Assembly: GCF_019857225.1 (NCBI RefSeq)
Contig: NZ_JAFJSY010000021.1
Location: forward strand, 1-64,000
Source: Streptomyces plumbidurans
Lineage (GTDB): Bacteria; Actinomycetota; Actinomycetes; Streptomycetales; Streptomycetaceae
Reading direction: 5' to 3'
Length of the DNA: 64,000 nucleotides
Positions 1-64,000 of this stretch are shown piece after piece (position 1 is the stretch's first letter; each line of letters begins with the position of its first letter). The position numbers and the translations under genes were made by a program. The notes below the pieces were generated by a model. It saw only the letters and a program-made list of their open reading frames with translations, was not told the DNA's origin and made no database searches.

Positions 1-1
1 C

Positions 2-793
2 ATCGGCCCGGACCGCTTCCGGGAGATGCTCGACGGGTTCCGCATCGTCGACGAGCACTTCAAGAACGCGCCCGCCGAAGCCAACGCCCCGCTGATCCTG
101 GGCCTGTTGGGCATCTGGTACGGCAACTTCTTCGGCGCCGAGACGCATGCCGTGCTGCCGTACAGCCACTATCTGTCGAAGTTCACCGCCTATCTGCAGC
201 AGTTGGACATGGAGTCCAACGGCAAGTCGGTGGACCGCGACGGCCAAGTGGTGGGCTGGGAGACAGGACCGGTGGTGTGGGGCACGCCCGGCACCAACGG
301 CCAGCACGCCTACTACCAGTTGATCCACCAGGGCACCCGGCTGATCCCCGCCGACCTGATCGGCTTCGCCCGCCCGGCGGACGAGCTGAGCGACGAACTC
401 AAGGCGCAGCACGACCTGTTGATGGCGAACCTGTTCGCTCAGGGGCAGGCGCTCGCCTTCGGCAAGACCGCCGAGGAGGTGCGCGCGGAGGGCGTTCCCG
501 AGGAGCAGGTGCCGCACCGCACCTTCCTGGGCAACCACCCGACGACGACGATCCTGGCGCGTGAGCTGACCCCGTCGGTCCTCGGGCAGCTGATCGCGCT
601 GTACGAGCACAAGGTGTTCGTGCAGGGCGCCGTCTGGAACATCGACTCCTTCGACCAGTGGGGCGTCGAGCTCGGCAAGGTGCTCGCCAAGCGCGTCGAA
701 CCCGCCCTGACCGAGGGCACGGAAGTCCCCGGTCTCGACCCCTCCACCCGCGCTCTCGTGGCCGCGTACCGCGAGCTCAAGGAAGTGAACTGA
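2..793 (+). CDS. pgi: Glucose-6-phosphate isomerase, C-terminal part (5' end outside window)
   Basis: Interconverts glucose 6-phosphate and fructose 6-phosphate in the cytoplasm. The reading frame is open from the first full codon, so about 264 C-terminal residues are present and the start lies upstream of the window. The phosphoglucose isomerase signature is visible as [14 protein letters not shown], containing the catalytic His, followed later by FLGNHPTTT and the C-terminal [14 protein letters not shown] with the conserved active-site Lys. The stop is 2 nt before the gnd start, so the two are co-transcribed. The gene opens a pentose-phosphate operon whose earlier members would lie to the left of the window. 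Identification is firm; only the extent of the missing N-terminus is unknown. Confidence 0.95.
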
Positions 794-795
794 CC

Positions 796-1674
796 ATGCA
801 GATCGGACTCATCGGGCTCGGCAAGATGGGCGGCAACATGCGCGAGCGCCTCCGCCGCGCCGGCCACACCGTCATCGGCTACGACCGCAACCCCGACCTC
901 TCCGACGCGGCGAGCCTGGCCGAGCTGGTCGACAAGCTCGAAGCCCCGCGCGTGGTCTGGGTGATGGTGCCCGCGGGCCCCGCCACCCAGTCGGTCGTCG
1001 ACGAGCTGGGCACCCTGCTGTCCCCCGGCGACACGGTCGTCGACGGCGGCAACTCCCGCTGGACGGACGACGAGAAGCACGCCTCCGAGCTGGGCGCCAA
1101 GGACATCGGCTTCGTCGACGCCGGTGTCTCCGGCGGTGTGTGGGGTCTGCAGAACGGCTACGCGCTCATGGTCGGCGGCGAGAAGGAGCACGTCGAGCGG
1201 CTCCAGCCGATCTTCGAGGCGCTCAAGCCGGAGGGCCCGTACGGCTATGTCCACGCGGGCAAGGTCGGCGCCGGGCACTTCTCCAAGATGGTCCACAACG
1301 GCATCGAGTACGCCATGATGCAGGCGTATGCCGAGGGCTGGGAGCTGCTGGAGAAGATCGACTCGGTGGACAGCGTCCGTGAGGTCTTCCGCTCCTGGCA
1401 GGACGGCACCGTTATCCGCTCCTGGCTGCTGGACCTCGCGGTCAACGCCCTGGACCAGGACGAGCACCTGGACAAGCTGAAGGGCTTCGCGCAGGACTCC
1501 GGCGAGGGCCGCTGGACCGTCGAGGCGGCCATCGACAACGCCGTCCCGCTGCCCACGATCACCGCCTCCCTCTTCGCGCGGTTCTCCTCGCGGCAGGACG
1601 ACTCCCCGCAGATGAAGATGGTCGCGGCGCTGCGCAACCAGTTCGGCGGGCACGCCGTCGAGTCGAAGAAGTAG
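796..1674 (+). CDS. gnd: 6-phosphogluconate dehydrogenase (decarboxylating), short type
   Basis: Oxidatively decarboxylates 6-phosphogluconate to ribulose 5-phosphate. The 292-residue protein is of the short GndA/YqeC-like class rather than the ~470-residue dimeric class. The N-terminal Rossmann motif is GLGKMGGNM (residues 7-15), the substrate motif is DGGNSRW near residue 87, and the catalytic Lys lies in GHFSKMVHNGIEY near residue 158. I chose ATG 796, 2 nt after the pgi stop; a longer frame exists upstream but would overlap pgi by more than 100 nt. Tight spacing with pgi and the phosphatase downstream indicates one operon. Cofactor preference (NAD or NADP) cannot be read with certainty. 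Confidence 0.93.
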   Translation: MQIGLIGLGKMGGNMRERLRRAGHTVIGYDRNPDLSDAASLAELVDKLEAPRVVWVMVPAGPATQSVVDELGTLLSPGDTVVDGGNSRWTDDEKHASELGAKDIGFVDAGVSGGVWGLQNGYALMVGGEKEHVERLQPIFEALKPEGPYGYVHAGKVGAGHFSKMVHNGIEYAMMQAYAEGWELLEKIDSVDSVREVFRSWQDGTVIRSWLLDLAVNALDQDEHLDKLKGFAQDSGEGRWTVEAAIDNAVPLPTITASLFARFSSRQDDSPQMKMVAALRNQFGGHAVESKK

Positions 1675-1681
1675 GCCCACC

Positions 1682-2269
1682 GTGGGGGACCTTCTCCTGG
1701 TCCGCCACGGCGAGACGGAGTGGAGCGTGTCGGGACAGCACACCAGCTGGACCGACCTGCCCCTGACCGAGCGCGGTGAGCAGCAGGCCAAGTCGCTCGC
1801 TCCACTCCTCTCGCAGCGGACCTACGCACTCGCCCTGACCAGCCCGCTCGGCCGCGCGCTACGCACCGCCGAACTCGCGGGCCTCACGGGCACCGTCGCC
1901 GACCCCGATCTGCACGAGTGGGACTACGGCGGCTACGAGGGCGTCACATCCGTCGAGATCCATCGCACCCGCCCCGGCTGGGACCTGTGGACCGACGGGG
2001 TGCCGCCCGGCCCCGAGGGGCACCCGGGCGAGTCGCCGGACGAGATCGGCCGGCGCGCCGACCGCATCCTGTCCCGCGTGGCCCGGGCCCTGCCCGACGG
2101 CGACGTGATCCTCGTGGCCCACGGCCACTTCCTGCGCGTCCTGACCGCCCGCCGCCTCGGCCTGCCCCCGTCGGACGGCCGCCTCTTCCAACTCGCCACG
2201 GCCACCGTCAGCCGCCTGTCGACCGAACACGACCGCCCGGTGATCGCGGAGTGGAACACGCGGCCGTAG
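1682..2269 (+). CDS. Histidine phosphatase superfamily (phosphoglycerate mutase-like) protein
   Basis: A 195-residue protein with the phosphohistidine motif LLVRHGETEWS at residues 5-15, the acid region HEWDYGGYEG near residue 79 and the second catalytic His in VAHGHFLR near residue 147. This is the branch-1 histidine phosphatase fold, which contains cofactor-dependent phosphoglycerate mutases as well as broad phosphatases such as CobC and SixA relatives. It starts with GTG 7 nt after gnd and so closes the sugar-phosphate operon. This suggests a phosphatase acting on a sugar phosphate, but that is inference. The true substrate is not determined by the sequence. Confidence 0.85.
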   Translation: MGDLLLVRHGETEWSVSGQHTSWTDLPLTERGEQQAKSLAPLLSQRTYALALTSPLGRALRTAELAGLTGTVADPDLHEWDYGGYEGVTSVEIHRTRPGWDLWTDGVPPGPEGHPGESPDEIGRRADRILSRVARALPDGDVILVAHGHFLRVLTARRLGLPPSDGRLFQLATATVSRLSTEHDRPVIAEWNTRP

Positions 2270-2325
2270 GGCGCTTCGGAACACACGGGCGGCACGCGCA
2301 GTCGTGGCACTAGAGTTCCCGGCTT

Positions 2326-3789
2326 GTGGAGATCAACGAACTGACGCCGGCCGAGCAGCAGGTGTGGCGGGCGTTCGCGACGGGGGCGGCGGTCGACTTC
2401 CGCGCCGAGGACGACGAGGACGTCGCGCAGGGCGCGCACTGGGGACCCGAACGCACCATCCGGGCAACCGTGGTGCGCGCCCTGCTGCTGAACGGGCCCC
2501 AGGAACCGGGCGAGATATCGGCGCTCAAACTCTCCGGGGCGCGCGTCACCGGCGTACTCGATCTGCGGTACGGGACAACGGAGTTCGCCGTCCGGCTGAG
2601 CCACTGCCACTTCGACGAGGTGCCGCAGCTGTACGGCGCCCGGTTCCGGCAGCTCAACCTGAGCGACTCGGTGCTGCCGGGGCTGGTCGCGGCCACCGTG
2701 CAGGTGGACGGTGTTTTGCGGCTGACGGGCTGCCGCTTCGGGGGAACGGTGCGGCTGGGCGGGGCGCACATCTCGGGTGCGCTGTTCCTGGACGGGGCCC
2801 GGTTCTCCGCCTCGGACGGCTGGGACGGCGCGCTCCATCTCAACCACGTGAGCGTCGGCGACGATCTGTGGGCACCCGGGCTGCAGGCAGACGGCGAGGT
2901 GCGTCTGAACAGTGCCGAGGTCGCGGGGTCCCTCAGGCTCAACGACGCACGGCTCAGCAGTCCGGGCGGCCCCGCTCTCGACGCGGAGACCCTGACGGTG
3001 CACGGTGACGTCCTCATGCGGCACGTGCGCAGCCAGGGCTGGATCGGCCTGCGCGGCGCCCGTGTCGAGGGCCGCCTCGAACTGTCCCACGCGCGGCTGT
3101 CGAACCCCGGGGACACGGCGCTGCGCGCGAGCAGCTGCACCCTCGGGGAACTGTGGCTGCGCAAGAGCCCTCCCATGCAGGGCATCCTCAATCTGCGCCG
3201 CGCCCAGATCGACGTCCTGTTCCTGGAGCCGGAGGTGCTGCCCGCCGAGGTGCTCCTGAGCGACCTGGTCTACACCTCGCTCACCCCACACGCGCCGGCC
3301 GAACACCGCCTGCCCATGCTGGAGCGCGACCGCGAAGGCTATGTCCCGTACTCCTACGAGCAGTTGGCCGCCTCCTACCGCCGCATCGGCGACGACGACG
3401 CCGCCCGGCTCGTCCAACTCGCCAAGCAGCGCAGGCTGCGCACCACCCGCTCCTGGTACGGCCGCATCTGGGGCTACGTCCAGGACGCCACCGTCGGCTA
3501 CGGCTTCCGCCCGCTGCGCGCCGCCGTCTGGCTGCTCTCACTGCTGGCCGTCGGCTCGATCGCCTACGCGCTGCACCATCCGCACGCGCTCAAGGCGTCG
3601 GAGGCCCCGCACTTCAACCCGGTCTTCTACACCCTCGACCTGCTGCTGCCGGTGATCTCCTTCGGCCAGGAGGACGCGTTCGCACCGGACGGCTGGTACC
3701 AGTACCTCTCCTACGCCCTGATCATCACCGGCTGGATCCTCGCCACGACGGTCGTCACCGGCGTGACCCGGACCGTCAGCCGCCAGTGA
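2326..3789 (+). CDS. Beta-helix membrane protein (often annotated membrane-associated oxidoreductase)
   Basis: A 487-residue protein. Residues ~70-310 are a long run of short imperfect repeats of the type LRLTGCRFGGTVRLGG, with aromatic or hydrophobic residues every five to ten positions, as in pentapeptide-like right-handed beta-helices. The C-terminal ~110 residues carry hydrophobic segments (RAAVWLLSLLAVGSIAYAL and LSYALIITGWILATTVVTGV) flanking a loop ending LLPVISFGQEDAF, an arrangement reminiscent of a pore loop. I see no nucleotide- or flavin-binding motif to justify the oxidoreductase name used for relatives. The start is GTG 2326. It ends 14 nt inside the oppositely oriented dehydratase gene, and no terminator hairpin separates them. 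Confidence 0.6.
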   Translation: MEINELTPAEQQVWRAFATGAAVDFRAEDDEDVAQGAHWGPERTIRATVVRALLLNGPQEPGEISALKLSGARVTGVLDLRYGTTEFAVRLSHCHFDEVPQLYGARFRQLNLSDSVLPGLVAATVQVDGVLRLTGCRFGGTVRLGGAHISGALFLDGARFSASDGWDGALHLNHVSVGDDLWAPGLQADGEVRLNSAEVAGSLRLNDARLSSPGGPALDAETLTVHGDVLMRHVRSQGWIGLRGARVEGRLELSHARLSNPGDTALRASSCTLGELWLRKSPPMQGILNLRRAQIDVLFLEPEVLPAEVLLSDLVYTSLTPHAPAEHRLPMLERDREGYVPYSYEQLAASYRRIGDDDAARLVQLAKQRRLRTTRSWYGRIWGYVQDATVGYGFRPLRAAVWLLSLLAVGSIAYALHHPHALKASEAPHFNPVFYTLDLLLPVISFGQEDAFAPDGWYQYLSYALIITGWILATTVVTGVTRTVSRQ

Positions 3790-5584
3790 GGTGCTGGGCG
3801 GCCAGCCGCACGGGCGCGTTCTGCGCACCGTAGCCGCGATAACCGCCGTCGCGCTGGACCAGCTCGAAGAAGACTCGACCGACGGTACGGGTGTAGCAGT
3901 GCCGGAACTCCCCGTGCGCGTCACGGTCGTAGAGGATGCCGAGCTCGCGATACGTCTCCAGCTCTCCGTCCGCGAACTCGAACCTGGCGGCCAGGTCGTC
4001 GTAGTAGTTCATGGGGATCTGCAGCAGCCGCCCGCCCGCGGCGAGGAAGCGGCGGGCCGCGGCCACCACGTCGTCCGTGGCGAGAGCGATGTGCTGGGCG
4101 TGCACCGTGTCGTCGCTCGGTGCCGCCCCGACGGACAGAGCGATCCGCACGCTCCCGTCGGCGTTGGTGACCGCCCTGCTGCGCAGCAGCCCGTACGGAT
4201 CGGCGACGTCCACGCTCTCCTGCGCCAACAGCCCGAGGACGCTTCGGTGGAAGAGGGCGGCCTCGTCGAACTGGTGCCACGGCTGGACGAGGGCGAGATG
4301 GTCGATCCCTCTCACACAGGGCTTGGTGGAGATGTGCGCACCGGGCTCCGTGGCGTTGTGCGCGACGTCCTCGAAGTCGGCGCGCCAGTCCGGGAGTCCG
4401 GGCCGTCCGGTGGCGCAGAAGAACAGTTCCGTGCCGTCGGGGGCCGCCACGGCGTCCAGCGGCGCGTCGTCCGCGGCGCGCCTGCGCGGCAGCACCGGTG
4501 CCAGCAGGGCCTCGGCGCGTCGGGCGGCACCGGCAGGGTCAGGTGACTCCAGGCCGATCGCCGCGAGCCCGGTGCCTTCGCGGCGTACGGCCGGTCCGGT
4601 GTTGACGAGGATGCGTGCCTCGCCCTGCTGCCACAGATCGACCGGCTTGCTGCGGTGGCGCGCGATGCGGGCGAAGCCCAGCGCACCGAGCACCTCGCAG
4701 ACCGGCTCGGCATCGGGCGTCACCAGCTCGGCGAAGGCGACACCGCTGGGGACGACAGGACCGGGCAGTTCGACCGGCCCCACCGACTCCTGGAGCACCA
4801 GCAGCGACCGGTGGGCGTCCACGGCCGCCGGACCGGCCTCCGCCTGCCGGAAGACGTCGTTGAACACCTCCAGCGAGAGCGGCCCGTCATACCCCGCCCG
4901 CAGCACATGCCGCACGAGCCCGGCGACGTCGAACCCGCCCTGCCCCGGGAAGCAGCGGTAATGCCGGCTCCACTGCAGGACGTCCATCGCGAGCAGCGGG
5001 GCGTCCGCGAGCTGCAGAAAGAAGATCTTCTCGCCCGGGATGTCCTCGATGGCCTTGGGATCGGACCCCCGGGAAAGGATGTGGAAGCTGTCGAGACAGG
5101 TGCCCAGCGCTGGGTGGTCCGCCGTCTCCACGATGTGCCAGGCATGGTCGTACGTACTGACGTGCCGCCCCCAGGCGAGCGCCTCGTAGGCGATCCGGAT
5201 CCCGAACTCCGATGCCAGGTCGGCCAGTTGGCTCAGCTGCCGGGCGGCGAGCGCGTCGTCGTCGACGGCCGCCGGATGCACGCTGGAACAGACAAGAACG
5301 GTGTCGGCTCCCAGCCGCCGCATCACCTCGAACTTGTGCCGCGCCCGCCGCAGGTTCCGCCCGAACTCCTCCTCGGGCACCGCCTCCATGTCCCGCATCG
5401 GCTGGTAGAGATCAATACTCAACCCGAGATCCGCGCACCGCTCCCGAACCTCCTCGGGAGCGAGCCGACTTGCGAGCAGGTCGTTCTCAAAGATCTCCAC
5501 CCCGTCGAACCCGGCCCGCGAGGCAGCGGTCAGCTTCTCGGTGAGGGACCCACTGAGCGAAACGGTGGCGATAGACGTACGCAT
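3776..5584 (-). CDS. 3-dehydroshikimate dehydratase fused to HPPD-like dioxygenase domain (QuiC/QsuB type)
   Basis: The 602-residue protein has two parts. Residues 1-280 form an AP-endonuclease-2-like TIM barrel typical of sugar-phosphate isomerase/epimerases and of 3-dehydroshikimate dehydratases. Residues ~300-600 form a VOC-fold domain like 4-hydroxyphenylpyruvate dioxygenase. The metal triad of the second half looks intact: GIDHLAL, TVHAQHIAL and RVFFELVQR supply His, His and Glu. QuiC/QsuB proteins of this architecture convert 3-dehydroshikimate to protocatechuate; the role of the dioxygenase half is less clear. ATG 5584 is preferred over an upstream in-frame start because MRTSIATVSL begins the barrel. 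It lies 90 bp downstream of the aroE-like gene on the same strand, so quinate/shikimate breakdown is the likely context. Confidence 0.8.
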   Translation of the reverse strand: MRTSIATVSLSGSLTEKLTAASRAGFDGVEIFENDLLASRLAPEEVRERCADLGLSIDLYQPMRDMEAVPEEEFGRNLRRARHKFEVMRRLGADTVLVCSSVHPAAVDDDALAARQLSQLADLASEFGIRIAYEALAWGRHVSTYDHAWHIVETADHPALGTCLDSFHILSRGSDPKAIEDIPGEKIFFLQLADAPLLAMDVLQWSRHYRCFPGQGGFDVAGLVRHVLRAGYDGPLSLEVFNDVFRQAEAGPAAVDAHRSLLVLQESVGPVELPGPVVPSGVAFAELVTPDAEPVCEVLGALGFARIARHRSKPVDLWQQGEARILVNTGPAVRREGTGLAAIGLESPDPAGAARRAEALLAPVLPRRRAADDAPLDAVAAPDGTELFFCATGRPGLPDWRADFEDVAHNATEPGAHISTKPCVRGIDHLALVQPWHQFDEAALFHRSVLGLLAQESVDVADPYGLLRSRAVTNADGSVRIALSVGAAPSDDTVHAQHIALATDDVVAAARRFLAAGGRLLQIPMNYYDDLAARFEFADGELETYRELGILYDRDAHGEFRHCYTRTVGRVFFELVQRDGGYRGYGAQNAPVRLAAQHLTGG

Positions 5585-5674
5585 GGCGCACTCCTTCCAA
5601 CTGCCTGGCTGCAAAGACTTCAGGGGCGCGGGGAACTGCGCGCTCAACACGGCCAACCCGCAGTCGCCCCCGAC

Positions 5675-6553
5675 CTACTGGACCGAACTCTCCGCCGCCC
5701 CGGCCAACTCACCGATGTCCGCCAACATCCGCGAAACATCCGGCTCACACCCCGTGAACAACCGAAACGCGTCAGCAGCCTGAAAGACAGCCATCCCACC
5801 CCCGTCCAGCACGGCACACCCCCCAGCCCGAGCGGCCCGCACCAACTCCGTCTCCAACGGCCGGTACACCACCTCGGCAACCCACAACTCGGCCCTCAAA
5901 AGCCCCGCGGGAAACGGCACTCCAGGATGCGCGGCCATCCCCGTGGGCGTCGCGTGCACCAGCCCATCGGCGGACGACAACAACCCCGCCAGCTCGTCCG
6001 GCGAGCCCGCGGCAGCCCGCCCCATCCCGAAGTGCCGGTTCAGCTGACCGGCCAAGGACACCGCCCGCTCCACCACCGCATCGACGACAGTCACCCTCTC
6101 CGCCCCGAGATTGAGCGTCGCGTGAGCGACAGCCGCCCCCGCCCCGCCCGCGCCGAGCTGCACCACCCGCTCCAGCGAAGCGTCCGGCAGCCCGCGCGCG
6201 AACGACGCCGCGAAGCCGGTGACGTCCGTGTTGTGCCCGGTCGCGCGGCCGTTCTCGAAGACGACCGTGTTCACCGCACCCAGCGCCTCGGCCTGTGGGG
6301 CCAGCGCGTCCAGATGCTCGATCACGAGCTGTTTGCAGGGGTGGGTGATGTTCAGCCCGTCGAAGCCCAGGTCGCGCGCGGCCCGCACCAGGTCGCCCAC
6401 CGCCTGCGGAGGCAGACCGAGGACGTCGATGTCGATGAGGCGGTACACGTAGCGCAGACCCTGCCGGTCCGCCTCCCGCTCGTGCAGCGCCGGGCTGAGC
6501 GACGGGCCGATGCCGGAGCCGATCAGTCCGACGAGAAACGAGTCCTTGGCCAC
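5675..6553 (-). CDS. Quinate/shikimate dehydrogenase (AroE superfamily, catabolic QsuD type)
   Basis: A 292-residue AroE-family protein. The substrate loop is SLSPALHE near residue 18. NITHPCKQ near residue 70 carries the catalytic Lys. GAVNTVVF and GHNTDVTGF follow, with the active-site Asp. The nucleotide loop is GAGGAG near residue 132. The NITHPCK form, rather than NVTxPxK, and the clustering with a 3-dehydroshikimate dehydratase, TetR regulator and permease point to catabolic quinate/shikimate oxidation rather than chorismate biosynthesis. The start is GTG 6553 with AGGAGG 5 nt upstream. The upstream region carries a hexanucleotide array and a TetR-type inverted repeat. Confidence 0.85.
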   Translation of the reverse strand: MAKDSFLVGLIGSGIGPSLSPALHEREADRQGLRYVYRLIDIDVLGLPPQAVGDLVRAARDLGFDGLNITHPCKQLVIEHLDALAPQAEALGAVNTVVFENGRATGHNTDVTGFAASFARGLPDASLERVVQLGAGGAGAAVAHATLNLGAERVTVVDAVVERAVSLAGQLNRHFGMGRAAAGSPDELAGLLSSADGLVHATPTGMAAHPGVPFPAGLLRAELWVAEVVYRPLETELVRAARAGGCAVLDGGGMAVFQAADAFRLFTGCEPDVSRMLADIGELAGAAESSVQ

Positions 6554-6563
6554 ACGGACCTCC

Positions 6564-6635
6564 TGAGCCTGTGTCTGAGCGTGAGCACGTGTCTGAGCCT
6601 GTGTCTGAGCATGAGCATGAGTCTGAGTCCGAGCG
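6564..6635. repeat. Degenerate hexanucleotide tandem array (TGAGCN-like, 12 units)
   Basis: Twelve contiguous 6-bp units, mostly TGAGCN alternating with TGTGTC or CGTGTC, fill the leader between the aroE-like start and the TetR-type inverted repeat. The exact 10-mer GTGTCTGAGC recurs at 6571, 6589 and 6601. Read on the plus strand, the array encodes a Ser-Glu-rich run that could spuriously extend the TetR gene. On the minus strand it would lie in the dehydrogenase leader. Confidence 0.8.
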
Positions 6636-6641
6636 GAGCTC

Positions 6642-6663
6642 TAATGTACGAACCAGTACGTTA
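6642..6663. promoter_or_regulatory. Putative TetR operator between aroE-like and tetR genes
   Basis: A 22-bp inverted repeat: TAATGTAC, six-base spacer, GTACGTTA, with one mismatch between the arms. It sits in an AT-rich patch in the 194-bp divergent region between the dehydrogenase (start 6553) and the TetR gene (start 6748). This is the expected place for autoregulation and control of the catabolic genes. Confidence 0.55.
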
Positions 6664-6747
6664 GCTATATCAGCCGCACTGCCCGCTGGGAACCCCCGCC
6701 CCGCCTTCTACAATCTGCGGCACTGGCCGTACTCCCTAAGGAACCCG

Positions 6748-7413
6748 ATGACCAGCGTCGACGAACCGGCACGACCCAACGGACGGATCCGCGACGCCGC
6801 CCGCACCCAGGCCGAGATCCTGGACGTGGCGACACAGGAGTTCGCACGGGCCGGCTACGACGGCGCCCGGGTCGACGAGATCGCCGCCCGCACCCGCACC
6901 ACGAAGCGGATGATCTACTACTACTTCGGCGGCAAGGAGCAGCTCTTCACGGCCGTACTGGAGCGGGCCTACGGCGTGATCCGCGAGGCCGAGCAGGAGC
7001 TGGACGTCGAGCACCTGGACCCGGTCGCGGCGATCCGACGGCTGGCGGAGCTGACCTTCGATCACCACGAGCAGCACCCGGACTTCATCCGCCTGGTCAG
7101 CATCGAGAACATCCACGACGCCGCGCACATCGCCGGCTCCGAGAAGCTCGGCAAGATCGGCTCCCCCGCGCTCGACGTGATCCGCCGCATCCTGGCCACC
7201 GGACAGGAGTCCGGTCTGTTCACGGCCGACGTCGACGCGGTCGACCTGCACGCGATGATCAGCTCGTTCTGCTTCTTCCGGGTCGCCAACCGGCACACCT
7301 TCGGCGCCCTGTTCGGCCGCGACCTGGTGGACCCGGCCCAGCGCGAGCACTACCGCGCCATGCTCGGCGACATGGTGATCGCCTACCTGACGGCGGAGCG
7401 GGCCGCCGGCTGA
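6748..7413 (+). CDS. TetR/AcrR-family transcriptional regulator
   Basis: A 221-residue regulator. The N-terminal helix-turn-helix spans residues ~15-60 and ends in the family hallmark RMIYYYFGGKEQLF; the C-terminal ligand domain is ~160 residues. I chose ATG 6748 (MTSVDEPARP). The frame stays open to 6571, but that extension would translate the hexanucleotide repeat as a Ser-Glu run and would leave little promoter space. It is divergent from the quinate/shikimate dehydrogenase and precedes the permease on the same strand. It probably represses both directions through the inverted repeats at 6642-6663 and 7477-7500. The inducer is unknown; a quinate, shikimate or dehydroshikimate-type ligand is inferred from context. 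Confidence 0.85.
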   Translation: MTSVDEPARPNGRIRDAARTQAEILDVATQEFARAGYDGARVDEIAARTRTTKRMIYYYFGGKEQLFTAVLERAYGVIREAEQELDVEHLDPVAAIRRLAELTFDHHEQHPDFIRLVSIENIHDAAHIAGSEKLGKIGSPALDVIRRILATGQESGLFTADVDAVDLHAMISSFCFFRVANRHTFGALFGRDLVDPAQREHYRAMLGDMVIAYLTAERAAG

Positions 7414-7476
7414 GGTCGCACGACGGCACCCCTTGACACGTGGGAAACGGCGAAGCACCATCCCTACCCATCGGGA

Positions 7477-7500
7477 CTAACTATCCAGTGGGTTAATTAG
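7477..7500. promoter_or_regulatory. Putative operator upstream of MFS permease
   Basis: An imperfect inverted repeat, CTAACTATCCAG / TGGGTTAATTAG, with 8 of 12 arm positions complementary, in an AT-rich patch of the 212-bp gap between tetR and the permease. The shape resembles TetR-family operators. It differs from the 6642 repeat, so a second regulator is also possible. Confidence 0.4.
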
Positions 7501-7625
7501 GCCGCGACCCGGCCCCCCCGACAACCCTCTGCCTCTGCTCTTCGCTCCCCCTTCCGCTCTTCGCCTCCCGTTCCCCGCTTCCGCTCACTCCGCCTACGTT
7601 GGAGCTTTCTCGAAGGAGCACGCCC

Positions 7626-8966
7626 GTGTCCGTCCCCGCCGAAGCCGTCGGGCAGCCGAAGAAGGCGGCAGCCGCCGCCTGGATCGGCAGCGCTCTGGAG
7701 TACTACGACTTCTTCATCTACGGCAGCGCGGCCGCGCTGATCTTCCCCAAGGTCTTCTTCGACGAGTCCGACCCCGCCACCGCGACCCTGCTCTCGCTGG
7801 CCACATTCGGTGTCGCCTACGCGGCCCGGCCTGTCGGCGCGCTCTTCCTCGGGCACTTCGGCGACCGGACGGGCCGCAAGAAGATCATGGTCTTCACGCT
7901 GCTGCTGATGGGCCTGTCGACCTTCCTGATCGGCTGTCTGCCCACCCGCGCCCAGGTCGGCTCCCTGGCCCCGGTGCTGCTGGTGCTGTGCCGCATCCTG
8001 CAAGGAGTCTCGGCCGCGGGCGAGCAGGCCGGCGCGAACTCCATGACGCTCGAACACGCCCCGTCGCACCGGCGCGGCTTCTTCACCAGCTTCACCCTCA
8101 GCGGCACACAGGGCGGCCAGCTGATCGCCACCCTGGTCTTCATCCCGATCGCCGCACTCCCCGAGGACCAGTTGCTGTCGTGGGGCTGGCGGATCCCGTT
8201 CTGGGCGAGCGTCGTGGTCGCCGCCGTCGGCTACGTCATCCGCCGCAGGCTGGAGGAGACACCGGCCTTCGAAAAGCAGGCGGCCACCGAGGGCGTCGTC
8301 AAGCTGCCGCTCGCGGTGCTGCTGCGCGAGCACTGGGCGGACGTGCTGCGGGTGATCGGCGGTGCGCTCGTCGCATCGGTCTCCACGATCTTCACGGTCT
8401 GGGCCCTCGCCTACGCCACCAGTGACTCCGTCGGCATGTCCCGGTCCTCGATGCTGTGGGTGGGCGCACTCGCCAACGTCGTGGCGCTCGCCGCGATCCC
8501 CTTGTGGGCCTCCCTGTCGGACCGCATCGGCCGCCGTCCCGTGTTCCTGATCGGCGCGGCCGGCAGCGCGATCACGATGTTCCTGTACCTGTGGGCGATC
8601 TCCACCGGCAACTACCCGCTGACCCTGCTGCTGGGCATCGTCACCTTCGGAGTCGACTACAGCGCCGCGAACGGCGTGTGGCCCGCGTTCTACGGCGAGA
8701 TGTTCTCCACCCGCGTCCGGCTGTCCGGCATGGCGATCGGCACCCAGATCGGCTTCGCCGTGGCGGGCTTCGCCGTCACGTTCGCCGCGCAGATCGCGGG
8801 CCCCGACGGCACCGACTGGTCCTCGGTGGCCCTGTTCACGGCGGCCCTGTGCGTCCCTCCGGTGATCGCCGCCCTCTCGGCCCGCGAGACCCACAAGATC
8901 CAGACGGAACATCTGGGCGAGCACACCGCCCACCAGGCGTCACAGCCAGAGACGGTGTCGGCCTGA
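7626..8966 (+). CDS. MFS permease, metabolite:H+ symporter (ShiA-like) family
   Basis: A 446-residue membrane transporter with about 12 hydrophobic segments. The loop 2-3 signature GHFGDRTGRKK is near residue 80, a second copy SDRIGRRP sits after TM8, and the N-terminus AAWIGSALEYYDFFIYG is typical of the MHS subfamily, which includes the shikimate permease ShiA and dicarboxylate carriers. GTG 7626 is chosen because GAAGGAG lies 7 nt upstream. Context after the TetR gene and beside quinate/shikimate catabolic enzymes suggests uptake of shikimate, quinate or protocatechuate. The substrate is inference. Confidence 0.85.
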   Translation: MSVPAEAVGQPKKAAAAAWIGSALEYYDFFIYGSAAALIFPKVFFDESDPATATLLSLATFGVAYAARPVGALFLGHFGDRTGRKKIMVFTLLLMGLSTFLIGCLPTRAQVGSLAPVLLVLCRILQGVSAAGEQAGANSMTLEHAPSHRRGFFTSFTLSGTQGGQLIATLVFIPIAALPEDQLLSWGWRIPFWASVVVAAVGYVIRRRLEETPAFEKQAATEGVVKLPLAVLLREHWADVLRVIGGALVASVSTIFTVWALAYATSDSVGMSRSSMLWVGALANVVALAAIPLWASLSDRIGRRPVFLIGAAGSAITMFLYLWAISTGNYPLTLLLGIVTFGVDYSAANGVWPAFYGEMFSTRVRLSGMAIGTQIGFAVAGFAVTFAAQIAGPDGTDWSSVALFTAALCVPPVIAALSARETHKIQTEHLGEHTAHQASQPETVSA

Positions 8967-9003
8967 AGGCTTGAGGGCTCGGCGGCGCCACCGCCCCGCG
9001 AAC

Positions 9004-9044
9004 ACCCCGGCCTCCGGACGCCTTTCGGCTCCGGGGGCCGGGGT
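9004..9044. terminator. Bidirectional terminator hairpin
   Basis: Arms ACCCCGGCCTCCGG (9004-9017) and CCGGGGGCCGGGGT (9031-9044) pair over 14 bp with one G-U. It lies between the convergent permease (ends 8966) and VOC gene (ends 9064). Confidence 0.75.
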
Positions 9045-9063
9045 TCGTCTCCTGCTGTGCAGA

Positions 9064-9495
9064 TCAGGCACCCGTGCCCGGCAGCGGGATGTTGGACCAC
9101 CCCCGCTCGCACAGCACCAGCCGGTAGCCGTCCGGGTCCTCGATCGTCACCCCCCACCGGTTCCAGTAGGGGTTCGGCGAGGCCACCCGCTTGCCGCCGT
9201 GCTGCTCAAGACGGGCGACCAGGTCCTCGGGCACCGGTCCGTCGACGTAGATGACGAGGAGGTCCTCCTCGGTGGGGCGTGGCTCGACGGGGCGGGCGGG
9301 CTCGTGGACGAGTTCCAGGTGCCAGGCGGCGTCGGGCCGGCCGACCATGAGCAGGTCGTGCTCGCCGGGTTCCGTGCCGCCCTCGGTCCGCCACACCACG
9401 CTCAGTCCGAGTCCCTCCACCCAGAACCGCTCGGCGGCCGCGAGGTCCCGGGACGGGCGGGCGACACGGATGTGGCTGCGGCCGTTGACGGGCAT
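9064..9495 (-). CDS. VOC-family (glyoxalase/bleomycin-resistance fold) protein
   Basis: A 143-residue protein with two babbab-type halves. The first starts SHIRVARPSRDLAAAERFW with a His at the usual metal position. The second ends WGVTIEDPDGYRLVLCERGW, the classic EDPDG turn and C-terminal strand of glyoxalase-like proteins. The start ATG 9495 is preceded by GGAAAGAGA. The gene stands alone between a terminator and the divergent GH31 gene. Substrate and catalytic activity cannot be inferred; a small-molecule lyase, dioxygenase or binding protein are all possible. Confidence 0.75.
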   Translation of the reverse strand: MPVNGRSHIRVARPSRDLAAAERFWVEGLGLSVVWRTEGGTEPGEHDLLMVGRPDAAWHLELVHEPARPVEPRPTEEDLLVIYVDGPVPEDLVARLEQHGGKRVASPNPYWNRWGVTIEDPDGYRLVLCERGWSNIPLPGTGA

Positions 9496-9616
9496 GGTGT
9501 TCTCTTTCCGAGCTGCGGATTCGACCTTCGCAGCCTAGGCAGCGGGTGATCCGCGGACCATCGGCCATCCGCCCTGCACCCCGGGCCCTAGGTCTCCGCG
9601 AAGCCCCCCGCCCCCG

Positions 9617-9622
9617 TTGACA
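9617..9622 (+). promoter_or_regulatory. Possible -35 element for the GH31 gene
   Basis: A perfect TTGACA stands in the 227-bp VOC/GH31 divergent region about 100 bp before the GH31 start. No convincing -10 hexamer is seen at the usual distance, so this is tentative. Confidence 0.25.
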
Positions 9623-9722
9623 GATGACGTTTTCAGCAAGAACATCGGCCGGAACGAGCAGAAATGAACAGTACTGCGGCACGGCAACCCCATGACTCCC
9701 CCTCTCCCGCAGAAGGACATGA

Positions 9723-11804
9723 GTGGTGCGCAACCTTTCCCGCAAGTTCGGCTGTCTCCTCGCCGCCGCCCTGACGGTGACGTTCCTGCCGTCGACGGCC
9801 CACGGCTCCACGGCCCACGGCGCAACCGCGCACGGGCCGCGCGTCAAGCAGTCCGCGGGCGCGGTCACGCTCGACGTAGCGGCCACACGCGACTCCCCCG
9901 GCTACTCGGTCTCCGTCCCGAAGACCGGCCAACTCGCCCTGACCACCAGAAGATCCGGCCACACCGTTCTGGCGACGGGCCCGGACGCCCTGCGCTTCAC
10001 GTCCGGCGACGACACCTGGCAGCACGCCACCACGCTGACCGGCTGGCGCTGGCACGACGGCGTGCTCACCCTGACGGCGGCCACGACCCTCGCCGGGACC
10101 ACCGTCGAGGCACGCGTGACACCCAGCGCCGACCGCTACCGGCTCGACTGGGACGTCAAGGGCGTTCAGGCCACCCGACTCGGCCTCACCTACGGCCTGC
10201 ACAGCGCGGGGCACTGGTACGGCCACGGCGAGACGACCACCCCCTCGGGCGGCCCGTACACCGACCAGCCCTGGCCGCTGGACGCCGGGCAGGTCGAGCA
10301 GGACGACTTCAGCGCGGCCTCGTACCAGATGGTCGATCCCTTCTGGTACACGCAGAGTTCGGCCGGACTGTACGTCGACACCGGCGACACCATGGACGTC
10401 GCCCTCAACAGCGGCGGCTACGGCCTGGGCCGCTTCACCGTGGAGTCCGGGAGCACGTACAAGGCGACCGTCTTCGTCGAGTCGACGCCGCGCGACGTCT
10501 ACCGCGACTACATCGGCATCGTCGGCAAGCCGCGCCAGAGCGACGCGACGTACGAGCAGTACGCGAAGCCGCTGTGGAACTCCTGGGCGCAGTTCTACAC
10601 GAACGTCAATCAGGAGAAGCTGCTCAAGTACGCAACCGACCTGCACGCCAACGAAGTTGACGGCCACACCATCCAGCTCGACGACAAGTGGGAGTCGAAC
10701 TACGGGAACATGACCTTCGACCCGAAGGCCTACCCCGACCCGAAGGCGATGTCGGACCAGATCCACGCCATGGGCTACGACTTCGGCCTCTGGGTCACCC
10801 TGTGGATCAACCTGGACTCGGCCAACTACCAGTACGCGGCCGACCACGACTATCTGCTGCACGACGCCGCCGACCCCACCAAGCCCTGCACGGTGAGCTG
10901 GTGGAACGGCACCGCCGGCATCGTCGACCTGGCCAACCCCGAGGCGAAGGCCTGGTATCAGGGCAACCTCAAGAAGCTGATGGACACCTACGACGTCGAC
11001 GGCCTGAAGTTCGACACCCGCTTCTTCGACGACCACTGCACCGGCCGCGACGGCAACACCCGCACCGACTACCAGCGCCTGGGCTCCGAACTCGCCGACT
11101 CCTACGACCTCCAGGGCGCCGGCATACGCGTCCACTGGGGCAGCGCCGCGCACCAGGCGGGCTTCGTCGTCCGGCAGATCGACAAGGGCACCGGCTGGGA
11201 CTCGCTGCGGGCGGCCGTCTCGCAGAACCTCGCCCTGTCCACGATCGGCTACCCGTTCGTGGAGACCGACATGATCGGCGGCTCCAGCGGGCAGCCCGCG
11301 CCGACGAAGGAGGTCCTGGTCCGCTGGGCGCAGACGGCGTCGTACATGCCGCTGATGTACGCCTCCACCTCACCGGTGGACACGATCGACGCGACGACCG
11401 GCCAGAAGGTGGACTACGACCAGCAGACCGTCGACCTCTACCGCGAGGCGATCGCCCGCCACGAGCGGCTCGCGCCCTACATCTGGGACCAGGTGCAGCA
11501 CTCGCTGCAAACCGGCGACCCGATCGTCCGGCCGCTGTTCTTCGACTTCCCCCAGGACAAGGCGGGTTACACGGTCGGCGACGAGTGGATGCTCGGCCCC
11601 GCCGTGCTCTCGGCGCCGAATCTGACGTCGGCGGACACGCGGGACATCCATCTGCCGCCCGGCAGGTGGTACGACGTCAACCGTCACACGACGATCAAGG
11701 GTCCCACCACTCTCAAGGCGTACGCCGCTCCGCTCGGCGTCACCCCGGCGTTCGTGAACCTCCACGCGAAAGGCGCCGTTGAGGCATTGCGCGCACTGCG
11801 GTAA
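9723..11804 (+). CDS. Secreted glycoside hydrolase family 31 protein
   Basis: A 693-residue protein with an N-terminal signal peptide (basic start, LLAAALTVTFLPSTAHG, then a low-complexity STAHG/ATAHG stretch). It is followed by a GH31 N-terminal beta-sandwich and (alpha/beta)8 barrel. The barrel has GYDFGLWVTLWIN, the likely nucleophile strand DGLKFDTRFFDD near residue 427, and the late strand PLMYASTSP. GH31 enzymes are retaining alpha-glucosidases, alpha-xylosidases or alpha-galactosidases; which one is not readable here. The start is GTG 9723 or GTG 9726, with AGAAGGA upstream. It ends before a strong bidirectional hairpin. Confidence 0.85.
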   Translation: MVRNLSRKFGCLLAAALTVTFLPSTAHGSTAHGATAHGPRVKQSAGAVTLDVAATRDSPGYSVSVPKTGQLALTTRRSGHTVLATGPDALRFTSGDDTWQHATTLTGWRWHDGVLTLTAATTLAGTTVEARVTPSADRYRLDWDVKGVQATRLGLTYGLHSAGHWYGHGETTTPSGGPYTDQPWPLDAGQVEQDDFSAASYQMVDPFWYTQSSAGLYVDTGDTMDVALNSGGYGLGRFTVESGSTYKATVFVESTPRDVYRDYIGIVGKPRQSDATYEQYAKPLWNSWAQFYTNVNQEKLLKYATDLHANEVDGHTIQLDDKWESNYGNMTFDPKAYPDPKAMSDQIHAMGYDFGLWVTLWINLDSANYQYAADHDYLLHDAADPTKPCTVSWWNGTAGIVDLANPEAKAWYQGNLKKLMDTYDVDGLKFDTRFFDDHCTGRDGNTRTDYQRLGSELADSYDLQGAGIRVHWGSAAHQAGFVVRQIDKGTGWDSLRAAVSQNLALSTIGYPFVETDMIGGSSGQPAPTKEVLVRWAQTASYMPLMYASTSPVDTIDATTGQKVDYDQQTVDLYREAIARHERLAPYIWDQVQHSLQTGDPIVRPLFFDFPQDKAGYTVGDEWMLGPAVLSAPNLTSADTRDIHLPPGRWYDVNRHTTIKGPTTLKAYAAPLGVTPAFVNLHAKGAVEALRALR

Positions 11805-11817
11805 TCATGAGGGATCA

Positions 11818-11859
11818 CCGTGTGCTCCGGCCGGTTTCAGGGGCGGCCGGGGCACACGG
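11818..11859. terminator. Bidirectional terminator hairpin
   Basis: Arms 11818-11832 and 11845-11859 pair over 15 bp (CCGTGTGCTCCGGCC with its complement, one G-U). It lies between the convergent GH31 gene (ends 11804) and the PPOX-like gene (ends 11874). Confidence 0.8.
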
Positions 11860-11873
11860 GGCCGGGGGCCCGT

Positions 11874-12311
11874 TCACCCCCTGTTGGCGCCCTCCGGAAT
11901 CCCGTACGTCCGCTCCACCTTCAGACGCACCACCAGCCGCCGATCGCGGACCATCGCGGCACGGTAGTCGTCCCAGTCGGGGTGCTCACCCACGACGTCA
12001 CGGTAGAGCCGGATCAGCTCCTCGACCGTGTCGTCGTGCGGGTCCTCGGCAACGGGCGAGAGCTCGACGGTGCCCTCCGCGACCGCGTAGGCCCGGCGGT
12101 CGGCCGTGGACACGTGGTACGAGGCCCGCGGATCGCGGCGCAGATTACGGGTCTTGGCCCGGTCGTCGGTGACCGAGATCCGGATGATGCGCTCGTCCGG
12201 GTAGAAGTGGTGGCTGACGTTCGACAGCTGAGGCCGCCCATCCCGCTTGAGGGTGACCAGCACCCCGCCGCGGCCTTGGGAGAGCAGGTCGAACAGTGTG
12301 TCCTGAGTCAT
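11874..12311 (-). CDS. PPOX-class F420/FMN-dependent oxidoreductase
   Basis: A 145-residue split-barrel flavin/deazaflavin reductase fold of the pyridoxamine-phosphate-oxidase superfamily. Family features are GVLVTLKRDGRPQLSNVSH near the N-terminus, IRISVTDDRAKTRNLRRDPR (cofactor phosphate-binding Lys/Arg/Asn) and RASYHVS, ending with RLVVRLKVERTYGI. Mycobacterial and streptomycete relatives of this size commonly use F420. ATG 12311 is chosen because the fold begins there; the longer upstream frame has no recognisable protein character. Its substrate is unknown and no neighbour indicates one. Confidence 0.8.
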   Translation of the reverse strand: MTQDTLFDLLSQGRGGVLVTLKRDGRPQLSNVSHHFYPDERIIRISVTDDRAKTRNLRRDPRASYHVSTADRRAYAVAEGTVELSPVAEDPHDDTVEELIRLYRDVVGEHPDWDDYRAAMVRDRRLVVRLKVERTYGIPEGANRG

Positions 12312-12365
12312 ATCCGGATCAACCCGCACGACCGATCTCGGCATTCCCGGTCCGGGTTCGGCACG

Positions 12366-12521
12366 GTGACGGCGACGCATGTCGTCGCGCTGCCGCTGTT
12401 CGTCCTCGCCGTGGTGGCCGCGGCGGGAGCGGTCGCGGGGCGGGCTCTGCCGGAACGTTCCGTCGAAATGATCAATCACGTCCGACAGGGGGACCCGGCG
12501 CGGCTTCCTGAGCGAGGATGA
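12366..12521 (+). CDS. Possible small single-pass membrane protein (51 aa)
   Basis: In the 275-bp gap between the PPOX and serine hydrolase genes, a plus-strand frame starting GTG 12366 encodes 51 residues. It has one clear hydrophobic segment (HVVALPLFVLAVVAAAGAVAG) followed by an Arg/Glu-rich tail. There is no strong ribosome binding site. It could be a real small protein or a remnant, and the serine hydrolase promoter would have to overlap it. Weakly supported. Confidence 0.25.
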   Translation: MTATHVVALPLFVLAVVAAAGAVAGRALPERSVEMINHVRQGDPARLPERG

Positions 12522-12586
12522 GCTCCGAGGGCGTTCGGGCGGGGTACGGCCGGACGTGCCTCGACGAGCGCATTCGGAGGAGAGCG

Positions 12587-13819
12587 ATGGCACAGCTGCG
12601 ACAAGAGGTCGACCCGGACGAGGCCGGGCTGGACGTGAAGGCGCTGGACCGCCTCGACCGGACCTGCGCCCGGTATGTCGACGAAGGGCGGCTGCCCGGC
12701 TTCCTGGTCGCCCTGGCCCGCGGCGGACGCGTCGCGCACTTGACGACCCACGGCCTGCGCGACGTGGCGGCCGGTCTGCCCGTCGAGGCGGACACCCTGT
12801 GGCGGATCTACTCCATGACCAAACCGGTCACCTCGGTGGCCGCGCTGATGCTGGTGGAGGAGGGCCGGCTCGCGCTGGACGACGCGCTCGACCGGTATCT
12901 GCCGGCCTTCGCGAACCCGCGGGTGTACGAGAGCGGCGAGGGCACCGGCGTACGCACCCGCCCCGCCGACGGGCCGATACGGATCCGTCATCTGCTGACC
13001 CACACCTCGGGGCTGACCTTCGCCTTCTACCGCAGCCATCCCGTCGACGCCCTCTACCGCGCGGCCGGCCTGGAGTCGTCGGTGGTGCCGGGCACGGACC
13101 TGGCGCAGACGGTCGACGTGTACGCGGCTCAGCCGCTGCAGTTCGAGCCGGGCACGCAGTGGAACTACTCGGTCTCCACCAATGTGCTCGGCCGGGTGAT
13201 CGAGGTGGTGTCCGGGCAGAGCCTCGACGCGTTCTTCGCCGAGCGGATCTTCGGCCCGCTCGGCATGACCGACGCCGGATTCTGCGTCACCGACGAACAG
13301 GCGCCCAGGCTCGCCGAGTTGTACGGCGAGAGCGACGACGGCGGCATCGAGCCGGTACCCGGGCTGCCGCTGCGCGGCGGACGGCCCCGCCTGCTGTCCG
13401 GCAGCGGCGGCATGGTGGCATCCGCGTACGACTTCCACCGGTTCATGGAGTTGCTGCGCCGTCGCGGCGAACTCGACGGCGTCCGGCTGCTCGCCCCCGA
13501 GACGGTGGACCTGATGACCCGCAACCACCTGCCCGGCGGCGCCGATCTGCGCGCCTTCGGCAGCCGTCCGGCCCATGACGAACCGAACAACGACGGCGTC
13601 GGCTTCGGCCTCGGCGTCTCGGTCGTCATCGACCCGGAGCGCACCGCCTCGCCGACCAGCCCGGGCACCTACGGCTGGAGCGGAGCCGCCACGACGACCT
13701 TCTGGGTCGACCCGGCCCGTGATCTGACGGTGCAGTTCATGACCCAGGTACGCCCGAAGTCGTCGCTGAGGGTCATCCCTGAACTGCGGCGCTTGGTTCA
13801 CGATGTCGTCACGAACTGA
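12587..13819 (+). CDS. Serine hydrolase, beta-lactamase/EstB-type esterase family
   Basis: A 410-residue protein of the class C beta-lactamase/DD-peptidase fold. The nucleophile motif SxxK is SMTK near residue 76. The second motif region is WNYSVSTN near residue 190 (a Tyr-containing motif). HTSGLT and the late GWSGAATTTFWVDP strand replace KTG. No signal peptide is seen, so it is probably cytoplasmic like EstB esterases rather than a secreted lactamase. ATG 12587 is chosen because GGAGGAG is 4-6 nt upstream; an earlier in-frame start at 12518 lacks this. Substrate unknown. Confidence 0.82.
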   Translation: MAQLRQEVDPDEAGLDVKALDRLDRTCARYVDEGRLPGFLVALARGGRVAHLTTHGLRDVAAGLPVEADTLWRIYSMTKPVTSVAALMLVEEGRLALDDALDRYLPAFANPRVYESGEGTGVRTRPADGPIRIRHLLTHTSGLTFAFYRSHPVDALYRAAGLESSVVPGTDLAQTVDVYAAQPLQFEPGTQWNYSVSTNVLGRVIEVVSGQSLDAFFAERIFGPLGMTDAGFCVTDEQAPRLAELYGESDDGGIEPVPGLPLRGGRPRLLSGSGGMVASAYDFHRFMELLRRRGELDGVRLLAPETVDLMTRNHLPGGADLRAFGSRPAHDEPNNDGVGFGLGVSVVIDPERTASPTSPGTYGWSGAATTTFWVDPARDLTVQFMTQVRPKSSLRVIPELRRLVHDVVTN

Positions 13820-13824
13820 GGCAC

Positions 13825-13877
13825 CGCCCACCTCGCCGACGGTGAGTCCCCTGCAGACACCGGCGGCGAGGTGGGCG
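13825..13877. terminator. Bidirectional terminator hairpin, perfect 14-bp stem
   Basis: Arms CGCCCACCTCGCCG (13825-13838) and its exact complement (13864-13877) flank a 25-nt loop between the convergent serine hydrolase (ends 13819) and GTP cyclohydrolase II (ends 13885). Confidence 0.85.
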
Positions 13878-13884
13878 CGTGTGA

Positions 13885-14553
13885 TCAGGACAGATGCGCG
13901 ACCGCGTCCAGATGCGGCAGGACGTGGTCGAGCCGCTCCCGCTTGGTGCGCAGATAGGTGATGTTGCTCTCGCACGGCGGTATCAACAGCGGTACGGTCT
14001 CGGCCACTTCGATGCCGTGCTGCACCAGCGCCTCGCGCTTGCGCGGGTTGTTGGACAGCAGGCGCACCGAGTTCACGCCCAGGTCCTGCAGGATTCTCGC
14101 CGCCACGCCGTAGTCGCGGGCGTCCACCGGCAGTCCGAGCGCGAGGTTCGCCTCGACGGTGTCGAGTCCCTCCGCCTGCAGCGCCATCGCCCGCAGCTTG
14201 GCGAGCAGACCGATGCCGCGGCCCTCATGTCCGCGCAGATAGACGACGATTCCGCTGCCCTCGGCGACAACGGCCTTGAGCGCCCCGGCCAGTTGATCGC
14301 CGCACTCGCAGTGCTGGGAGCCGAACGCGTCACCGGTCAGGCACTCGGAATGCAGCCGGGTGAGCACGCCCTCGGAGCCGATGTCGCCGTGCACCAGGGC
14401 CACTTGTTCGTCGCCACGATCGTGATCCATGTAGCCGACGGCGCGGAATTTCCCGTACACCGTGGGCAGCGGTGCATTCACGATCCGTTCCACACCCGTG
14501 CGCTGCGTGCGCTCTGAAGACCCCTTGCCGAGTACGCCGATTTTTTCTGTCAT
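13885..14553 (-). CDS. ribA: GTP cyclohydrolase II paralogue with Tyr-to-Met switch residue (SCO6655-like)
   Basis: A 222-residue GTP cyclohydrolase II without a fused RibB domain. Zinc Cys ligands are in CLTGDAFGSQHCEC (residues 71-84), the nucleophile Arg is in RGHEGRGIGL near residue 107, and the GTP loop is LSNNPRK. The position that is Tyr in canonical enzymes (RAYALQ) is Met here: RAMALQ, residue 123. In the S. coelicolor paralogue SCO6655, Met at this position makes the enzyme stop at the formylated FAPy product instead of releasing formate. I therefore infer FAPy formation for a specialised pathway rather than riboflavin synthesis. The start ATG 14553 is preceded by AGGAA and is divergent by 38 bp from the creatininase gene. 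Confidence 0.88.
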   Translation of the reverse strand: MTEKIGVLGKGSSERTQRTGVERIVNAPLPTVYGKFRAVGYMDHDRGDEQVALVHGDIGSEGVLTRLHSECLTGDAFGSQHCECGDQLAGALKAVVAEGSGIVVYLRGHEGRGIGLLAKLRAMALQAEGLDTVEANLALGLPVDARDYGVAARILQDLGVNSVRLLSNNPRKREALVQHGIEVAETVPLLIPPCESNITYLRTKRERLDHVLPHLDAVAHLS

Positions 14554-14591
14554 GATCTGATTCCTAAGCAGAGACGAAAGGCCGTGAAGAA

Positions 14592-15356
14592 ATGAGTGGT
14601 TCGGGCGCGCGTACGGCGGCAGGCGGGCTGGTGCCGGCGGACACTACGGAGGAGGTACGGGCCAGGGCAGCGGGTGTCTCAACGCAGGTCGCGGTCCTTC
14701 CCGTCGGCAGCTTCGAACAGCACGGTCCGTTCCTCCCGCTGGCCACCGACACGCTCGTTGCCTGTGCCGTCGCCCGGGAGATCGCCGCGGCGTACCCGGT
14801 ACACCTCCTTCCCCCGGTGACGATCTCCTGCTCGCACGAGCACGCAGCCTGGCCCGGGACCGTCAGCATCTCCTCGGTGACCCTTCACTCGGTGGTATGT
14901 GACATTGCACAGTCCCTCCGCCGCTCCGGCGTCGACGCCCTGGTGGTGGTCAACGGCCACGGCGGGAACTACGTACTGGGCAACATCGTTCAGGAATCCT
15001 CCGCCCGCGGCGAGCGGATGGCGCTGTTCCCTGCCGTGGAGGACTGGGAAACGGCGCGGCAGCGGGCGGGAGTGACCACCTCGCTGCTGACCGACATGCA
15101 CGCGGGAGAAATCGAGACCTCCATCCTTCTGCATGCTCACCCGGAATTTCTTCGGCCCGGTTACGAGACCTCCGATTTCGTCGCTGACGACCGGCGCCAT
15201 CTGCTGACTCTCGGTATGTCCGGCTATACCGATTCGGGCGTCATCGGGCGCCCTTCACTGGGTTCGGCGGAAAAGGGGAAGGAACTGCTGGCGAGCCTCG
15301 CGGATTCCTTCGGCGCGTATTTCTCGCTCCTCACCTCGGCGGAGGGTCGGGCGTAG
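14592..15356 (+). CDS. Creatininase-family amidohydrolase, possible FAPy deformylase
   Basis: A 254-residue protein with the creatininase metal motifs PVGSFEQHGPFLPLATDT (residues ~37-54), VNGHGGN near residue 119 and MHAGEIETS near residue 173, giving the expected Glu/His/Asp/His/Glu metal set. The family includes creatininase, MftE and the archaeal ArfB, which deformylates FAPy made by a GTP cyclohydrolase. Because the divergent neighbour is a Met-switch GTP cyclohydrolase II expected to make FAPy, an ArfB-like deformylase role is a specific and testable inference. The last 133 nt are overlapped antisense by the C-terminal tail of the LPG-synthase-like gene. Confidence 0.85.
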   Translation: MSGSGARTAAGGLVPADTTEEVRARAAGVSTQVAVLPVGSFEQHGPFLPLATDTLVACAVAREIAAAYPVHLLPPVTISCSHEHAAWPGTVSISSVTLHSVVCDIAQSLRRSGVDALVVVNGHGGNYVLGNIVQESSARGERMALFPAVEDWETARQRAGVTTSLLTDMHAGEIETSILLHAHPEFLRPGYETSDFVADDRRHLLTLGMSGYTDSGVIGRPSLGSAEKGKELLASLADSFGAYFSLLTSAEGRA

Positions 15357-16654
15357 CCGCCTGCGTGTTCCGGGAGTTCGGGGCGTTTCGGGAGTTCCGG
15401 GAGTTCCGGGGCTGCCTCGGCCGTCCCGGACTCCGCGGCCGTCCCGGACTCCGCGGCCGTCCCGGACTCCGCGGCCGGTCGGAGGCCCGTGTACCAGCGG
15501 GCGAGGAGGACAGCGGCTCCGGGCAGGGCGGCCACGAAGCTGAGTACGCCGTACACGACGGCGGTCGCCACACCCGTGCTCGCGCCGAGGCCCGCGGCGC
15601 CGAACGCCCAGGCGGTGGCGCCCTCGCGGGGCCCGAAGCCGCCGACGTTCAGCGGCAGCCCCATGGCGACGAGCGCGAGCACGGCCAGCGGCAGCAGCAC
15701 GGCGACGGAGGCGTGCGAGCCGGCGATCCGGGCGGCGAGCACGAACATCCCGAAGTGGCCGGCCAGGATGATCAGCGAAGAGACGCTGACACCGGGCCAG
15801 TTGCGGCGGGAGAGCAGTCCCTCGCGCGCCTCGCTCAGCGTCGCGCGCAGTGCCCGGCCGCGGCGGGAGGGCGCTCTGTTCATGCGTAGCGCTACGACGA
15901 CCGCGAGGGCGCCGACCGCGGCGAGCCCGACCAGCGGGGTGAAGTGCCGCGCCTCGGCCTGTACCGGCGACGGCAGCGTCAGCAGCATCGTGGCTCCCAC
16001 GACCGTCAACGCGACCTGTCCCGCGACCCGTTCGAGCACGACCGAGCGCACGCCGCGGCCGAGGTCGCCCGCGTTCTGCCCGGACCGCACCGCCCGGTGC
16101 ACATCGCCGAGGACCCCGCCGGGCAGGGCCGCGTTCAGGAACTGCGAGCGGTAGTAGTCCGCGACCGCCGCTCCCAGCGGCAGCCGGATCTTCAGGCCCC
16201 GGGCGACCAGGGCCCAGCGCCAGGCGCTGAGCACGGTGGTGACCAGACCGATGGCGAGCGCCGCCAGCAGCGTCGCCGTGTCGATGCGGCGCAGCCCGTC
16301 GAGCAGGACGCCGGTGCCGAGCCGCCACAGCAGCGCACCGACGATGACAACTCCGGCGACGGTGCCGAAGTGGGCGCGTACGGCAGGGGAGTTGAACCGC
16401 GCCAGGAGCCCACGCCACCAGGAGGCGGGCTTGTCGGGGCGTCCCACGGGGGTGACGATCACGCCGGTCCCGGCCCCCGTGCGGGCAGCGGCGGGCCCGG
16501 AGGAAGGGACGGCGGGCGGGGTGACGGAGACAGGTGCAGGTGCAGGTGCAGGTGCAGGGCCGGTCCATGTGTCGACATGCGTATCGACGTGCGCATGCGG
16601 CTCGCCGGGTGTCCCGTACGGCACCAGTCGGGCGCTCACCGTGTACAGGCTCAT
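15224..16654 (-). CDS. LPG synthase-like integral membrane protein (UPF0104/AglD family)
   Basis: A 476-residue polytopic membrane protein. The N-terminal ~85 residues are Pro/Ala/Thr-rich. Residues ~95-390 contain about eight hydrophobic segments typical of the lysylphosphatidylglycerol-synthase TM region, including YYRSQFLNAALPGGVLGD and GLPLNVGGFGPREGATAWAFG. There is no aminoacyltransferase domain, so a flippase or transfer role is more likely than lipid aminoacylation. The C-terminal ~85 residues are low complexity: three exact 18-bp repeats encode AAESGT units, followed by a Pro-Glu-Leu-rich run. The start ATG 16654 overlaps the methyltransferase stop by 4 nt. The tail runs 133 nt antisense into the creatininase gene. 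Confidence 0.78.
   Translation of the reverse strand: MSLYTVSARLVPYGTPGEPHAHVDTHVDTWTGPAPAPAPAPVSVTPPAVPSSGPAAARTGAGTGVIVTPVGRPDKPASWWRGLLARFNSPAVRAHFGTVAGVVIVGALLWRLGTGVLLDGLRRIDTATLLAALAIGLVTTVLSAWRWALVARGLKIRLPLGAAVADYYRSQFLNAALPGGVLGDVHRAVRSGQNAGDLGRGVRSVVLERVAGQVALTVVGATMLLTLPSPVQAEARHFTPLVGLAAVGALAVVVALRMNRAPSRRGRALRATLSEAREGLLSRRNWPGVSVSSLIILAGHFGMFVLAARIAGSHASVAVLLPLAVLALVAMGLPLNVGGFGPREGATAWAFGAAGLGASTGVATAVVYGVLSFVAALPGAAVLLARWYTGLRPAAESGTAAESGTAAESGTAEAAPELPELPKRPELPEHAGGYARPSAEVRSEKYAPKESARLASSSFPFSAEPSEGRPMTPESV
15423..15476. repeat. Three exact 18-bp tandem repeats in the LPG-synthase-like gene
   Basis: GTCCCGGACTCCGCGGCC occurs three times end to end, encoding AAESGT repeats on the minus strand. 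In-frame 18-bp units can expand or contract without breaking the gene. Confidence 0.9.
16531..16558. repeat. CAGGTG hexanucleotide repeat (4 units plus partial)
   Basis: Four tandem CAGGTG units followed by CAGG lie within the 5' part of the LPG-synthase-like gene and encode an alternating Pro-Ala run. Length change would alter only the linker. Confidence 0.85.
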
Positions 16655-17736
16655 GACGCGCCGCCCGTGGGCCGGGAGAGCGCGAGCAGGTCGGTGTGGT
16701 GGACGGTGACGTGCAGGTCGCCCGCCTCGCAGGCGGCCAGGCGCTCCTGCAGATACTTTTCTGCACGAGCCTTCAGCGCGGGCTCCTGCTCTACGGCCGC
16801 GGCGACCCAGCCGCGCAGCCACTGCGCCGTCAACTCCGCCTGGTCGGGACCGAGTCGCCAGGGGCTCGGGTTGAGCCGTACCGTCGCCCCGCGCTCCGAG
16901 AACGCCTCGCACGCCACCGTCACCGAGTCCGGGCCGAGCAGTCCGTCCTGGCGCTGGTGGGCGTTGAACGCCTCGGTGATCTCCTCGTCCATCGGGTGGG
17001 ACGGGCTGAACTCGACGCGTCCGGCCACCGACAGCGTCAGCAGGGCGGGGCAACCGGCTCCGGTGCAGGCGTCGGCGAGAGTCTCGATCTCCTCGCGGGT
17101 GAGGACGTCGAGGAGGGCGGAGGCGGTCACCAGCGAGGCGCCGCGCAGGGCGTCCGGGGTGAGCCGGGCGACGTCGCCGCGCCGGGTCTCGACGGTGACC
17201 CGGCTGCCGTCGGCGGCGGAGCGCGGTGAGGCGACGGCAGCGAAGTGCAGCAGGTAGGGGTCGCGGTCGTGCAGGACCCAGTGCTGGGCGCCGTCCAGCA
17301 GTGGCGCGAGCCAGCGGCCCATCGAGCCGGTGCCGCATCCCAGGTCGTGGATGACGATCCCGCCCTTGCCGGGCAGGTTGGCCAGCCGGATCCGCAGCGG
17401 GTCGAGCAGGTCGTGCGCCCGCGCGGCGGCGTCGGCGGGCTCGCGCAGCTCCAGCCACTCGGGCGCGTAGCGCGGCGGCTCCTCGTCCCCGGTGTCCCGC
17501 AGCCGGACGGTGGCGCGCTCGCCGGGGCGGGGAGTCCCGCCGGGGCTGGGAGCGGGGTCGCCGGAACGCGGTGTGGCTGGGCGGGGTGATGGCCCCGCGC
17601 CGGGAATCACGGAGTCCGGAATCGGAGAGTCCGTCGATGCACGGTCGCTGCCGACCCCGGAGTCCGCCGGTGCACGGTGATCGCCGGGCCCGGGGTGCCC
17701 CGGGGTCGTCTCACCGATCTCTGCCGCCTTGTTCAT
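16651..17736 (-). CDS. Class I SAM-dependent methyltransferase
   Basis: A 361-residue protein. The first ~100 residues are a Pro/Gly/Asp-rich disordered segment. The Rossmann core follows with motif I VIHDLGCGTGSMGRWLAP, acidic loop VLHDRDPYLL, motif GDVARLTPDALRGASLVTASALLDVL and a later EFSPSHPMDEEITEAFNAHQR. ATG 17736 has GGAGGG upstream and overlaps the glycosyltransferase stop by 4 nt, while its own stop overlaps the LPG-synthase-like start. This is therefore a tightly coupled gene in the pteridine-type cluster. The acceptor substrate is unknown. Confidence 0.82.
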   Translation of the reverse strand: MNKAAEIGETTPGHPGPGDHRAPADSGVGSDRASTDSPIPDSVIPGAGPSPRPATPRSGDPAPSPGGTPRPGERATVRLRDTGDEEPPRYAPEWLELREPADAAARAHDLLDPLRIRLANLPGKGGIVIHDLGCGTGSMGRWLAPLLDGAQHWVLHDRDPYLLHFAAVASPRSAADGSRVTVETRRGDVARLTPDALRGASLVTASALLDVLTREEIETLADACTGAGCPALLTLSVAGRVEFSPSHPMDEEITEAFNAHQRQDGLLGPDSVTVACEAFSERGATVRLNPSPWRLGPDQAELTAQWLRGWVAAAVEQEPALKARAEKYLQERLAACEAGDLHVTVHHTDLLALSRPTGGAS

Positions 17737-18968
17737 GCCGCCCTCCTGGGTTCGCTGGGCAGCCGGCCCAGTACTCCGGCGAGGCTGCGGGCCGTGGTCG
17801 CCCACCCGTCCAGGGCGGCCCGCCGGCCCCGGGCGGCGGCCTTCAGCCGACGTCGTACATCGGCCTCGCCGAACCAGCCGCGCAGTTCGGCGGCGAGGGC
17901 GGCGGGGTCCTCCGGCGGGACGAGGATGCCGGGGACGCCGCCGTCGGGGGCGCGTCCGACCGCCTCGGGCAGACCGCCGACATCCGTGGCCAGCACGGGG
18001 ATGCCCCGCGCGAGGGCCTCCGTGACCGCCATGCCGTACGTCTCGGCGTACGAGGTGAGGACCATCAGGTCGGCGGTGGCGTAGCTGGCGTCGAGCTCGG
18101 CACCGGACCGCGGGCCGGCCAGTTCGATGCGGTCCTGAAGACCGTGCTCCTTGATCAGCTGCCGCAGATGGGCCACGTACTCAGGATCATGTCCGAGCCC
18201 GCCGACGCACACGCAGCTCCACGGCAGGTCGGCCGCCGCGGCCAGCGCCTGCACCAGCCGGTGCTGCCCCTTGCGCGGGGTGACCGCGGCGACGCACAGC
18301 AGCCGGGAGACTCCGTCGGTGCCGGAGGCGAGCGGTGCGATGTCGGCACCGGGGGCTGCGACATGGACCCGCTCGGGGGCGAGGCCGTGGTGGGAGACGA
18401 GGCGGCGTACGGCCCAGTCGCTGGTGGCGATCACGGCGGGCACGGCCCGCAGGACGTCGCGTTCCTTGGCGTCCAGTTCGGTGGCGAGCGCCGGTTCGAG
18501 GCCGGTCTCGTCGCCGAGCGGGAGGTGCACCAGGACCGCGAGGTGCAGCCTCTCGGTCTCCGGTACGACGACTTCGGGGACGCCGCAGGCGACGATGCCG
18601 TCCAGCAGGACGACCGAGCCGTCCGGCAACTCGCGGAGCGTACGGGCGAGTTCGGCGCGGGCCGCCGCCGTGGGCCGGGGCCACTGGCCGGCCACCGCGT
18701 GCTTGTGGACCTGCCAGCCGAAGCCGGACAGATCCAGGCTCACGCGCCGGTCGTAGGCGTTGCCGCCGCTCGGCGCGGCAGGGTCGTCGACGCCGCCCGG
18801 CATGACGAAGTGCACGGAGCGCAGGGACATGGGGATGATCTCGGCGTTCTTCAGGACGGGGACGGAGTGCTGAACGGAGTGCTGAAGGGGCACATAGCCG
18901 AGCCCCGGCTTCCCCGACTTCCCCGTCTTGTCCGCCATCTCCGTCTTCTCCAGGGTCACGTGGGTCAC
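17733..18968 (-). CDS. Glycosyltransferase family 4 (GT-B)
   Basis: A 411-residue GT-B enzyme. The N-terminal acceptor domain includes [19 protein letters not shown] near residue 50. The C-terminal nucleotide-sugar domain shows [39 protein letters not shown] (the E-x7-E type retaining motif) and [17 protein letters not shown] 18968 overlaps the PTPS stop; an internal start near 18830 (MSLRSVHF) would remove a low-complexity leader containing QHSVQHSV and is a reasonable alternative. Within the cluster it would glycosylate a pathway intermediate or a lipid carrier; this is inference. Confidence 0.85.
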
Positions 18969-19363
18969 AGGGCACGCTCGTAACTCGCCCAGGCGACGTG
19001 CGACTCGTGCAGGGTCACGGAGAGCCCCGCGATGCCCTTGGCGCCCTCGCCCAGGGCGCCCTTCTCGATCCGCTCGGCGAGCCGGTCGGCGATGACCTTC
19101 GCGAGGAACTCCGTGGAGGTGTTGATCCCGGCGAAGTCCGGCTCGTCATCGAGGTTCTTGTAGTTCAGCTCGCTGACCACGGCGCCCAGCTCCTGGGTGG
19201 CGAGGCCGATGTCGACGACGATGTTGTCGTCGTCCAGCTGCTCGCGCCGGAAGGTGGCGTCCACCAGGAACGTCGCTCCGTGCAGGCGCTGCGCGGGTCC
19301 GAAGACCTCGCCGCGGAAGCTGTGGGCGATCATGATGTGATCGCGGACGGTGACACTGAACAA
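18965..19363 (-). CDS. 6-pyruvoyltetrahydropterin synthase/QueD-like protein lacking one zinc His (SCO6650-like)
   Basis: A 132-residue T-fold protein. The TTG start at 19363 is chosen because GGAGGG lies about 8 nt upstream and the fold begins [15 protein letters not shown]. In PTPS and QueD, zinc is held by a His followed by HGH. Here the first His (in IAHSF) and LHGATF are present, so the third His is Ala, and the catalytic Cys region (PAQRLHG) has no Cys. The C-terminal Glu motif [12 protein letters not shown] is kept. A changed reaction or a non-canonical metal site is likely. It sits in an operon with dehydrogenase upstream and glycosyltransferase downstream, and near the Met-switch GTP cyclohydrolase. 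Confidence 0.85.
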
Positions 19364-19478
19364 CGGACGACCCTCCAGGTGCGGCGCGTCTGGTCCACCG
19401 GCTGATCCCTGCCGGGGGATGCCCTTAGTACGGCTCTTCACGTTCCCGCGTTCAGTCCACTCTCACTCTTTTCTCAGG

Positions 19479-20459
19479 TCAGGCCCTTTCGGTGTACCTC
19501 ACACGGTGACACAGGGCGGGAATGTCGCCCGAGGCGAGTTTCGGCATGATCTCCGGCAACTCGTCGAACGCGCATTCCCCTGTGATGAGGGCGTCGAGCG
19601 CCGGGTCGGCGAGCAGGTCGAGGGCGAGGGCAAGGCGGTCGGCGTAACTGCGGCTCGCGCGGGCCGGGGAGACGGTGCCGACCTGGCTGCCGCGGATGGT
19701 CAACCGCCGGGAGTGGAAGGCCTCGCCGAGCGGGAGGCTGACCCTGCGGTCGCCGTACCAGCTCAGTTCCACGACGGTGCCCTCGGCGGCCAGCAGTTCC
19801 AGCGCGCGGGAAAGGCCCTGCTCGGTGGCGCTGGCGTGCACCACGAGATCGCGCTCGCCGAGCGCGTCCGCGGGCAGGGCGAAGTCGACGCCGAGGGCCT
19901 GTGCGACCTTGGCGCGCCCCGGATCGGCGTCGACGAGTTGCACACGTACCCCCGGGAATCGGGCCAGCAAGGCGGCCACCGAGCAGCCGACCATGCCGCC
20001 GCCGACCACGCTGATCCGGTCGCCGATCAGCGGGGCCGCGTCCCACAGGGCGTTCACGGCGGTCTCGACGGTGCCGGCGAGGACGGCCCGTTCGGCGGGC
20101 ACGGTGTCCGGTACGACGGTGACGGCGGCGGCCGGAACGACGTACCGGGTCTGATGCGGATAGAGACAGAAAACGTTCCGCCCGACCAACTCCTGCGGCC
20201 CCTCCTCCACCACCCCCACATTGAGGTAGCCGTACTTCACAGGAGCCGGGAAATCGCCGTCCTGGAAGGGCGCCCGCATGACCGCGTGCTGGCTCTCGGG
20301 GACGCCGCCGCGGAAGACGAGGGTCTCCGTGCCACGGCTGATGCCCGAGTAAACGGTCCGCACCAGCACCTCGCCCTCACCGGGTTCCGGCAGGTCGGCG
20401 GTCCGTATCTCGCCCAGACCGGGACGACTGAGCCAGAACGCTCGTGCTATGCGGTTCAT
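19479..20459 (-). CDS. Zinc-type alcohol dehydrogenase family protein (BchC-like MDR)
   Basis: A 326-residue medium-chain dehydrogenase/reductase. The N-terminal catalytic domain has [18 protein letters not shown] and [19 protein letters not shown], as in BchC-like dehydrogenases, rather than the usual GHE zinc site. The Rossmann loop is [20 protein letters not shown] near residue 153. ATG 20459 is chosen with AGGAGG upstream; a longer frame extending into the divergent promoter is discarded. It is the first gene of the minus-strand run leading through PTPS-like, GT4, methyltransferase and LPG-synthase-like genes. It probably oxidises a sugar or side-chain alcohol in that pathway. Confidence 0.82.
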
Positions 20460-20567
20460 CGGGCGTCCTCCTGAACGATCGGGAAGCAGTTCACGTACCG
20501 AGGTGTGCACAGGCCGCGCACAGTACGCGGCGTTGATCGACTCTGTCATACGGCCGGAGGGTGTGCG

Positions 20568-21344
20568 GTGGCCCTGAACAACACTTACGACGCAAGGCTG
20601 GTCCAGCAGGAGACCGCTGTGGGAGCGGGCGTTCAGATCCTGTTGCTGGCCCTGCTCGGCACGGCGATCGGCATGGGGCCGGCGGGCTGGCTGACCGGCC
20701 TCGCCTTCGCCGTGGCCAGCTGGGCGGTGCTCTCCCGGGCGCTGCACCGCTCCCGGCTGCGCTCCTTCGGCCCCGCCAATCGGGTGACTCTCGGCCGGGC
20801 CACGCTGGTCGGCGGAGTCACGGCCCTGGTCGCGGACTCCTTCGAGAGCTCACCCCCGGTCACGCTCTTCGTCGGCCTGACGGCGGTCGCCCTGATCCTC
20901 GACGGCGTCGACGGCAAGGTGGCCCGAGCCACCGGCACCTCCACCCCCCTCGGCGCCCGCTTCGACATGGAGGTCGACGCGTTCCTCATCCTGGTGCTCA
21001 GCGTCTACGTCTCCATGCAGCTGGGCCCCTGGGTCCTCCTCATCGGCGGCATGCGCTACGCCTTCGTGGCCGCCGCCCGCGTCTACCCCTGGCTGAACGC
21101 CGAACTCCCCCCGAGCATGGCCCGCAAGACGGTCGCCGCCATGCAGGGCATCTGCCTCCTCCTGGCCGCCTCCGGCTACCTTCCGCACCCCCTGTCCTAC
21201 GGCGTCGTAGCCCTGTCCCTCACCTCCCTGATCTGGTCCTTCGGCCGGGACATCCTGTGGCTGCGGCGCACGTCGCACGTGCAGGACGGAGAGGTGGAGG
21301 AGATGCTGGAACTGGCGGCGGAGCCGCAGAGGGTGGCGTCCTGA
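20568..21344 (+). CDS. CDP-alcohol phosphatidyltransferase family protein
   Basis: A 258-residue integral membrane enzyme with about six hydrophobic segments and the CDP-alcohol phosphotransferase signature. DGVDGKVAR starts at residue ~110, followed by GARFDMEVD, matching DGxxAR-x8-GxxxDxxxD with all Asp residues present. It transfers a phospho-alcohol moiety from CDP-alcohol to a second alcohol at the membrane. The start is GTG 20568, with GGAGGG 5-10 nt upstream. It is divergent from the dehydrogenase of the pteridine-type cluster and is often part of the same neighbourhood, so a lipid-linked product is plausible. The alcohol substrate is unknown. Confidence 0.85.
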
Positions 21345-21365
21345 GACAGGCGGTTCCGCCGCGGT

Positions 21366-21803
21366 TCAACCCGTCACGGTCATCCGATACACGGTCGACT
21401 CCCGCACCGCGAACCCGAGCCGCTCGTAGAGCCGGTTGGCGGCAGCCCGGTCCGGCCGGGACGTGAGGTCCACCGTCCTGGCCCCGGCCTCCCGCGCGAT
21501 CCGCAGGGCATCCTCGATCAGCAGCCCGGCAACCCCGTGACCACGCGCCGCCTCGTCGACCACGACGTCCTCGATACGGGCCCGCAGGCCGGACGGGACG
21601 GGGAACATGACGAGGGAGAGCGTGCCGACGATCGCCCGCCCGCCACGGGCGACGAGCACGGTGTTCGCATCGCACTCCAGAATCCGCCGCACCGCTTCGA
21701 CGTCGAGCGGCCTCGCGGTCGAGGACAACTGCGGCAGCAACCGGCCGAGTGCGTCCACGAGTTCCTGGTCCGCCTGCCGCGCGGTCTCAATCCCGATCTT
21801 CAT
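21366..21803 (-). CDS. GNAT-family N-acetyltransferase
   Basis: A 145-residue GNAT. The acetyl-CoA loop is IEDVVVDEAARGHGVAGLL (the Q/RxxGxG/A pattern) near residue 80, followed by ALRIAREAGARTVDLTS and the C-terminal NRLYERLGFAVRESTVYRM typical of small-molecule acetyltransferases. ATG 21803 is used because MKIGIETA starts the fold; the longer upstream frame reads across a decayed gene on the other strand. It converges closely on the CDP-alcohol transferase gene (21-bp gap). Substrate unknown. Confidence 0.85.
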   Translation of the reverse strand: MKIGIETARQADQELVDALGRLLPQLSSTARPLDVEAVRRILECDANTVLVARGGRAIVGTLSLVMFPVPSGLRARIEDVVVDEAARGHGVAGLLIEDALRIAREAGARTVDLTSRPDRAAANRLYERLGFAVRESTVYRMTVTG

Positions 21804-21864
21804 GGCGGCGACCTTACTTGTGCAGCAACAGCCCGGCAGCGACCGCGCGTTACGCCGGTGGCCG

Positions 21865-21990
21865 GGGCTTCTCGAAGTCACCAACACCCGGGGCGAACGC
21901 CTCCCCCACATGCCGACCGCCCACACCGCGGAGGCCGACCCGCGCGACGGCGGTCCCGGCAAGACGGTGTGGGCGGAGTGCGCCGTATGA
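21865..21990 (+). pseudogene. Remnant of an anti-sigma-type ATP-binding (HATPase) protein, 3' end only
   Basis: The last ~41 codons of this frame read GLLEVTNTRGERLP, then a short linker, then DGGPGKTVWAECAV and a stop. Intact streptomycete HATPase_c regulators end with a GLLxVxALAxxWGV segment followed by PGKTVWAEL; compare the intact gene at 54530-55120. Upstream, the N-box and remaining fold are not recognisable in this frame. I infer a truncated pseudogene between the GNAT gene and the beta-helix gene. Confidence 0.5.
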
Positions 21991-22012
21991 AAGTGACTGT
22001 CTGCGGCGCAGG

Positions 22013-23839
22013 TCAGACCACGCCGACGCCGTTCGAGTACGACTTCATGTTGTAGGTGCCGAAGCCGTTCACCACGGGGTCACCCGTGTTGTTGATGCAG
22101 TGCAGGATGCCGCCGCCGCCCGCGCCGTTGAGGCAGACGGTCATCAGTGAGGTGAAGGTGACGCCCGGGGTGTCGGGGATCTCGTAGGCGCGGTCGGTGT
22201 AGATGTCGGCGTTGAGGTTGAAGAAGGCGTAGCTGCCCAGGCCCCAGGCATGGTGGTCGGTGACGTGGTCGCCGACCTTGTAGGCGGCGAAGCCGTTGGT
22301 GGTGCCGTGTCTCCAGGCCGACTGCGTCGGGACGTCGTACGGGTGCTCGTTCTGGAAGAAGTAGGTGCGGCCGTGATTGCCGTTCCAGAGCACCTCGTAG
22401 TTCTGGTGGTGCTCGACGAACAGGCCGTACGTGGTGACCCGGTCGCCGTTGACGAGGAAGCCGACGCCCGCCGGGTTGACCGCCCAGCCGACCGAGCCGT
22501 CGAGGCCGTGGTCGGCACGCCAGGCCCAGACGTGGTCGACGATCACGTCGTTGCTGTCGATCTGGATGCTGACGTCCGTGCCGCCGGGAACGGAGCCGCC
22601 GATGCGCGGGAAGATGTCGAAGAGCGCGGTGGGGCGGTGCGCGTGGCTCCTGCGGGTGCGGCCGTGGCCGACGCGCAGGAGTACGGGGGAATGGGCGGAG
22701 GCGGCCTCGAGGAGCACGCCGGCCACGGTCACGTCGTCGACGTCGGCGACCTCGATGAGCGAGTTGTTCTTGACGGCCTGGAGGGTGGCCAGGCCGAGGC
22801 CGAGGACGATGGTGCCCGGCCGCCAGACCTTCAGCGGCTCGGAGAGCGGGTACATGCCCGGCGTGAGCAGGAGGTGCTTGCCGTGCGCGAGCGCCGCGTT
22901 GATGCTGGCGGCGGAGTCGCCGGGCTTGGCAACGTGGAACGCGGTCAGCGGGATGCTGTGACCGGCGGTCCGGCCGCCGGACCAGGTGGTGCCGGTGGAG
23001 TTGCGGCGCAACGCGGGCACGAAGACCTGGTAGGCCCCGCGGCGGTCGACCGTGAGGAACGGCTTCTCCCGGACGATCGGGGTGCGGTCGACGGTCGTGT
23101 AGGGCGGGGTCGGGAAGGATGTGGCGGGTGCGCCCTGCACGCCGACGAAGACCATGTTCCAGTTGGCGCCCTTCCAGCTGCCGATGGTGGCGTTGCGGGT
23201 CAGCCACTGCTGCTGCGAACCGGAGTCGATCTGTCCGTCCACCACGCTGTCGACCAGGAAGCCGCCGCTGGACCAGCCGTTGCCGGGCGGGCTCGGCATG
23301 AGGATCATGTCGCCCTTGACGTGGACCCGGCGCATGGGCGCGGCCTGGGCGACGGCCCAGCGGTCCAGCCCGTCCGGCGGCACGATGGTCAGGTTCTCGG
23401 CGGCCCGCCAGAAGTCCTGCGTGCCGTTGCCGTCGAACCACTGGGCGTCGACGGTCACATGGCCGTTGATGACGACGTCCTCGGGGCTCGCGCCGAGGCC
23501 CAGCACGTGCGTGTAGAAGCCGACGTTGATCTCGACGTTGTACGTGCCCGGCTTGAACGCCAGGGCGTACCGCTCGGTGCCGAACTGGTTGGACTCCTGA
23601 ACGGCGAACACGGCGTCGATCTGCTTCTGGATCGCCGCGTCACCCATCGACGGGTCGAAGACCAGGACGTTCGGCCCCAGACCTGTCGTGCCATGGCCGC
23701 CCTTGCCATGATCGTCCGCGCCGACGGAGGCGGAGGCGGAGGACGAGGCGAAGGCGGGTCCTGCGGTGGCGCCTGCCAGCGGCACGGCTGCGACCGCCGC
23801 TCCACGAAGTACGGTGCGGCGAGAGGGAATCACGGACAC
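22013..23839 (-). CDS. Tat-exported parallel beta-helix protein (pectate-lyase-like; mislabelled adenylyl cyclase in relatives)
   Basis: A 608-residue protein with a twin-arginine signal (SRRTVLRGAAVAAVPLAG, cleavage near AFA), then two successive right-handed beta-helix regions like GH55/pectate-lyase superfamily proteins. Indicative strings are FKPGTYNVEINVGFYTHVLG, HGKHLLLTPGMYPL and VIVDHVWAWRADHG. I see no cyclase catalytic motif, so the adenylyl cyclase label common for this family seems wrong. It is more likely a secreted carbohydrate-active protein, possibly a glucanase. The start is GTG 23839. A LacI-type palindrome upstream suggests sugar-responsive control. Confidence 0.7.
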   Translation of the reverse strand: MSVIPSRRTVLRGAAVAAVPLAGATAGPAFASSSASASVGADDHGKGGHGTTGLGPNVLVFDPSMGDAAIQKQIDAVFAVQESNQFGTERYALAFKPGTYNVEINVGFYTHVLGLGASPEDVVINGHVTVDAQWFDGNGTQDFWRAAENLTIVPPDGLDRWAVAQAAPMRRVHVKGDMILMPSPPGNGWSSGGFLVDSVVDGQIDSGSQQQWLTRNATIGSWKGANWNMVFVGVQGAPATSFPTPPYTTVDRTPIVREKPFLTVDRRGAYQVFVPALRRNSTGTTWSGGRTAGHSIPLTAFHVAKPGDSAASINAALAHGKHLLLTPGMYPLSEPLKVWRPGTIVLGLGLATLQAVKNNSLIEVADVDDVTVAGVLLEAASAHSPVLLRVGHGRTRRSHAHRPTALFDIFPRIGGSVPGGTDVSIQIDSNDVIVDHVWAWRADHGLDGSVGWAVNPAGVGFLVNGDRVTTYGLFVEHHQNYEVLWNGNHGRTYFFQNEHPYDVPTQSAWRHGTTNGFAAYKVGDHVTDHHAWGLGSYAFFNLNADIYTDRAYEIPDTPGVTFTSLMTVCLNGAGGGGILHCINNTGDPVVNGFGTYNMKSYSNGVGVV

Positions 23840-23894
23840 GGCTCTCCCAGAAGATGATGAGCAAATCGGGACCGCGGCTGGTCCCCAACCGCGA

Positions 23895-23906
23895 GAGAGC
23901 GCTCTC
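23895..23906. promoter_or_regulatory. LacI-type palindromic operator upstream of the beta-helix gene
   Basis: A perfect 12-bp palindrome GAGAGCGCTCTC lies 56 bp upstream of the beta-helix start. A minus-strand TTGACG at 23938-23943 could be the -35, which places the palindrome near the expected transcription start, a repressing position. Similar GAGCGCTC cores are typical of streptomycete LacI-family sites for polysaccharide use. Confidence 0.55.
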
Positions 23907-24013
23907 AGCCACGGAGTGAATCATCGCCGGTATGCAGCGTCAATAGGTCTGCACCAATAACGGGGCGCCTTGCTTGCCGAGTTGGCACGGGTGAGCGTGC
24001 GCGGCCGCAAGCC

Positions 24014-25129
24014 TCACCATCCGGGATAATGCTCCCACCAATGCGGATCCCACCCCTTCACGTACTCCCCGCCGCTCGGTGAGTCGTCAAGCTCCAGCAC
24101 CAGGTCCCTAGCCAACGTGTCGAGCACCCAGGCCAGTTCGTGACGGCTGACCAGGGCGACGGGCAGGGCCTCCACGCCGTGTACGGCCCCGAGGAGCGCA
24201 CCGGCCACGCAGGCGACCGACTCCCCGTCCGGCGCCTTCGCCGCGAAGTCCAGTGCAGTGGGCAGGGCCGCGCGGTCGGGGAAGGAGGCGGCGACGTAGA
24301 GGGCGCCGAGTAGTGCCGAGGGTGCCGTGGGGTCGGGTGCGAGCTGCGCCAGGCGTGAGGGGTCCGCCGGCTCGTTTACGGCGTGCCGGAACGCCTCGGC
24401 GAGGCGGCTGTGTTCCTCGTCGGTGGCGACGAGACTCCTGCGCTCGTCTCGGGGCGCGAGGGCCGCGACGCCCGCCTGCAGCGCGTCCCGTACGACGGAA
24501 CGACCGGACTCGACGTCGTCGGCGGCGGCGGCCGTCAGACAGTAGTGGGCCAGTACGGCCGCGTGGACAGTGGCGCTCCGCCCGGCCGGGTCAGCGTGGG
24601 TCAGCGCGGCGACTGCGTCGGCCTGGGTGATCCCTTGCAGGCCGGTGACCGCGATCGGCAGCCCTCGGGTCAGGGCGTGATGGCCCCTGCTCGCGGTGGC
24701 CATCCGCTCCTCCCCCGCGTCGATCCGGGACAAGGCCGCCACCGTCGCGGGTGCACTGCCGCGGCGCTCGCCCAGAGCGGGCACGCGGGCGAGCCAGCCG
24801 TCGGGCCAGGAGTGGGTGTGGGACCCCCATCGGCTACGCATCTTGTCGGTCTCGATGCCCTGCAGGAACGCCCACCGGCAGTAGGCGTGCAGAACGACCC
24901 CGGGCGCGTAGCAGATGCCTTTGTGATTGCCGCGCACCTGCGCGCGAATGATGCCTTCGGCGGTGAAGCAGGCGAGCTGCGTGCTGACACCGGCCCGTAG
25001 CGGCCCCGCGGCGGGCAGGGCGCCGCGCGCGGCTCCGACGGAGTCCCCAAGGGCGAGCCCGAGCATCATTCCGCGCACGCGGGATTGCCTGCTGATCAGT
25101 TCCCTCTGGTGATCTTTTGTGTCGGGCAC
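24014..25129 (-). CDS. ADP-ribosylglycohydrolase (ARH)-like protein
   Basis: A 371-residue all-helical protein. The N-terminal ARH motif GMMLGLALGDSVGA is near residue 20, and the C-terminal DGESVACVAGALLGAVHG aligns with the family DxDTxAxxxGAxxGA motif. Two magnesium-binding Asp positions in the second motif look replaced (DGES rather than DNDT), so catalytic competence is uncertain. ARH enzymes remove ADP-ribose from proteins or dinitrogenase reductase. It starts at GTG 25129 without a clear ribosome binding site and lies just downstream of the EVE-like gene next to BREX-2. A role in defence or in reversing ADP-ribosylation is conjecture. Confidence 0.72.
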   Translation of the reverse strand: MPDTKDHQRELISRQSRVRGMMLGLALGDSVGAARGALPAAGPLRAGVSTQLACFTAEGIIRAQVRGNHKGICYAPGVVLHAYCRWAFLQGIETDKMRSRWGSHTHSWPDGWLARVPALGERRGSAPATVAALSRIDAGEERMATASRGHHALTRGLPIAVTGLQGITQADAVAALTHADPAGRSATVHAAVLAHYCLTAAAADDVESGRSVVRDALQAGVAALAPRDERRSLVATDEEHSRLAEAFRHAVNEPADPSRLAQLAPDPTAPSALLGALYVAASFPDRAALPTALDFAAKAPDGESVACVAGALLGAVHGVEALPVALVSRHELAWVLDTLARDLVLELDDSPSGGEYVKGWDPHWWEHYPGW

Positions 25130-25172
25130 GCCGGCAGCCTAGCGAGCACGCGCCGCGCCGCCGCCGTCGCCC

Positions 25173-25565
25173 TCAGAATCCGGCCCGCTCCAGCAGCACG
25201 GGCAGTGCGTGCGGTTTCACCATCTGCACGGACCGGACCTGGCCGAGGTTGAGTTCCTCACGTCCCACCGGGTCGCGGTACAGGGTCTTCGTCGCCTCGG
25301 GCAGCAGATTCACGGCCACCAGGTAGGAGACGTCCGGATCGACCCGCGGCTCGTCGTCGACCTCACCTACGGCGGCGACCGCGGCATCCGGGCTGGTGAA
25401 GTAGAACCAGATGCGGTCGCCGCGGTTCATACGATTGCGCCTGCTGAGCCAGAACTCCGCCTCCGGATCCTCCAGCGCCAGCCGGAGAATCTTCTCCTTG
25501 TCGCACGGCTCCTCGTCGATGACGTCCCGGTGCGGGTTGAGGATGTAGATCCAATCCGCCGCCAC
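25173..25565 (-). CDS. EVE/PUA-like domain protein
   Basis: A 130-residue protein that opens DWIYILNPHRDVIDEE and continues FWLSRRNRMNRGDRIWFYFT then VAAVGEVDDEPRVDP. This matches the beta-barrel pattern of EVE/PUA-like domains: an initial W-I/F-Y strand, then a basic GDRIWFY strand, then a GxGxV strand. EVE domains bind modified bases in nucleic acids and are common near restriction and BREX genes, consistent with the adjacent brxHI. GTG 25565 is selected because AGGGGGA precedes it; the longer frame upstream lacks protein-like composition. The assignment is by pattern only, not by profile search. Confidence 0.55.
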   Translation of the reverse strand: MAADWIYILNPHRDVIDEEPCDKEKILRLALEDPEAEFWLSRRNRMNRGDRIWFYFTSPDAAVAAVGEVDDEPRVDPDVSYLVAVNLLPEATKTLYRDPVGREELNLGQVRSVQMVKPHALPVLLERAGF

Positions 25566-25794
25566 GGTTCCCCCTGCGGTCAGTCGCTCAGCCCGCGCAC
25601 GGAAGCCGGGAGTTGTCGGGCGAGCATCGGTCCAGTCGGAGGTGCAATCGTACCCGTCGGCCCCCGCCTGCACACGGCCTCTACAGTACTTCGTCGTCAG
25701 CATCAACTCGCCCTCGTCGTACGGCCGTTGTCAGAACGCGTACCGATACCCAGTCCCCTACCTGTACCTGTACATGTACGTGACGCATAGGCAT

Positions 25795-27999
25795 TCAGTT
25801 AGCTTGCTGAAAGCGGACGGATTCGCCCAGCACCGCGCGGGCACTCTCGAAGTCGGCCAGGCGGGCCGCCACCGTGGCCACGGCCAGGCGTTCCGGAAGG
25901 GCGGCGGAGAACTTCAGGCCGCGTACAGCGCGATGGTCCACGTCGGGCAGGACCAGGTTCTCGCCGACGCCCTCACGGGCCGCACGCCAGTCGGACAAAG
26001 TGAGGTCTTCGCGCAGACGCAGCCAACTGTCGGTGGGCCGTTGGAGCGGATCGGTGACCGACCGCAGTGTGGCGGCCAGTGTGGCATTGGCGCGGTAACC
26101 GGCCCACGTCCACCAGCGCACATCCCTGCCGGTGCGCGTCACCAACGTGCCGCCCGGGTGCACGGTGTCGGGTGCATCCGACTCACGTTGTTCGGCCAGG
26201 CACGTCACCGCACGCCGGGTGAGTGAGACCGGCGGATCCTCGCCCAGCAGCACCTCGCGCATGGCCCGCGTCAGGGCGAACGAGAGTCCTGCGATGCCGC
26301 CGTTCATCCACTTGGCGATCCCCCCACCGTCGGCGGGCTCGACGAAGACGCGTTTGCGCAGCCAGTCGATGTAGGTGACCTGCCAGCTGCGTCCGCCGAG
26401 CAGCAGCCGTCTGGGGCCCGGGCGTTCCTCGGTGAGCACGCTCGGGTCGGTGCGGCCGATCTCCGTGCGTCCGGACAGGACGGTGAACTGCGGTGGCGCG
26501 GTGAAGGACGCGGTCAGTTCGATGAAGTGCCGCTTGCCGAAGCGGCGTTCCGCCTCGGGTCCGACGAACAGCATTCCGCCGTCGGTGTCGAGGTATCCCT
26601 CCTCGGTCAGGAAGCGGAGGATCGGGGCAGCGGATCGGTCGAAGGGTGCGAGGCCGTTCCACTGCCGGTCCCACAACTGGTCGCCGAGTCTGTGCTGTTG
26701 AAGTGTGACGGCGAGCAGTTGCTGGGCGACCAGGTGACGTGGCTCGGGCGGGGGAACGACCGGTTCGACCCAGCCGCGCGACCACAGCAGCAGAAGGGCC
26801 GTTGCCTGCAGCAGGGTGTCCTTGTGCGTGGTGAGGAACAGACAGTTGCGTACGGTCCCGCAACGGCGGCCGGTGCGGCCGATGCGCTGCAGGAACGACG
26901 CCACCGACGCCGGTGAGTCGATCTGGATGACACGGTCCAGGTCGCCCACGTCGATGCCGAGTTCCAGCGTGGATGTGGAGACGATGACGCAGTCGCGGGC
27001 CTCGGCGAAGGCTTGCTCTGAGCGGACGCGTTCGTCGACCGAGAGGGAGGCGTGTGACAGGAAGACGGTCACCTCGCGTTCACGGAGTGCGGCGCCGAGT
27101 TCCTCGACCTGGCGACGCGAGTCGCAGAAGACGAGGCGTTTCTCCCCACGGTGCAGGGCCGCGATGAGTTTGGCGGCGTTGTCCAGGGAGCCCACGTAGT
27201 CAAGTTCAACTTCCCCCGCGGGCCTGGGAGGTGAGGCGGCCACGGCCTTGTCGGCGTGCCGGGATTCGCCAGGGACGAGCGGCAACTGCACCCCCGGGGC
27301 GACGACCTGCCCGATACGGCTCTCGGCGCCCGCGCCCTGCAGCCAACGCAGGAGTTGGGCGGGGTTGCCTACCGTCGCCGAGAGGCCGATCCGCTGGATC
27401 GGTCTGCCGGTGACCCGTTCCAGCCGTTCGAGCACGGCGAGCAGATGCCATCCGCGGTCGTCGCCGGCGAAGGCGTGCACCTCGTCGGCCACCACGGCCC
27501 TTACGCTTCCCAGCAGGTGTGCGTGATCGGTCTTGACGCCGATCAGCATGGCTTCGAGCGACTCGGGTGTGGTCAGCAGGATGTCCGGCGACTCGGAACG
27601 GATGCGCTGCCGCTGGGACTCCTTGGTGTCGCCGTGCCAGAGCGCCGCACGCCGCCCGAGCCACTGGGCGTAGGAATCGACGCGCGTGATGAGGTTGTTG
27701 AGGAGTGCCTTGAGCGGGCACAGGTACAGAACCGATGTGCCGGTCCACTTCTGCTCGGTCATCGCCGAGAGCAGGGGAAAGCAGGCGGCCTCGGTCTTCC
27801 CGCCTGCCGTGGGCGCCAGCAGCACCGCGTCCTGACCGTCCATGAGCGGATCGATGGCCGCCCGTTGAAGGGGGCGCAGGTCGGCCCAGCCGAGGGTGTT
27901 GACGATGTGGTGCAGGACTACGGGGTCGAGCCGGTCGAGGACATCGACCGGTTCGCCGCCCGTGCCCTTCCCCTCGGGGGTCCCGGCATCCACCGTCAC
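25795..27999 (-). CDS. brxHI: BREX type 2 helicase BrxHI
   Basis: A 734-residue superfamily 2 helicase of the Lhr-like type. Motif I is LLAPTAGGKTEA (residues ~56-67), motif II ADEVHAF near 170, motif III GLSATVGNP near 207 and motif VI QRIGRTGRR near 366. The Lhr-like C-terminal region follows. BrxHI is a signature gene of BREX type 2 (Pgl) systems, where pglW, pglX, pglY, pglZ, brxD and brxHI act together in phage defence. GTG 27999 overlaps the brxD stop by 4 nt (GTGA), so it is translationally coupled to brxD. The gene ends the BREX array on the minus strand. Confidence 0.88.
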   Translation of the reverse strand: MTVDAGTPEGKGTGGEPVDVLDRLDPVVLHHIVNTLGWADLRPLQRAAIDPLMDGQDAVLLAPTAGGKTEAACFPLLSAMTEQKWTGTSVLYLCPLKALLNNLITRVDSYAQWLGRRAALWHGDTKESQRQRIRSESPDILLTTPESLEAMLIGVKTDHAHLLGSVRAVVADEVHAFAGDDRGWHLLAVLERLERVTGRPIQRIGLSATVGNPAQLLRWLQGAGAESRIGQVVAPGVQLPLVPGESRHADKAVAASPPRPAGEVELDYVGSLDNAAKLIAALHRGEKRLVFCDSRRQVEELGAALREREVTVFLSHASLSVDERVRSEQAFAEARDCVIVSTSTLELGIDVGDLDRVIQIDSPASVASFLQRIGRTGRRCGTVRNCLFLTTHKDTLLQATALLLLWSRGWVEPVVPPPEPRHLVAQQLLAVTLQQHRLGDQLWDRQWNGLAPFDRSAAPILRFLTEEGYLDTDGGMLFVGPEAERRFGKRHFIELTASFTAPPQFTVLSGRTEIGRTDPSVLTEERPGPRRLLLGGRSWQVTYIDWLRKRVFVEPADGGGIAKWMNGGIAGLSFALTRAMREVLLGEDPPVSLTRRAVTCLAEQRESDAPDTVHPGGTLVTRTGRDVRWWTWAGYRANATLAATLRSVTDPLQRPTDSWLRLREDLTLSDWRAAREGVGENLVLPDVDHRAVRGLKFSAALPERLAVATVAARLADFESARAVLGESVRFQQAN

Positions 28000-29345
28000 A
28001 GCTCCACGTCGATGTCGTCGGCCGCCGCGGGGCCGCCGGAAACCGAGGCGGCGAGGTTGCGTTCCACGTCAGTGAGTTCACTGCTCGCGACCGTCAACCG
28101 GTAGTGCTGCCTGGGGTCGAAGTCGTCGAACTGGTCCACCCGGTCCAGCACATCGCCGACGAGCTTCTTCAGGAACAGGCGGGGAGCAACCCCCACCTTT
28201 CCGCCCAGTGCCCCGCCGACCGCCCGGGCGAGGTCCGCGACGTAGGTGTCGTCGACGACTGTCCGCACACGTTCGGGTGAAGTTGCGGACTGCGCGTACA
28301 GGTCCCTGATGGTGGCGCCGAGGCCGACCAGCGACTCCTGGTCGAAGCCGGGCAGCCTGATCTGCACGGCGCGGGGGTTGTCGAAGCGCGGGTCGGTGGT
28401 GAAGTCGGTGGCGAGGCGCTGAGCGAGCGGGGCGAGGCGCTGTACGCCCTGCTGACCGTCGTAGAAGGCAGGTGTGCCCGTGATGACGAGGTACAGGCCG
28501 GGGAACCTGCCGGAGTGCACCTCGTCGATGAGTTGCCGGAGCGCGTTGAGCGCCTTGTCCCTGGCGTCCGACCGGACCCTCTGGAGGGTTTCGACCTCGT
28601 CGAGGACGACGAACAGTCCGGTGTGTCCGGAGTCCCGGAGCACGGTGAGGAGCCCCTGCAGGAAGCCGAGGGCGCCGAAGTGGTCGAGGTCGCCGCGTAC
28701 CCCGGCGGACCTGCGGGCGGCGGCCGCGACATGCGGCTGGCCGCCGAGCCAGGCCAGGACGGCCGCAGCGGTGGCCTCGTCGCCGTCCGCCAGGGCGGCC
28801 CGGTAGCCGCGCAGCGCGGTGGCGAAGGACGGGGCGTGCCGGGACACCTCCGCGAGCCGCGCGACGAGCAACTTCTCCACCTGTGCAGGCAGTTCGACCT
28901 CGGTCGCGCCGTCCGCGAGGGCGTCCTCCTCGAGTGCGTAGAACCAGGCGTCCACGACGGGCCGCAGGGCACTGGGCGGGAAGCTGGTGGTGGCGAGGCG
29001 CTCGGTGAGACGCCGGTAGACCGTTTCCAGTCTGTGCAGCGGGGTCTCGTTCTCCGAGATCTGGATCTCGGCCACGGCAAAGTTGCGGCGCTTGGCCCGC
29101 TCTCCCAGCCAGCGCGTGAAGAAGGTCTTGCCGGACCCGTACTCGCCCCGGACGGCTTTGAACACGGATGCGCCGGATGCGACGGCGTCGAGTTCCGCGT
29201 CGAGGGCCGCTTCGAACCGGTCGAGTCCGGTGGCCAGCAGATCGAGCCCGCTCTCGGGCACGGCACCGCGCCGCAGCGCGTCGATGACGGTACGGCGGCG
29301 GGCGGCGCTCACCTGCACGGGGCGCTGTGATCCGGTGGTGCTCAC
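27996..29345 (-). CDS. brxD: BREX type 2 ATPase BrxD (DUF2791 family)
   Basis: A 449-residue P-loop ATPase. Walker A GEYGSGKTFFTRWLGE is near residue 65 and Walker B GLFVVLDEVETLQ near 243, followed by an AAA+-type sensor region LYLVITGTPAFYDG. This domain order and the position before brxHI match BrxD of BREX type 2 loci. GTG 29345 is chosen (VSTTGSQRP); the frame extends further upstream into the divergent promoter but without protein character. It is divergent from the DUF262 gene across 177 bp and coupled to brxHI through a 4-nt overlap. Confidence 0.88.
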   Translation of the reverse strand: MSTTGSQRPVQVSAARRRTVIDALRRGAVPESGLDLLATGLDRFEAALDAELDAVASGASVFKAVRGEYGSGKTFFTRWLGERAKRRNFAVAEIQISENETPLHRLETVYRRLTERLATTSFPPSALRPVVDAWFYALEEDALADGATEVELPAQVEKLLVARLAEVSRHAPSFATALRGYRAALADGDEATAAAVLAWLGGQPHVAAAARRSAGVRGDLDHFGALGFLQGLLTVLRDSGHTGLFVVLDEVETLQRVRSDARDKALNALRQLIDEVHSGRFPGLYLVITGTPAFYDGQQGVQRLAPLAQRLATDFTTDPRFDNPRAVQIRLPGFDQESLVGLGATIRDLYAQSATSPERVRTVVDDTYVADLARAVGGALGGKVGVAPRLFLKKLVGDVLDRVDQFDDFDPRQHYRLTVASSELTDVERNLAASVSGGPAAADDIDVEL

Positions 29346-29522
29346 GGGACCAGTCTTCCATTTCCTCGGGCATATCCGTGCCGGGAGACCGAGAGCGGAA
29401 CGGGAGTGCGCCAGCGCTTGTCGCCGGCGGTGCCGCCCACTTCGTTGAATCGGTTGACGGTCACCCTCAGCCGCTGCTGAAATCACTCTCCGTACAACTA
29501 TCGGCGCGGGGAGTGGTGTCAC

Positions 29523-31340
29523 ATGGCGGCCCTCGACAACGTGAAACTCAAGGACGTTCTGGCGGATGTCGCCTCGGGCTCCTTACAGTTGCCCGACTTC
29601 CAGCGGAACTGGAAGTGGGACGACGACCGGATCCGGGCGATCATCGCGACGGTCACCCTGGACTATCCACTTGGTGTCGTGATGACGCTGCAGACCGGCG
29701 GCGCCACCCGGTTCCGCTCGCGGACCCTGACCGGCGCGCGGCCGGAAAGCGACCCGGAGGCCGACCTTCTGCTGCTGGACGGGCAGCAGCGCCTGACCTC
29801 GCTGTTCCAGTCCTTGTGGCTGGACGCACCGGTGGAGACGGCGGACGCCCGGGGCAAGGCCATCCAGCGCTGGTACTACGTCGATATCGCGAAGGCCGTG
29901 GGACCGTCCGCGGACCGCGACGAGGCGGTCGTCTCCGTTCCGGCCGACAAAGTGCTCCGGACGGACTTCAACCGCACCGTGGTGCTGGATCTGAGCACGA
30001 CCGAGGCCGAGTGCGCGGCCGGCCTCTTCCCTCTGCACTTCGTCTTCGACGCCCAGCGCGTGAACGATTGGAAGAGGGCGTACATCAAGGCGGACGAGGA
30101 CCGCAACTGGGACCTGTGGGGCCAGTTCGACGAGGCGGTCCTTCAGCAGGTCCGCGCCTTTCAGGTCCCGATGATCCGGCTGGCCGCCTCCACCTCCATG
30201 GACGCTGTCTGCGCGGTGTTCGAGCGGGTCAACACGGGCGGTGTGCCCCTCAACGTCTTCGAACTGCTCACGGCGACCTACGCCGGGGACCGCGACTACG
30301 TCGAACGCACCGGGGACTATTACCAGTTGCCCGAGGTGTGGCGGGAGATCAAGCAGGCGCTGGCGAGCAAGTATCCCGTCTTCGGCCGTCTGGACAGCGG
30401 TCTCGAGAACGGGCTGAGCAGCATCGACTTCCTGCAGGCGATCGCGCTGGTACGCACCTGGGAGCGCAAGCAGAAGGGCATCGGAACTACGGTGTCCTGC
30501 AAGCGCCGCGACCTTCTCGAACTCCCCCTGGCCGATTTCGTGCGCCTTGCGCCCAAGCTCGCCGATGCCTTCGCCTGGGTGGGGGACTTCCTGGAGCGTC
30601 AGTGCATCGTCCGGCCGGCCGATCTGCCGTACAAGACCCAGCTCGTCCCGCTCGCCGCCGTCCGCGCCATCCTCGACACGGGGACGGACGGTCTGGGCGC
30701 GGAGGAGAGGATCGAGCAGTGGTACTGGTGCGGGGTCCTCGGGGAGATGTACGGCGGCTCCACGGAGACGCGCTTCACCAAGGACGTGGAGCAGCTCGTC
30801 CCCTGGATCGCGCAGGATGACAGGGCGCCTGAGACGGTGACCGAGGCGTTCTTCTTCGCCGACCGCCTCGACACTCTCACCACCCGCAACAGTGCGGCCT
30901 ACAAAGGCATTTACGCCCTGTTGATCAAGCAGGGGGCCGTCGACTGGCACCACACGGGCGCGCCCCTCAACCCCGGTCGGCTCGACGAGTATGGCGTGGA
31001 CATCCGGCAGATCTTCCCCAAGACATGGTTCCGGCGGGGGAACAGCGGCGGGCTGCCCACGAGTTCGATCGTGAACAAGACCCCCCTGTCCTACCGTGCT
31101 GCGATGGACATGACAGGGGCGCCGTCGTCGTACCTGTCCACGATGATCGCGGCGTCCGACATGCGTCCCGAGTGGTTCGACGACGTCCTGACCACGCATT
31201 TGATCGACCCTGACGCGCTGCGTGAGAACGACTACGAGCGCTTCTACCACGACCGTTCCAAGCAGTTGCAGGACCTGGTGCACTCGGCCATGGGCAAGCG
31301 GACGATGCTCCGCGATCTGCCGGAGGGCGACGCGCGATGA
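29523..31340 (+). CDS. DUF262 (GmrSD N-terminal/ParB-like) domain protein
   Basis: A 605-residue protein with the three DUF262 hallmarks: LPDFQRNWKWD at residues 23-33, LLLDGQQRLTSLF near 85-97, and FERVNTGGVPLNVFELL near 232. DUF262 is a ParB/sulfiredoxin-like fold with DGQQR nucleotide-binding motif, found in the GmrS half of type IV GmrSD modification-dependent nucleases and in other defence proteins. I see no HNH (DUF1524) motif in the C-terminal half, so the nuclease half is absent or different. ATG 29523 follows GGGGAG. The stop overlaps the CBS-HEPN start by 4 nt, making a two-gene unit divergent from brxD and convergent with pglZ. Confidence 0.82.
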   Translation: MAALDNVKLKDVLADVASGSLQLPDFQRNWKWDDDRIRAIIATVTLDYPLGVVMTLQTGGATRFRSRTLTGARPESDPEADLLLLDGQQRLTSLFQSLWLDAPVETADARGKAIQRWYYVDIAKAVGPSADRDEAVVSVPADKVLRTDFNRTVVLDLSTTEAECAAGLFPLHFVFDAQRVNDWKRAYIKADEDRNWDLWGQFDEAVLQQVRAFQVPMIRLAASTSMDAVCAVFERVNTGGVPLNVFELLTATYAGDRDYVERTGDYYQLPEVWREIKQALASKYPVFGRLDSGLENGLSSIDFLQAIALVRTWERKQKGIGTTVSCKRRDLLELPLADFVRLAPKLADAFAWVGDFLERQCIVRPADLPYKTQLVPLAAVRAILDTGTDGLGAEERIEQWYWCGVLGEMYGGSTETRFTKDVEQLVPWIAQDDRAPETVTEAFFFADRLDTLTTRNSAAYKGIYALLIKQGAVDWHHTGAPLNPGRLDEYGVDIRQIFPKTWFRRGNSGGLPTSSIVNKTPLSYRAAMDMTGAPSSYLSTMIAASDMRPEWFDDVLTTHLIDPDALRENDYERFYHDRSKQLQDLVHSAMGKRTMLRDLPEGDAR

Positions 31341-32389
31341 CCACCAGGCCACACGAGCGGGACGTGACATCGCTCAAGGGCAGGACCGTGTCGGTGCAGG
31401 AGATCCTCGACCTTTTCCAGGTCAGGGTCCGCGACCATCGCACGGTGCACCAGATCTCGCAGGCACTGACGGATGCCGGGCTGACCACGCTGCCGGACTT
31501 CGCTGTCTGCGGTCTGCGCAGCACTGTCGACGTCGTGCCGCTGACGGCCGTTCCCGCACAGCGCACGCCCGCCGAACCGGAGGGTGAGGCCGACGAGGCG
31601 GACGAGGCGCTGCCTTCGCACGCCCTGCCGCAGCGTCTGCTGCTCGGCGACATGCCGTCGGCCCGGCGCGGACTGGTGTCCGTGGGCCCCGGCACACCCC
31701 TGTCCCAGACGACCTTCCTCATGCGCACGAAGGGCCTCTCCCAGGTGCCGGTGACCACCGGCATGGCGCAGGTTCACGGGGTCGTCACCTGGGGGTCGGT
31801 GGCCAAGATGTACGAGGCGGGCAAGCAGGCCACGCTCGACAACGCGATGGAGAAGGACTCGCTGCCGGTCCACGACGCCCGCCAGGAGTTCTTCGCCGCC
31901 CTCCCGGTCATCCGCGAACACGGCTACCTGCTCGTCCGCGGTGACGACGGCTGTCTTTCGGGCATCATCACTGCCGCGGACGTCACGGAACGCTTCGAGG
32001 GGGCGGCGCGCCCATTCTTCATCGTGGGCGAGATCGAGTCCCTGCTGCGCCGCTGCCTAGGCGCGGCCCTGGACACGGAGACCGTCAAAGCCGTCCAGAC
32101 GAACAAGAAGCCGGAACACCGCAGCGGCCAGGTGTCCGACCTGATGTTCGGCGACTATCTGAGGCTCCTGGACGGCGACCAGACGAAGACCTCGCTGGCC
32201 GAACGCGCCGACGCCAACTGGCAAGCGCTGAAGTGGCCCAACATGCCCCGGGAGCAGTTCATCGGGCGGTTGAAGCGAGTGAAGGACATCCGCAACCGGA
32301 TCGCCCACTTCGACGAGAAGCCGCTCCCGCAGGAACTGCTCGACGAGCTGACGACCTTCGCGACTGTGCTGCGGGCGTTCGTGGTCTGA
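31337..32389 (+). CDS. CBS-domain protein with C-terminal HEPN-like motif
   Basis: A 350-residue protein. Residues ~95-235 form a CBS pair (LLLGDMPSARRGLVSVGPGT, QVHGVVTWGSVAKMYEAG, GCLSGIITAADVTERF), which usually binds adenine nucleotides. The C-terminal ~100 residues are helical and end in RVKDIRNRIAHFDEK, giving R-x4-H, the motif of HEPN RNases and HEPN-like partner proteins. With DUF262 it overlaps ATGA, so the two are coupled. A nucleotide-sensing RNase or abortive-infection component added to BREX-2 is an attractive inference. The R-x4-H motif also occurs in non-catalytic HEPN proteins. Confidence 0.7.
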   Translation: MTTRPHERDVTSLKGRTVSVQEILDLFQVRVRDHRTVHQISQALTDAGLTTLPDFAVCGLRSTVDVVPLTAVPAQRTPAEPEGEADEADEALPSHALPQRLLLGDMPSARRGLVSVGPGTPLSQTTFLMRTKGLSQVPVTTGMAQVHGVVTWGSVAKMYEAGKQATLDNAMEKDSLPVHDARQEFFAALPVIREHGYLLVRGDDGCLSGIITAADVTERFEGAARPFFIVGEIESLLRRCLGAALDTETVKAVQTNKKPEHRSGQVSDLMFGDYLRLLDGDQTKTSLAERADANWQALKWPNMPREQFIGRLKRVKDIRNRIAHFDEKPLPQELLDELTTFATVLRAFVV

Positions 32390-32399
32390 GGCCCGCGGC

Positions 32400-32440
32400 G
32401 TCCGGGGTGCCTCCGGCGTTCACCTGGAGGCACCCCGGAC
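32400..32440. terminator. Bidirectional terminator, perfect 15-bp stem
   Basis: Arms GTCCGGGGTGCCTCC (32400-32414) and its exact complement (32426-32440) with an 11-nt loop lie between the convergent CBS-HEPN gene (ends 32389) and pglZ (ends 32445). Confidence 0.85.
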
Positions 32441-32444
32441 ACCG

Positions 32445-35345
32445 TCAACCCGTTCGAAGGGCGAACTGCTCGCGCAGCAAAGCCTCGTGGAGCCGCAGGG
32501 TGCGCCCGTCCGGCAGCGTCTCCAGCACCTGTACGCCGTCGAAGTTGAGGAGTTGCCGCAGGACCGCCGCGAAGCCGTCGCCGCGCGCGGTGGGCATGCC
32601 CGCACGCTGGGCCAGCGCGGTCGCCGGCAGGGTGCCGCCCGCGTCGAGCAGAGCGCTGATGGCCTTGTGGACCTGCTCCTGCTGTGGCTTGCGGGCCAGG
32701 CCCTCGAGCTGTGCTTGGTATGTGTCCGATGCGAGCAGCGCCGTCACGAGCGCCTCGGTCCGCGAAACGACGGTGGGTGCGACAAGAGCGTCGTCTCCCT
32801 GGGGTGTCGGAGGTACGTCGAAGAGCGCCTCGGGAAGCGTCCCTGGACCAGGTTGCTTCTTCCGTGACTTGGCGGGCCCCTTCCTCGTGGCTGCGTCGGC
32901 CGTCTGCCCCACACGTTCGACCGGAACCGGCCTGCCCGTCTCGTCGGGAGCCCACCAGACCGGCTGCTGGTCTCCCAACTCCCGCCAGTCCTTCGGGGGT
33001 TCTGCCCCGAACGGCAGGAAGGCAAGCACCGGAATCGTGAACTCGGCGAGGGAAGCCCCGCCGTGGTAACCGGCCTTGAGCGCGGTGTAGCGGGAGTCGG
33101 CATCCCAGAGCGCAACGATGGAGGCGCCGGGTTCGGGCCACACCACGCGCGGCCCGGAAAGGGCGATCTCCCGTTCGCCGAGCGGGCCGCCGCCGGGAAG
33201 GCGGTGGCGCGCCGACGCGGGCTCGGTGGCGGCGTCGGCCTTTGTGCCGTGACGGTCGACGACGTGACCGTGGTCGCTGGTGACGATGACGGCCATCCCC
33301 TGGGCCGCGGCCACCCGGAGCAGGTCGCGCAGGCCGGGTACGTCGTCGACCCGCCACGCTCCGTCGCCGAGCTTCTGTTCCTTGGCGAGGCGGTCGTCGA
33401 TGGCGTTGAGGACGACGGCGACATGGGTTGTGCCGTCGGCGAGTGCTTCTGTGAGGGCCGGGCCGAAGGTGTCGCCCGCCGTCTCGGTGCGCAGATCGTC
33501 CTTGTGGAACACGGCGGCCGAGGCCCCGCCCCACACCTTCAGGGCGGGAAAGAGCCGCTTCTCGTCGGCCTGGGTGCCCTTCATCAAGGTGCCCGCGAAC
33601 AGCGAGGTACGGGACACGGCCGTCACGGTGGGCAGGGCCGCGGCCATCGCCCTGCGGACGGGACCGCCCTCCGGCAAGGGGTCGAACTCCGCCCAGGAAC
33701 GGCGCAGTTCCTCGCCGAGTTCGTTCGCTATGGCCGCGCTCATTCCGTCCAGCACGAGCAGCAGTACCCGCCGCTCCTCCGCACGCCGCACCATCGGTCC
33801 GACCACGCGGCTGAGGAAGGTCTCGACGGTGAGCATGGCGCCGGGCTGGGTGCCGGCTTCCGTCCATGCGGCGAGTGCGCGTCCGAAGGATGCGTCGATG
33901 TGCCGCCGCCGCTCCCTGACGCGTGTGCCGAGGGTGTCGTAGGCGGCCTTGAGGACGGGGTCCGGGTCGCCGCCGGCCTCGATGTGCTCCAGGGCGAGAT
34001 CGACCCAGCCGGTCTCGGTGACATGCCGCTGGATGGCGTCGGCCACAGTGGCGGCCTCGGTGGGCGGCTCGGTGGCCAGCCAGCGGGCGAGACGCTGCCC
34101 CATGCGCGCGCGTTCGATGCGGGCCGACTCCTCCGGATCGCCGGCGAGCCGGTGGTCCGCCAGGCGTCGTACGGCGTCGGCGACCGCGGGCGTGGCACCC
34201 GCCGCGAGTGCCTGCCCGACGGCGGTGAACCGGGCCTCCAGACCGCCGCGCAGGACAGGGCTCGCGGCGGCGGCTGCCTGCGCGCCGAACTGGCGGGCCA
34301 GCACGGCCGCCCGGTCGAGCACGATGCCCGTGGTGCGGCGTGCCTCGCGGGCCTGGTCGGCATCGGCGCCGCTGGTGCGGTGTCCGGCTGTCAGCAGCAT
34401 GGTCACGTACTCCTCGGCCAAGCGGCCGAAGACGACCACCAGGGCGTCGAGTTGTTCGCCGGCGGCAGGGGGCTGGTCGCCGAAGTAGCGTTCGGCTCGG
34501 CCTCGCGCCTGATACGTCTCGGGGGCGGGCTCGGCGTGCTGCCAGAGCGCCGCGCATACGAGGCCGAAGGCGGCGGCGTCCGCGCCGCGCTCGGCGTCGA
34601 CGAGAGCGAGCACGGCACGTCCGGCGAGACCGGCCTGATCCTCCTCGGCGAGGAAGGCGGACAGTCCGGCACGCTCGGGGCCACGCAGCCCCGACAGACG
34701 CTCGGGCGCGCCCGGCCGGGTCGACCAGTGCAGCAGGGTCTGCGCGTCGAGCCGGTCGTCGCCGGGGCGCTGTGTGCCGCCCTCGGTGTCGTAGCGGCCC
34801 AGGCGCAGGCGGCGCTGGGCGAGCGCCGTGAGCGCGTACTGCCGGGAGAGCCAGCCGCCGGGCACGGGCGGCCAGCCGCCAGGCGGGGTGGCGTCGAGCA
34901 GTGCTTCGGCGGCCCAGTTGACGTCCTTGAGGCGCGGGTCGATCTGCCGGGCGCCGAAGGCCTCCCGCACGACGTCCCAGCCGTCGACCATGTCGATGCG
35001 CAGCTTGTGGACGCGGGCGAGGATCGCCGGGTCGAGTTCGTTCTGTTCGCGGTCGGTCAGGACGACCAGGACGGCGGGGCCGGGTCGTCGGCCTGCCAGG
35101 TGGTCGAGGACGAGTTCGTGGACGGCGAGGGGTGAGGGGGCCACCGCGATGCCGGCCGTGCGGCCCTCGCCCCACGCGGGTTCGGCGGGCCCGTCCCACT
35201 GGGGCGTGGACCGCAGCAGTACGACGCGGCGCCTGCCCTCCCCCGCCAGGGAGGCGGCGAGGGAGGTCTGCGAGGACAGGTACTGGGTGACGGTCGCGGT
35301 GTTCAGCCGGACGGCGCCGGGAGCGGCTGCGACGGTGTCCGTCAT
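32445..35345 (-). CDS. pglZ: BREX/Pgl phosphatase-superfamily protein PglZ
   Basis: A 966-residue protein with an alkaline-phosphatase-superfamily PglZ domain in the centre and C-terminal half. The metal/nucleophile region is [19 protein letters not shown] near residue 527, and the second metal motif is [14 protein letters not shown] near 685. The N-terminal ~450 residues are helical and Arg/Ala-rich. PglZ is the universal BREX core protein; in S. coelicolor it is needed for phage growth limitation. ATG 35345 overlaps the pglY stop by 4 nt. The gene ends at a strong bidirectional hairpin. Confidence 0.93.
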
Positions 35346-38300
35346 TCGACGACCTTCCAGGTGATCTCGATGGTCGCGTCGGGATGGCGGGCGGCGAGTT
35401 CGGACAGTTCCGTCTGCAGGTCGGCGGCGGCGCGTGCCACGGTCGTACGGCGCCCGCCGGACGTCCGCCCGCTACCGCTGCCCGGGGGGACCGCTTCGGG
35501 AGTCTCCTGCGGCACGTAGGGGATGCGCGGGTCGCTGGTCGCCGTGTTCAGGGACAGGTCGTCGGCCGTGGGCCGGGGCGCGACGGGAGGGGGCGGGGTG
35601 GCGGCGGACTGGCTGCGCCTCACCAGGGCAACGACCTCGCGCTGGGTGCGGGTCAGCGCGTCACGGAGGTCCGCGGTGCGCTGGTCGTCGCGGGCCACGT
35701 TGCGCAGCGAGTCGAGCAGTGCCTCGCCCTCGGGGCCGAGTCCGGAGGCCAGTTCAAGGGTGCTCCAGGGTGCGGAGGCGACGGCCTCCGCGACGCTGCG
35801 GGCCTGCTTGATGGAGGTGCCGTACCGGTCGGCGCTGGTCTCGCCCAGGTCGAAGGAGGCCAGGGCCTCCACCGTCTTCTTCGCCCCGGCCGCACCCTTG
35901 CCGGCCTCCGCCGTGAGGGCGTCCAGCAGTTGCAGGGAACGGCGGGCGAGGGCGAGCCGGCCCGTGTCGGCGGTCTGGTCGAGGCCGAGGAAGGTGGCGT
36001 GGGTCTCCAACTGGTGCACCAGGTCCGCCGCGTGGTCCCGAAGGGTGCGCGCTGACTCGATGATCTGGCGGGCGAACTGGTTGACCATCCGGCCCCGCCG
36101 CAGAGCGGGCGCCTTCTGCCCGAAGATCGTCTCGAAGCGCCCGCGCGCAACGTCCCAGTCGGACTCGGCGGGCAGCGGCTGGCTGCGCAGCGCGTCATGG
36201 TCCTTGATGGCGGACAGTTCGGGTGCGGGGTCCAGTACCGTGCCGCCGCGCACCCACACCCGGTCGTCCATCTCGGCGAAGGCGGCGACGACGAGCCGGG
36301 CGATGAAGTCGGGCAGGCCGCGCGGTTGGGGCTTGTCCGTCCAGTCGGTCAGGGTGATCAGGGAGAGGTCGCCGGTGACGCCCTGAGCGCTGGCGAGCCG
36401 GCGGAAGTGGTCGGCCCAGTAACGGGACAGCTCGAAGTACGCCTCCTTCTGCTGCCCGAGGCGCAGGGGTCCCGCGATCCGCTGCATGAGCTTGCGGTCG
36501 GCGGCCGGGACCTCGACCCGCCCGTCGCGTGCCTCGGCCGCGGCCCGGACGTGCGTGAACACCCTTTTCGTGTCGGCGGACTTGACGGGGATGCCGGTGC
36601 CGTCGGGATCGAGGTCGGGATGTGCGGGGTACTGGTGGGCGAGCAGCTTGCCCGCGACATGCCGGATGCAGTCGTGCAGGCTCTGTCCGAAGGACAGGGT
36701 GAGACCGTCGACATCCGGGAGGGCGACGAGGTGGTCGTCGAAGTCAGGGGGCACGACATCGGCGACATGCTTCTGCGCGAGACCGTACGCCTGCTTGAAG
36801 AGACCCTTGACCTGCTTGAGCAGCGCCTCGCGCTGGGTTTCGAGGAGGCCCTTGGCGCGGCTGCGGTTGTCGGCGTTGAGGTGGCCGGCGTACTGGGTGT
36901 CGAAGCGGTGCTCATCGGCGAGCGCCTTGTCGATGACGACGAGGCGGCGGAAGTCCTGGAAGCGCTGTGCGGACAGATGCGCGGGCAGCCAGGCGACGGT
37001 ACGGGACCGTTCGCCCTGCTGGCGCTCACGCAGACGCTGCATCCGGTTGGCGTCCTCGCGGGGCCCGTACTCGCCCTCGTCGAAGGGAAGGTCTATGGCG
37101 ATGCGCCAGTGGCCCTCCTGCTGCGGCATGAGGTCGTGGTCGGGCAGCTCGTCCTCGTCGGCGACGTTGCCGAAGACGATCTCCGCGCTGCGGGCGGTGC
37201 CGCGCCAGGTGAAGCCGAGCTGGTCGCTCAACTGGCCGTGTTCGACGCCCAGTTCCTCCGACAGCAGGCGGCGGGCGAGCGCTGCTCGGTTGCCGGGATT
37301 GTCGTTGACCTGGGCGTTGGCGATGACGGAGTCCACGTCGACGCCGGAGAGTTCGAGCCGTACACCCGGGTTGGCGTCGGTGCCGGTCTCCTTGATCTCG
37401 GGGAACCTGGCCGCCCACTCGGCGACCTTGTTCTTGATGATGCCGACCTCGGCGCCGGGGATCGGCGCGAGGACCGAGCCGTGGTTGAGCGCGCCGAGCC
37501 TTCGGATGGTCAGCTCGGCCAGGGCGGGCACGCTGGGCGCGAGCGCGGACAGCAGCAGGGTGCACACGAGCCGGTTGTCGCCGACGAACATGCGGCAGCG
37601 GTTGGCCCGCTGCGGATCGGTGAGGGACTCGGGCCGGTTGAGGTACTGCTCGATGTCGTCCTCGGTGACGTCGTGCGAACTGAGCAGGTAAGGCCGGAGC
37701 TTGGTCTTGTAGAGCTTGTCGGCGGCTTCGAAGACGACTTTCAGGCTGTCGGTGAACGGCTTGTCGCCGCCCTCCGCGATCACCGGGTAGAGGTCGCCGA
37801 CCGGGATGAGCTGGCCGAGCCGTAGCTCGCCCCGGTGGTCGGCGAGGAGCTGGCCCATCAGCTTCAGGCCGGTACGGGAGCGCTGCAGCGCGGACGAGAT
37901 GTGGACGAGGGTGTCCATGAACGCCGGTGAGAACGGGTACGTCAGCCGGAACGACTCCGCGTCCGCGCCGGTCGTGCCTTTCTCGGAGCCGAGCAGGGTG
38001 TCCCACACCTGGGTGCCGACCCGCTTGGTCTGCTCGAAGGCCGCGTCGACGAGCCGTTCCGCCTCGGCGTCCTTGGCCTTGAGGAGGCGGGCATGGGCGA
38101 TCTGCGGGAGGTTGCGGTCCTCCAGGGTGATCTTGTCGAACCGGCCGGAGGCGAGGTTCAGGGTGTCCTGAATGGAGGACTCGGCGGCGCCGGAGACCTC
38201 CTCGCCGACGAGTTCGCGCAGATCGCGCTGGCGCGCGATGAACGACACGATGGGGATGGCGCGGCGGGCGTCGCCACCCTCGACGAAGTTCGTGATCTTG

Positions 38301-39229
38301 CTGGCCTCGCGGGCCACGAACTTCTGGTCGTGGATGAGGGTGGCAAGCCAGAGGATCAACTCGTCCATGAAGAGGATCAGCCCGTCGTAGCCGAGCGACT
38401 TGGCGTGCTCGGCGATGACCGACAGCCCGGCGTCCAGGGAGATGAAACCGTGCTCGTCCTCGGCGGCGTTCTTGGCGAAGCCGGGGAGGAGGGTGGTGCT
38501 GGCGTCGTTGACCAGCTTGGCGCGCAGTTCGGCCGGGGTGGAGGGGTTGCGGAGGTCGAGTGGGGTGCCGGCCTCGTGGTTCTCCTCGGCGGCGAGCGCG
38601 GTGTCGAGGAGCTGCGGGGTCCAGGCGAAGCCCTCGCCCCACTCGTCCTCTTCTCCGTCGTCCGCGTCGCTGCCGCCGAGCCCGCGGATGACGGCGTCGT
38701 CGCCCATGCCGGCGCGCATGGCGCGAATGTCGGCGAAGAGCGAGTCGGTCCGGTAGACCTGCGGGGTCGGGGCGTCCGGGCGCAGCTTCTTGACGTGGGT
38801 GACGTACCCGCCGAGCACGCGCTGCTCCAGGGCCTTGGCGCCGAGCATGTGGTACGGGACGAGCAGGAACTTCTTGCCGTCCGTGGTCAGCCACTCGTGC
38901 CTGGTCAGCACCGGGTCGAACTCGGTGCGCGCGCGGGCGGCGGGGTGGCCGCTGAGCAACGCGTACAGCACGGCCATGAAGTGCGACTTACCGGAACCGA
39001 ACGAGCCGTGGAGATAAGCCGCCTTGGAGCGGTGCCCGTCGAGCGCGGACTTGATGAGGGCCAGCGCCTCGTCGAAGTTCTCCAGCAGCCGCTCGGTGAC
39101 GACGTAGTCCTTGAGCGCGTGTTCGGCGCCCTCGGGCGTCGTCGCCTCGGCGAGCGACAGCACGAAGTCCGAGGTGGAGATGGACTCCTTGATGTCGATG
39201 ACATCGCGGAGGAGGGGCGGCTGCGCCAT
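35342..39229 (-). CDS. pglY: BREX/Pgl ATPase PglY (BrxC-like)
   Basis: A 1295-residue P-loop ATPase of the BrxC/PglY family. Walker A is [17 protein letters not shown] (residues ~69-85), Walker [13 protein letters not shown] near 284. Long helical regions follow, then a Pro/Arg-rich linker and a short C-terminal domain ending [11 protein letters not shown]. The length fits PglY. It is translationally coupled to pglZ (ATGA). It is transcribed away from the accessory island that separates it from pglX. Its leader carries two short hairpins (39251-39266 and 39291-39305). Confidence 0.93.
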
Positions 39230-39250
39230 GTCGTGTCACGCTCTCCATCC

Positions 39251-39305
39251 GGCGGCGTCCGCCGCCTGTTGTACTCGATCAGGCGGAATACCAGTCTTCG
39301 ACTGG
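39251..39305 (-). promoter_or_regulatory. pglY leader with two small hairpins
   Basis: In the 216-bp gap upstream of pglY, GGCGGC-GTCC-GCCGCC (39251-39266, 6-bp stem) sits 22 nt before the start, and CCAGT-CTTCG-ACTGG (39291-39305) lies farther out. They could influence translation or be chance in GC-rich DNA. Confidence 0.35.
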
Positions 39306-39412
39306 AACCCCCTGCTCACCTGCCGGTCGCCCAGCCGTGAGTCCACAACATTTTCACGTTCCGAATCGTAGAGGAGGAACGGAAGGGAGGACCGGGAGGT
39401 ACGAGGTCCGCT

Positions 39413-39445
39413 GGGCCCCGCTTGCGGGGGCCGCCGGAAGCGGCC
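39413..39445 (-). terminator. Tandem terminator hairpins after the TPR gene
   Basis: Just past the TPR-gene stop are a perfect 6-bp stem GGCCGC/GCGGCC (39429-39445) and a second GC-rich stem at 39414-39432 that shares bases with it. The two are partly alternative folds, terminating minus-strand transcription before pglY. Confidence 0.55.
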
Positions 39446-41263
39446 TCAGGCGGACTGCGCGGCAGCGAGCAGGTCGTCGACCTGATGCGCCCGGCGCAGG
39501 ACTTCGGTGTGGCGCGGATCACCGAGGTCATCGAGGACTTCGGAGAGGTCGACGAGGGCGGCGAACAGCAGAAGCGTGGGCTCGTCCCACTCCTCGCACA
39601 GAGAGACGAGCCGTTCCAGAACCTGGCGGGCGTCGTCGAGGCGGCCCAGCCGGCGCAGGGCCGCGGCGCGGTTCAGCAGGATCTGCTCTGTTCCGTAGCC
39701 TCCCGGGCTGGAGACGCGCTCGGCCTCGTCCAGCATCCGCAGCACCTCCTCGGCTACGGCTCTGGCCGCGGGGCCCTGCTCGGGGGCGTGGCGCAGCAGG
39801 TGCACGGAGTAGTCGTTGAGGACCATGGCCAGTGCCTCGGCGTCCTCCTCGCTTCCGGAGTCGCCGTAGGTGCGGCGGGCCATGGCGAGGGCCTGCCGGA
39901 AGGCCTCGTCCGCCTGCCGGGTCCGGCCGGCGCTCTCCAGGATCGAGGCATAGAGGTTGAGCGTCTGGGCGTGGTCGGCGTCGGATCGGTCAACCTCCAG
40001 GGCGAGCGCGCGCTCGACGGGCTCCAGCGCCGCGGCGGGACCTTCGGCCATGCGCACGGCCATCGCGTAGTTGGTGAGGTACGTGGCGTGCTGGACCGGC
40101 GCGGGGTGGCCCGCCCTGTCGTAGAGGTGCAGGGCGCGGTGGGCGGCCTGAAGGGCCTCCATGTCCTCGCCGCGGACCCGGTGGAAGACCGAGAGCCGGT
40201 CCATCAGGTCGGCCGCCTCCGGCAGGCCCTCGCCGTACTCCTCGGCCAGCGCGACGAGGTGCCGCACATGGGGCAGGGCGTCACGCCACTCGGGCCAGGA
40301 GTCGTGGTCGTGGGTGTCCCCGCGCAGGGCCACGGCGAGGAAGCGCAGGGCGATGTTGGCCCAGCGGCGGCGCTGCGCGGCGTCCAGCGTCCCGGCGGGC
40401 AGCGGATGCAACGGCCGCGGTATGCCGACGAGCCGGATGCCGTCCCCTCTGGATGTCACCAGCAGCAGGCCGCGGTCGAGCAGCCGGCGCAGGGCCAGGG
40501 CCATCAGGGATGTGCTGGTTCCCAGGTCGCGCAGTGGTTCCGGGAGCGGCCCCCATGCCTCGGCGAGGAAGGAGACGGGCAGCGGTTCGGCGGCGAGGGT
40601 GCTCAGCAGGGTCAACAGATCACGCTCCGACTGCCGGCCGAGGCCGGCGAGGCGGCGCCATTCGTAACCGAAGCGGGCGCGCGCGAGTTCGTCGTCGCTT
40701 CCGTCCTCCCTTGCGGGGAAACGGTCGCGCAGTGCGGCCTGCACCTCGTGGTGCAGGGTGACGACACCGGGCGCGGCCCTGCCGGTGGGTCGGGCGCTGA
40801 GCCACATCCGGCCCTCGATCTTCTGCGCCAGGTCCCGTCCCCGCAGCGGGGGCTCGATGTCACCTTCCTGAGCTGCGCCCAGTTCGTCGACCGGGATGCC
40901 GAGTGCGACATGCAGGCACCAGAAGACCAGGGCCTGGCCCGCGGCGCCGCCCAGGCCGCCCGGCACCACGGCGGAAGCGGTGTCGCGGGCCTGCTGCACG
41001 CCCCGTACGACGCGGTCGGTCAGCCAGCGTCCGCGCTCGGTGTCGGTGCAGTCGTCCCGCGGTCCGAAGGGGGCGAAGGCCGGGGCGCGGGCCACTGCCA
41101 GGAGTGCCTCGTTCTCGCCGTCCTGGTCCTCGCGCAGGGCGCACGCCATGACCCGGTGCACCTGGCGCAGGCCCGACCGCAGCTCGTGCCAGACGGCGGT
41201 AAAGCCGGGCGGCACCGCGGGACCCGGATCGGGCTGCTGAGCAGGGGCGGAAGGCGTTTTCAC
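39446..41263 (-). CDS. TPR-repeat protein divergent from TIR gene
   Basis: A 605-residue protein. The N-terminal ~200 residues are unrecognised (contains GALxFWCLHVALGIPVDELG-like helices). A winged-helix-like stretch follows, then residues ~330-600 form tandem TPR helices (MEALQAAHRALHLYDRAGH, PAAALEPVERALALEVDRSD, AALRRLGRLDDARQVLERLV). There is no P-loop, unlike STAND proteins. GTG 41263 is used because the alternative ATG at 41311 would overlap the start codon of the divergent TIR gene. The short divergent spacer (46 bp, with a T7 run) implies shared control with the TIR gene. A partner, sensor or inhibitor of the TIR protein is plausible but inferred. Confidence 0.65.
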   Translation of the reverse strand: MKTPSAPAQQPDPGPAVPPGFTAVWHELRSGLRQVHRVMACALREDQDGENEALLAVARAPAFAPFGPRDDCTDTERGRWLTDRVVRGVQQARDTASAVVPGGLGGAAGQALVFWCLHVALGIPVDELGAAQEGDIEPPLRGRDLAQKIEGRMWLSARPTGRAAPGVVTLHHEVQAALRDRFPAREDGSDDELARARFGYEWRRLAGLGRQSERDLLTLLSTLAAEPLPVSFLAEAWGPLPEPLRDLGTSTSLMALALRRLLDRGLLLVTSRGDGIRLVGIPRPLHPLPAGTLDAAQRRRWANIALRFLAVALRGDTHDHDSWPEWRDALPHVRHLVALAEEYGEGLPEAADLMDRLSVFHRVRGEDMEALQAAHRALHLYDRAGHPAPVQHATYLTNYAMAVRMAEGPAAALEPVERALALEVDRSDADHAQTLNLYASILESAGRTRQADEAFRQALAMARRTYGDSGSEEDAEALAMVLNDYSVHLLRHAPEQGPAARAVAEEVLRMLDEAERVSSPGGYGTEQILLNRAAALRRLGRLDDARQVLERLVSLCEEWDEPTLLLFAALVDLSEVLDDLGDPRHTEVLRRAHQVDDLLAAAQSA

Positions 41264-41309
41264 CTTGGGGCCGTTTTTTTCACCCGCCGCCCTGCGTTTC
41301 GATCCCCCC

Positions 41310-41918
41310 ATGAGCACTGACACCCCCGCTTCGGTGGACCGGCAGCCCGGCGGCCGCCCCTCGCCCCATGTCTTCATCAGCTACCGGACGGGCGACGAAC
41401 CGTTCGGCGCGGCCCTGATCGACACCGCACTGTGCGCTCGTCTCGGGCCGGATTCCGTCTTCCGCGCCCCTCGGTCGATTCCTCCGGGCGAGGACTTCGC
41501 GCACGCCATCCTGAACGCGGTGAAGAAGTCCTCGGTGCTGCTGGCAGTGATCGGTCCGCGCTGGCTGGAGGCCACCGACCGCGACGGCAGGCCGCGTCTG
41601 CACGATCCGGCCGACTGGGTGCGCCGGGAGATCCTTCAGGCGTTCCACAGCGGGGTGCGGGTGATCCCGGTCCTGCTGAACGCCAATCTACCGCAGGAGC
41701 ACGAACTGCCTCCGGCCATCGCGCAACTGAGCAGCCATCAGTACCTGCGGCTGCACCACCGCTATGCACCGGCCGAGCTGGCACGGCTGGTCGACGAGGT
41801 GGAGGCACCGCTCGACCGACCGGCCGACAGCCCCGGGAGGCTCGAACAGGCCGGATTCCGGGCGGTCCCCAGCAGGGCTCGCATCTCAAAGGATCATCGG
41901 GAATCATCGGACAAGTAG
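41310..41918 (+). CDS. TIR-domain protein (candidate NADase effector)
   Basis: A 202-residue protein. The TIR domain covers residues ~19-165: strand A HVFISYRTGDEPFGAAL, then VFRAPRSIPPGEDFAHAIL (box-2-like), SSVLLAVIGPRWLEA, and DPADWVRREILQAF, whose Glu occupies the position of the catalytic Glu of NAD-hydrolysing TIR enzymes. Strand E is VRVIPVLLNANLP. The C-terminal ~40 residues are a Pro/Arg-rich tail. Bacterial TIR proteins deplete NAD or make cyclic ADP-ribose signals in anti-phage defence. The gene is divergent from a TPR protein and followed 51 bp later by an XRE regulator, inside the island splitting BREX-2. The ribosome binding site is weak, so leaderless translation is possible. 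Confidence 0.8.
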   Translation: MSTDTPASVDRQPGGRPSPHVFISYRTGDEPFGAALIDTALCARLGPDSVFRAPRSIPPGEDFAHAILNAVKKSSVLLAVIGPRWLEATDRDGRPRLHDPADWVRREILQAFHSGVRVIPVLLNANLPQEHELPPAIAQLSSHQYLRLHHRYAPAELARLVDEVEAPLDRPADSPGRLEQAGFRAVPSRARISKDHRESSDK

Positions 41919-41969
41919 CAAGTGTCGCCTATATCGTCCTGACTCACCCTCTTGAGCAGGAGTACCGCC

Positions 41970-43286
41970 TTGCCACCTGTCGCCTTCGGGGAAGCCCTTC
42001 GCTTACGCCGAATAAGGGCCAACCTTTCCTTGTCCGAGCTGGCCGGACGCGTCCACTACTCGTCGTCCCAGCTCAGCCGGGTGGAGAACGGAAGGCGGGA
42101 ACCGAGCCCGGACCTCGCCCGGCTCTGCGACGCGGCGCTGAACGCCGGTGGGGAGCTGTCCGTCCTGGTGCCGGCGCCCGCCGCTGCGGCCGGGCCTTCC
42201 CGCTCCGCCCCGTCCCGAGAAGCGGACCAGGAACTGCGGGCCGCTGCGGACGACGGTGTGGGGGCCCCTCCGTCGGCCCTCTGCCCGGCCGTGTTGCCCG
42301 AGGAGGACGAAGCGGAGGGCTTTCGGTCCGTCACCCACTTCGCCGTCCACCTGGACGAGTTGCGCCGGCTCGCGCAGCGCATGTCGCCCGCCCCTGTACT
42401 GGGGCAGGTGAGCAGTGCGGTGGATGTGCTGACGATGCTGGCCCGCGCGGCGCAGACCCCGGCCGTCCGCCGTCAGTACCTCGAACTGCTGGCGTTCTAC
42501 TGCGAGTTCGCCGGATGGATGGCGCAGGAGTCCGGGAAGCGGCAGGAGGCCGAACGATGGATCGGGCGCACCGAGGCCGTGGCCCGGGAAGCCCAGGCGT
42601 TCGACCTCGCCGACCACACGTTCATCCGCAGGGCCGGCCTGGCGCTGTACCAGGGAGACGCACGACGGGTCACCGAGTACGCCGCCGAGGCCGGTCGGCG
42701 GGGCGCCGGCAAACCGCGCATCCTGGCCCTTGCGGCCCTGCGGGAGGCCCAGGGCCTGGCGCTGGAGGGAAACGGCGATCGCTGCACGGCGGCCCTGAAC
42801 CGGGCAGGTGAACTACTCGAAGCGGCCACCGCTTCCGGGGCCGGGGAGGGCCGCGGTGCCGAAGCGGCGCAGAGCCCGGACGCCCGGCTGCGCCCGTCCG
42901 CGCTGGTGGTCGGCTCACAGTGCACGCCGAGTCTCGGTGGCCTGGTCGGCGGTTGGTGCCTGTACGACCTCGGGCGGCCGGACGAGGCCGCGGCCATGAT
43001 CGAGGCAGGTCTGAAGCAGTTGCCGGTCCGGGCGACCAGGTTGCGTGCCCTGTTCACCGCGCGGCTCGCCCTCGGCCACGCCGCGTCCGGCCAGTTGACG
43101 GCCGTCGTCCCCGTGATGGACGGCCTGCTGAAGGACGCACAAGGACTGTGTTCGCACGCTGTCAGGTCCCAGCTGCAGCTGCTGGCCCGCGCGCTGCGCC
43201 GGCGTCAGGCCCGGCCGGGGATGCGGGAGTTGCACGCCCGCGTGGCGGCCGCCTCGCGCTGCGCGGGCTGCACGGCGACCGGTTGA
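41970..43286 (+). CDS. XRE-family HTH regulator with TPR-like helical C-terminus
   Basis: A 438-residue protein. The N-terminal Cro/C1-type HTH spans residues ~3-60 (FGEALRLRRIRANLSLSELA, SSSQLSRVENGRREPSPDLA). An Ala/Pro linker follows, and a helical TPR-like C-terminus of ~300 residues (KRQEAERWIGRTEAVAREAQ, RALFTARLALGHAASGQ). TTG 41970 is chosen because AGGAG lies 7 nt upstream; an earlier TTG at 41952 has no such site. Such regulators in Streptomyces are often paired with adjacent small or secreted-signal genes. It follows the TIR gene by 51 bp on the same strand and may control it. Confidence 0.8.
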   Translation: MPPVAFGEALRLRRIRANLSLSELAGRVHYSSSQLSRVENGRREPSPDLARLCDAALNAGGELSVLVPAPAAAAGPSRSAPSREADQELRAAADDGVGAPPSALCPAVLPEEDEAEGFRSVTHFAVHLDELRRLAQRMSPAPVLGQVSSAVDVLTMLARAAQTPAVRRQYLELLAFYCEFAGWMAQESGKRQEAERWIGRTEAVAREAQAFDLADHTFIRRAGLALYQGDARRVTEYAAEAGRRGAGKPRILALAALREAQGLALEGNGDRCTAALNRAGELLEAATASGAGEGRGAEAAQSPDARLRPSALVVGSQCTPSLGGLVGGWCLYDLGRPDEAAAMIEAGLKQLPVRATRLRALFTARLALGHAASGQLTAVVPVMDGLLKDAQGLCSHAVRSQLQLLARALRRRQARPGMRELHARVAAASRCAGCTATG

Positions 43287-43373
43287 TCTGGCAACGGGCA
43301 ACGCTGTTTGGGCCCCCTGTCACGCCCATACGCTGCTTGCGTCGCGAGGGGGCAGGACGGGTGATGCCCGTGG

Positions 43374-43410
43374 CGAGGGGGAGACACGGGTTGGCCGGCC
43401 TTCCCCCTCG
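43374..43410 (+). terminator. Probable terminator after the XRE/TPR gene
   Basis: Arms CGAGGGGGA (43374-43382) and TCCCCCTCG (43402-43410) pair perfectly over 9 bp with a 19-nt loop, 88 nt after the regulator stop and 89 nt before the next start. Confidence 0.5.
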
Positions 43411-43498
43411 TGGCGCCGGACCCACCGCCTTCAGCGCGCCCAGGCCCCCCGCCGTGGGGACGGCCGGAATGCCGTACACGAAACTCAGAGGTCGGTAC

Positions 43499-43918
43499 AT
43501 GGGAAGCAAGCAGGCTCAGTTGAAGACCGCGCTCTCGGTGAAGCAGTGCGCCGAGGTGTTCCGCACGGGAGCGCAGAGCGCACGGGGCGTGGGTTCGGTG
43601 CTCGGCGGCGTGGCGGCGAAGGTGATGGGCAACGACCTGAGCGGATACTTCACCCCCGACAACGACTCACCGTTCGCCGCCCTGGATGACGACCCGCCGG
43701 ACTTCTCGGTGGGCGTGTTCGTGCCCAAGTTCAGCGGCGGCGGCCAGGGCAACGGAACCGCGATCCACATGTACGTGTGGGACCGGGGCACGACGCGCAC
43801 CGTGGAGCTGTTCGCACCGCACGGCATCGGCGGGGGCATGCACGCCCGAAAGCTGGTCACGAAGGTCGCCGAAGCGTTCACCGGCGCCGACCCGGGTGCC
43901 CAGGTGGCGACGGGCTGA
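43499..43918 (+). CDS. Hypothetical protein (139 aa), Gly-rich, unrecognised
   Basis: I do not recognise the family. ATG 43499 is preferred, with AGAGG 7 nt upstream, over an in-frame ATG 30 nt earlier. The protein begins with a helix (KTALSVKQCAEVFRTGAQSA), then a Gly/Val-rich segment, then beta-rich sequence VGVFVPKFSGGGQGNGTAIHMYVWDRG and a final helix HARKLVTKVAEAFTGADPG. There is no signal peptide or metal motif. It stands alone between a probable terminator and a second hairpin. Codon use is ordinary for the host. Confidence 0.6.
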   Translation: MGSKQAQLKTALSVKQCAEVFRTGAQSARGVGSVLGGVAAKVMGNDLSGYFTPDNDSPFAALDDDPPDFSVGVFVPKFSGGGQGNGTAIHMYVWDRGTTRTVELFAPHGIGGGMHARKLVTKVAEAFTGADPGAQVATG

Positions 43919-43955
43919 GCACCTCCGGCCGCCGGCCCCCAGTTCTTCGGTCCGG

Positions 43956-43976
43956 CGGCGGTGACCGTCACCGCCG
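43956..43976. terminator. Hairpin between convergent genes
   Basis: CGGCGGTGA / TCACCGCCG, a perfect 9-bp stem with a CCG loop, lies between the 139-aa gene (ends 43918) and the membrane protein gene (ends 43990). Confidence 0.6.
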
Positions 43977-43989
43977 TCGACCGTCGTGA

Positions 43990-44781
43990 TCAGACAGGTG
44001 CGGCGAACGCGGCGGCGGAGACGTCGCGTTCGAAGTCGGCGCGCTGGAAGCCGTAGGTGGCGATGGACGAGATCCGTACGACGACGGCGAACCGGTCGGT
44101 CGACGGGACGGCCCTCGCCACCTGCGTGTGGGCGCGCTTGAGGAAGTGGACGGCGGCGTGATTGGCCAGCGAACTCTGCCCGCAGACCAGGAACACCGGA
44201 CAGGTCGACTCCAGCGGCGTGAACTTGGCGACGAGCGCGTACTCCTCGTTCCCCCGGTCCCACAGGAAGCGGTTGCCGCCGACCAGGATCGCGCTGGAGT
44301 CGGGTCCGGAACCGAACGGCAGCCAGGACACCCCCGGCAGATGCGCGGCCAGGTGTCCGGCCGTGCGGGAGTTGGAGCCGCTCCAGGGCCCTCCGATGCA
44401 GAACTCGGTCCGGTCGTCGTTGCTCTCCTGGAAGGTGCCGCTCGCCTCCACGGTCACCTGGCTGTTCAACTCGCTCGCCAGCGTGGCCACTTCGACCATC
44501 GCCTGTACGTCACGGTGGGCCGCGCTGCCGGGCCGGTCGTACTTGTGGTTCATCACGATCAGGCATTCCCCTCCGGGCCTGATCCCGAAGAACGCCGCCT
44601 TCCGGCTCAGTACACGGGCGTGCTTGCCCCGCTGCCACAGCCAGACGCAGCCGCCGCTGATCACACTGGTCACGAGACCGACCACGATGTTGACCACCAC
44701 CGACAGAATCTCCGTCGCCTCCCCCGGTACGCCGGCTCCGGTCGGGTACATACCCGCGTTACCGGTGGACAGACCTCGCAT
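43990..44781 (-). CDS. Single-pass membrane protein with unassigned soluble domain
   Basis: A 263-residue protein. A hydrophobic segment ILSVVVNIVVGLVTSVISGG is at residues ~25-45, followed by a basic stop (WQRGKHARVLSRK) and a ~200-residue soluble part likely facing the cytoplasm. The soluble part has conserved-looking blocks ECLIVMNHKYDR, FCIGGPWSGSNSRTAGHLA, NRFLWDRGNEEYALVAKF and CPVFLVCGQSSLANHAAVHFL. The GGP-SN-RTA and CGQSS blocks resemble small-ligand or nucleotide-binding loops, but I cannot name the family. It starts 18 nt after the glycosyltransferase stop, so the two are co-transcribed. A membrane-anchored sensor or effector in the accessory island is speculative. Confidence 0.6.
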   Translation of the reverse strand: MRGLSTGNAGMYPTGAGVPGEATEILSVVVNIVVGLVTSVISGGCVWLWQRGKHARVLSRKAAFFGIRPGGECLIVMNHKYDRPGSAAHRDVQAMVEVATLASELNSQVTVEASGTFQESNDDRTEFCIGGPWSGSNSRTAGHLAAHLPGVSWLPFGSGPDSSAILVGGNRFLWDRGNEEYALVAKFTPLESTCPVFLVCGQSSLANHAAVHFLKRAHTQVARAVPSTDRFAVVVRISSIATYGFQRADFERDVSAAAFAAPV

Positions 44782-44799
44782 GCCGGGCGTACGGGCGCG

Positions 44800-46065
44800 T
44801 CAGACCGGCGACGGAGGGGAAGCGTCGCGAGCGGGGGCCGCGTCGGCGGCACGGTCGACGGCTGCGGCGAGCGCACGGGCGGTGGCCTGCCAGTCGAGCC
44901 GCCCGGCCAGTCCCGTCCGCACCTTCTCGGCGTAGGCGAAGGCCGCGTCGAGGTCGGAGGTCACCTTGGCGATCGCGCTGCTCCAGCGGCGTACGTCGGT
45001 GTCCTCGTCGCCGGACATCTCCACGATCATCGGTTCCGCTTCGAATCCCAGCACCTCGCGCAGCAGTTCGGCGGCGCCGCTGCTGCCGCTCACGAGGGCC
45101 GGTGTGCCCGCGGCGATCGCCTCCAGGGCCACCAGGCCGAAACCTTCGACCCGGGAGGGCATCAGGCACAGCGCGGCCCGGGTGAGGTCTCGCCGCAGTT
45201 CGGCCGGGTCGACGGTGTAGGGGCGGACGTCGACGCGTTCCCGGGCCAGCCGGGACACCTCCACGAGGGTGCTGTGCAGCCCGTCGCACTCGTCCGCGGA
45301 GGCCCCCCTGACCAGGAGCGTCAGCGGTGGTCCGGGCAGTACGGGCACGTCGGCGACGGCACGGGCGGCGAGGTCCAGCCCCTTGAGACCGATGTCCTCG
45401 GTGCGCCCGAGCACCAGCACGTGCCGCGTCGCGGGCGGACGCCGGGAGGGATGACGAGGCAGCGTGATGCCCGGGTCGAGCCGGACGACGCCGTCGGCGG
45501 CCGTGCTGCCGTCGCCGGCGAGCAGGTCGGCCGTGCGGCGGGCGATCCGCGGGCCGACCGCGGCCACGACATCGGCCGCTGCGCCGAGTTCGCGGATGAT
45601 CCGCTCCCGTTCCTCGATCCGGGCGGTGGCCGCCCCCGAGTTCTTGTACCGCTCGATCTCCGCGGGCACCGTGTGGGCGATGTAGACCAGCCGGGCGGAC
45701 GTGTACAGGCGGGCGTAGGCCCACGCCGCACTGCCGCTGAACCGGTCGTGCCCCACGACCACATCGGCACCGAAGCCGACGGCGGCCGCCGCGGGCAGCA
45801 GGAAGTCGGGCCCGGCCGGGGTCCGGTCGGCGGTCAGCAGGGTCACCCCGCACCGCCGCGCGTCCTCGTGCTCCTCGGCGGTGGCGCTCAGGACCAGGCA
45901 CGCGGTGCGGTGTCCGTTCTCCGCCATCGCCGTGGCGAACACCCGGTTGAACGCGGGCACTCCGCCCCGGGCCGGCGCCCACATTGGGCAGAGGAAGAGA
46001 TACGACTTCGACGCGCCGGTGCCGGTGGCGTACGACGCGTGCTCGGTACGCGGTTGCCCTGTCAT
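44800..46065 (-). CDS. Glycosyltransferase family 4 (GT-B)
   Basis: A 421-residue GT-B protein. The N-terminal domain begins YLFLCPMWAPARGGVPAFN, the GG loop of acceptor domains. The C-terminal domain has VLVLGRTEDIGLKGLDLAARA, CLMPSRVEGFGLVALEAIAAG (E-x7-E motif) and PALVSGSSGAAELL. ATG 46065 is preceded by GAAGAG. It is divergent from the XRE-NB-ARC-TPR gene across 260 bp containing a 16-bp direct repeat, and co-directional with the membrane protein. It may modify a surface component; a role tied to the STAND regulator is only suggested by position. Confidence 0.8.
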   Translation of the reverse strand: MTGQPRTEHASYATGTGASKSYLFLCPMWAPARGGVPAFNRVFATAMAENGHRTACLVLSATAEEHEDARRCGVTLLTADRTPAGPDFLLPAAAAVGFGADVVVGHDRFSGSAAWAYARLYTSARLVYIAHTVPAEIERYKNSGAATARIEERERIIRELGAAADVVAAVGPRIARRTADLLAGDGSTAADGVVRLDPGITLPRHPSRRPPATRHVLVLGRTEDIGLKGLDLAARAVADVPVLPGPPLTLLVRGASADECDGLHSTLVEVSRLARERVDVRPYTVDPAELRRDLTRAALCLMPSRVEGFGLVALEAIAAGTPALVSGSSGAAELLREVLGFEAEPMIVEMSGDEDTDVRRWSSAIAKVTSDLDAAFAYAEKVRTGLAGRLDWQATARALAAAVDRAADAAPARDASPPSPV

Positions 46066-46242
46066 GCTCTTCGCCGTTCTCGCTGCCTGGCCGCACCCCC
46101 GGCCGGACGGCCAGAAGCTGGTTCGCTTCGCGAGCCCAGGATCTTTTCCAGCGCGCCGTCATCGACCGGACTCCGGAACGGGGACCGTAGATGTCAGCTT
46201 TCTTGCAGGTGAGCGGGGGCGCGCCGGTGATCGCGGCACTGG

Positions 46243-46277
46243 AATCCACGGAACGCACGGGAATCCATGGAACGCGC
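46243..46277. promoter_or_regulatory. Direct repeat upstream of the XRE-NB-ARC gene
   Basis: GGAATCCACGGAACGC (46243-46258) recurs with one change at 46262-46277, a 19-bp period of roughly two helical turns, with a weaker third copy after it. It lies in the divergent region between the GT4 gene and the STAND gene, a natural site for binding by the latter's HTH domain. Confidence 0.5.
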
Positions 46278-46325
46278 TGGAACCCGCCGGAGTCCACCCG
46301 GACGTGGCACGAGGAGTGACAAAAC

Positions 46326-49175
46326 ATGACCAACGAACACAAGGCCGCGCTGGGGCGCGAGATGAAGCGGCTGCGCCGCGACGCCGGGCTCACGCTGACC
46401 GACCTGCGGGAACCGACGGGCAGATCGAAGTCCACGATCTCGATGATCGAGCGTGGCGAGTGGCGGCGTTCCTTCGACCGGTCACTGGTGGAGCAGTACG
46501 TCGATCACTGCCTGAGCGTCATCGGCGGACCGAAGGGCGTCGCCGACCTGCGTCGCCGCGACATACTCGCCCTGTTCGACGCCCTGGAGAACCTGTCCTC
46601 GGTGGCCGACACCAGGCCACAGGTGCCGCCCCGCAACCAACTCCCCCGTGACACAGCGCATTTCACCGGCCGCGAGCGGGAACTCCGACTGCTCACCGAT
46701 GGCGTGCGGAAGGCCAGGGCCGGTGGCCGGGTGATCGCCGTGCACGCGGTGGACGGCAAACCGGGCGTGGGAAAATCGGCCTTCGTCACGCACGCCGGTC
46801 ACGCGCTGCGCAAACGGTTTCCCGACGGGCAACTCTTCGTGAATTTGCACGCGTTCTCGGCTCAGCCGACCGTGTCTCCGGCCGAAGCGCTTGCGGACCT
46901 CCTGTCGGCGCTCGGTGTTTCGCCGCGCCACCTGCCGGACTCCCTGGAGGAGCGCGCCGCCCTGTGGCGGAGCCTCATGGCCGACCGCAAGGTGCTGCTG
47001 GTCCTGGACAACGCACAGGACGACGCGCAGGTCCGCCCGCTGCTGCCGGGCTCCCCCTCGTCCCTGGTCCTGGTGACCAGCAGGCACCGGATGACCGGCC
47101 TCGACGCGGTGACGGTCGCTCTGGACGTGCTCACACCGGAGGAGGCGGCGCAGATGTTCCGCCGGACGGCACAACGTCCGCTGCCGCCGGGCAGCCCGGT
47201 GGGCGAACTGATGGAGCTGGCCGGGCACCTGCCGCTGGCCATCTCCCTGCTCGGGGCGCGCATGAGGAACCGGAAGACGCTCACCGTCGAGCACCTGGTG
47301 GCGGAGATGCGCGACGGGACGGACCGCTTAGCGGCCCTGCGCGTCCGCAACCGCGAGGTGGCGGCCGCCTTCGAGCTGTCGTACCGCGCCCTTCCTCCCG
47401 CCCGGCGGGAGTTCTTCACCACGCTGGGGCTGCACCCGGGCCCCGACCTGGACGCCTACGCTGGCGCCGCGCTCACGACCGCCACGGTGCGCGGCACCAC
47501 CCGTCAGCTGGAAGCCCTGTACAACGCCAACCTGCTGGACGAGCACGTCTTCGGCCGTTACGAACTCCACGACCTGATCGCCGAGTATCTGCGCGGACTG
47601 AACGAGACCCGGGACCCCGAGCTGCGGCGGAACGCGGTGGAGCGGCTGCTCGACTACTTCCAGGACGCCTCCCTCGTCGCCGACCGCCTGCTCCGTCCGC
47701 CGGCGGCCTCGGCCCCCGCCGCCCTCTCGCCCAGTGCCCGCACGACCGGTGCCACCCACGAGCTGCCCGCGCTCGGGGACCGCAAAGCGGCGATGGCGTG
47801 GATGGCGGCGGAGCGCGGCAATCTCCTCGCCTGCCTGCGCACCGCCTCCGGCAGTCCGCCCCGGGTGGTCGCTCTGACCGCCTCCATGGCACAGCACCTG
47901 CGCCTGAGCGGGCCCTGGGACGTGGCCGCCGGGCTGCACCAGGAAGCGGTGGCGGCGGCACGGGAGATGGGCGATCCAGTGGCGGAGGCCACCGCCCTCC
48001 TGGAACTCGCGAACGCGCACCGCAACCACGGCGACTACCCGAGGGCCGAGAGCGCCACGACCGCCGCCCTCGACGCCTTCTCCGCGTCCGGGGACGAACG
48101 CGGCCGGGCCGCCGCCCTGCTGGAGCAGGGCTCGGTGTGCTTCCTGACCGGACGGACCGCCGAGGCCGGGGACAGCTACCGCCGGGCGCTGGAGCTGAGC
48201 CGTGCGGCGGGCGACCGCCTGGGCGTGGCGGACGCGCTGGTCGAACTCGGCACCCTGGCCTATATCGTCGACGACTACCCCGAGGCCGAGCGCCGGCTCA
48301 CCGAGGCGCTCCCCCTCTACGAGGAGCTGCACAGCGTGCTGGGCCGGGTCACGGCGCTCAAGAACCTCGGCAACACCTACTACTTCATGGACCACTACGA
48401 CAAGGCCCAGGACGCCCTCGGCGAGGCGATCGCGCTCTCCCGGGAACTGGGGATCGCCCTCGTCGAGGCGCAGGCGACCACCAAGCTGGGCAGCGTCCTG
48501 CGCCTGATGGGCCAATACGAGGAATCCGCCGAACTCCTCGCCCGGGCACGGGAGCTGGCGAGCACGCTCGCCGACCGGTCCCTAGAAGCGGAACTGCTCA
48601 TCGACTACGGCGCCGCCTTGCATCAGCTCGGCAGGGACCGTGAGTCCGAGGATGCCTTCGCCTCCTCGCTGACCCTCTACCGCGCGATCGGCGAGGACCT
48701 GGGGCTGGCCTGTGCGCTCAAGGAGTCCGCCGACGTGCTGCTGGCCACGGGCCGGCCGGACGAGGCGCGTCGGCGCCTCGGCGAGGCGCACGACCTCTAC
48801 GGCAAGCTCGATGATCGCCTGGGCGTGGCCGCGACGAACAACTCGCTGGGCAGGCTGGAGCTGTCCGCCGGTGCTGCGGCTGCCTCCTCGGCCGCACACG
48901 AGTCTGCCCTGGACATCGCCCGCAGCCTGGGCAGTCCCCTGGAGGAAGCGGAAGCGCTGGCCGGGCTCGCCCGGGCCGCCGAGGCGGCAGGTGACATCGG
49001 CACCGCCCGCGCACGGGCGCGCGAGGCGCTGCGTATCCAGCAGGACATCGGCGCCGCCGGGGCCACGGCCACGGAGGCCTTCCTGGCCGGACTCGCCCCC
49101 TGCGAGTCCGCCGCGAGCGTCGATTCACCGGGCGACGGCGAAAGCCCCGGCCCGACGTGCCTGCCTCAGCGGTGA
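46326..49175 (+). CDS. XRE-NB-ARC-TPR STAND-type regulator/sensor
   Basis: A 949-residue STAND ATPase. The HTH is at residues ~8-60 (LGREMKRLRRDAGLTLTDL, KSTISMIERGEW). The NB-ARC core has P-loop GKPGVGKSAF near 145, VLLVLDNAQDD near 223, LVTSRHR and GHLPLAISLLG (GLPLA-like motif). Residues ~540-900 are a long TPR array (GRAAALLEQGSVCFLTGRTA, ALKNLGNTYYFMDHYDKA). ATG 46326 follows GAGGAG. Such proteins act either as transcriptional activators of neighbouring clusters or, as NLR-like proteins, in phage sensing. The HTH rather than an effector domain at the N-terminus favours regulation; the divergent GT4/membrane pair is the likely target. Confidence 0.85.
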   Translation: MTNEHKAALGREMKRLRRDAGLTLTDLREPTGRSKSTISMIERGEWRRSFDRSLVEQYVDHCLSVIGGPKGVADLRRRDILALFDALENLSSVADTRPQVPPRNQLPRDTAHFTGRERELRLLTDGVRKARAGGRVIAVHAVDGKPGVGKSAFVTHAGHALRKRFPDGQLFVNLHAFSAQPTVSPAEALADLLSALGVSPRHLPDSLEERAALWRSLMADRKVLLVLDNAQDDAQVRPLLPGSPSSLVLVTSRHRMTGLDAVTVALDVLTPEEAAQMFRRTAQRPLPPGSPVGELMELAGHLPLAISLLGARMRNRKTLTVEHLVAEMRDGTDRLAALRVRNREVAAAFELSYRALPPARREFFTTLGLHPGPDLDAYAGAALTTATVRGTTRQLEALYNANLLDEHVFGRYELHDLIAEYLRGLNETRDPELRRNAVERLLDYFQDASLVADRLLRPPAASAPAALSPSARTTGATHELPALGDRKAAMAWMAAERGNLLACLRTASGSPPRVVALTASMAQHLRLSGPWDVAAGLHQEAVAAAREMGDPVAEATALLELANAHRNHGDYPRAESATTAALDAFSASGDERGRAAALLEQGSVCFLTGRTAEAGDSYRRALELSRAAGDRLGVADALVELGTLAYIVDDYPEAERRLTEALPLYEELHSVLGRVTALKNLGNTYYFMDHYDKAQDALGEAIALSRELGIALVEAQATTKLGSVLRLMGQYEESAELLARARELASTLADRSLEAELLIDYGAALHQLGRDRESEDAFASSLTLYRAIGEDLGLACALKESADVLLATGRPDEARRRLGEAHDLYGKLDDRLGVAATNNSLGRLELSAGAAAASSAAHESALDIARSLGSPLEEAEALAGLARAAEAAGDIGTARARAREALRIQQDIGAAGATATEAFLAGLAPCESAASVDSPGDGESPGPTCLPQR

Positions 49176-49193
49176 TCGCGTCCTGCAGAACGC

Positions 49194-49313
49194 TCATGAC
49201 TGTGTCGGCATGGAGCGACCGCTGACGAGCAGGGCCCCGTTGCGCCCGAATTCGGGTGCATCGAAGACCGGCGCGTCGACCGCGGCGAACCCGGCCCGCG
49301 TGAGCCGAGACTC
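49194..49313 (-). pseudogene. C-terminal remnant of a second methyltransferase of the 51532 family
   Basis: Between stops, 39 codons read RLTRAGFAAVDAPVFDAPEF then GRNGALLVSGR. This aligns with the C-terminus of the intact methyltransferase at 51532-52266 (ILERHGFVDVDAQVLEAPDP then ENVGTLIVRAR) at about 14 of 31 positions. A preceding frame ends RNDALFTLGFTDRP, loosely like the intact RFDAIYSVWGALWFTDP. This suggests a decayed copy with a large internal deletion lying just downstream of the XRE regulator. The alignment was made by eye. Confidence 0.5.
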
Positions 49314-49383
49314 TCACGCGGTCGGACGGTCGGTGAAGCCGAGGGTGAACAGCGCGTCGTTTCGCCTTCGTAGACCTGCGAGT

Positions 49384-50757
49384 TCACGCCGCGCCGGTAC
49401 GGGCCGCGAACTCCCGCAGTTTGGGCAGACGGGCGGAGGTGTACAGCAGGTCGGCGGTGAGCGCCGGTACAGAGGGTCGGCGAGCCTCCTCGGGCGCGGC
49501 CTGGTCGACTGCGCGCAAGGCCGTGTAGGTGCGGTGGTGGTCGCCGATCTGTGCCCACATGCGCGCGACGTCCGTCCAATACCGAGCCTGCCGCTCGGCT
49601 GTGGGGAACACAGTCGGCGAGATGCTGCGGGCGTAGGCCACGCCTTCGTCCGGCGTGCCCAGGACGTTGTGGATGCCGATCCGATAGAGAGCCACCTGCG
49701 CCGGGGTGGCCTCGACCGTGTAGAGCTCGACACGAGGGTCGGCGCCGAGCCGCGCGGCGGTCTCCTCGGCCTCTCCGGCCAGGTCAAGTGCCGTGGCCCG
49801 GTCACCTGCCTGCGCGGCCGAGTAAGCGCCGGTCAAGAGCAGGGATGCGCGTACGGCGTGGGCCTGCACGGAGTTCTCTCCGCCCAGCTCGGCCGCCGTG
49901 CGGGCGAGAAGATGCACCGCCGACCCGGCACGGCCGGATCGGCGCATCGCGATCGCCAGGACCCGTACAGCCTCCCCCAGCGGCGCGGGCTGACCGCTCT
50001 CCCGCGCGGCGTTCAACGCGCGGTCGGCGGTCGCCCATGCGACATCGGAGTTCACCTTGACCGCCAACTCACTGGCCAGCACGTACGAACGCGCCACCAC
50101 CGACTGGGTCTGCACTCGAGCAGCGCCGGTCGTGACTTCGCGCGTGGCTTCGCCGACTGCGATCAGCCGGCCCAGATCCTCGCCCAGCACCGCGTAACGG
50201 GCAGCCCTGAAGTCCCGACGGGCGGCGCTGAGGGCGTGTTGCAACCGGGCCGGCGACATGGGCTTGGCCGGCTGCGGTTGGAAGAGTGCGGCTTCCAGTA
50301 GACCCGCTGGGTCCGACGCCCTGTTGCTCGCGACGGCACGCCCCTGCCCAGTGGCCATGGCGGCCCCGAGGCCGACTGCTCCCGCGAGTAACTGCCTGCG
50401 TCGCACCGGCTCGTCCTCCTGGCGGTCAGGGTCTGCGTTTCCCAGCACCCTAACGGCCACCCTTCCCGCGGGAGCCGCCCTCGACGCATCATGTCCCGCG
50501 CGTAACTCGCCCGGGTGAGGCACCAGTCCCAGCGCTACGGGCTCGACACCGAGCGCCGCGGCCAGGCGCAGCAGCGTGTCGCGCGGCGGCACCAACTTGT
50601 TCGACTCGATACGGCTCACCGCCGACGCCGAATACCCGCACTGCCGCCCGAGTTGGACCTGAGTCATCCGTACGGCGGCACGCGCGGCGCGGATGACCGC
50701 GCCGAGATCCGCGGCGGCGGTCACGGTGTCGATGCGTGTCCCCACACCAGTGCCCAT
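49384..50757 (-). CDS. XRE-family HTH regulator with TPR-like C-terminus, divergent from Cys-tailed peptide gene
   Basis: A 457-residue regulator. Its HTH is at residues ~15-70 (AVIRAARAAVRMTQVQLGRQ, SASAVSRIESNKLVPPRD). A short RRQLLAGAVGLGAAM segment follows (resembles a twin-Arg leader but is internal, residues ~118-133), then ~320 residues of helical TPR-like sequence. ATG 50757 is chosen with GGGGGAGAG upstream over an in-frame start 36 nt earlier. The 208-bp divergent region holds two 18-bp direct repeats, probable operators. The target is most likely the peptide/methyltransferase pair on the plus strand. Confidence 0.82.
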   Translation of the reverse strand: MGTGVGTRIDTVTAAADLGAVIRAARAAVRMTQVQLGRQCGYSASAVSRIESNKLVPPRDTLLRLAAALGVEPVALGLVPHPGELRAGHDASRAAPAGRVAVRVLGNADPDRQEDEPVRRRQLLAGAVGLGAAMATGQGRAVASNRASDPAGLLEAALFQPQPAKPMSPARLQHALSAARRDFRAARYAVLGEDLGRLIAVGEATREVTTGAARVQTQSVVARSYVLASELAVKVNSDVAWATADRALNAARESGQPAPLGEAVRVLAIAMRRSGRAGSAVHLLARTAAELGGENSVQAHAVRASLLLTGAYSAAQAGDRATALDLAGEAEETAARLGADPRVELYTVEATPAQVALYRIGIHNVLGTPDEGVAYARSISPTVFPTAERQARYWTDVARMWAQIGDHHRTYTALRAVDQAAPEEARRPSVPALTADLLYTSARLPKLREFAARTGAA

Positions 50758-50826
50758 TCGGCTCTCCCCCGGTCCCCCCGCGGTGCCACCCACCGTAGCT
50801 CTGACGGCCTGTCACCGGCAGGGCGC

Positions 50827-50864
50827 ACGCACAGCGCTTGCGCATCACGCACAAGGCGTGCGCA
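50827..50864. promoter_or_regulatory. Paired 18-bp direct repeats, putative operators
   Basis: ACGCACAGCGCTTGCGCA (50827-50844) and ACGCACAAGGCGTGCGCA (50847-50864) match at 15 of 18 positions with a 20-bp period, i.e. two turns apart on the same DNA face. They lie between the XRE regulator and the Cys-tailed peptide gene. Confidence 0.6.
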
Positions 50865-50965
50865 CTGCGCCGGGCCGCTTCCCCGAGCTCCGGCCAGAGG
50901 CTTCCGTGGTGGAGCGGAACAGGCACACCCGACCACGGCACACCCACAACGAAGGGAGCACCACC

Positions 50966-51412
50966 ATGACAACCATCACCACTCGCAGGACCGAGGTCCG
51001 GGACCCGCGTTCGTTCGTCTCCCCGGAGGTGTGGGACCGGGAGATCAAGCTCCTGGTCCGCGACAACCCGTTCGACACCGTGACGGCGGAGCGCATCTTC
51101 GGCCAGGCCATCGCCTACCTCATCACTGCCATGGAGAAGTGGGGCCAGGGCCTGGAGATCGGCTGCGGCTACCTGGTGGACATGGGTGTCCACGCCTTCA
51201 TCCTCGACACCCGCAACTACGCCGACTTCTGCGCCAGGAACTTCGACGGTTGGTTCCTCCACCACGTCCCTGAGATCGAGCGCAAGAACGATGGCACCGT
51301 CATGCGCACCGCCCAGGTCATAGAGAGCAACGGCTTCGCGATCGACTGGCCGCTGTGGGAGAAGGACGCGCTCCAGTGCTCGCCCTGCGCCCCTGGTAGC
51401 AACTGCCACTGA
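50966..51412 (+). CDS. Cys-tailed helical protein, candidate RiPP-like precursor
   Basis: A 148-residue protein. Residues ~20-125 form a conserved-looking helical domain (WDREIKLLVRDNPFDTVTA, DMGVHAFILDTRNYADFCA, GWFLHHVPEIERKNDGTV, VIESNGFAIDWPLWEKDAL). This resembles the streptomycete family sometimes called glycine-rich domain-containing proteins, in which DxGxHAxIL and FxHHxP are conserved. The last 11 residues, CSPCAPGSNCH, are a small-residue tail with three Cys. A conserved leader-like domain plus a short Cys/Ser/Gly tail, with a regulator and methyltransferase alongside, suggests a ribosomally made, modified peptide. Alternatively it is a metal- or cofactor-binding protein. ATG 50966 follows GAAGGGAG. 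Confidence 0.6.
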   Translation: MTTITTRRTEVRDPRSFVSPEVWDREIKLLVRDNPFDTVTAERIFGQAIAYLITAMEKWGQGLEIGCGYLVDMGVHAFILDTRNYADFCARNFDGWFLHHVPEIERKNDGTVMRTAQVIESNGFAIDWPLWEKDALQCSPCAPGSNCH

Positions 51413-51429
51413 CCCGGGAACGCACGGAC

Positions 51430-51502
51430 GTTTCAGTTAGCCGAACATCACCGGAGGCCGGCCCCGCACCGCGGAGTCGGCCTCCTCCCGTACGACTGAA
51501 AC
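51430..51502 (+). promoter_or_regulatory. Nested hairpins between peptide and methyltransferase genes
   Basis: An outer stem GTTTCAGT/ACTGAAAC (51430-51437 with 51495-51502) encloses an inner stem GGAGGCC/GGCCTCC (51453-51459 with 51479-51485), all perfect pairs. It could attenuate read-through so that more peptide than enzyme is made, or stabilise the upstream mRNA. Confidence 0.6.
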
Positions 51503-51531
51503 TCCGGAGATCCAGCAGAAATCCGTCCGCC

Positions 51532-52266
51532 GTGACCACTACCGTCACCCCCATCCCAGCCGGGACGTCCGTCGTACCGCTGTCAGATGGGGACCAACGC
51601 GCCATGAGCCACGACCTCGAGACCTACTGGAACCGGTACGGGGAGGGGGTGAAGGACGAGGAACCGGCCGAACCGCTGACGTTCGGCTGGACCCAGTACG
51701 ACGGTCACGGCCCCGGCGAGGAGCTGTTGGAGCAGCCTGACACGACCCTCGAACTCGGCTTCGGACGCGGCCGTAACGTGGCATACCTGGCCCGCAAGGG
51801 CGTGCGGGCCACCGGAGTCGACATCTCCGGTGTGCAGTGCGAACGGGCCCGCGAGCGGTACGGGCACGTCCCGGGCGCCCGCTTCGAACAAGGTGAGGTG
51901 TGCCGGTACCTCACGACCGCCGGCGACGACGAAGAGCGGTTCGACGCCATCTACAGCGTGTGGGGCGCGCTGTGGTTCACCGACCCCGAACGCCTGCTTC
52001 CGCTGGTCCGCCAGTGCCTCGCTCCCCGAGGAGTGCTCGCCTTCTCCAACGCCCCCGCAGTGCCCGGCTCTTACGGCGTCCAGGGCATGTACGGGGCCGG
52101 TTTCAAAGGCCGCCGGCTGTGGATCTACCGCTGGGCCTACACGCCGGAGGACTGGACCGAGATCCTTGAGCGACACGGTTTCGTGGACGTCGACGCCCAG
52201 GTGTTGGAGGCACCGGATCCCGAGAACGTGGGCACGCTCATCGTGCGGGCCCGCGCCCCGCACTGA
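51532..52266 (+). CDS. Class I SAM-dependent methyltransferase of the peptide cassette
   Basis: A 244-residue methyltransferase. Motif I LELGFGRGRNVAYLARKG is near residue 74, motif II GVDISGVQCERARERYG near 93, acidic/aromatic motif IYSVWGALWFTDPERLLPLV near 139 and the C-terminal strand GTLIVRARA. ORFs of this class methylate small molecules or peptides. GTG 51532 is the frame start, but ATG 51604 (MSHDLETYWNRYG) is a reasonable alternative since neither has a strong Shine-Dalgarno. It lies 119 bp after the Cys-tailed peptide with hairpins between. The peptide tail or a small molecule could be the substrate. A decayed relative lies at 49194-49313. Confidence 0.82.
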   Translation: MTTTVTPIPAGTSVVPLSDGDQRAMSHDLETYWNRYGEGVKDEEPAEPLTFGWTQYDGHGPGEELLEQPDTTLELGFGRGRNVAYLARKGVRATGVDISGVQCERARERYGHVPGARFEQGEVCRYLTTAGDDEERFDAIYSVWGALWFTDPERLLPLVRQCLAPRGVLAFSNAPAVPGSYGVQGMYGAGFKGRRLWIYRWAYTPEDWTEILERHGFVDVDAQVLEAPDPENVGTLIVRARAPH

Positions 52267-52319
52267 CGGGATACGGGCCTACGGCCAGGGCAGGGCAGGG
52301 CAGCCAGGCTGCGAGTGAG

Positions 52320-53183
52320 CTACGCGGACGGGGAACCCTCGGCCGCGACGGCGGTTTCGTCCGGAGCAGGGTTCTCAGCCTGTGCGACGACGGAGGGCTC
52401 GTAGACCTCCTCGGCTTCCACCACCACAACTCGGGGCATCGGCTTCGCCAGTTCCGAGTCGGCGAGGTGCTTCTTCAGGCGCTTCGCCATGGGCCGGTAC
52501 GTGGCGAACGTGAGCGTGCCGGAGATGGCGGCCCCAACGACCGGGATGGCCTTCGACACGCTCTTCGCGAAGGTCTGCTTCGTCATCTCGGCACCGATGT
52601 AAGCCGCGACCTTCTTGACGATGGGGTAGATGACGCCATTGGTGAGCGCCTTCTGTGGCAGCTTCTTGGCGACCTGCTTCGCCATCATCTCGGCGACCTT
52701 ACCTACGGCGGCGTTCGCCGACTGGGCACCGAACATCACGCCGAAGAACAGCGTCAGCACACCCATCGTCGCGTCGTCGACGGCATCGCCGTCGTCAGAG
52801 AACAGGTCCGGCCAGCTGTAGAGGTAGGCGAGTTTCTGCGCGATCCGCAACATATGGCTGAAGTACTGCGCCAGGTCGGCGGGCACGGTCGCGGGGAGGG
52901 CCATGAAACCCGGTAGGCCGGCGGCGGCCGAGAGCGCGCTGACCTTCGCGGTCTCGTAGCGGATCGAGTCGTTGGCCGCCTTGTCCAGCACGTCGAGCGA
53001 GATGCCCGCCACGGCGGGGGTCTGTTCGACGGCTACGCGGATCTCCTCCTCGGAGCAATAGCGCGCCAGCGCCTTCCGGAGATACGCCTCCCTGTGGATG
53101 CGGACACCGGGAAGCCTCGCCGCGCTCACCAGCGCCACGGAGAAGCGGGACTCGGGGTTCTCGGTCGCTTTGCCCTCGTTCAT
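52320..53183 (-). CDS. EcsC-like family protein
   Basis: A 287-residue protein whose middle (SALSAAAGLPGFMALPATVP, DLAQYFSHMLRIAQKLAYLY) has the AAGLPG...P.D..q.....l.IA..YG-like pattern of EcsC-family proteins. Further Ala/Gly/Lys-rich amphipathic helices and an AVGKVAEMMAKQVAKKLPQKA stretch follow, then VGAAISGTLTFATYRPMAKR and an acidic Ala/Pro-rich tail. EcsC proteins are peripheral membrane proteins of unclear function. ATG 53183. The upstream region is relatively AT-rich and carries short repeats. The link to its neighbours is unclear. Confidence 0.55.
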   Translation of the reverse strand: MNEGKATENPESRFSVALVSAARLPGVRIHREAYLRKALARYCSEEEIRVAVEQTPAVAGISLDVLDKAANDSIRYETAKVSALSAAAGLPGFMALPATVPADLAQYFSHMLRIAQKLAYLYSWPDLFSDDGDAVDDATMGVLTLFFGVMFGAQSANAAVGKVAEMMAKQVAKKLPQKALTNGVIYPIVKKVAAYIGAEMTKQTFAKSVSKAIPVVGAAISGTLTFATYRPMAKRLKKHLADSELAKPMPRVVVVEAEEVYEPSVVAQAENPAPDETAVAAEGSPSA

Positions 53184-53213
53184 AGCAGGAACTTACAGTA
53201 ACTCCGCGCACTT

Positions 53214-53268
53214 GTGTGCATATTGTGCCCACTAGGTGCAGGTTACCTCACAGGTGCAGCACATATGC
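53214..53268. promoter_or_regulatory. AT-rich promoter region with short repeats upstream of the EcsC-like gene
   Basis: Inverted GCATAT (53218-53223) and ATATGC (53263-53268), plus direct AGGTGCAG copies at 53234 and 53252 around a GGTTACC palindrome, lie in an unusually AT-rich 60 bp. Probably a promoter/operator; the regulator is unknown. Confidence 0.35.
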
Positions 53269-53323
53269 GGAGGCCCCGGCAAGCGCGAGCGCTACGCGTG
53301 CCGAGGCCTTCGTCTTGTCGTTG

Positions 53324-53527
53324 TCAGAGTGCCGCGAACTTTACGAACGTGGTCCATGCCGTGGGGTCTACGGCCAGGGTGGCGCGGGTTGTGTCCTTGG
53401 AGTCGCGGACGTGGACGGTGCCGGGGAGGGCGGCGACTTCGACGCATTCGCCACCGTTACCGGCGCTGTAGCTGCTCTTGAACCAGGCCAGTCCGTCCAG
53501 GCCGAGCCTGACCTTCTCCCCGCTCAT
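53324..53527 (-). CDS. DUF397 domain protein
   Basis: A 67-residue protein with the DUF397 pattern: [20 protein letters not shown], then VHVRDSKDT and a final [11 protein letters not shown]. These proteins are encoded next to XRE/DUF5753 regulators throughout Streptomyces and often modulate development or secondary metabolism, probably by acting on their partner regulator. ATG 53527 overlaps the XRE stop by 4 nt, so the pair is translationally coupled. Confidence 0.92.
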
Positions 53528-54354
53528 CTCTCTCCCAACAGCTTCTCGATCAACGCACGTGATTCTGCCGGAGTGTGGGCCTGTGCGCGCAGAGTTCCGT
53601 ACGTACGTTCAAGCTCCCGGACCTTCTCTCGCTCCGTGTGCACACGGCTGTCGCCTTGCACCTCCGCGTAGGCGATCCTGCGCCCATCCTTCATCTCCAT
53701 CAAGGTGAACGGACCGGCCAGTCCCGCATGTTCCTGACGGGAGAGTGGCATCACCTGGATCTCCACGTTCCGCTTCTCCGCCACGAGTAAGAGCTGCTCC
53801 AACTGCACCCGCCACACCGCCCTACCGCCGAGGGGCCGCAGAAGTACGGCCTCCTCGACTACAAAGCTCAGATGCGGAGCAGGCCTCCGATCGAAGATCT
53901 GCTGTCGTGCCAGTCGGGCGGCCAACCGTTGCTCGATGATCTCTTCGTCCAGCTGAGGGAGCCACATGGCGAACACAGCTCGCGCGTACTCCTCGGACTG
54001 CAAGAGTCCCGGCATCGCCTGGGTGGCGTACACATGCAGCACAACCGCCTCGGCCTCCAGCTTGGCCGCATCGCGGAAGAACGCCGGGTACTGAGCGCGA
54101 GCCACCTCCTCCTTGCTCGCTCTCAACACCCCGCCCGCGCTTAGCACTTCATCCGCCTGATCGATGAACTTCGGCGGAGGAATGCGCCTCCCCTGCTCGA
54201 ACGACGCGATGGTCGAGGCCGAGTACCCGGTCAGCGAGCCGAACCGCACACGGTCCATCCCTGCCCGCTCCCGGAACAGCTTCAACTGCCGCCCGAAGAC
54301 GCACAACATGCCCGTCCCGTCTTCGTACTCCGGCTGCTGAACCTCGTCGTCCAC
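53524..54354 (-). CDS. XRE-family regulator with DUF5753 domain
   Basis: A 276-residue protein. Its HTH is at residues ~18-75 ([40 protein letters not shown]). The C-terminal DUF5753 domain shows [20 protein letters not shown] and [21 protein letters not shown] 54354 has GGAG 7 nt upstream. It is coupled to the DUF397 gene and divergent (175 bp) from an ATP-binding protein, the usual three-gene arrangement of streptomycete XRE/DUF397/HATPase (conservon-like) signalling modules. Confidence 0.9.
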
Positions 54355-54529
54355 GCCGCAGCTCCTCCCGTACGACCCTCACAGCCACCGGACCCGCCCG
54401 CCCAACGCGGGGCTCTCAAACCGGTCACGCCCAACACCGCGTACAAGCACACCGCGCCCGCGTACAGCCCACGCCCGTCAGCGCGTTGCTCCTGTTCAAC
54501 GCTACGCAGAGTCCGCGACGGTTGACCGC

Positions 54530-55120
54530 ATGAAGTCAGCAACTCCCCCGAACGGGCATATGCCCCAGTGCCCAGCTCCCGAACACGAGTTCGCCATGCG
54601 CTTTACTTCAACTCCGCGCGGCGCCCGCTTAGCCCGCCGGCTCGTCTCGCACCGCCTGAACGACTGGGGTCACCCCTACGCGACTCCCGTAAACGAAGCG
54701 CTCACCCTCATCACGGCAGAACTCACCGCCAACGCGGTACGCCACGGCAACGTCCCCGGCCGGGACTTCCACATCCAACTCACGCTGACCGAGGGGGTGT
54801 TCCGCATCGAGGTGACCGACACCCGTGCCGAGAGGCGACCTCCGTCCACTCCCCCAACTCCCGACTCGGCATCCGAGTCCGGGCGGGGCCTGCTCCTCGT
54901 ATCGGCGCTCGCGAACGACTGGGGCGTCACCCCTCGCCCGGCCGCCCCAGGCAAAACCGTCTGGGCCGAACTGCGCGTACCGACCGGGGGCCACTCGCAC
55001 ACGCCCCGAGCGACCCCCGCACCGACGGATGTCGACCTACTCCTATCTACTGCTTCACTGCTGCGCGACGACCCCGCGTCGCGGCCAGAGGACGCCAGCC
55101 ACGGAGGTCGTCGTCTGTGA
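54530..55120 (+). CDS. ATP-binding protein, anti-sigma/HATPase_c type
   Basis: A 196-residue protein of the RsbW/SpoIIAB-like GHKL fold. N-box LITAELTANAVRHGNVPG is near residue 65, G1-like FRIEVTDTRAERRP near 95, GRGLLLVSALANDWGVTP near 122 and PGKTVWAELRVP near 142. The last ~45 residues are a non-conserved tail. It belongs to the divergent XRE/DUF397 module. Its last 74 nt overlap the 3' end of pglX on the other strand, which suggests the module's insertion or tail extension abuts the BREX gene. Confidence 0.88.
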   Translation: MKSATPPNGHMPQCPAPEHEFAMRFTSTPRGARLARRLVSHRLNDWGHPYATPVNEALTLITAELTANAVRHGNVPGRDFHIQLTLTEGVFRIEVTDTRAERRPPSTPPTPDSASESGRGLLLVSALANDWGVTPRPAAPGKTVWAELRVPTGGHSHTPRATPAPTDVDLLLSTASLLRDDPASRPEDASHGGRRL

Positions 55121-58100
55121 GCCCGTGCTCGCCTTGCATCTGCTGGCGGTAACCGGCGAAGAAGTCGGCCGGGGAGCCGCTGTAGAGCATGTCGAACTCG
55201 TTGTGCCACTGGTACAGCCACGGCTGGAGTTCCAGCAGGCCGGCGAGGAACGGCGTGATCTCCTCGGTGGACAGTGCCGTGTTGGTGAAGTACGTGGCGA
55301 GGGCCTGCGCCTGCTCCTTGTGGTCCCAACCGGCCCAGCCGTACAGCTCGGGGGTGGCGGAGTTGGTCTGCCCGTAGGAGATGAATCGCTCCTTCGGCAC
55401 GTCGAGCTTGCCGCGCGCCCGCCAGTAGGACGGGCGGAGGAAGTCGGCCGAGGTGTACTTCGGCGGCACGGGGATGGAGTCCCGGATCTTCCGCTTGGCG
55501 GGCTCGTCGGGAGCAGCGTCCTCCTTGCGCTGGAGGTCCCACACCTCTTCCCAGTCAGCGCGCTTCTTGAGCCCGGACGGCTTGTAGCGCAGGGCCGGGA
55601 GGAACGGCACGTGCTCGTCGGTGATCAGCTCGGCGACGACCTTCGCGAAGTCCTTACGGGGCGCGTAGAGCTTGGCGACGGAGACGAAGTCTTCGTCGCG
55701 CGAAAGCGCGTCGGTGAGGCGGGCCAGGGTGAGGATGGTCGGCTGCCCGTTCTGGTCGAACCAGAGGTCGCGGTTCTCCATCCGGTCGAGCAGCCAGGCC
55801 CGCAGGGCCTTCTCCTGCAGCGCGTCCCAACCTTCGGTCGCCCAACGCCTCTTGTACTCGGGCCGCTCGACCATGCCGATGGCCCGGTTCGACTCGATGG
55901 CGTCAATCCGCTTCTGGACGATCTCCCGGTAGGGGGCGGGCCAGTGAGCGGGGATCTCCGTGATGGGCGTGGACCCGTGCCGCTTGAACCACTCATCACT
56001 GGCCTCGCCTGCGGCCACGCGGCGCGCGAGCACAATCTCGAAGGCACGCTCACCGAGGGCGAGTTCGGGGATATTGGGGTCGTCGGGGTCCTCGGATACG
56101 CGGAGGTCTTCGGAGTGCAGATTGTAGAGCGAGTAGACCTGCCAATCGAGTTCCTCTTGGAGAGTGATCATTTGGGCGCGAACGGATTCCCACCGACTCC
56201 TACATTCCCTGAGCTCCGCAGATGTTGGAGTGCGCTCAGTCAGCATGACACTCGGACCGACTGACGTAAGTCGTTGAGCTAGTGTGTCAATGGCGGCAGC
56301 CAACCCGCTCGGCAACTCGGCAGGGACCGGAAATTCCGCCATTGGTGTCCCATTGAACTGAAAAAAATCTTCGAATGGAAGGGTGCTTTGGCGAGCCCCC
56401 TTAGAGTCAACCGTACTCCCCATATTATGACTAACTTGCTTTAGCCAAAAACACGCAGAAGATGAGTTTAGGATTCCGACAACACGCAGATAATCTTTCT
56501 CGGTAGCGTCGGTAGCAAGCTTGATGACTGGCGCAGACCGATTAAATACCCGGCCCCCCCGATCCAGCACGAAGTGATTATGTGTAGCAACAAAGGAGAA
56601 CGAAATGGAAAGCGGAGTACGATACGCAGAAGCCGTGTACTGCATATAATCCCACCACCGCAGGCCAGCTGCAGCCATGTCACCTTGGAAGGTACGACGG
56701 GCTTCTAGAACTCGCCGAAGTGGCCACAAATCTACTTCTAGAGACCGCGTGTCAATATTTGGAGCATAAGGGTACCAGATTGATTCGGTCGGATTAGCGT
56801 CCCAGTCTCGCACCACTTCGCCAACCATCAGAGGTCGGAGGCCTTCTGGACCAGTAACCGTCCTATAAGTTCTACGGGAAGGGCGAAGGTACGCCTCGTC
56901 CGCCCCAGCTCGAATAGCACGCCCAATAGGCGGCTCAATAATGGACTTGAGTGAGCGGTCGCCAGCCTTGGCCATTTGCCCCATGACTTCGATTCCGCCA
57001 TCTGACAGAACCCACGGATGCTTACCAAAATAGTGTTCACGATCTAGGTCCTCGACAGCAACCCACCTGCTCACCGTGCCCGGCTGATCGACCTGCCTGA
57101 CAATGGCACTCCAGACCAAACCCTCTCGCCCGATCCGAGGGGCAGAGGGCTCTCCCTGAATCCCGCGGACAGCCCGAACAGTTGCGGAACGCATGCGACC
57201 CGCCCGGCGCTTCCCAACCAGAATCACAGTTGGTGTTCCGTGTCCGGGAATATAGGCACCCGATGTGTCAATCACCTCAGTGAGCTCGACGTTACGGGCA
57301 AAATACTCTTCGATTAGCCTAGTCCCGAATTCTCGCTTCATGAAGGAACTTGCCGTGATCTGCCCAACAAAACCATAACCGAACCCATCCGCTCCCCCTC
57401 TTTTAGCAAGCTCGAAGAATCGCTGGGCGAACGGAACGGAAAGCGCATAAGTGCCTGAACAAGCACTGTACAGCTCACGGTAAAGCTCATTGAGCTTTTT
57501 ATCCTTAACCGTGACATAGGGGGGATTCCCCACAACGAGGTGGTACCGACCCTCCTCAAGGATTTGAGGTTCTTCCTGCACATCTTCCGTGAGGTATGCG
57601 AAGGAGGCCAGCGGGTCACCTGCTACCTTTTCTTCACCGTCTAGCGCTAGCACCAATTCCAATTGCCGAGCCTTGATGAGCGAGTCCCCCACTGCCAAGT
57701 GGATCGGCCACTCAAACTTCGCCGTCTCCCCCAGCGTCCGCACCCCACTAGCCGCCATAGCCGCCACCAACAACCGGAACCGAGCAATAGCCACCGCAAA
57801 CGGGTTGATATCCACCCCGTGGACAGAGTCCAGCGCAGCCCGTACCCGCTCGTGCACGTCCCGCCCCGGCTGCCCTGCCGCCCACAACCGCACGAGCCGC
57901 CGGAACGCCCCCAGGACAAAGTGCCCCGACCCACATGTAGGGTCGATCATCTTCAGGTCCTCGTAGCCGAACTCCCGCACCGCCGGGTTCATCGTGCGGT
58001 CGAGGATGAACTCCTCCACGAACTCCGGGGTCTGCAGCAGCGCATACGTCTTGCGCGCCGCCTCGCTCAGGTCCTGGTACAGGTCGCCCAGGAACCGCGT

Positions 58101-58661
58101 GTCCCACCCCTCCGTACCGTCCTCGTTCAGCGGGTCGGTGAAGTCGTGGACGAGAACGCCCGACTCGTCCCGCCCCCGCCAGAACTCGACCAGTTCCCGC
58201 GCACCGTCATGCGACAGCGGCACCTGATACAGCGGGTTGTGCCGCTTATCAAAGAGCAGCCGTCCGGCCTGCCCCTGCCCCAGCTTCTCGAACGCCTTCT
58301 CCAGCCACCCGCGATACGTCGGGTCCTCGTCCGAGTCCACGTACGCCTCGTACCGCGACTCCGCCAGCTCCCGACGGTCGGCGTCCGGTCCCGTCAGGTA
58401 CGGCTCCGGGATCAGCCGGTTGTCCTCGCAGAACCGTACGAACACGGTCCCCAGCACCCACGCGACCGCGACCTGCGTGACCCGCTCGTCCAGCCAGGAC
58501 GTCCACGTCGCCGCCGTACGTCCAAGCTTGCGGGCCTGGTCGTACTCGGACCGCAGTCGCGCGCTGACCTCCGGCAGTGCTTTCACCTGTCGTGCGAGGT
58601 CCGCCTCGACCGCCTTGACCTGCTGCTTGAGGTCGTCCAACAGAGCCTTGCGGTCGATCAT
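55047..58661 (-). CDS. pglX: BREX/Pgl adenine-specific DNA methyltransferase PglX
   Basis: A 1204-residue gamma-class N6-adenine methyltransferase. Motif I IDPTCGSGHFVLGAF is near residue 238 and motif IV VVGNPPYVTVKD near 377. A long target-recognition and C-terminal region follows. PglX modifies host DNA in BREX; in S. coelicolor Pgl it is reported to be phase variable. ATG 58661 overlaps the pglW stop by 4 nt. Roughly codons 315-855 (DNA 56100-57720) are far poorer in GC than the flanks (about 40-55 percent in places), unlike the rest of the locus. This suggests the specificity-determining core was exchanged. A run of seven G on the coding strand lies at 56554-56560; the present reading frame is intact. 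Confidence 0.93.
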   Translation of the reverse strand: MIDRKALLDDLKQQVKAVEADLARQVKALPEVSARLRSEYDQARKLGRTAATWTSWLDERVTQVAVAWVLGTVFVRFCEDNRLIPEPYLTGPDADRRELAESRYEAYVDSDEDPTYRGWLEKAFEKLGQGQAGRLLFDKRHNPLYQVPLSHDGARELVEFWRGRDESGVLVHDFTDPLNEDGTEGWDTRFLGDLYQDLSEAARKTYALLQTPEFVEEFILDRTMNPAVREFGYEDLKMIDPTCGSGHFVLGAFRRLVRLWAAGQPGRDVHERVRAALDSVHGVDINPFAVAIARFRLLVAAMAASGVRTLGETAKFEWPIHLAVGDSLIKARQLELVLALDGEEKVAGDPLASFAYLTEDVQEEPQILEEGRYHLVVGNPPYVTVKDKKLNELYRELYSACSGTYALSVPFAQRFFELAKRGGADGFGYGFVGQITASSFMKREFGTRLIEEYFARNVELTEVIDTSGAYIPGHGTPTVILVGKRRAGRMRSATVRAVRGIQGEPSAPRIGREGLVWSAIVRQVDQPGTVSRWVAVEDLDREHYFGKHPWVLSDGGIEVMGQMAKAGDRSLKSIIEPPIGRAIRAGADEAYLRPSRRTYRTVTGPEGLRPLMVGEVVRDWDANPTESIWYPYAPNIDTRSLEVDLWPLRRVLEARRTFQGDMAAAGLRWWDYMQYTASAYRTPLSISFSFVATHNHFVLDRGGRVFNRSAPVIKLATDATEKDYLRVVGILNSSSACFWLKQVSHNMGSTVDSKGARQSTLPFEDFFQFNGTPMAEFPVPAELPSGLAAAIDTLAQRLTSVGPSVMLTERTPTSAELRECRSRWESVRAQMITLQEELDWQVYSLYNLHSEDLRVSEDPDDPNIPELALGERAFEIVLARRVAAGEASDEWFKRHGSTPITEIPAHWPAPYREIVQKRIDAIESNRAIGMVERPEYKRRWATEGWDALQEKALRAWLLDRMENRDLWFDQNGQPTILTLARLTDALSRDEDFVSVAKLYAPRKDFAKVVAELITDEHVPFLPALRYKPSGLKKRADWEEVWDLQRKEDAAPDEPAKRKIRDSIPVPPKYTSADFLRPSYWRARGKLDVPKERFISYGQTNSATPELYGWAGWDHKEQAQALATYFTNTALSTEEITPFLAGLLELQPWLYQWHNEFDMLYSGSPADFFAGYRQQMQGEHGLTDDDLRGWRPLAATRGRRAAVKQ
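56554..56560 (-). repeat. G7 homopolymer tract in pglX, possible phase-variation site
   Basis: Seven consecutive G on the coding strand within codons for DRGGRVF. Slippage by one base would shift the frame and truncate PglX about 500 residues early. In S. coelicolor, Pgl switching has been tied to a G tract in pglX; whether it is the same tract is not verified here. Confidence 0.55.
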
Positions 58662-61600
58662 TTCGCTTCTCCCTCGACACCACTGGCATGGGCACTGGTA
58701 CGTGCGCTAGCCGCATCCTTGCCGGATCCACGGTGGGCGTTCTCGACCCACGTGTCCGGAAGCTGAATCCACTCCCCCAGGCCGGCCTGGTACGGCACAG
58801 CCACCTGCCCCAGCCGGGGCTCACGCGTGGGGTCGCTCTGCGGAACCAAGAGCCACAGCCCCCGCCCGCCCTGCCGGGCTGCTGACGCCAGCCGGTCCAG
58901 GACTCCCATCGCGTCGTACCGCGCGAACACCCCAGCCTCCGTCAGCAGTACGGGAATGACAGCTCTGCCAGAGTCGCCACCCTTGCGCAGCAGCTCCGCG
59001 ATGCGGGGCTCCACAGTGCCCCACGCGGTTCGCACATACTCAGCGAACCGCACCGCCCTCGTCGAGCCTGGCTGAGCCGCGTCCGCCTTGAGCAAGGTCT
59101 CCCAGGTGGGCTTCGTGCCCGGAGTGACCTGCGCGTGCAGGGCCTCCAGGAACAGCTCGGTCACCGACACCGCCTCCGCGCCCAGCCGTTCCGCGCCCAA
59201 CTCCCGCACCGCGTCCCGTACCAACTGCTGCCGTACGGTCAGCACCCGGTACCCGTCCCGACGCGCCGACGCGAGCAACCGCTCCTCCGCCCGTACCGCG
59301 CCCGCGAGTTGAGGGTCGTCCGCGTACCGCGTCACCGCGCCCGTACGGGTCGACTGCCGCCACGCTCCCGTGGTGAGGTAGCTGGAGGCGTCGTCGACGC
59401 GGGTCGAGAGGTAGCGCAGGACGCCGTCGCGTTCGTGCATGCTCAGCGACAGTTCGAAGCCGGCGTCGCGCAACGCCTTGGTGAGCGGGCCGCCGGTGGG
59501 CAGTTCGTGGGTCGTGCCGCCGTGGCCGTCGGGGACGACCATCTCCGGGAAGCGTGCGCGGACCCGCTCGTGCACGGTCTCGACCGTCAGGCCGGGCTGC
59601 AGGCCCTCGGGCATCCCCTGGACCGGGCGTACCAGGCCCGCCTGCGTGAGCCGCAGCGCCCGTACCAGCGGCAGGTCGCGCGGATAGATCTCCAGGCGCG
59701 GAGTGGCCGCAGCGTTCACCGACGCCGCAGCCGCCAGCTCCACCATCCGTCGCTCGTCCCAGTTGACCGCCCCGGGCGGCACCGTCAACGCTCCCAGCTC
59801 GGCCAGCACAGTGGCCGCCGTTGGCAAGGTGTCCAGCTTGGCCAGCCGGTCCGCCGTACGACCCAGACGCGTCGCGTACTCCAGCAACCCTGGCGCGGTC
59901 GGGGTGTCCGGGCCGTCGGTCTCCCGTACGTCGAGCGCGAGCAGGCCCGCGCCCAGGGACTCGTCCGTCGCCTTGCGGTTCGCCTGGTGCTGGAACTCGG
60001 CCTCCTGGGGCACGAGTTGTTCCACCTCGACCACGGCCCGTACGGCCGCCAACGCCATCGCGCGCCGCTGCTCGCGCCCCGCGAGGTGCGTGCCGCGCCG
60101 TACCGCCAGCGCGTCCGCGATCTCGACGGCCGAGGCGACCCGCCCCATGCTCACCAGCAGGTCGATAATCTCCGCGCGCAGCGCCTGCACGGCGGGCTCG
60201 GCCTTCCAGCGCTTGCGCTCGTCCTTGAGCATCTGCGGGATACGGCCGTGGCTCAGCCCGAGCGCGTCCGCGACGTCCTTCTGCTTCGGCCAGACGCCGA
60301 TGTCCGGCAGGACGCCCTGCTCGTCGGGCAGGCGCAGCAACAGCCGTACCATCTCCGCCTTGTTGCGGTTGGAACCGTTGTTGTTGACGGCGGGTACGAA
60401 GACGGTGGCGAGGGTGTCGAGGCTGACCGAGCGGAGGGTGCGGGCGGGCAGTGCGCTCGCCGATTCGCCCGTCGCGAGCTTGCCCACCAGGGCCGACTCG
60501 GCGGCTGTGAGCTGTTCCAGCTCCTCCTTGGCCTCCGCCCGGCCCTTGGGCGTCAGCGGCGAGACGGGGATCTCGCGCAGCCGCTCGCCCCACTCGCGCT
60601 GCCGCTTCTGGACCTCATTGCGGGTCTTGGCGCCCAGGCCGGGGGCGTTGACGAGCTTGCGGCGGCTGTAGTCGAGCAGTTCACCGACCGTCGTGATGCC
60701 CAGGCCGTACAGGAACGACTGGGCGGCGGGCGTGAGGCCGGAGACGGTCAGCGGGGTGTCGCGGGTGACTTCGGCGGCGAGCCGGTCGCGCTGCTGCTCG
60801 GCGGTCTCCGGCTCGGCGTCGGCGATGGCCGCTGCGGCGGCACCCTCGGCAGGGGCGCCATCGGTCGTGGCCGCGGGGGCCGACGCGCGGGTGCGGTGGC
60901 TGGACGGGACCGTCTGCGAGGCGTCGAGGAAGACCTTGCGCCAGGCGTCCCGCATCGGCTTCAGCTCGGGGTACCGCTTGGCCGCGTCGCGGTGCAGGGC
61001 CTTCTGGAAGAAGGCGACCAGTCCGTCCCGTACGGCCGGGTCGAAGGCCTCGGCCGCGATCGTCGGGCACGGCCATTCCTTCGCATCGGTCATGCGCGGC
61101 AGGACGCTGCCGTCGCCCCACTTGGGCAGCTCGCCCGAGGCCATCTGGTGCAGGGTGACGGCGACGGCGTACCGCTCGGCGTGGGAGTCGTAGGAGCCGC
61201 GGGTGATGGTGTCGACGAAGGGGTCGAGGTAGCCGTCGGTGCCCGCGTCGGTGTTCTTCGCGGGGTAGCCGGCGAGGGAGAAGTCGATGAGGACGAGTTC
61301 GCGGGTGCGGTTGGGGCGGATGCGGATGGCGATGTTGTCCGGCTTGATGTCGCGGTGCCAGACGCCCTCGCCCTCCAGGAAGTCGACGGCGCCGAAGAGG
61401 TAGTCGCCGTACGCCTCCAGCTGGTCCACCTGTAGGCGGCCGTTCTCGCGGAGCTGGCGGGCGACGGTCTCCTCGCGGCGGCGTGGGCGGGGTGCGGCCT
61501 CGGTGGCCTGGCCGTTCTGGCCGTTGTCGTCGCGCTCGTCGCCGACGTACTCCAGTACCAGGACCGTACGGCCGCCGATGTGCAGTGGCTCGGGTTCTAC

Positions 61601-63385
61601 AAGGCGGATGATGCCGGAGTGGGGGCGCAGGCGGCCCATGGCCTCGGCCTCGCGGGCCAGGATCTCGCCGCGGTTGTCGGAGAGGGCGACCTTGAGCACG
61701 GCCAGCGGGCGGTTCTTGCGGGCCTCGGCCTCCAGGTCGCGGACGAGGAAGGCGCGGCTGGTGGAGCCGGTGCCGAGGCGGCGGCGGATCTCCCAGCGGC
61801 CGGCCAGCACGTCACCGGCGACGGCCTCCAGCGGGTCCTTGTCGGCGGGGGCCTCGTCCTCCTCGCCCGGACCGTCGGTGCCGGTGGCGGACGGGGCCGG
61901 GGAGGTCAGGGAGTCCTCGACGACCTCCAGCAGCTCCAGGAATTCGTCCACGCTGGAGAGCCGCTGGCCCGGCCGGTAGGCGGTGGCGGCTTGCACGAGG
62001 TCGTCGACGTCCTCCGAGAGCCCGTCCACCAGGGAGCTGGGGCGCAGGCCCTCGCCAGCTTCCAGCCGGGCCAGCAGTTCGGCCTGGCTGGCTGCGGGTG
62101 CCTTGCCGGTGACGAGGAGGTAGGTGAGGACGCCGAGTCCGTAGACGTCGAGGTAGACCGGGTCGGGGCGGGGGGCTGTGAGTTCCGGCGCGAGGTAGGC
62201 GTCCGCGTCGTCGGCCAGGTGCATGGCGGACAGGGCGGTCGGCGCGAAGCGGGTCATGCCCTGGGAGGAGTCGCCGCTGCGCTGGGTGGCGATCTGCCAG
62301 TCGGAGATCTGCAGCTGCGGGGTGAGCCAGGCGGCCTCGTCCCCCACGGCCTGTCCCTTCCCGCCGCGCCGCCGGGGGACGACGTGCACGGAGCGGGCGG
62401 CCAGCGCGCGGTGGTGGATGCGGCTGGAGTGCGCGGAGCGCATGGTCTCGGCGAGCTGGCGGACCAGGGCCATCCTGCCGAGGATGTCCAGCTTCTCGCC
62501 GTACTGGACCAGGTACTCGTCCAGTTTGAGCGTGGCCGGGTGGTAGTCGAAGATCAGTGCGGGTCCGGCGGCATGCCCGGAGGGGAAGTACTGCTTGAGC
62601 TCGACCACACCCGGGTGCTTGAAGCGGCCCAGGACTGCGGCCTCGCGCCGGGCGGCGTTCTCGACGGACTGGCGCAGGGTCGCGTCCGAGCCGCGTTCGC
62701 TGAGGTAGATGCGGACGCGAGCGGCCTCGGGCAGGTCACTGTGGCGGGCCAGGTAATCCGCCCAGGTGGGCCCGGAATCGAAGGACTTGCGCTCCAGCTC
62801 GTAGGGGCCGACCTTGTACTGCGCGTCGCTCTTGCGGATGCCGATGTTCTTGAGGGCCGCCTCGATCTCGCGCGAGCCGATCGCGGTGATGCGGCGCCGC
62901 TCGTCGCGCGGGGGCTGCTTGAGCATCTCGACCAGCTGGTGGACGGTGTAGACGCCGTTCTGGTCGTGCGCCGGCAGCCGTACGCGCAGACTGTTGTCGG
63001 TGAAGCACACGGCCTCGGCGACCCAGACACGCTTGTGGCCGGGGAGCGCGAGCAGGCCGGCCAGCTCCTTGGCCTTGCGGTTGACCAGGTGCAGCGGGTT
63101 GCCGTGCGTGCGGCGTCTGCCGCCGGGCGTGGTCTGCACCCAGGTGCCGTTCTCGGAGGTGACCGAGCCGTGCCAGTCCTTCAGCTCGATCATGCAGACG
63201 CCGCCGGGGGCGACGACCAGCAGGTCCACCTCGCGCACGTGCCCGGTGTTCGCGGTGAAGGTGAAGTTCGACCAGGCACGCCAGGGGTCGGAGTCCGGCA
63301 GCTTCTCCCGGATCGCCTCCAGGCCGCGGCGCTCATGGACGAACTCCGACTCGGTGACCGTCGTCCACCGGCCGCCTTCCCGCAT
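58658..63385 (-). CDS. pglW: BREX/Pgl serine/threonine kinase PglW
   Basis: A 1575-residue multidomain protein. Residues ~10-120 form a NERD nuclease-related domain (MIELKDWHGSV near 65). Residues ~190-480 form a kinase fold lacking the catalytic Asp (RIHHRALAARSVHV near 323), a likely pseudokinase. Residues ~530-830 form a second kinase with canonical VWHRDIKPDN near 675 and LIDFSLAG. Near 880-945 a helix-hairpin stretch, LYGLGITTVGELLDYSR then APGLGAKT, resembles the RNA polymerase alpha C-terminal domain. It is followed near 1035 by an HTH-like KDVADALGLSHGRIPQML. The C-terminal ~450 residues are unassigned. PglW is the BREX-2 signature kinase. ATG 63385; it is coupled to pglX. Confidence 0.93.
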   Translation of the reverse strand: MREGGRWTTVTESEFVHERRGLEAIREKLPDSDPWRAWSNFTFTANTGHVREVDLLVVAPGGVCMIELKDWHGSVTSENGTWVQTTPGGRRRTHGNPLHLVNRKAKELAGLLALPGHKRVWVAEAVCFTDNSLRVRLPAHDQNGVYTVHQLVEMLKQPPRDERRRITAIGSREIEAALKNIGIRKSDAQYKVGPYELERKSFDSGPTWADYLARHSDLPEAARVRIYLSERGSDATLRQSVENAARREAAVLGRFKHPGVVELKQYFPSGHAAGPALIFDYHPATLKLDEYLVQYGEKLDILGRMALVRQLAETMRSAHSSRIHHRALAARSVHVVPRRRGGKGQAVGDEAAWLTPQLQISDWQIATQRSGDSSQGMTRFAPTALSAMHLADDADAYLAPELTAPRPDPVYLDVYGLGVLTYLLVTGKAPAASQAELLARLEAGEGLRPSSLVDGLSEDVDDLVQAATAYRPGQRLSSVDEFLELLEVVEDSLTSPAPSATGTDGPGEEDEAPADKDPLEAVAGDVLAGRWEIRRRLGTGSTSRAFLVRDLEAEARKNRPLAVLKVALSDNRGEILAREAEAMGRLRPHSGIIRLVEPEPLHIGGRTVLVLEYVGDERDDNGQNGQATEAAPRPRRREETVARQLRENGRLQVDQLEAYGDYLFGAVDFLEGEGVWHRDIKPDNIAIRIRPNRTRELVLIDFSLAGYPAKNTDAGTDGYLDPFVDTITRGSYDSHAERYAVAVTLHQMASGELPKWGDGSVLPRMTDAKEWPCPTIAAEAFDPAVRDGLVAFFQKALHRDAAKRYPELKPMRDAWRKVFLDASQTVPSSHRTRASAPAATTDGAPAEGAAAAAIADAEPETAEQQRDRLAAEVTRDTPLTVSGLTPAAQSFLYGLGITTVGELLDYSRRKLVNAPGLGAKTRNEVQKRQREWGERLREIPVSPLTPKGRAEAKEELEQLTAAESALVGKLATGESASALPARTLRSVSLDTLATVFVPAVNNNGSNRNKAEMVRLLLRLPDEQGVLPDIGVWPKQKDVADALGLSHGRIPQMLKDERKRWKAEPAVQALRAEIIDLLVSMGRVASAVEIADALAVRRGTHLAGREQRRAMALAAVRAVVEVEQLVPQEAEFQHQANRKATDESLGAGLLALDVRETDGPDTPTAPGLLEYATRLGRTADRLAKLDTLPTAATVLAELGALTVPPGAVNWDERRMVELAAAASVNAAATPRLEIYPRDLPLVRALRLTQAGLVRPVQGMPEGLQPGLTVETVHERVRARFPEMVVPDGHGGTTHELPTGGPLTKALRDAGFELSLSMHERDGVLRYLSTRVDDASSYLTTGAWRQSTRTGAVTRYADDPQLAGAVRAEERLLASARRDGYRVLTVRQQLVRDAVRELGAERLGAEAVSVTELFLEALHAQVTPGTKPTWETLLKADAAQPGSTRAVRFAEYVRTAWGTVEPRIAELLRKGGDSGRAVIPVLLTEAGVFARYDAMGVLDRLASAARQGGRGLWLLVPQSDPTREPRLGQVAVPYQAGLGEWIQLPDTWVENAHRGSGKDAASARTSAHASGVEGEAK

Positions 63386-63752
63386 CTGCTGCCATCCCCG
63401 CTCGTCGAAACGTTCACCCGCCTGACCGGGAGCTTCAGGAGCTACCCGTCAGGCGAGGGCGAAAACCCCCAGGTGAGTAGATCCTAGTGGCTGGCACCGA
63501 CATGAGGAGCCCCCGTGAAGGAAGTGCATACGCGACATTCGCCCACGTCACCGCGGGCACGCACCCCTTCACGACGCGCGCACCGCCTCGCCGGGAGGCC
63601 CAGCCACGTCACCGAGCGGATCGCAGGCACCAACTCCCGTCCGCCGACCAGAAGTTAATCCGATTCCTCGCCCGAACCGTGCGCTACGCTTGTCCCTCGC
63701 TGCGCACCTTCCCGGAGGGTACGAGGCGGAGCCGCGGGCCAGTTCGCTGGTC
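63386..63752. other. Intergenic DNA upstream of pglW and the RNA leader
   Basis: About 370 bp with no convincing gene. It must hold the pglW promoter on the minus strand. On the plus strand a TACGCT at 63685-63690 is a possible -10 for the structured leader downstream, though its -35 is weak. I see no repeat, tRNA or operator here. Confidence 0.5.
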
Positions 63753-63841
63753 GTGAGTGACGGATGGTGAATCCACCGCGTGGACCTCACTTCGGTGAGG
63801 GCGGATGCCCGGTAGGGCGATCCCTGCCATTCCGAACTCAC
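63753..63841 (+). ncRNA. Candidate structured leader RNA (closing stem plus three hairpins)
   Basis: GTGAG (63753-63757) pairs with CTCAC (63837-63841). After a small internal loop, CGGA-TGG (63761-63767) pairs with CCA-T-TCCG (63827-63834) with one bulge. Enclosed are three consecutive hairpins: TCCAC/GTGGA (63772-63784), CCTCAC/GTGAGG with a TTCG tetraloop (63785-63800), and GGAT-GCCC/GGGC-ATCC with a GGTA loop (63803-63823). The outer stem ends 5 nt before GGAG (63846-63849), the ribosome binding site of a 42-aa membrane protein. A riboswitch or other cis-regulator is likely. It matches no RNA class I can name, and loop sizes rule out a tRNA. Confidence 0.6.
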
Positions 63842-63859
63842 AACCTGGAGTGGCCCTTC

Positions 63860-63988
63860 ATGGAACCGGTCGAGTACAAGCCTGCGCGTCGTCGCTGGAT
63901 CCGCGAGATCCTCGTCGGCGCCGCCGCCGGAATCGTCTCCAACCTGGTGTTGGAGGTGCTGGCGGCGGCAGCGCACCTGCTCGTCTGA
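63860..63988 (+). CDS. Small single-pass membrane protein (42 aa, DUF6408-like)
   Basis: A 42-residue protein: a basic N-terminus (EYKPARRRWIREILVG) followed by one hydrophobic helix (AAAGIVSNLVLEVLAAAAHL). This is the layout of the streptomycete DUF6408 small proteins as I recall them, of unknown function. ATG 63860 has GGAG at 63846-63849. It lies directly downstream of a multibranched RNA structure, so its synthesis is probably controlled at the RNA level. A longer in-frame start at 63764 would translate the structured RNA and is rejected. Confidence 0.7.
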   Translation: MEPVEYKPARRRWIREILVGAAAGIVSNLVLEVLAAAAHLLV

Positions 63989-64000
63989 GGCAGGCATGTG

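Follow-up and report, generated by a model that had tools for sequence, protein, structure and literature searches.

A small protein with a Cys/His tail and the class I methyltransferase encoded just downstream appear to form a dedicated pair in Streptomyces plumbidurans. They seem to represent one branch of a family found in actinobacteria, whose members combine a GRDP-like domain with a short Cys/His tail at the C-terminus and are accompanied by an enzyme gene of their own. Across relatives the genes are paired, tail and domain are conserved, stable hairpins recur in the gap between them, and the partner changes with the type of tail. We tentatively favour, at slightly less than an even chance, a tail protein with a GRDP-like domain and a dedicated downstream enzyme, the methyltransferase acting on the tail or on a metal or cofactor held by it.

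The window, that is, the whole stretch of DNA analysed, comprises positions 1-64,000 of the forward strand of contig NZ_JAFJSY010000021.1 (assembly GCF_019857225.1), and the cassette lies within 49194-52266:

49221-49361, minus strand: remains of the C-terminal end of a decayed methyltransferase belonging to the family (tblastn with family methyltransferases)
49384-50793, minus strand: XRE regulator of 469 aa with a long C-terminal region, divergent from the tail gene (HTH_31, E 1e-13; phrog_5823)
50826-50864, no strand: a pair of 19-nt direct repeats lying between the divergent genes, a possible operator, not above chance (repeat search and shuffles)
50966-51412, plus strand: tail protein of 148 aa, GRDP-like helical domain with C-terminal Cys/His tail (model, fold match, homologues)
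51377-51409, plus strand: tail CSPCAPGSNCH (in an alignment of 51 relatives C138, P140, C141 and the terminal H148 never vary)
51430-51502, plus strand: nested hairpin in the gap between tail gene and methyltransferase, a proposed attenuator (folding; stable folds recur there in relatives)
51532-52266, plus strand: class I SAM-dependent methyltransferase (Pfam profile, model, PDB matches, adjacency in relatives)

The tail protein has no family match in Pfam, NCBIfam, PHROGs or PADLOC. Its model is helical (pLDDT 88.6), in agreement with an earlier note on this DNA, which had read a conserved-looking helical domain ending in this tail. The tail itself is modelled with moderate confidence (pLDDT about 85, then 68) and, if indeed partly ordered, would be unlike a free core peptide. 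The closest fold match is a Harvfovirus 'glycine-rich domain-containing protein-like' protein (Foldseek probability 1.00, TM 0.51/0.54, E 0.019), and nothing real was found among solved structures in the PDB (best Foldseek E 0.49, best VIA Z 2.7). The model therefore resembles, at a TM of about 0.5, one viral member of the GRDP-like families (Pfam PF07173, DUF1399; plant GRDP1/GRDP2). It differs from these families in having no PF07173 profile match, at E up to 1, in the tail protein or in 29 members scanned; PF07173 searches of genomes gave no match anywhere, controls included, and hence carry little weight.

D72, H76 and H100 are invariant in 173 of 173 bodies, across tail types, and C89 is kept in 165 of them; W131 does not figure among these invariants because the bodies were trimmed at the W131 motif. 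The invariance of the three residues suggests a metal or active site. Judged from sequence, the body may do more than leader duty, and the conserved Cys, His and Asp residues at most hint at metal binding. The earlier expectation that the tail would vary while keeping its Cys holds in part: there are several tail types with Cys, but inside each type the tail is strongly conserved and not hypervariable. A thioredoxin-like reading of CGPC was set aside; the model is all-helical and the Cys spacing variable.

The downstream enzyme is a class I SAM-dependent methyltransferase, as had been proposed, by profile (Methyltransf_11, E 2.1e-13) as well as by fold, its model (pLDDT 88.3) being a Rossmann methyltransferase fold with matches in the PDB. 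Its structural neighbours are, by title, mostly small-molecule enzymes. Since the model is of low confidence over its first 20 residues, the true start may be the internal ATG at 51604. The decayed relative noticed beyond the regulator does exist, but only its C-terminal end could be located, at about 49221-49361: 44-47 residues on the minus strand, sharing 47-50% identity with CxPCDxKVPDSH-branch methyltransferases (best tblastn E 5e-10, with that 601-base stretch alone as target).

The association of the two genes is tight. Homologues keep the helical domain and the Cys tail, and among 121 Streptomyces genomes the methyltransferase lies within 2.5 kb (centre to centre) of 41 of the 42 tail hits of at least 170 bits, the lone exception (G076) being situated about 600 bp from a contig start; the checks that the earlier note had called for thus largely favour it. 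CxPC...H tails are accompanied by the methyltransferase at 121 of 122 non-edge, de-duplicated fetched loci (branch W 56/56, D 36/36, N 23/23, G 6/7), with order and strand nearly always constant. The genome count takes in tail hits fully down to 91.9 bits, among the matches listed; below this it holds G008 (91.3 bits) and nine hits under 90 bits chosen as looking adjacent, and the lowest-score bin was excluded from the tail counts and counted as methyltransferase neighbours. At 90-104.8 bits, 16 of the 22 tail hits listed were taken in, and methyltransferase hits were included down to 161 bits. One set of fetched loci consists of the 80 closest and is thus non-random. Eight rows classed as 'other' were kept apart from the branch counts: four are without the methyltransferase and four are paired with it, having a tail that runs on (L009), a stop before the tail (L018) or a tail out of frame or lost (L108, L214). 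At two loci (L041, L206) with GEDGH tails the bodies are W-like (at best 0.72 identical to W members, as against 0.62-0.63 to D members), the methyltransferases D-like (0.56 to D, 0.33 to W). A methyltransferase swap is only suggested here, as neither a tree constraint placing these bodies with the D side (AU p 0.25) nor a W+D+G methyltransferase clade (AU p 0.30) was rejected.

Tail type predicts the next gene. CDxDCGR tails have a LanL-like kinase as next gene at 7/7 loci and just downstream at 11/12 further loci (18/19 in total). With QC[HR]ANC tails the partner is an APH-like kinase (3/4 and 3/3 further loci; 6/7 in total), and with CC tails it is a 142-aa protein of no recognised kind (7/10 and 3/3 further loci; 10/13 in total). 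Pooled loci thus number 7+12, 4+3 and 10+3, respectively, the CC total including the CC copy of L075, which is without the 142-aa partner. Neighbour clusters were defined by a hand-made GC3 gene caller; the 40 further loci were picked, blind to their neighbours, from the remaining genome hits listed, and may contain duplicates. Two of the first three kinase-paired QC[HR]ANC loci are nearly identical. One QCHANC tail (L164) stands beside a methyltransferase, as against a kinase at six loci of that tail type, and none of the four partners was found at 27 loci with other Cys tails. The kinase of the CDxDCGR loci resembles the kinase domain of the class IV lanthionine synthetase LanL (54.8 bits, E 5e-15), but this score is far under the LanL cut-off of 650 bits, and in proteins of 276-314 aa the match spans only about 160 residues. 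Relatives without a methyltransferase, which the earlier note had held to be damaging if they also lacked a Cys tail, are mostly still Cys-tailed, and several branches have another enzyme in the same place; L204 (39 bits; also without the family methyltransferase in its stretch) and L186 (48 bits) do have the domain without a Cys tail. Both are weak relatives at the edge of the family.

Pairing and partner switching support a logic of precursor plus enzyme. In the mechanism that we propose for this branch, the divergent XRE protein would control expression of the cassette, and the hairpin 3' of the tail gene would, given its position, leave the tail protein in excess over the enzyme. The methyltransferase would dock on the domain, and its target would be the tail itself or else a metal or cofactor that the tail, D72, H76 and H100 hold between them. 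Several observations speak against this mechanism: the missing correlation of tail and methyltransferase beyond the body, the L164 tail with its methyltransferase, the 27 loci with other Cys tails and none of the partners, the family methyltransferases with no tail hit nearby, the domain without a Cys tail in L186 and L204, the failure to recognise a protease or exporter among the annotated neighbours, the moderate model confidence of the tail, the invariant D/H/H residues, and the small-molecule enzymes that prevail among the structural neighbours of the methyltransferase.

Trm112 is an activator of several methyltransferases, and it could be imagined that the tail protein likewise serves its enzyme as a metal-binding activator or adaptor, holding a metal with the tail Cys/His and D72/H76/H100. 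The substrate of the partner enzyme would then be a third molecule, such as RNA, protein or a metabolite. Such a role seems rather unlikely to us, even though much agrees with it: the invariant D72, H76 and H100 and the conserved C89 are common to all tail types, the tails are rich in Cys/His, and the tail is partly ordered in the model. Furthermore, the methyltransferase correlates with the body and not with the tail. The partial correlation of body and methyltransferase distances given the tail is 0.58, and that of tail and methyltransferase distances given the body is -0.18, a value reached by all 500 permutations; there would seem to be no sign of tail-driven matching beyond body similarity, though the tails are short. 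One chain of the Trm112-Hvo_0019 complex can also be aligned with the methyltransferase model (Z 18.7, rmsd 2.7, 190 aligned), although numerous methyltransferases reach similar scores. Like Trm112, the tail protein is small, may bind metal and is encoded together with a class I methyltransferase; unlike Trm112, the domain described here also partners kinases. For an enzyme-specific activator it would be odd that one domain has as partners a methyltransferase, kinases of two types and a 142-aa protein. In addition, the Cys spacing differs between tails, kinase-paired tails with a single Cys occur (L231, L250), and for 13 of the 69 family methyltransferases of at least 180 bits neither the hits listed nor the flanks fetched, up to 4 kb long, show a tail gene, although for one of these (L170) the sequence ends about 280 bp upstream.

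The divergent gene is an XRE-type regulator, with HTH_31/HTH_3 at residues 29-86 (Pfam) and a match to phrog_5823 'transcriptional regulator' (143.6 bits, best over residues 162-468). The long C-terminal part may be TPR-like, but the TPR half of the earlier XRE/TPR label found no Pfam match at E up to 1. Arbitrium/RRNPP-type signalling, though conceivable, was set aside, as the only solved-structure match is a 70-aa chain named DBP48 (E 0.008) and the N branch is without a divergent homologue. The paired 18-bp promoter repeats reported before are present as two 19-nt copies at 50826 and 50846 (84% identical) but are not beyond chance, their best 15/18 match being equalled among 30 shuffles of the region; of 70 divergent regions, none did better than every one of its own shuffles. 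Certain 8-mers recur in up to 37 of the 70 regions, the maximum in one set of shuffles being 11, but relatedness alone could explain this. The nested hairpins, on the other hand, are borne out (MFE -54 kcal/mol, z -3.56, 0/200 shuffles as good; inner arms 51453-51467 and 51471-51485). Folds with z < -2 occur in 41/70 tail-methyltransferase gaps versus 49/160 control gaps (Mann-Whitney p 6e-7, an optimistic value since the gaps are related).

On a different view, the cassette is regulatory: the tail protein senses redox state or a metal, or else acts as partner to the XRE protein, and a small signal is produced or inactivated by the methyltransferase. Genes of plasmids, of phages or of development would then be under the control of the element. 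A divergent regulator homologue is indeed found within 3.5 kb at 29/56 W, 30/36 D and 6/7 G loci, and genes for XRE-DUF5753, DUF397 and DUF6879 proteins recur near several branches, though these were counted without a genome background. XRE-DUF397 pairs reportedly regulate antibiotic production in Streptomyces (PMC6262351, PMC10364602). The N branch, however, keeps tail and methyltransferase with 0/23 divergent homologues, and we consider such a regulatory module improbable. That an ordinary methyltransferase stands by chance beside an unrelated small protein is highly improbable, common as class I methyltransferases are, being already refuted by the 41/42 pairing and contradicted by the constancy of order and strand and by the occurrence of the pair on plasmids and phages.

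A known anti-phage defence system was also set aside: PADLOC matches are at the level of domains, none over most of a component's length. The tail protein matches no PADLOC component, the methyltransferase covers only positions 290-446 of 492 of mad2 (56.9 bits), and the regulator matches HTH parts only.

The interpretation as a RiPP-like precursor with its enzyme is partly supported, but we do not class the cassette as a RiPP system. RiPP precursors with protein-like leaders are known, namely the nitrile-hydratase-like and Nif11 types. By sequence, a conserved N-terminal region precedes what may be a distinct C-terminal core, and a candidate modifying enzyme is encoded alongside. The pair resembles RiPP pairs in its folded conserved N-terminal domain, short Cys tail, same-strand neighbour enzyme and gap hairpin, and in the change of enzyme class with tail type. 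It differs from them in that there is no recognised product, protease or exporter (this negative covers those of the nine most frequent neighbour clusters per tail type that were annotated, by representatives; leader removal and export are usual though not universal in RiPP systems), in the fixed tail within each type, in the metal-like invariant residues of the domain and in the absence of tail-enzyme correlation beyond the body.

Relatives occur in about 60% of the 121 Streptomyces genomes sampled, among the matches listed, and beyond Streptomyces in other actinobacteria, on 39 plasmid records and on 23 viral contigs; a plasmid bearing a family member also has a phage portal gene. Phages Alvy and TrvxScott carry family members, and Alvy has the tail protein-methyltransferase pair; its record names Streptomyces lividans JI 1326 as laboratory host. 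Such carriage suggests that the family serves mobile elements in some accessory function. In the parts of the literature consulted, no description of the pairing was found; the family may be among the decRiPPter candidates (PMC7794033).

The family is nameless in the libraries searched, yet present in over half of the sampled Streptomyces genomes as well as in phages and plasmids. It is unlikely, though to be taken seriously, that it constitutes a new kind of protein-tail modification system, belonging to actinobacteria and to the phages and plasmids they host, with a metal-binding domain, interchangeable Cys tails and type-specific enzymes, the modified tail serving as an intracellular cofactor or signal and not being secreted. 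The pair of Alvy makes the system testable. If the tail protein is an activator or metal carrier, it would still stand as a defined partner of methyltransferases and kinases. Should the tail be what is modified, this would be a minimal two-gene system with one scaffold paired with several enzyme classes, and a ready-made test of how leaders recruit enzymes.

All three genes behind the earlier note's candidate RiPP-like cassette are located in the window, together with the remnant that had been read as a decayed relative of the methyltransferase, of which only an end is present:

49384-50793, minus strand: XRE regulator
50966-51412, plus strand: 148-aa tail protein with C-terminal CSPCAPGSNCH, without family match
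51532-52266, plus strand: class I methyltransferase
about 49221-49361: decayed end of a related methyltransferase

The nested hairpin proposed to separate the tail gene from the methyltransferase was also recovered (-54 kcal/mol, z -3.56). As for the promoter repeats, 19-nt copies do exist, but not above chance. No family was matched by the tail protein in Pfam, NCBIfam, PHROGs or PADLOC. The closest genome found is that of Streptomyces spinosisporus 7R016 (99% for the tail protein), and a second cassette, with tail CSPCDNKVPDSH and its own methyltransferase, occurs elsewhere in the S. plumbidurans genome. A 949-aa HTH/NB-ARC/TPR protein (46326-49175, plus strand) matches HaaT, the TPR protein of a cyclophane RiPP, at 591 bits, under the cut-off of 1125. 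About 3 kb from the cassette lie PglX (55047-58661, minus strand, 1671 bits) and PglW (58658-63385, minus strand, 1571 bits) of the BREX type 2 / Pgl phage-defence system. The DUF397-like protein, XRE regulator and ATPase-like protein recognised by eye at 53324-55120 resemble whiJ/abaA/bldB-type clusters.

The expected co-occurrence of homologues with a methyltransferase is borne out in the sampled Streptomyces genomes. A methyltransferase lies within 2.5 kb of 41 of the 42 tail matches of at least 170 bits, the sole unpaired one sitting at a contig end, and of 11 of the 12 at 105-170 bits, while none was found within that distance for 16 matches at 90-104.8 bits (16 of the 22 listed). Among methyltransferases of at least 180 bits, 56 of 69 have a tail neighbour; the other 13 gave no tail-domain match in flanking stretches fetched to a maximum of 4 kb, a contig end cutting one of them short. 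At L176 and L177, family methyltransferases that have no tail gene were read by eye as lying 3' of an XRE regulator plus a DUF397-like gene. Descriptions exist of both XRE-DUF397 pairs and the BldB family (PMC10294661).

The partner enzyme varies with the type of tail. In fetched loci, de-duplicated and with edge loci excluded, a methyltransferase accompanies CxPCxPGxxCH (W) tails in 56/56 cases, CxPCxPGNDSH (D) in 36/36, CxPCDxKVPDSH (N) in 23/23, CxPCxPGEDGH (G) in 6/7, the pooled CxQCHxGC and CxQCHxNC (Q) in 11/15 and CTQSYAGC in 2/2, but CC and CQH tails in 0/9 and 0/5. CDxDCGR tails are immediately followed by a protein kinase in 7/7 loci, with LanL as its best NCBIfam match (54.8 bits); one of the seven (L193) has an opposite-strand fragment of a family methyltransferase about 2 kb off. 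The next gene after CC tails encodes a 142-aa unknown protein in 7/10, and an APH-like kinase occurs at three of the four methyltransferase-less Q loci, the remaining one being L035. Forty further loci reproduced the pattern, with a kinase in 11/12 for CDxDCGR-type tails, the 142-aa protein in 3/3 for CC and an APH-like kinase in 3/3 for QC[HR]ANC; a methyltransferase was found in 0/40, and 22 loci whose tails were CQH, CSHTP or the like had none of the four partners. L164, with a methyltransferase beside a QCHANC tail, is an exception to the rule. An HTH_31 protein with one TPR match (cluster 6) occurs at 4/7 CDxDCGR loci and 26 loci overall (e.g. L163, L193, L195, L162), and a conserved 41-42-aa protein lies 3' of the CQH-type tail gene in L039 and L200 (phage Kromp and a Streptomyces genome).

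Every W and Q tail has three cysteines, every D, G and N tail two, and CC tails four or five; 29 distinct tails occur among 56 W loci. Single-Cys tails appear among the further loci (kinase-paired L231 and L250, and several CQH-like). At L186 (48 bits) and L204 (39 bits), the D...H...C...HH core of the domain sits in proteins that are larger or different and have no Cys tail. A family methyltransferase is encoded in the stretch around L186, but none in that around L204. Moreover, the tail is lost from the reading frame in methyltransferase-paired L018, L108 and L214, and L110 and L141 are also out of frame there; in all five the body is intact and the break, a stop or a shift of frame, comes at the tail or close to it, through either sequencing error or decay. 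Judged from these sequences, the domain is therefore more ancient than the tail, or more widely distributed. A distant relative on Rhodococcus plasmid pR8L1 (L042, 3734-4585) has a long tail repeating an NxGNCGGQ...DACGG unit, an arrangement that might be as in a multi-core precursor.

For 133 pairs, the correlation between body distance and methyltransferase distance is 0.72, or 0.58 given the tail, whereas tail and methyltransferase given the body yield -0.18, a value reached by all 500 permutations. These distances favour docking of the enzyme to the body, or plain co-inheritance; tail-driven matching finds no support in them, in a test weakened by short tails. The trees hint at a single exchange of methyltransferase that went with a change of tail, without establishing it.

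An alignment of 173 bodies covering every tail type shows no variation at D72, H76 or H100, and 165 of them retain C89; among the 51 closer relatives, C138, P140, C141 and the C-terminal H148 do not vary either. The AlphaFold model from 51 sequences is all-helical and confident (mean pLDDT 88.6; about 85 for 131-140, about 68 for 141-148), without a match among solved structures. Among viral models, the one that it matches best is that of a Harvfovirus GRDP-like protein (probability 1.00, TM 0.51/0.54, E 0.019). Plant GRDP2 is described as a DUF1399 protein of unknown function (PMC4299439). Genome searches with PF07173 found nothing, but controls were also silent, which gives this little weight. 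The methyltransferase model (pLDDT 88.3) is closest to DhpI (Z 20.4, rmsd 2.9, 198 aligned), a toxoflavin N-methyltransferase (20.3, 3.1, 201) and METTL6 (19.7, 3.3, 203), with NTMT1 scoring 17.6 (3.1, 201); since these are nearly tied, the substrate is not inferable from the fold.

Gaps between tail gene and methyltransferase are enriched in hairpins: z is below -2 in 41/70, against 49/160 among the remaining co-directional gaps at these loci (p 6e-7, made optimistic by the gaps being related to one another). By type, this holds for 41/54 W, 28/36 D, 4/6 G, 9/24 N and 6/11 Q gaps. Such a hairpin may act in attenuation, favouring tail protein over methyltransferase.

Relatives are widespread and mobile. 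Of 121 Streptomyces genomes, 70 have a match to the single-sequence query (E up to 1e-3) and 74 to the profile query (E up to 1e-4). Genes for relatives lie on 39 plasmid records, 8 phage records (two being second records of the same phage), 23 viral contigs and 139 stretches of genome contigs (80 of them kept). Among the genera represented are Streptomyces, Actinomadura, Nonomuraea, Nocardiopsis, Kitasatospora and Actinophytocola. The methyltransferase directly follows the tail gene in phages Alvy and TrvxScott, and the pair is near a phage portal gene in plasmid pS1D4-14.2. In L041, L206 and L208, one boundary of the GEDGH-type tail gene is about 290-850 bp away from the end of a linear plasmid, the methyltransferase being displaced or convergent.

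The literature search found no description of the tail protein paired with these enzymes. The cassette would work like a RiPP precursor-enzyme pair; because modification is predicted only and the release functions of RiPP systems were not recognised among the annotated recurring neighbours, it is not filed as a RiPP. Against a plain leader and core, the main arguments are the missing tail-enzyme correlation, the solo methyltransferases, L164, the tail-less relatives and the invariant D/H/H residues. At the level of gene neighbourhoods, the switch of partner between tail types is the strongest argument for the best-supported account, in which a Cys/His-tailed domain would recruit a dedicated enzyme and the tail, or a ligand bound by it, would be the likely candidate target.
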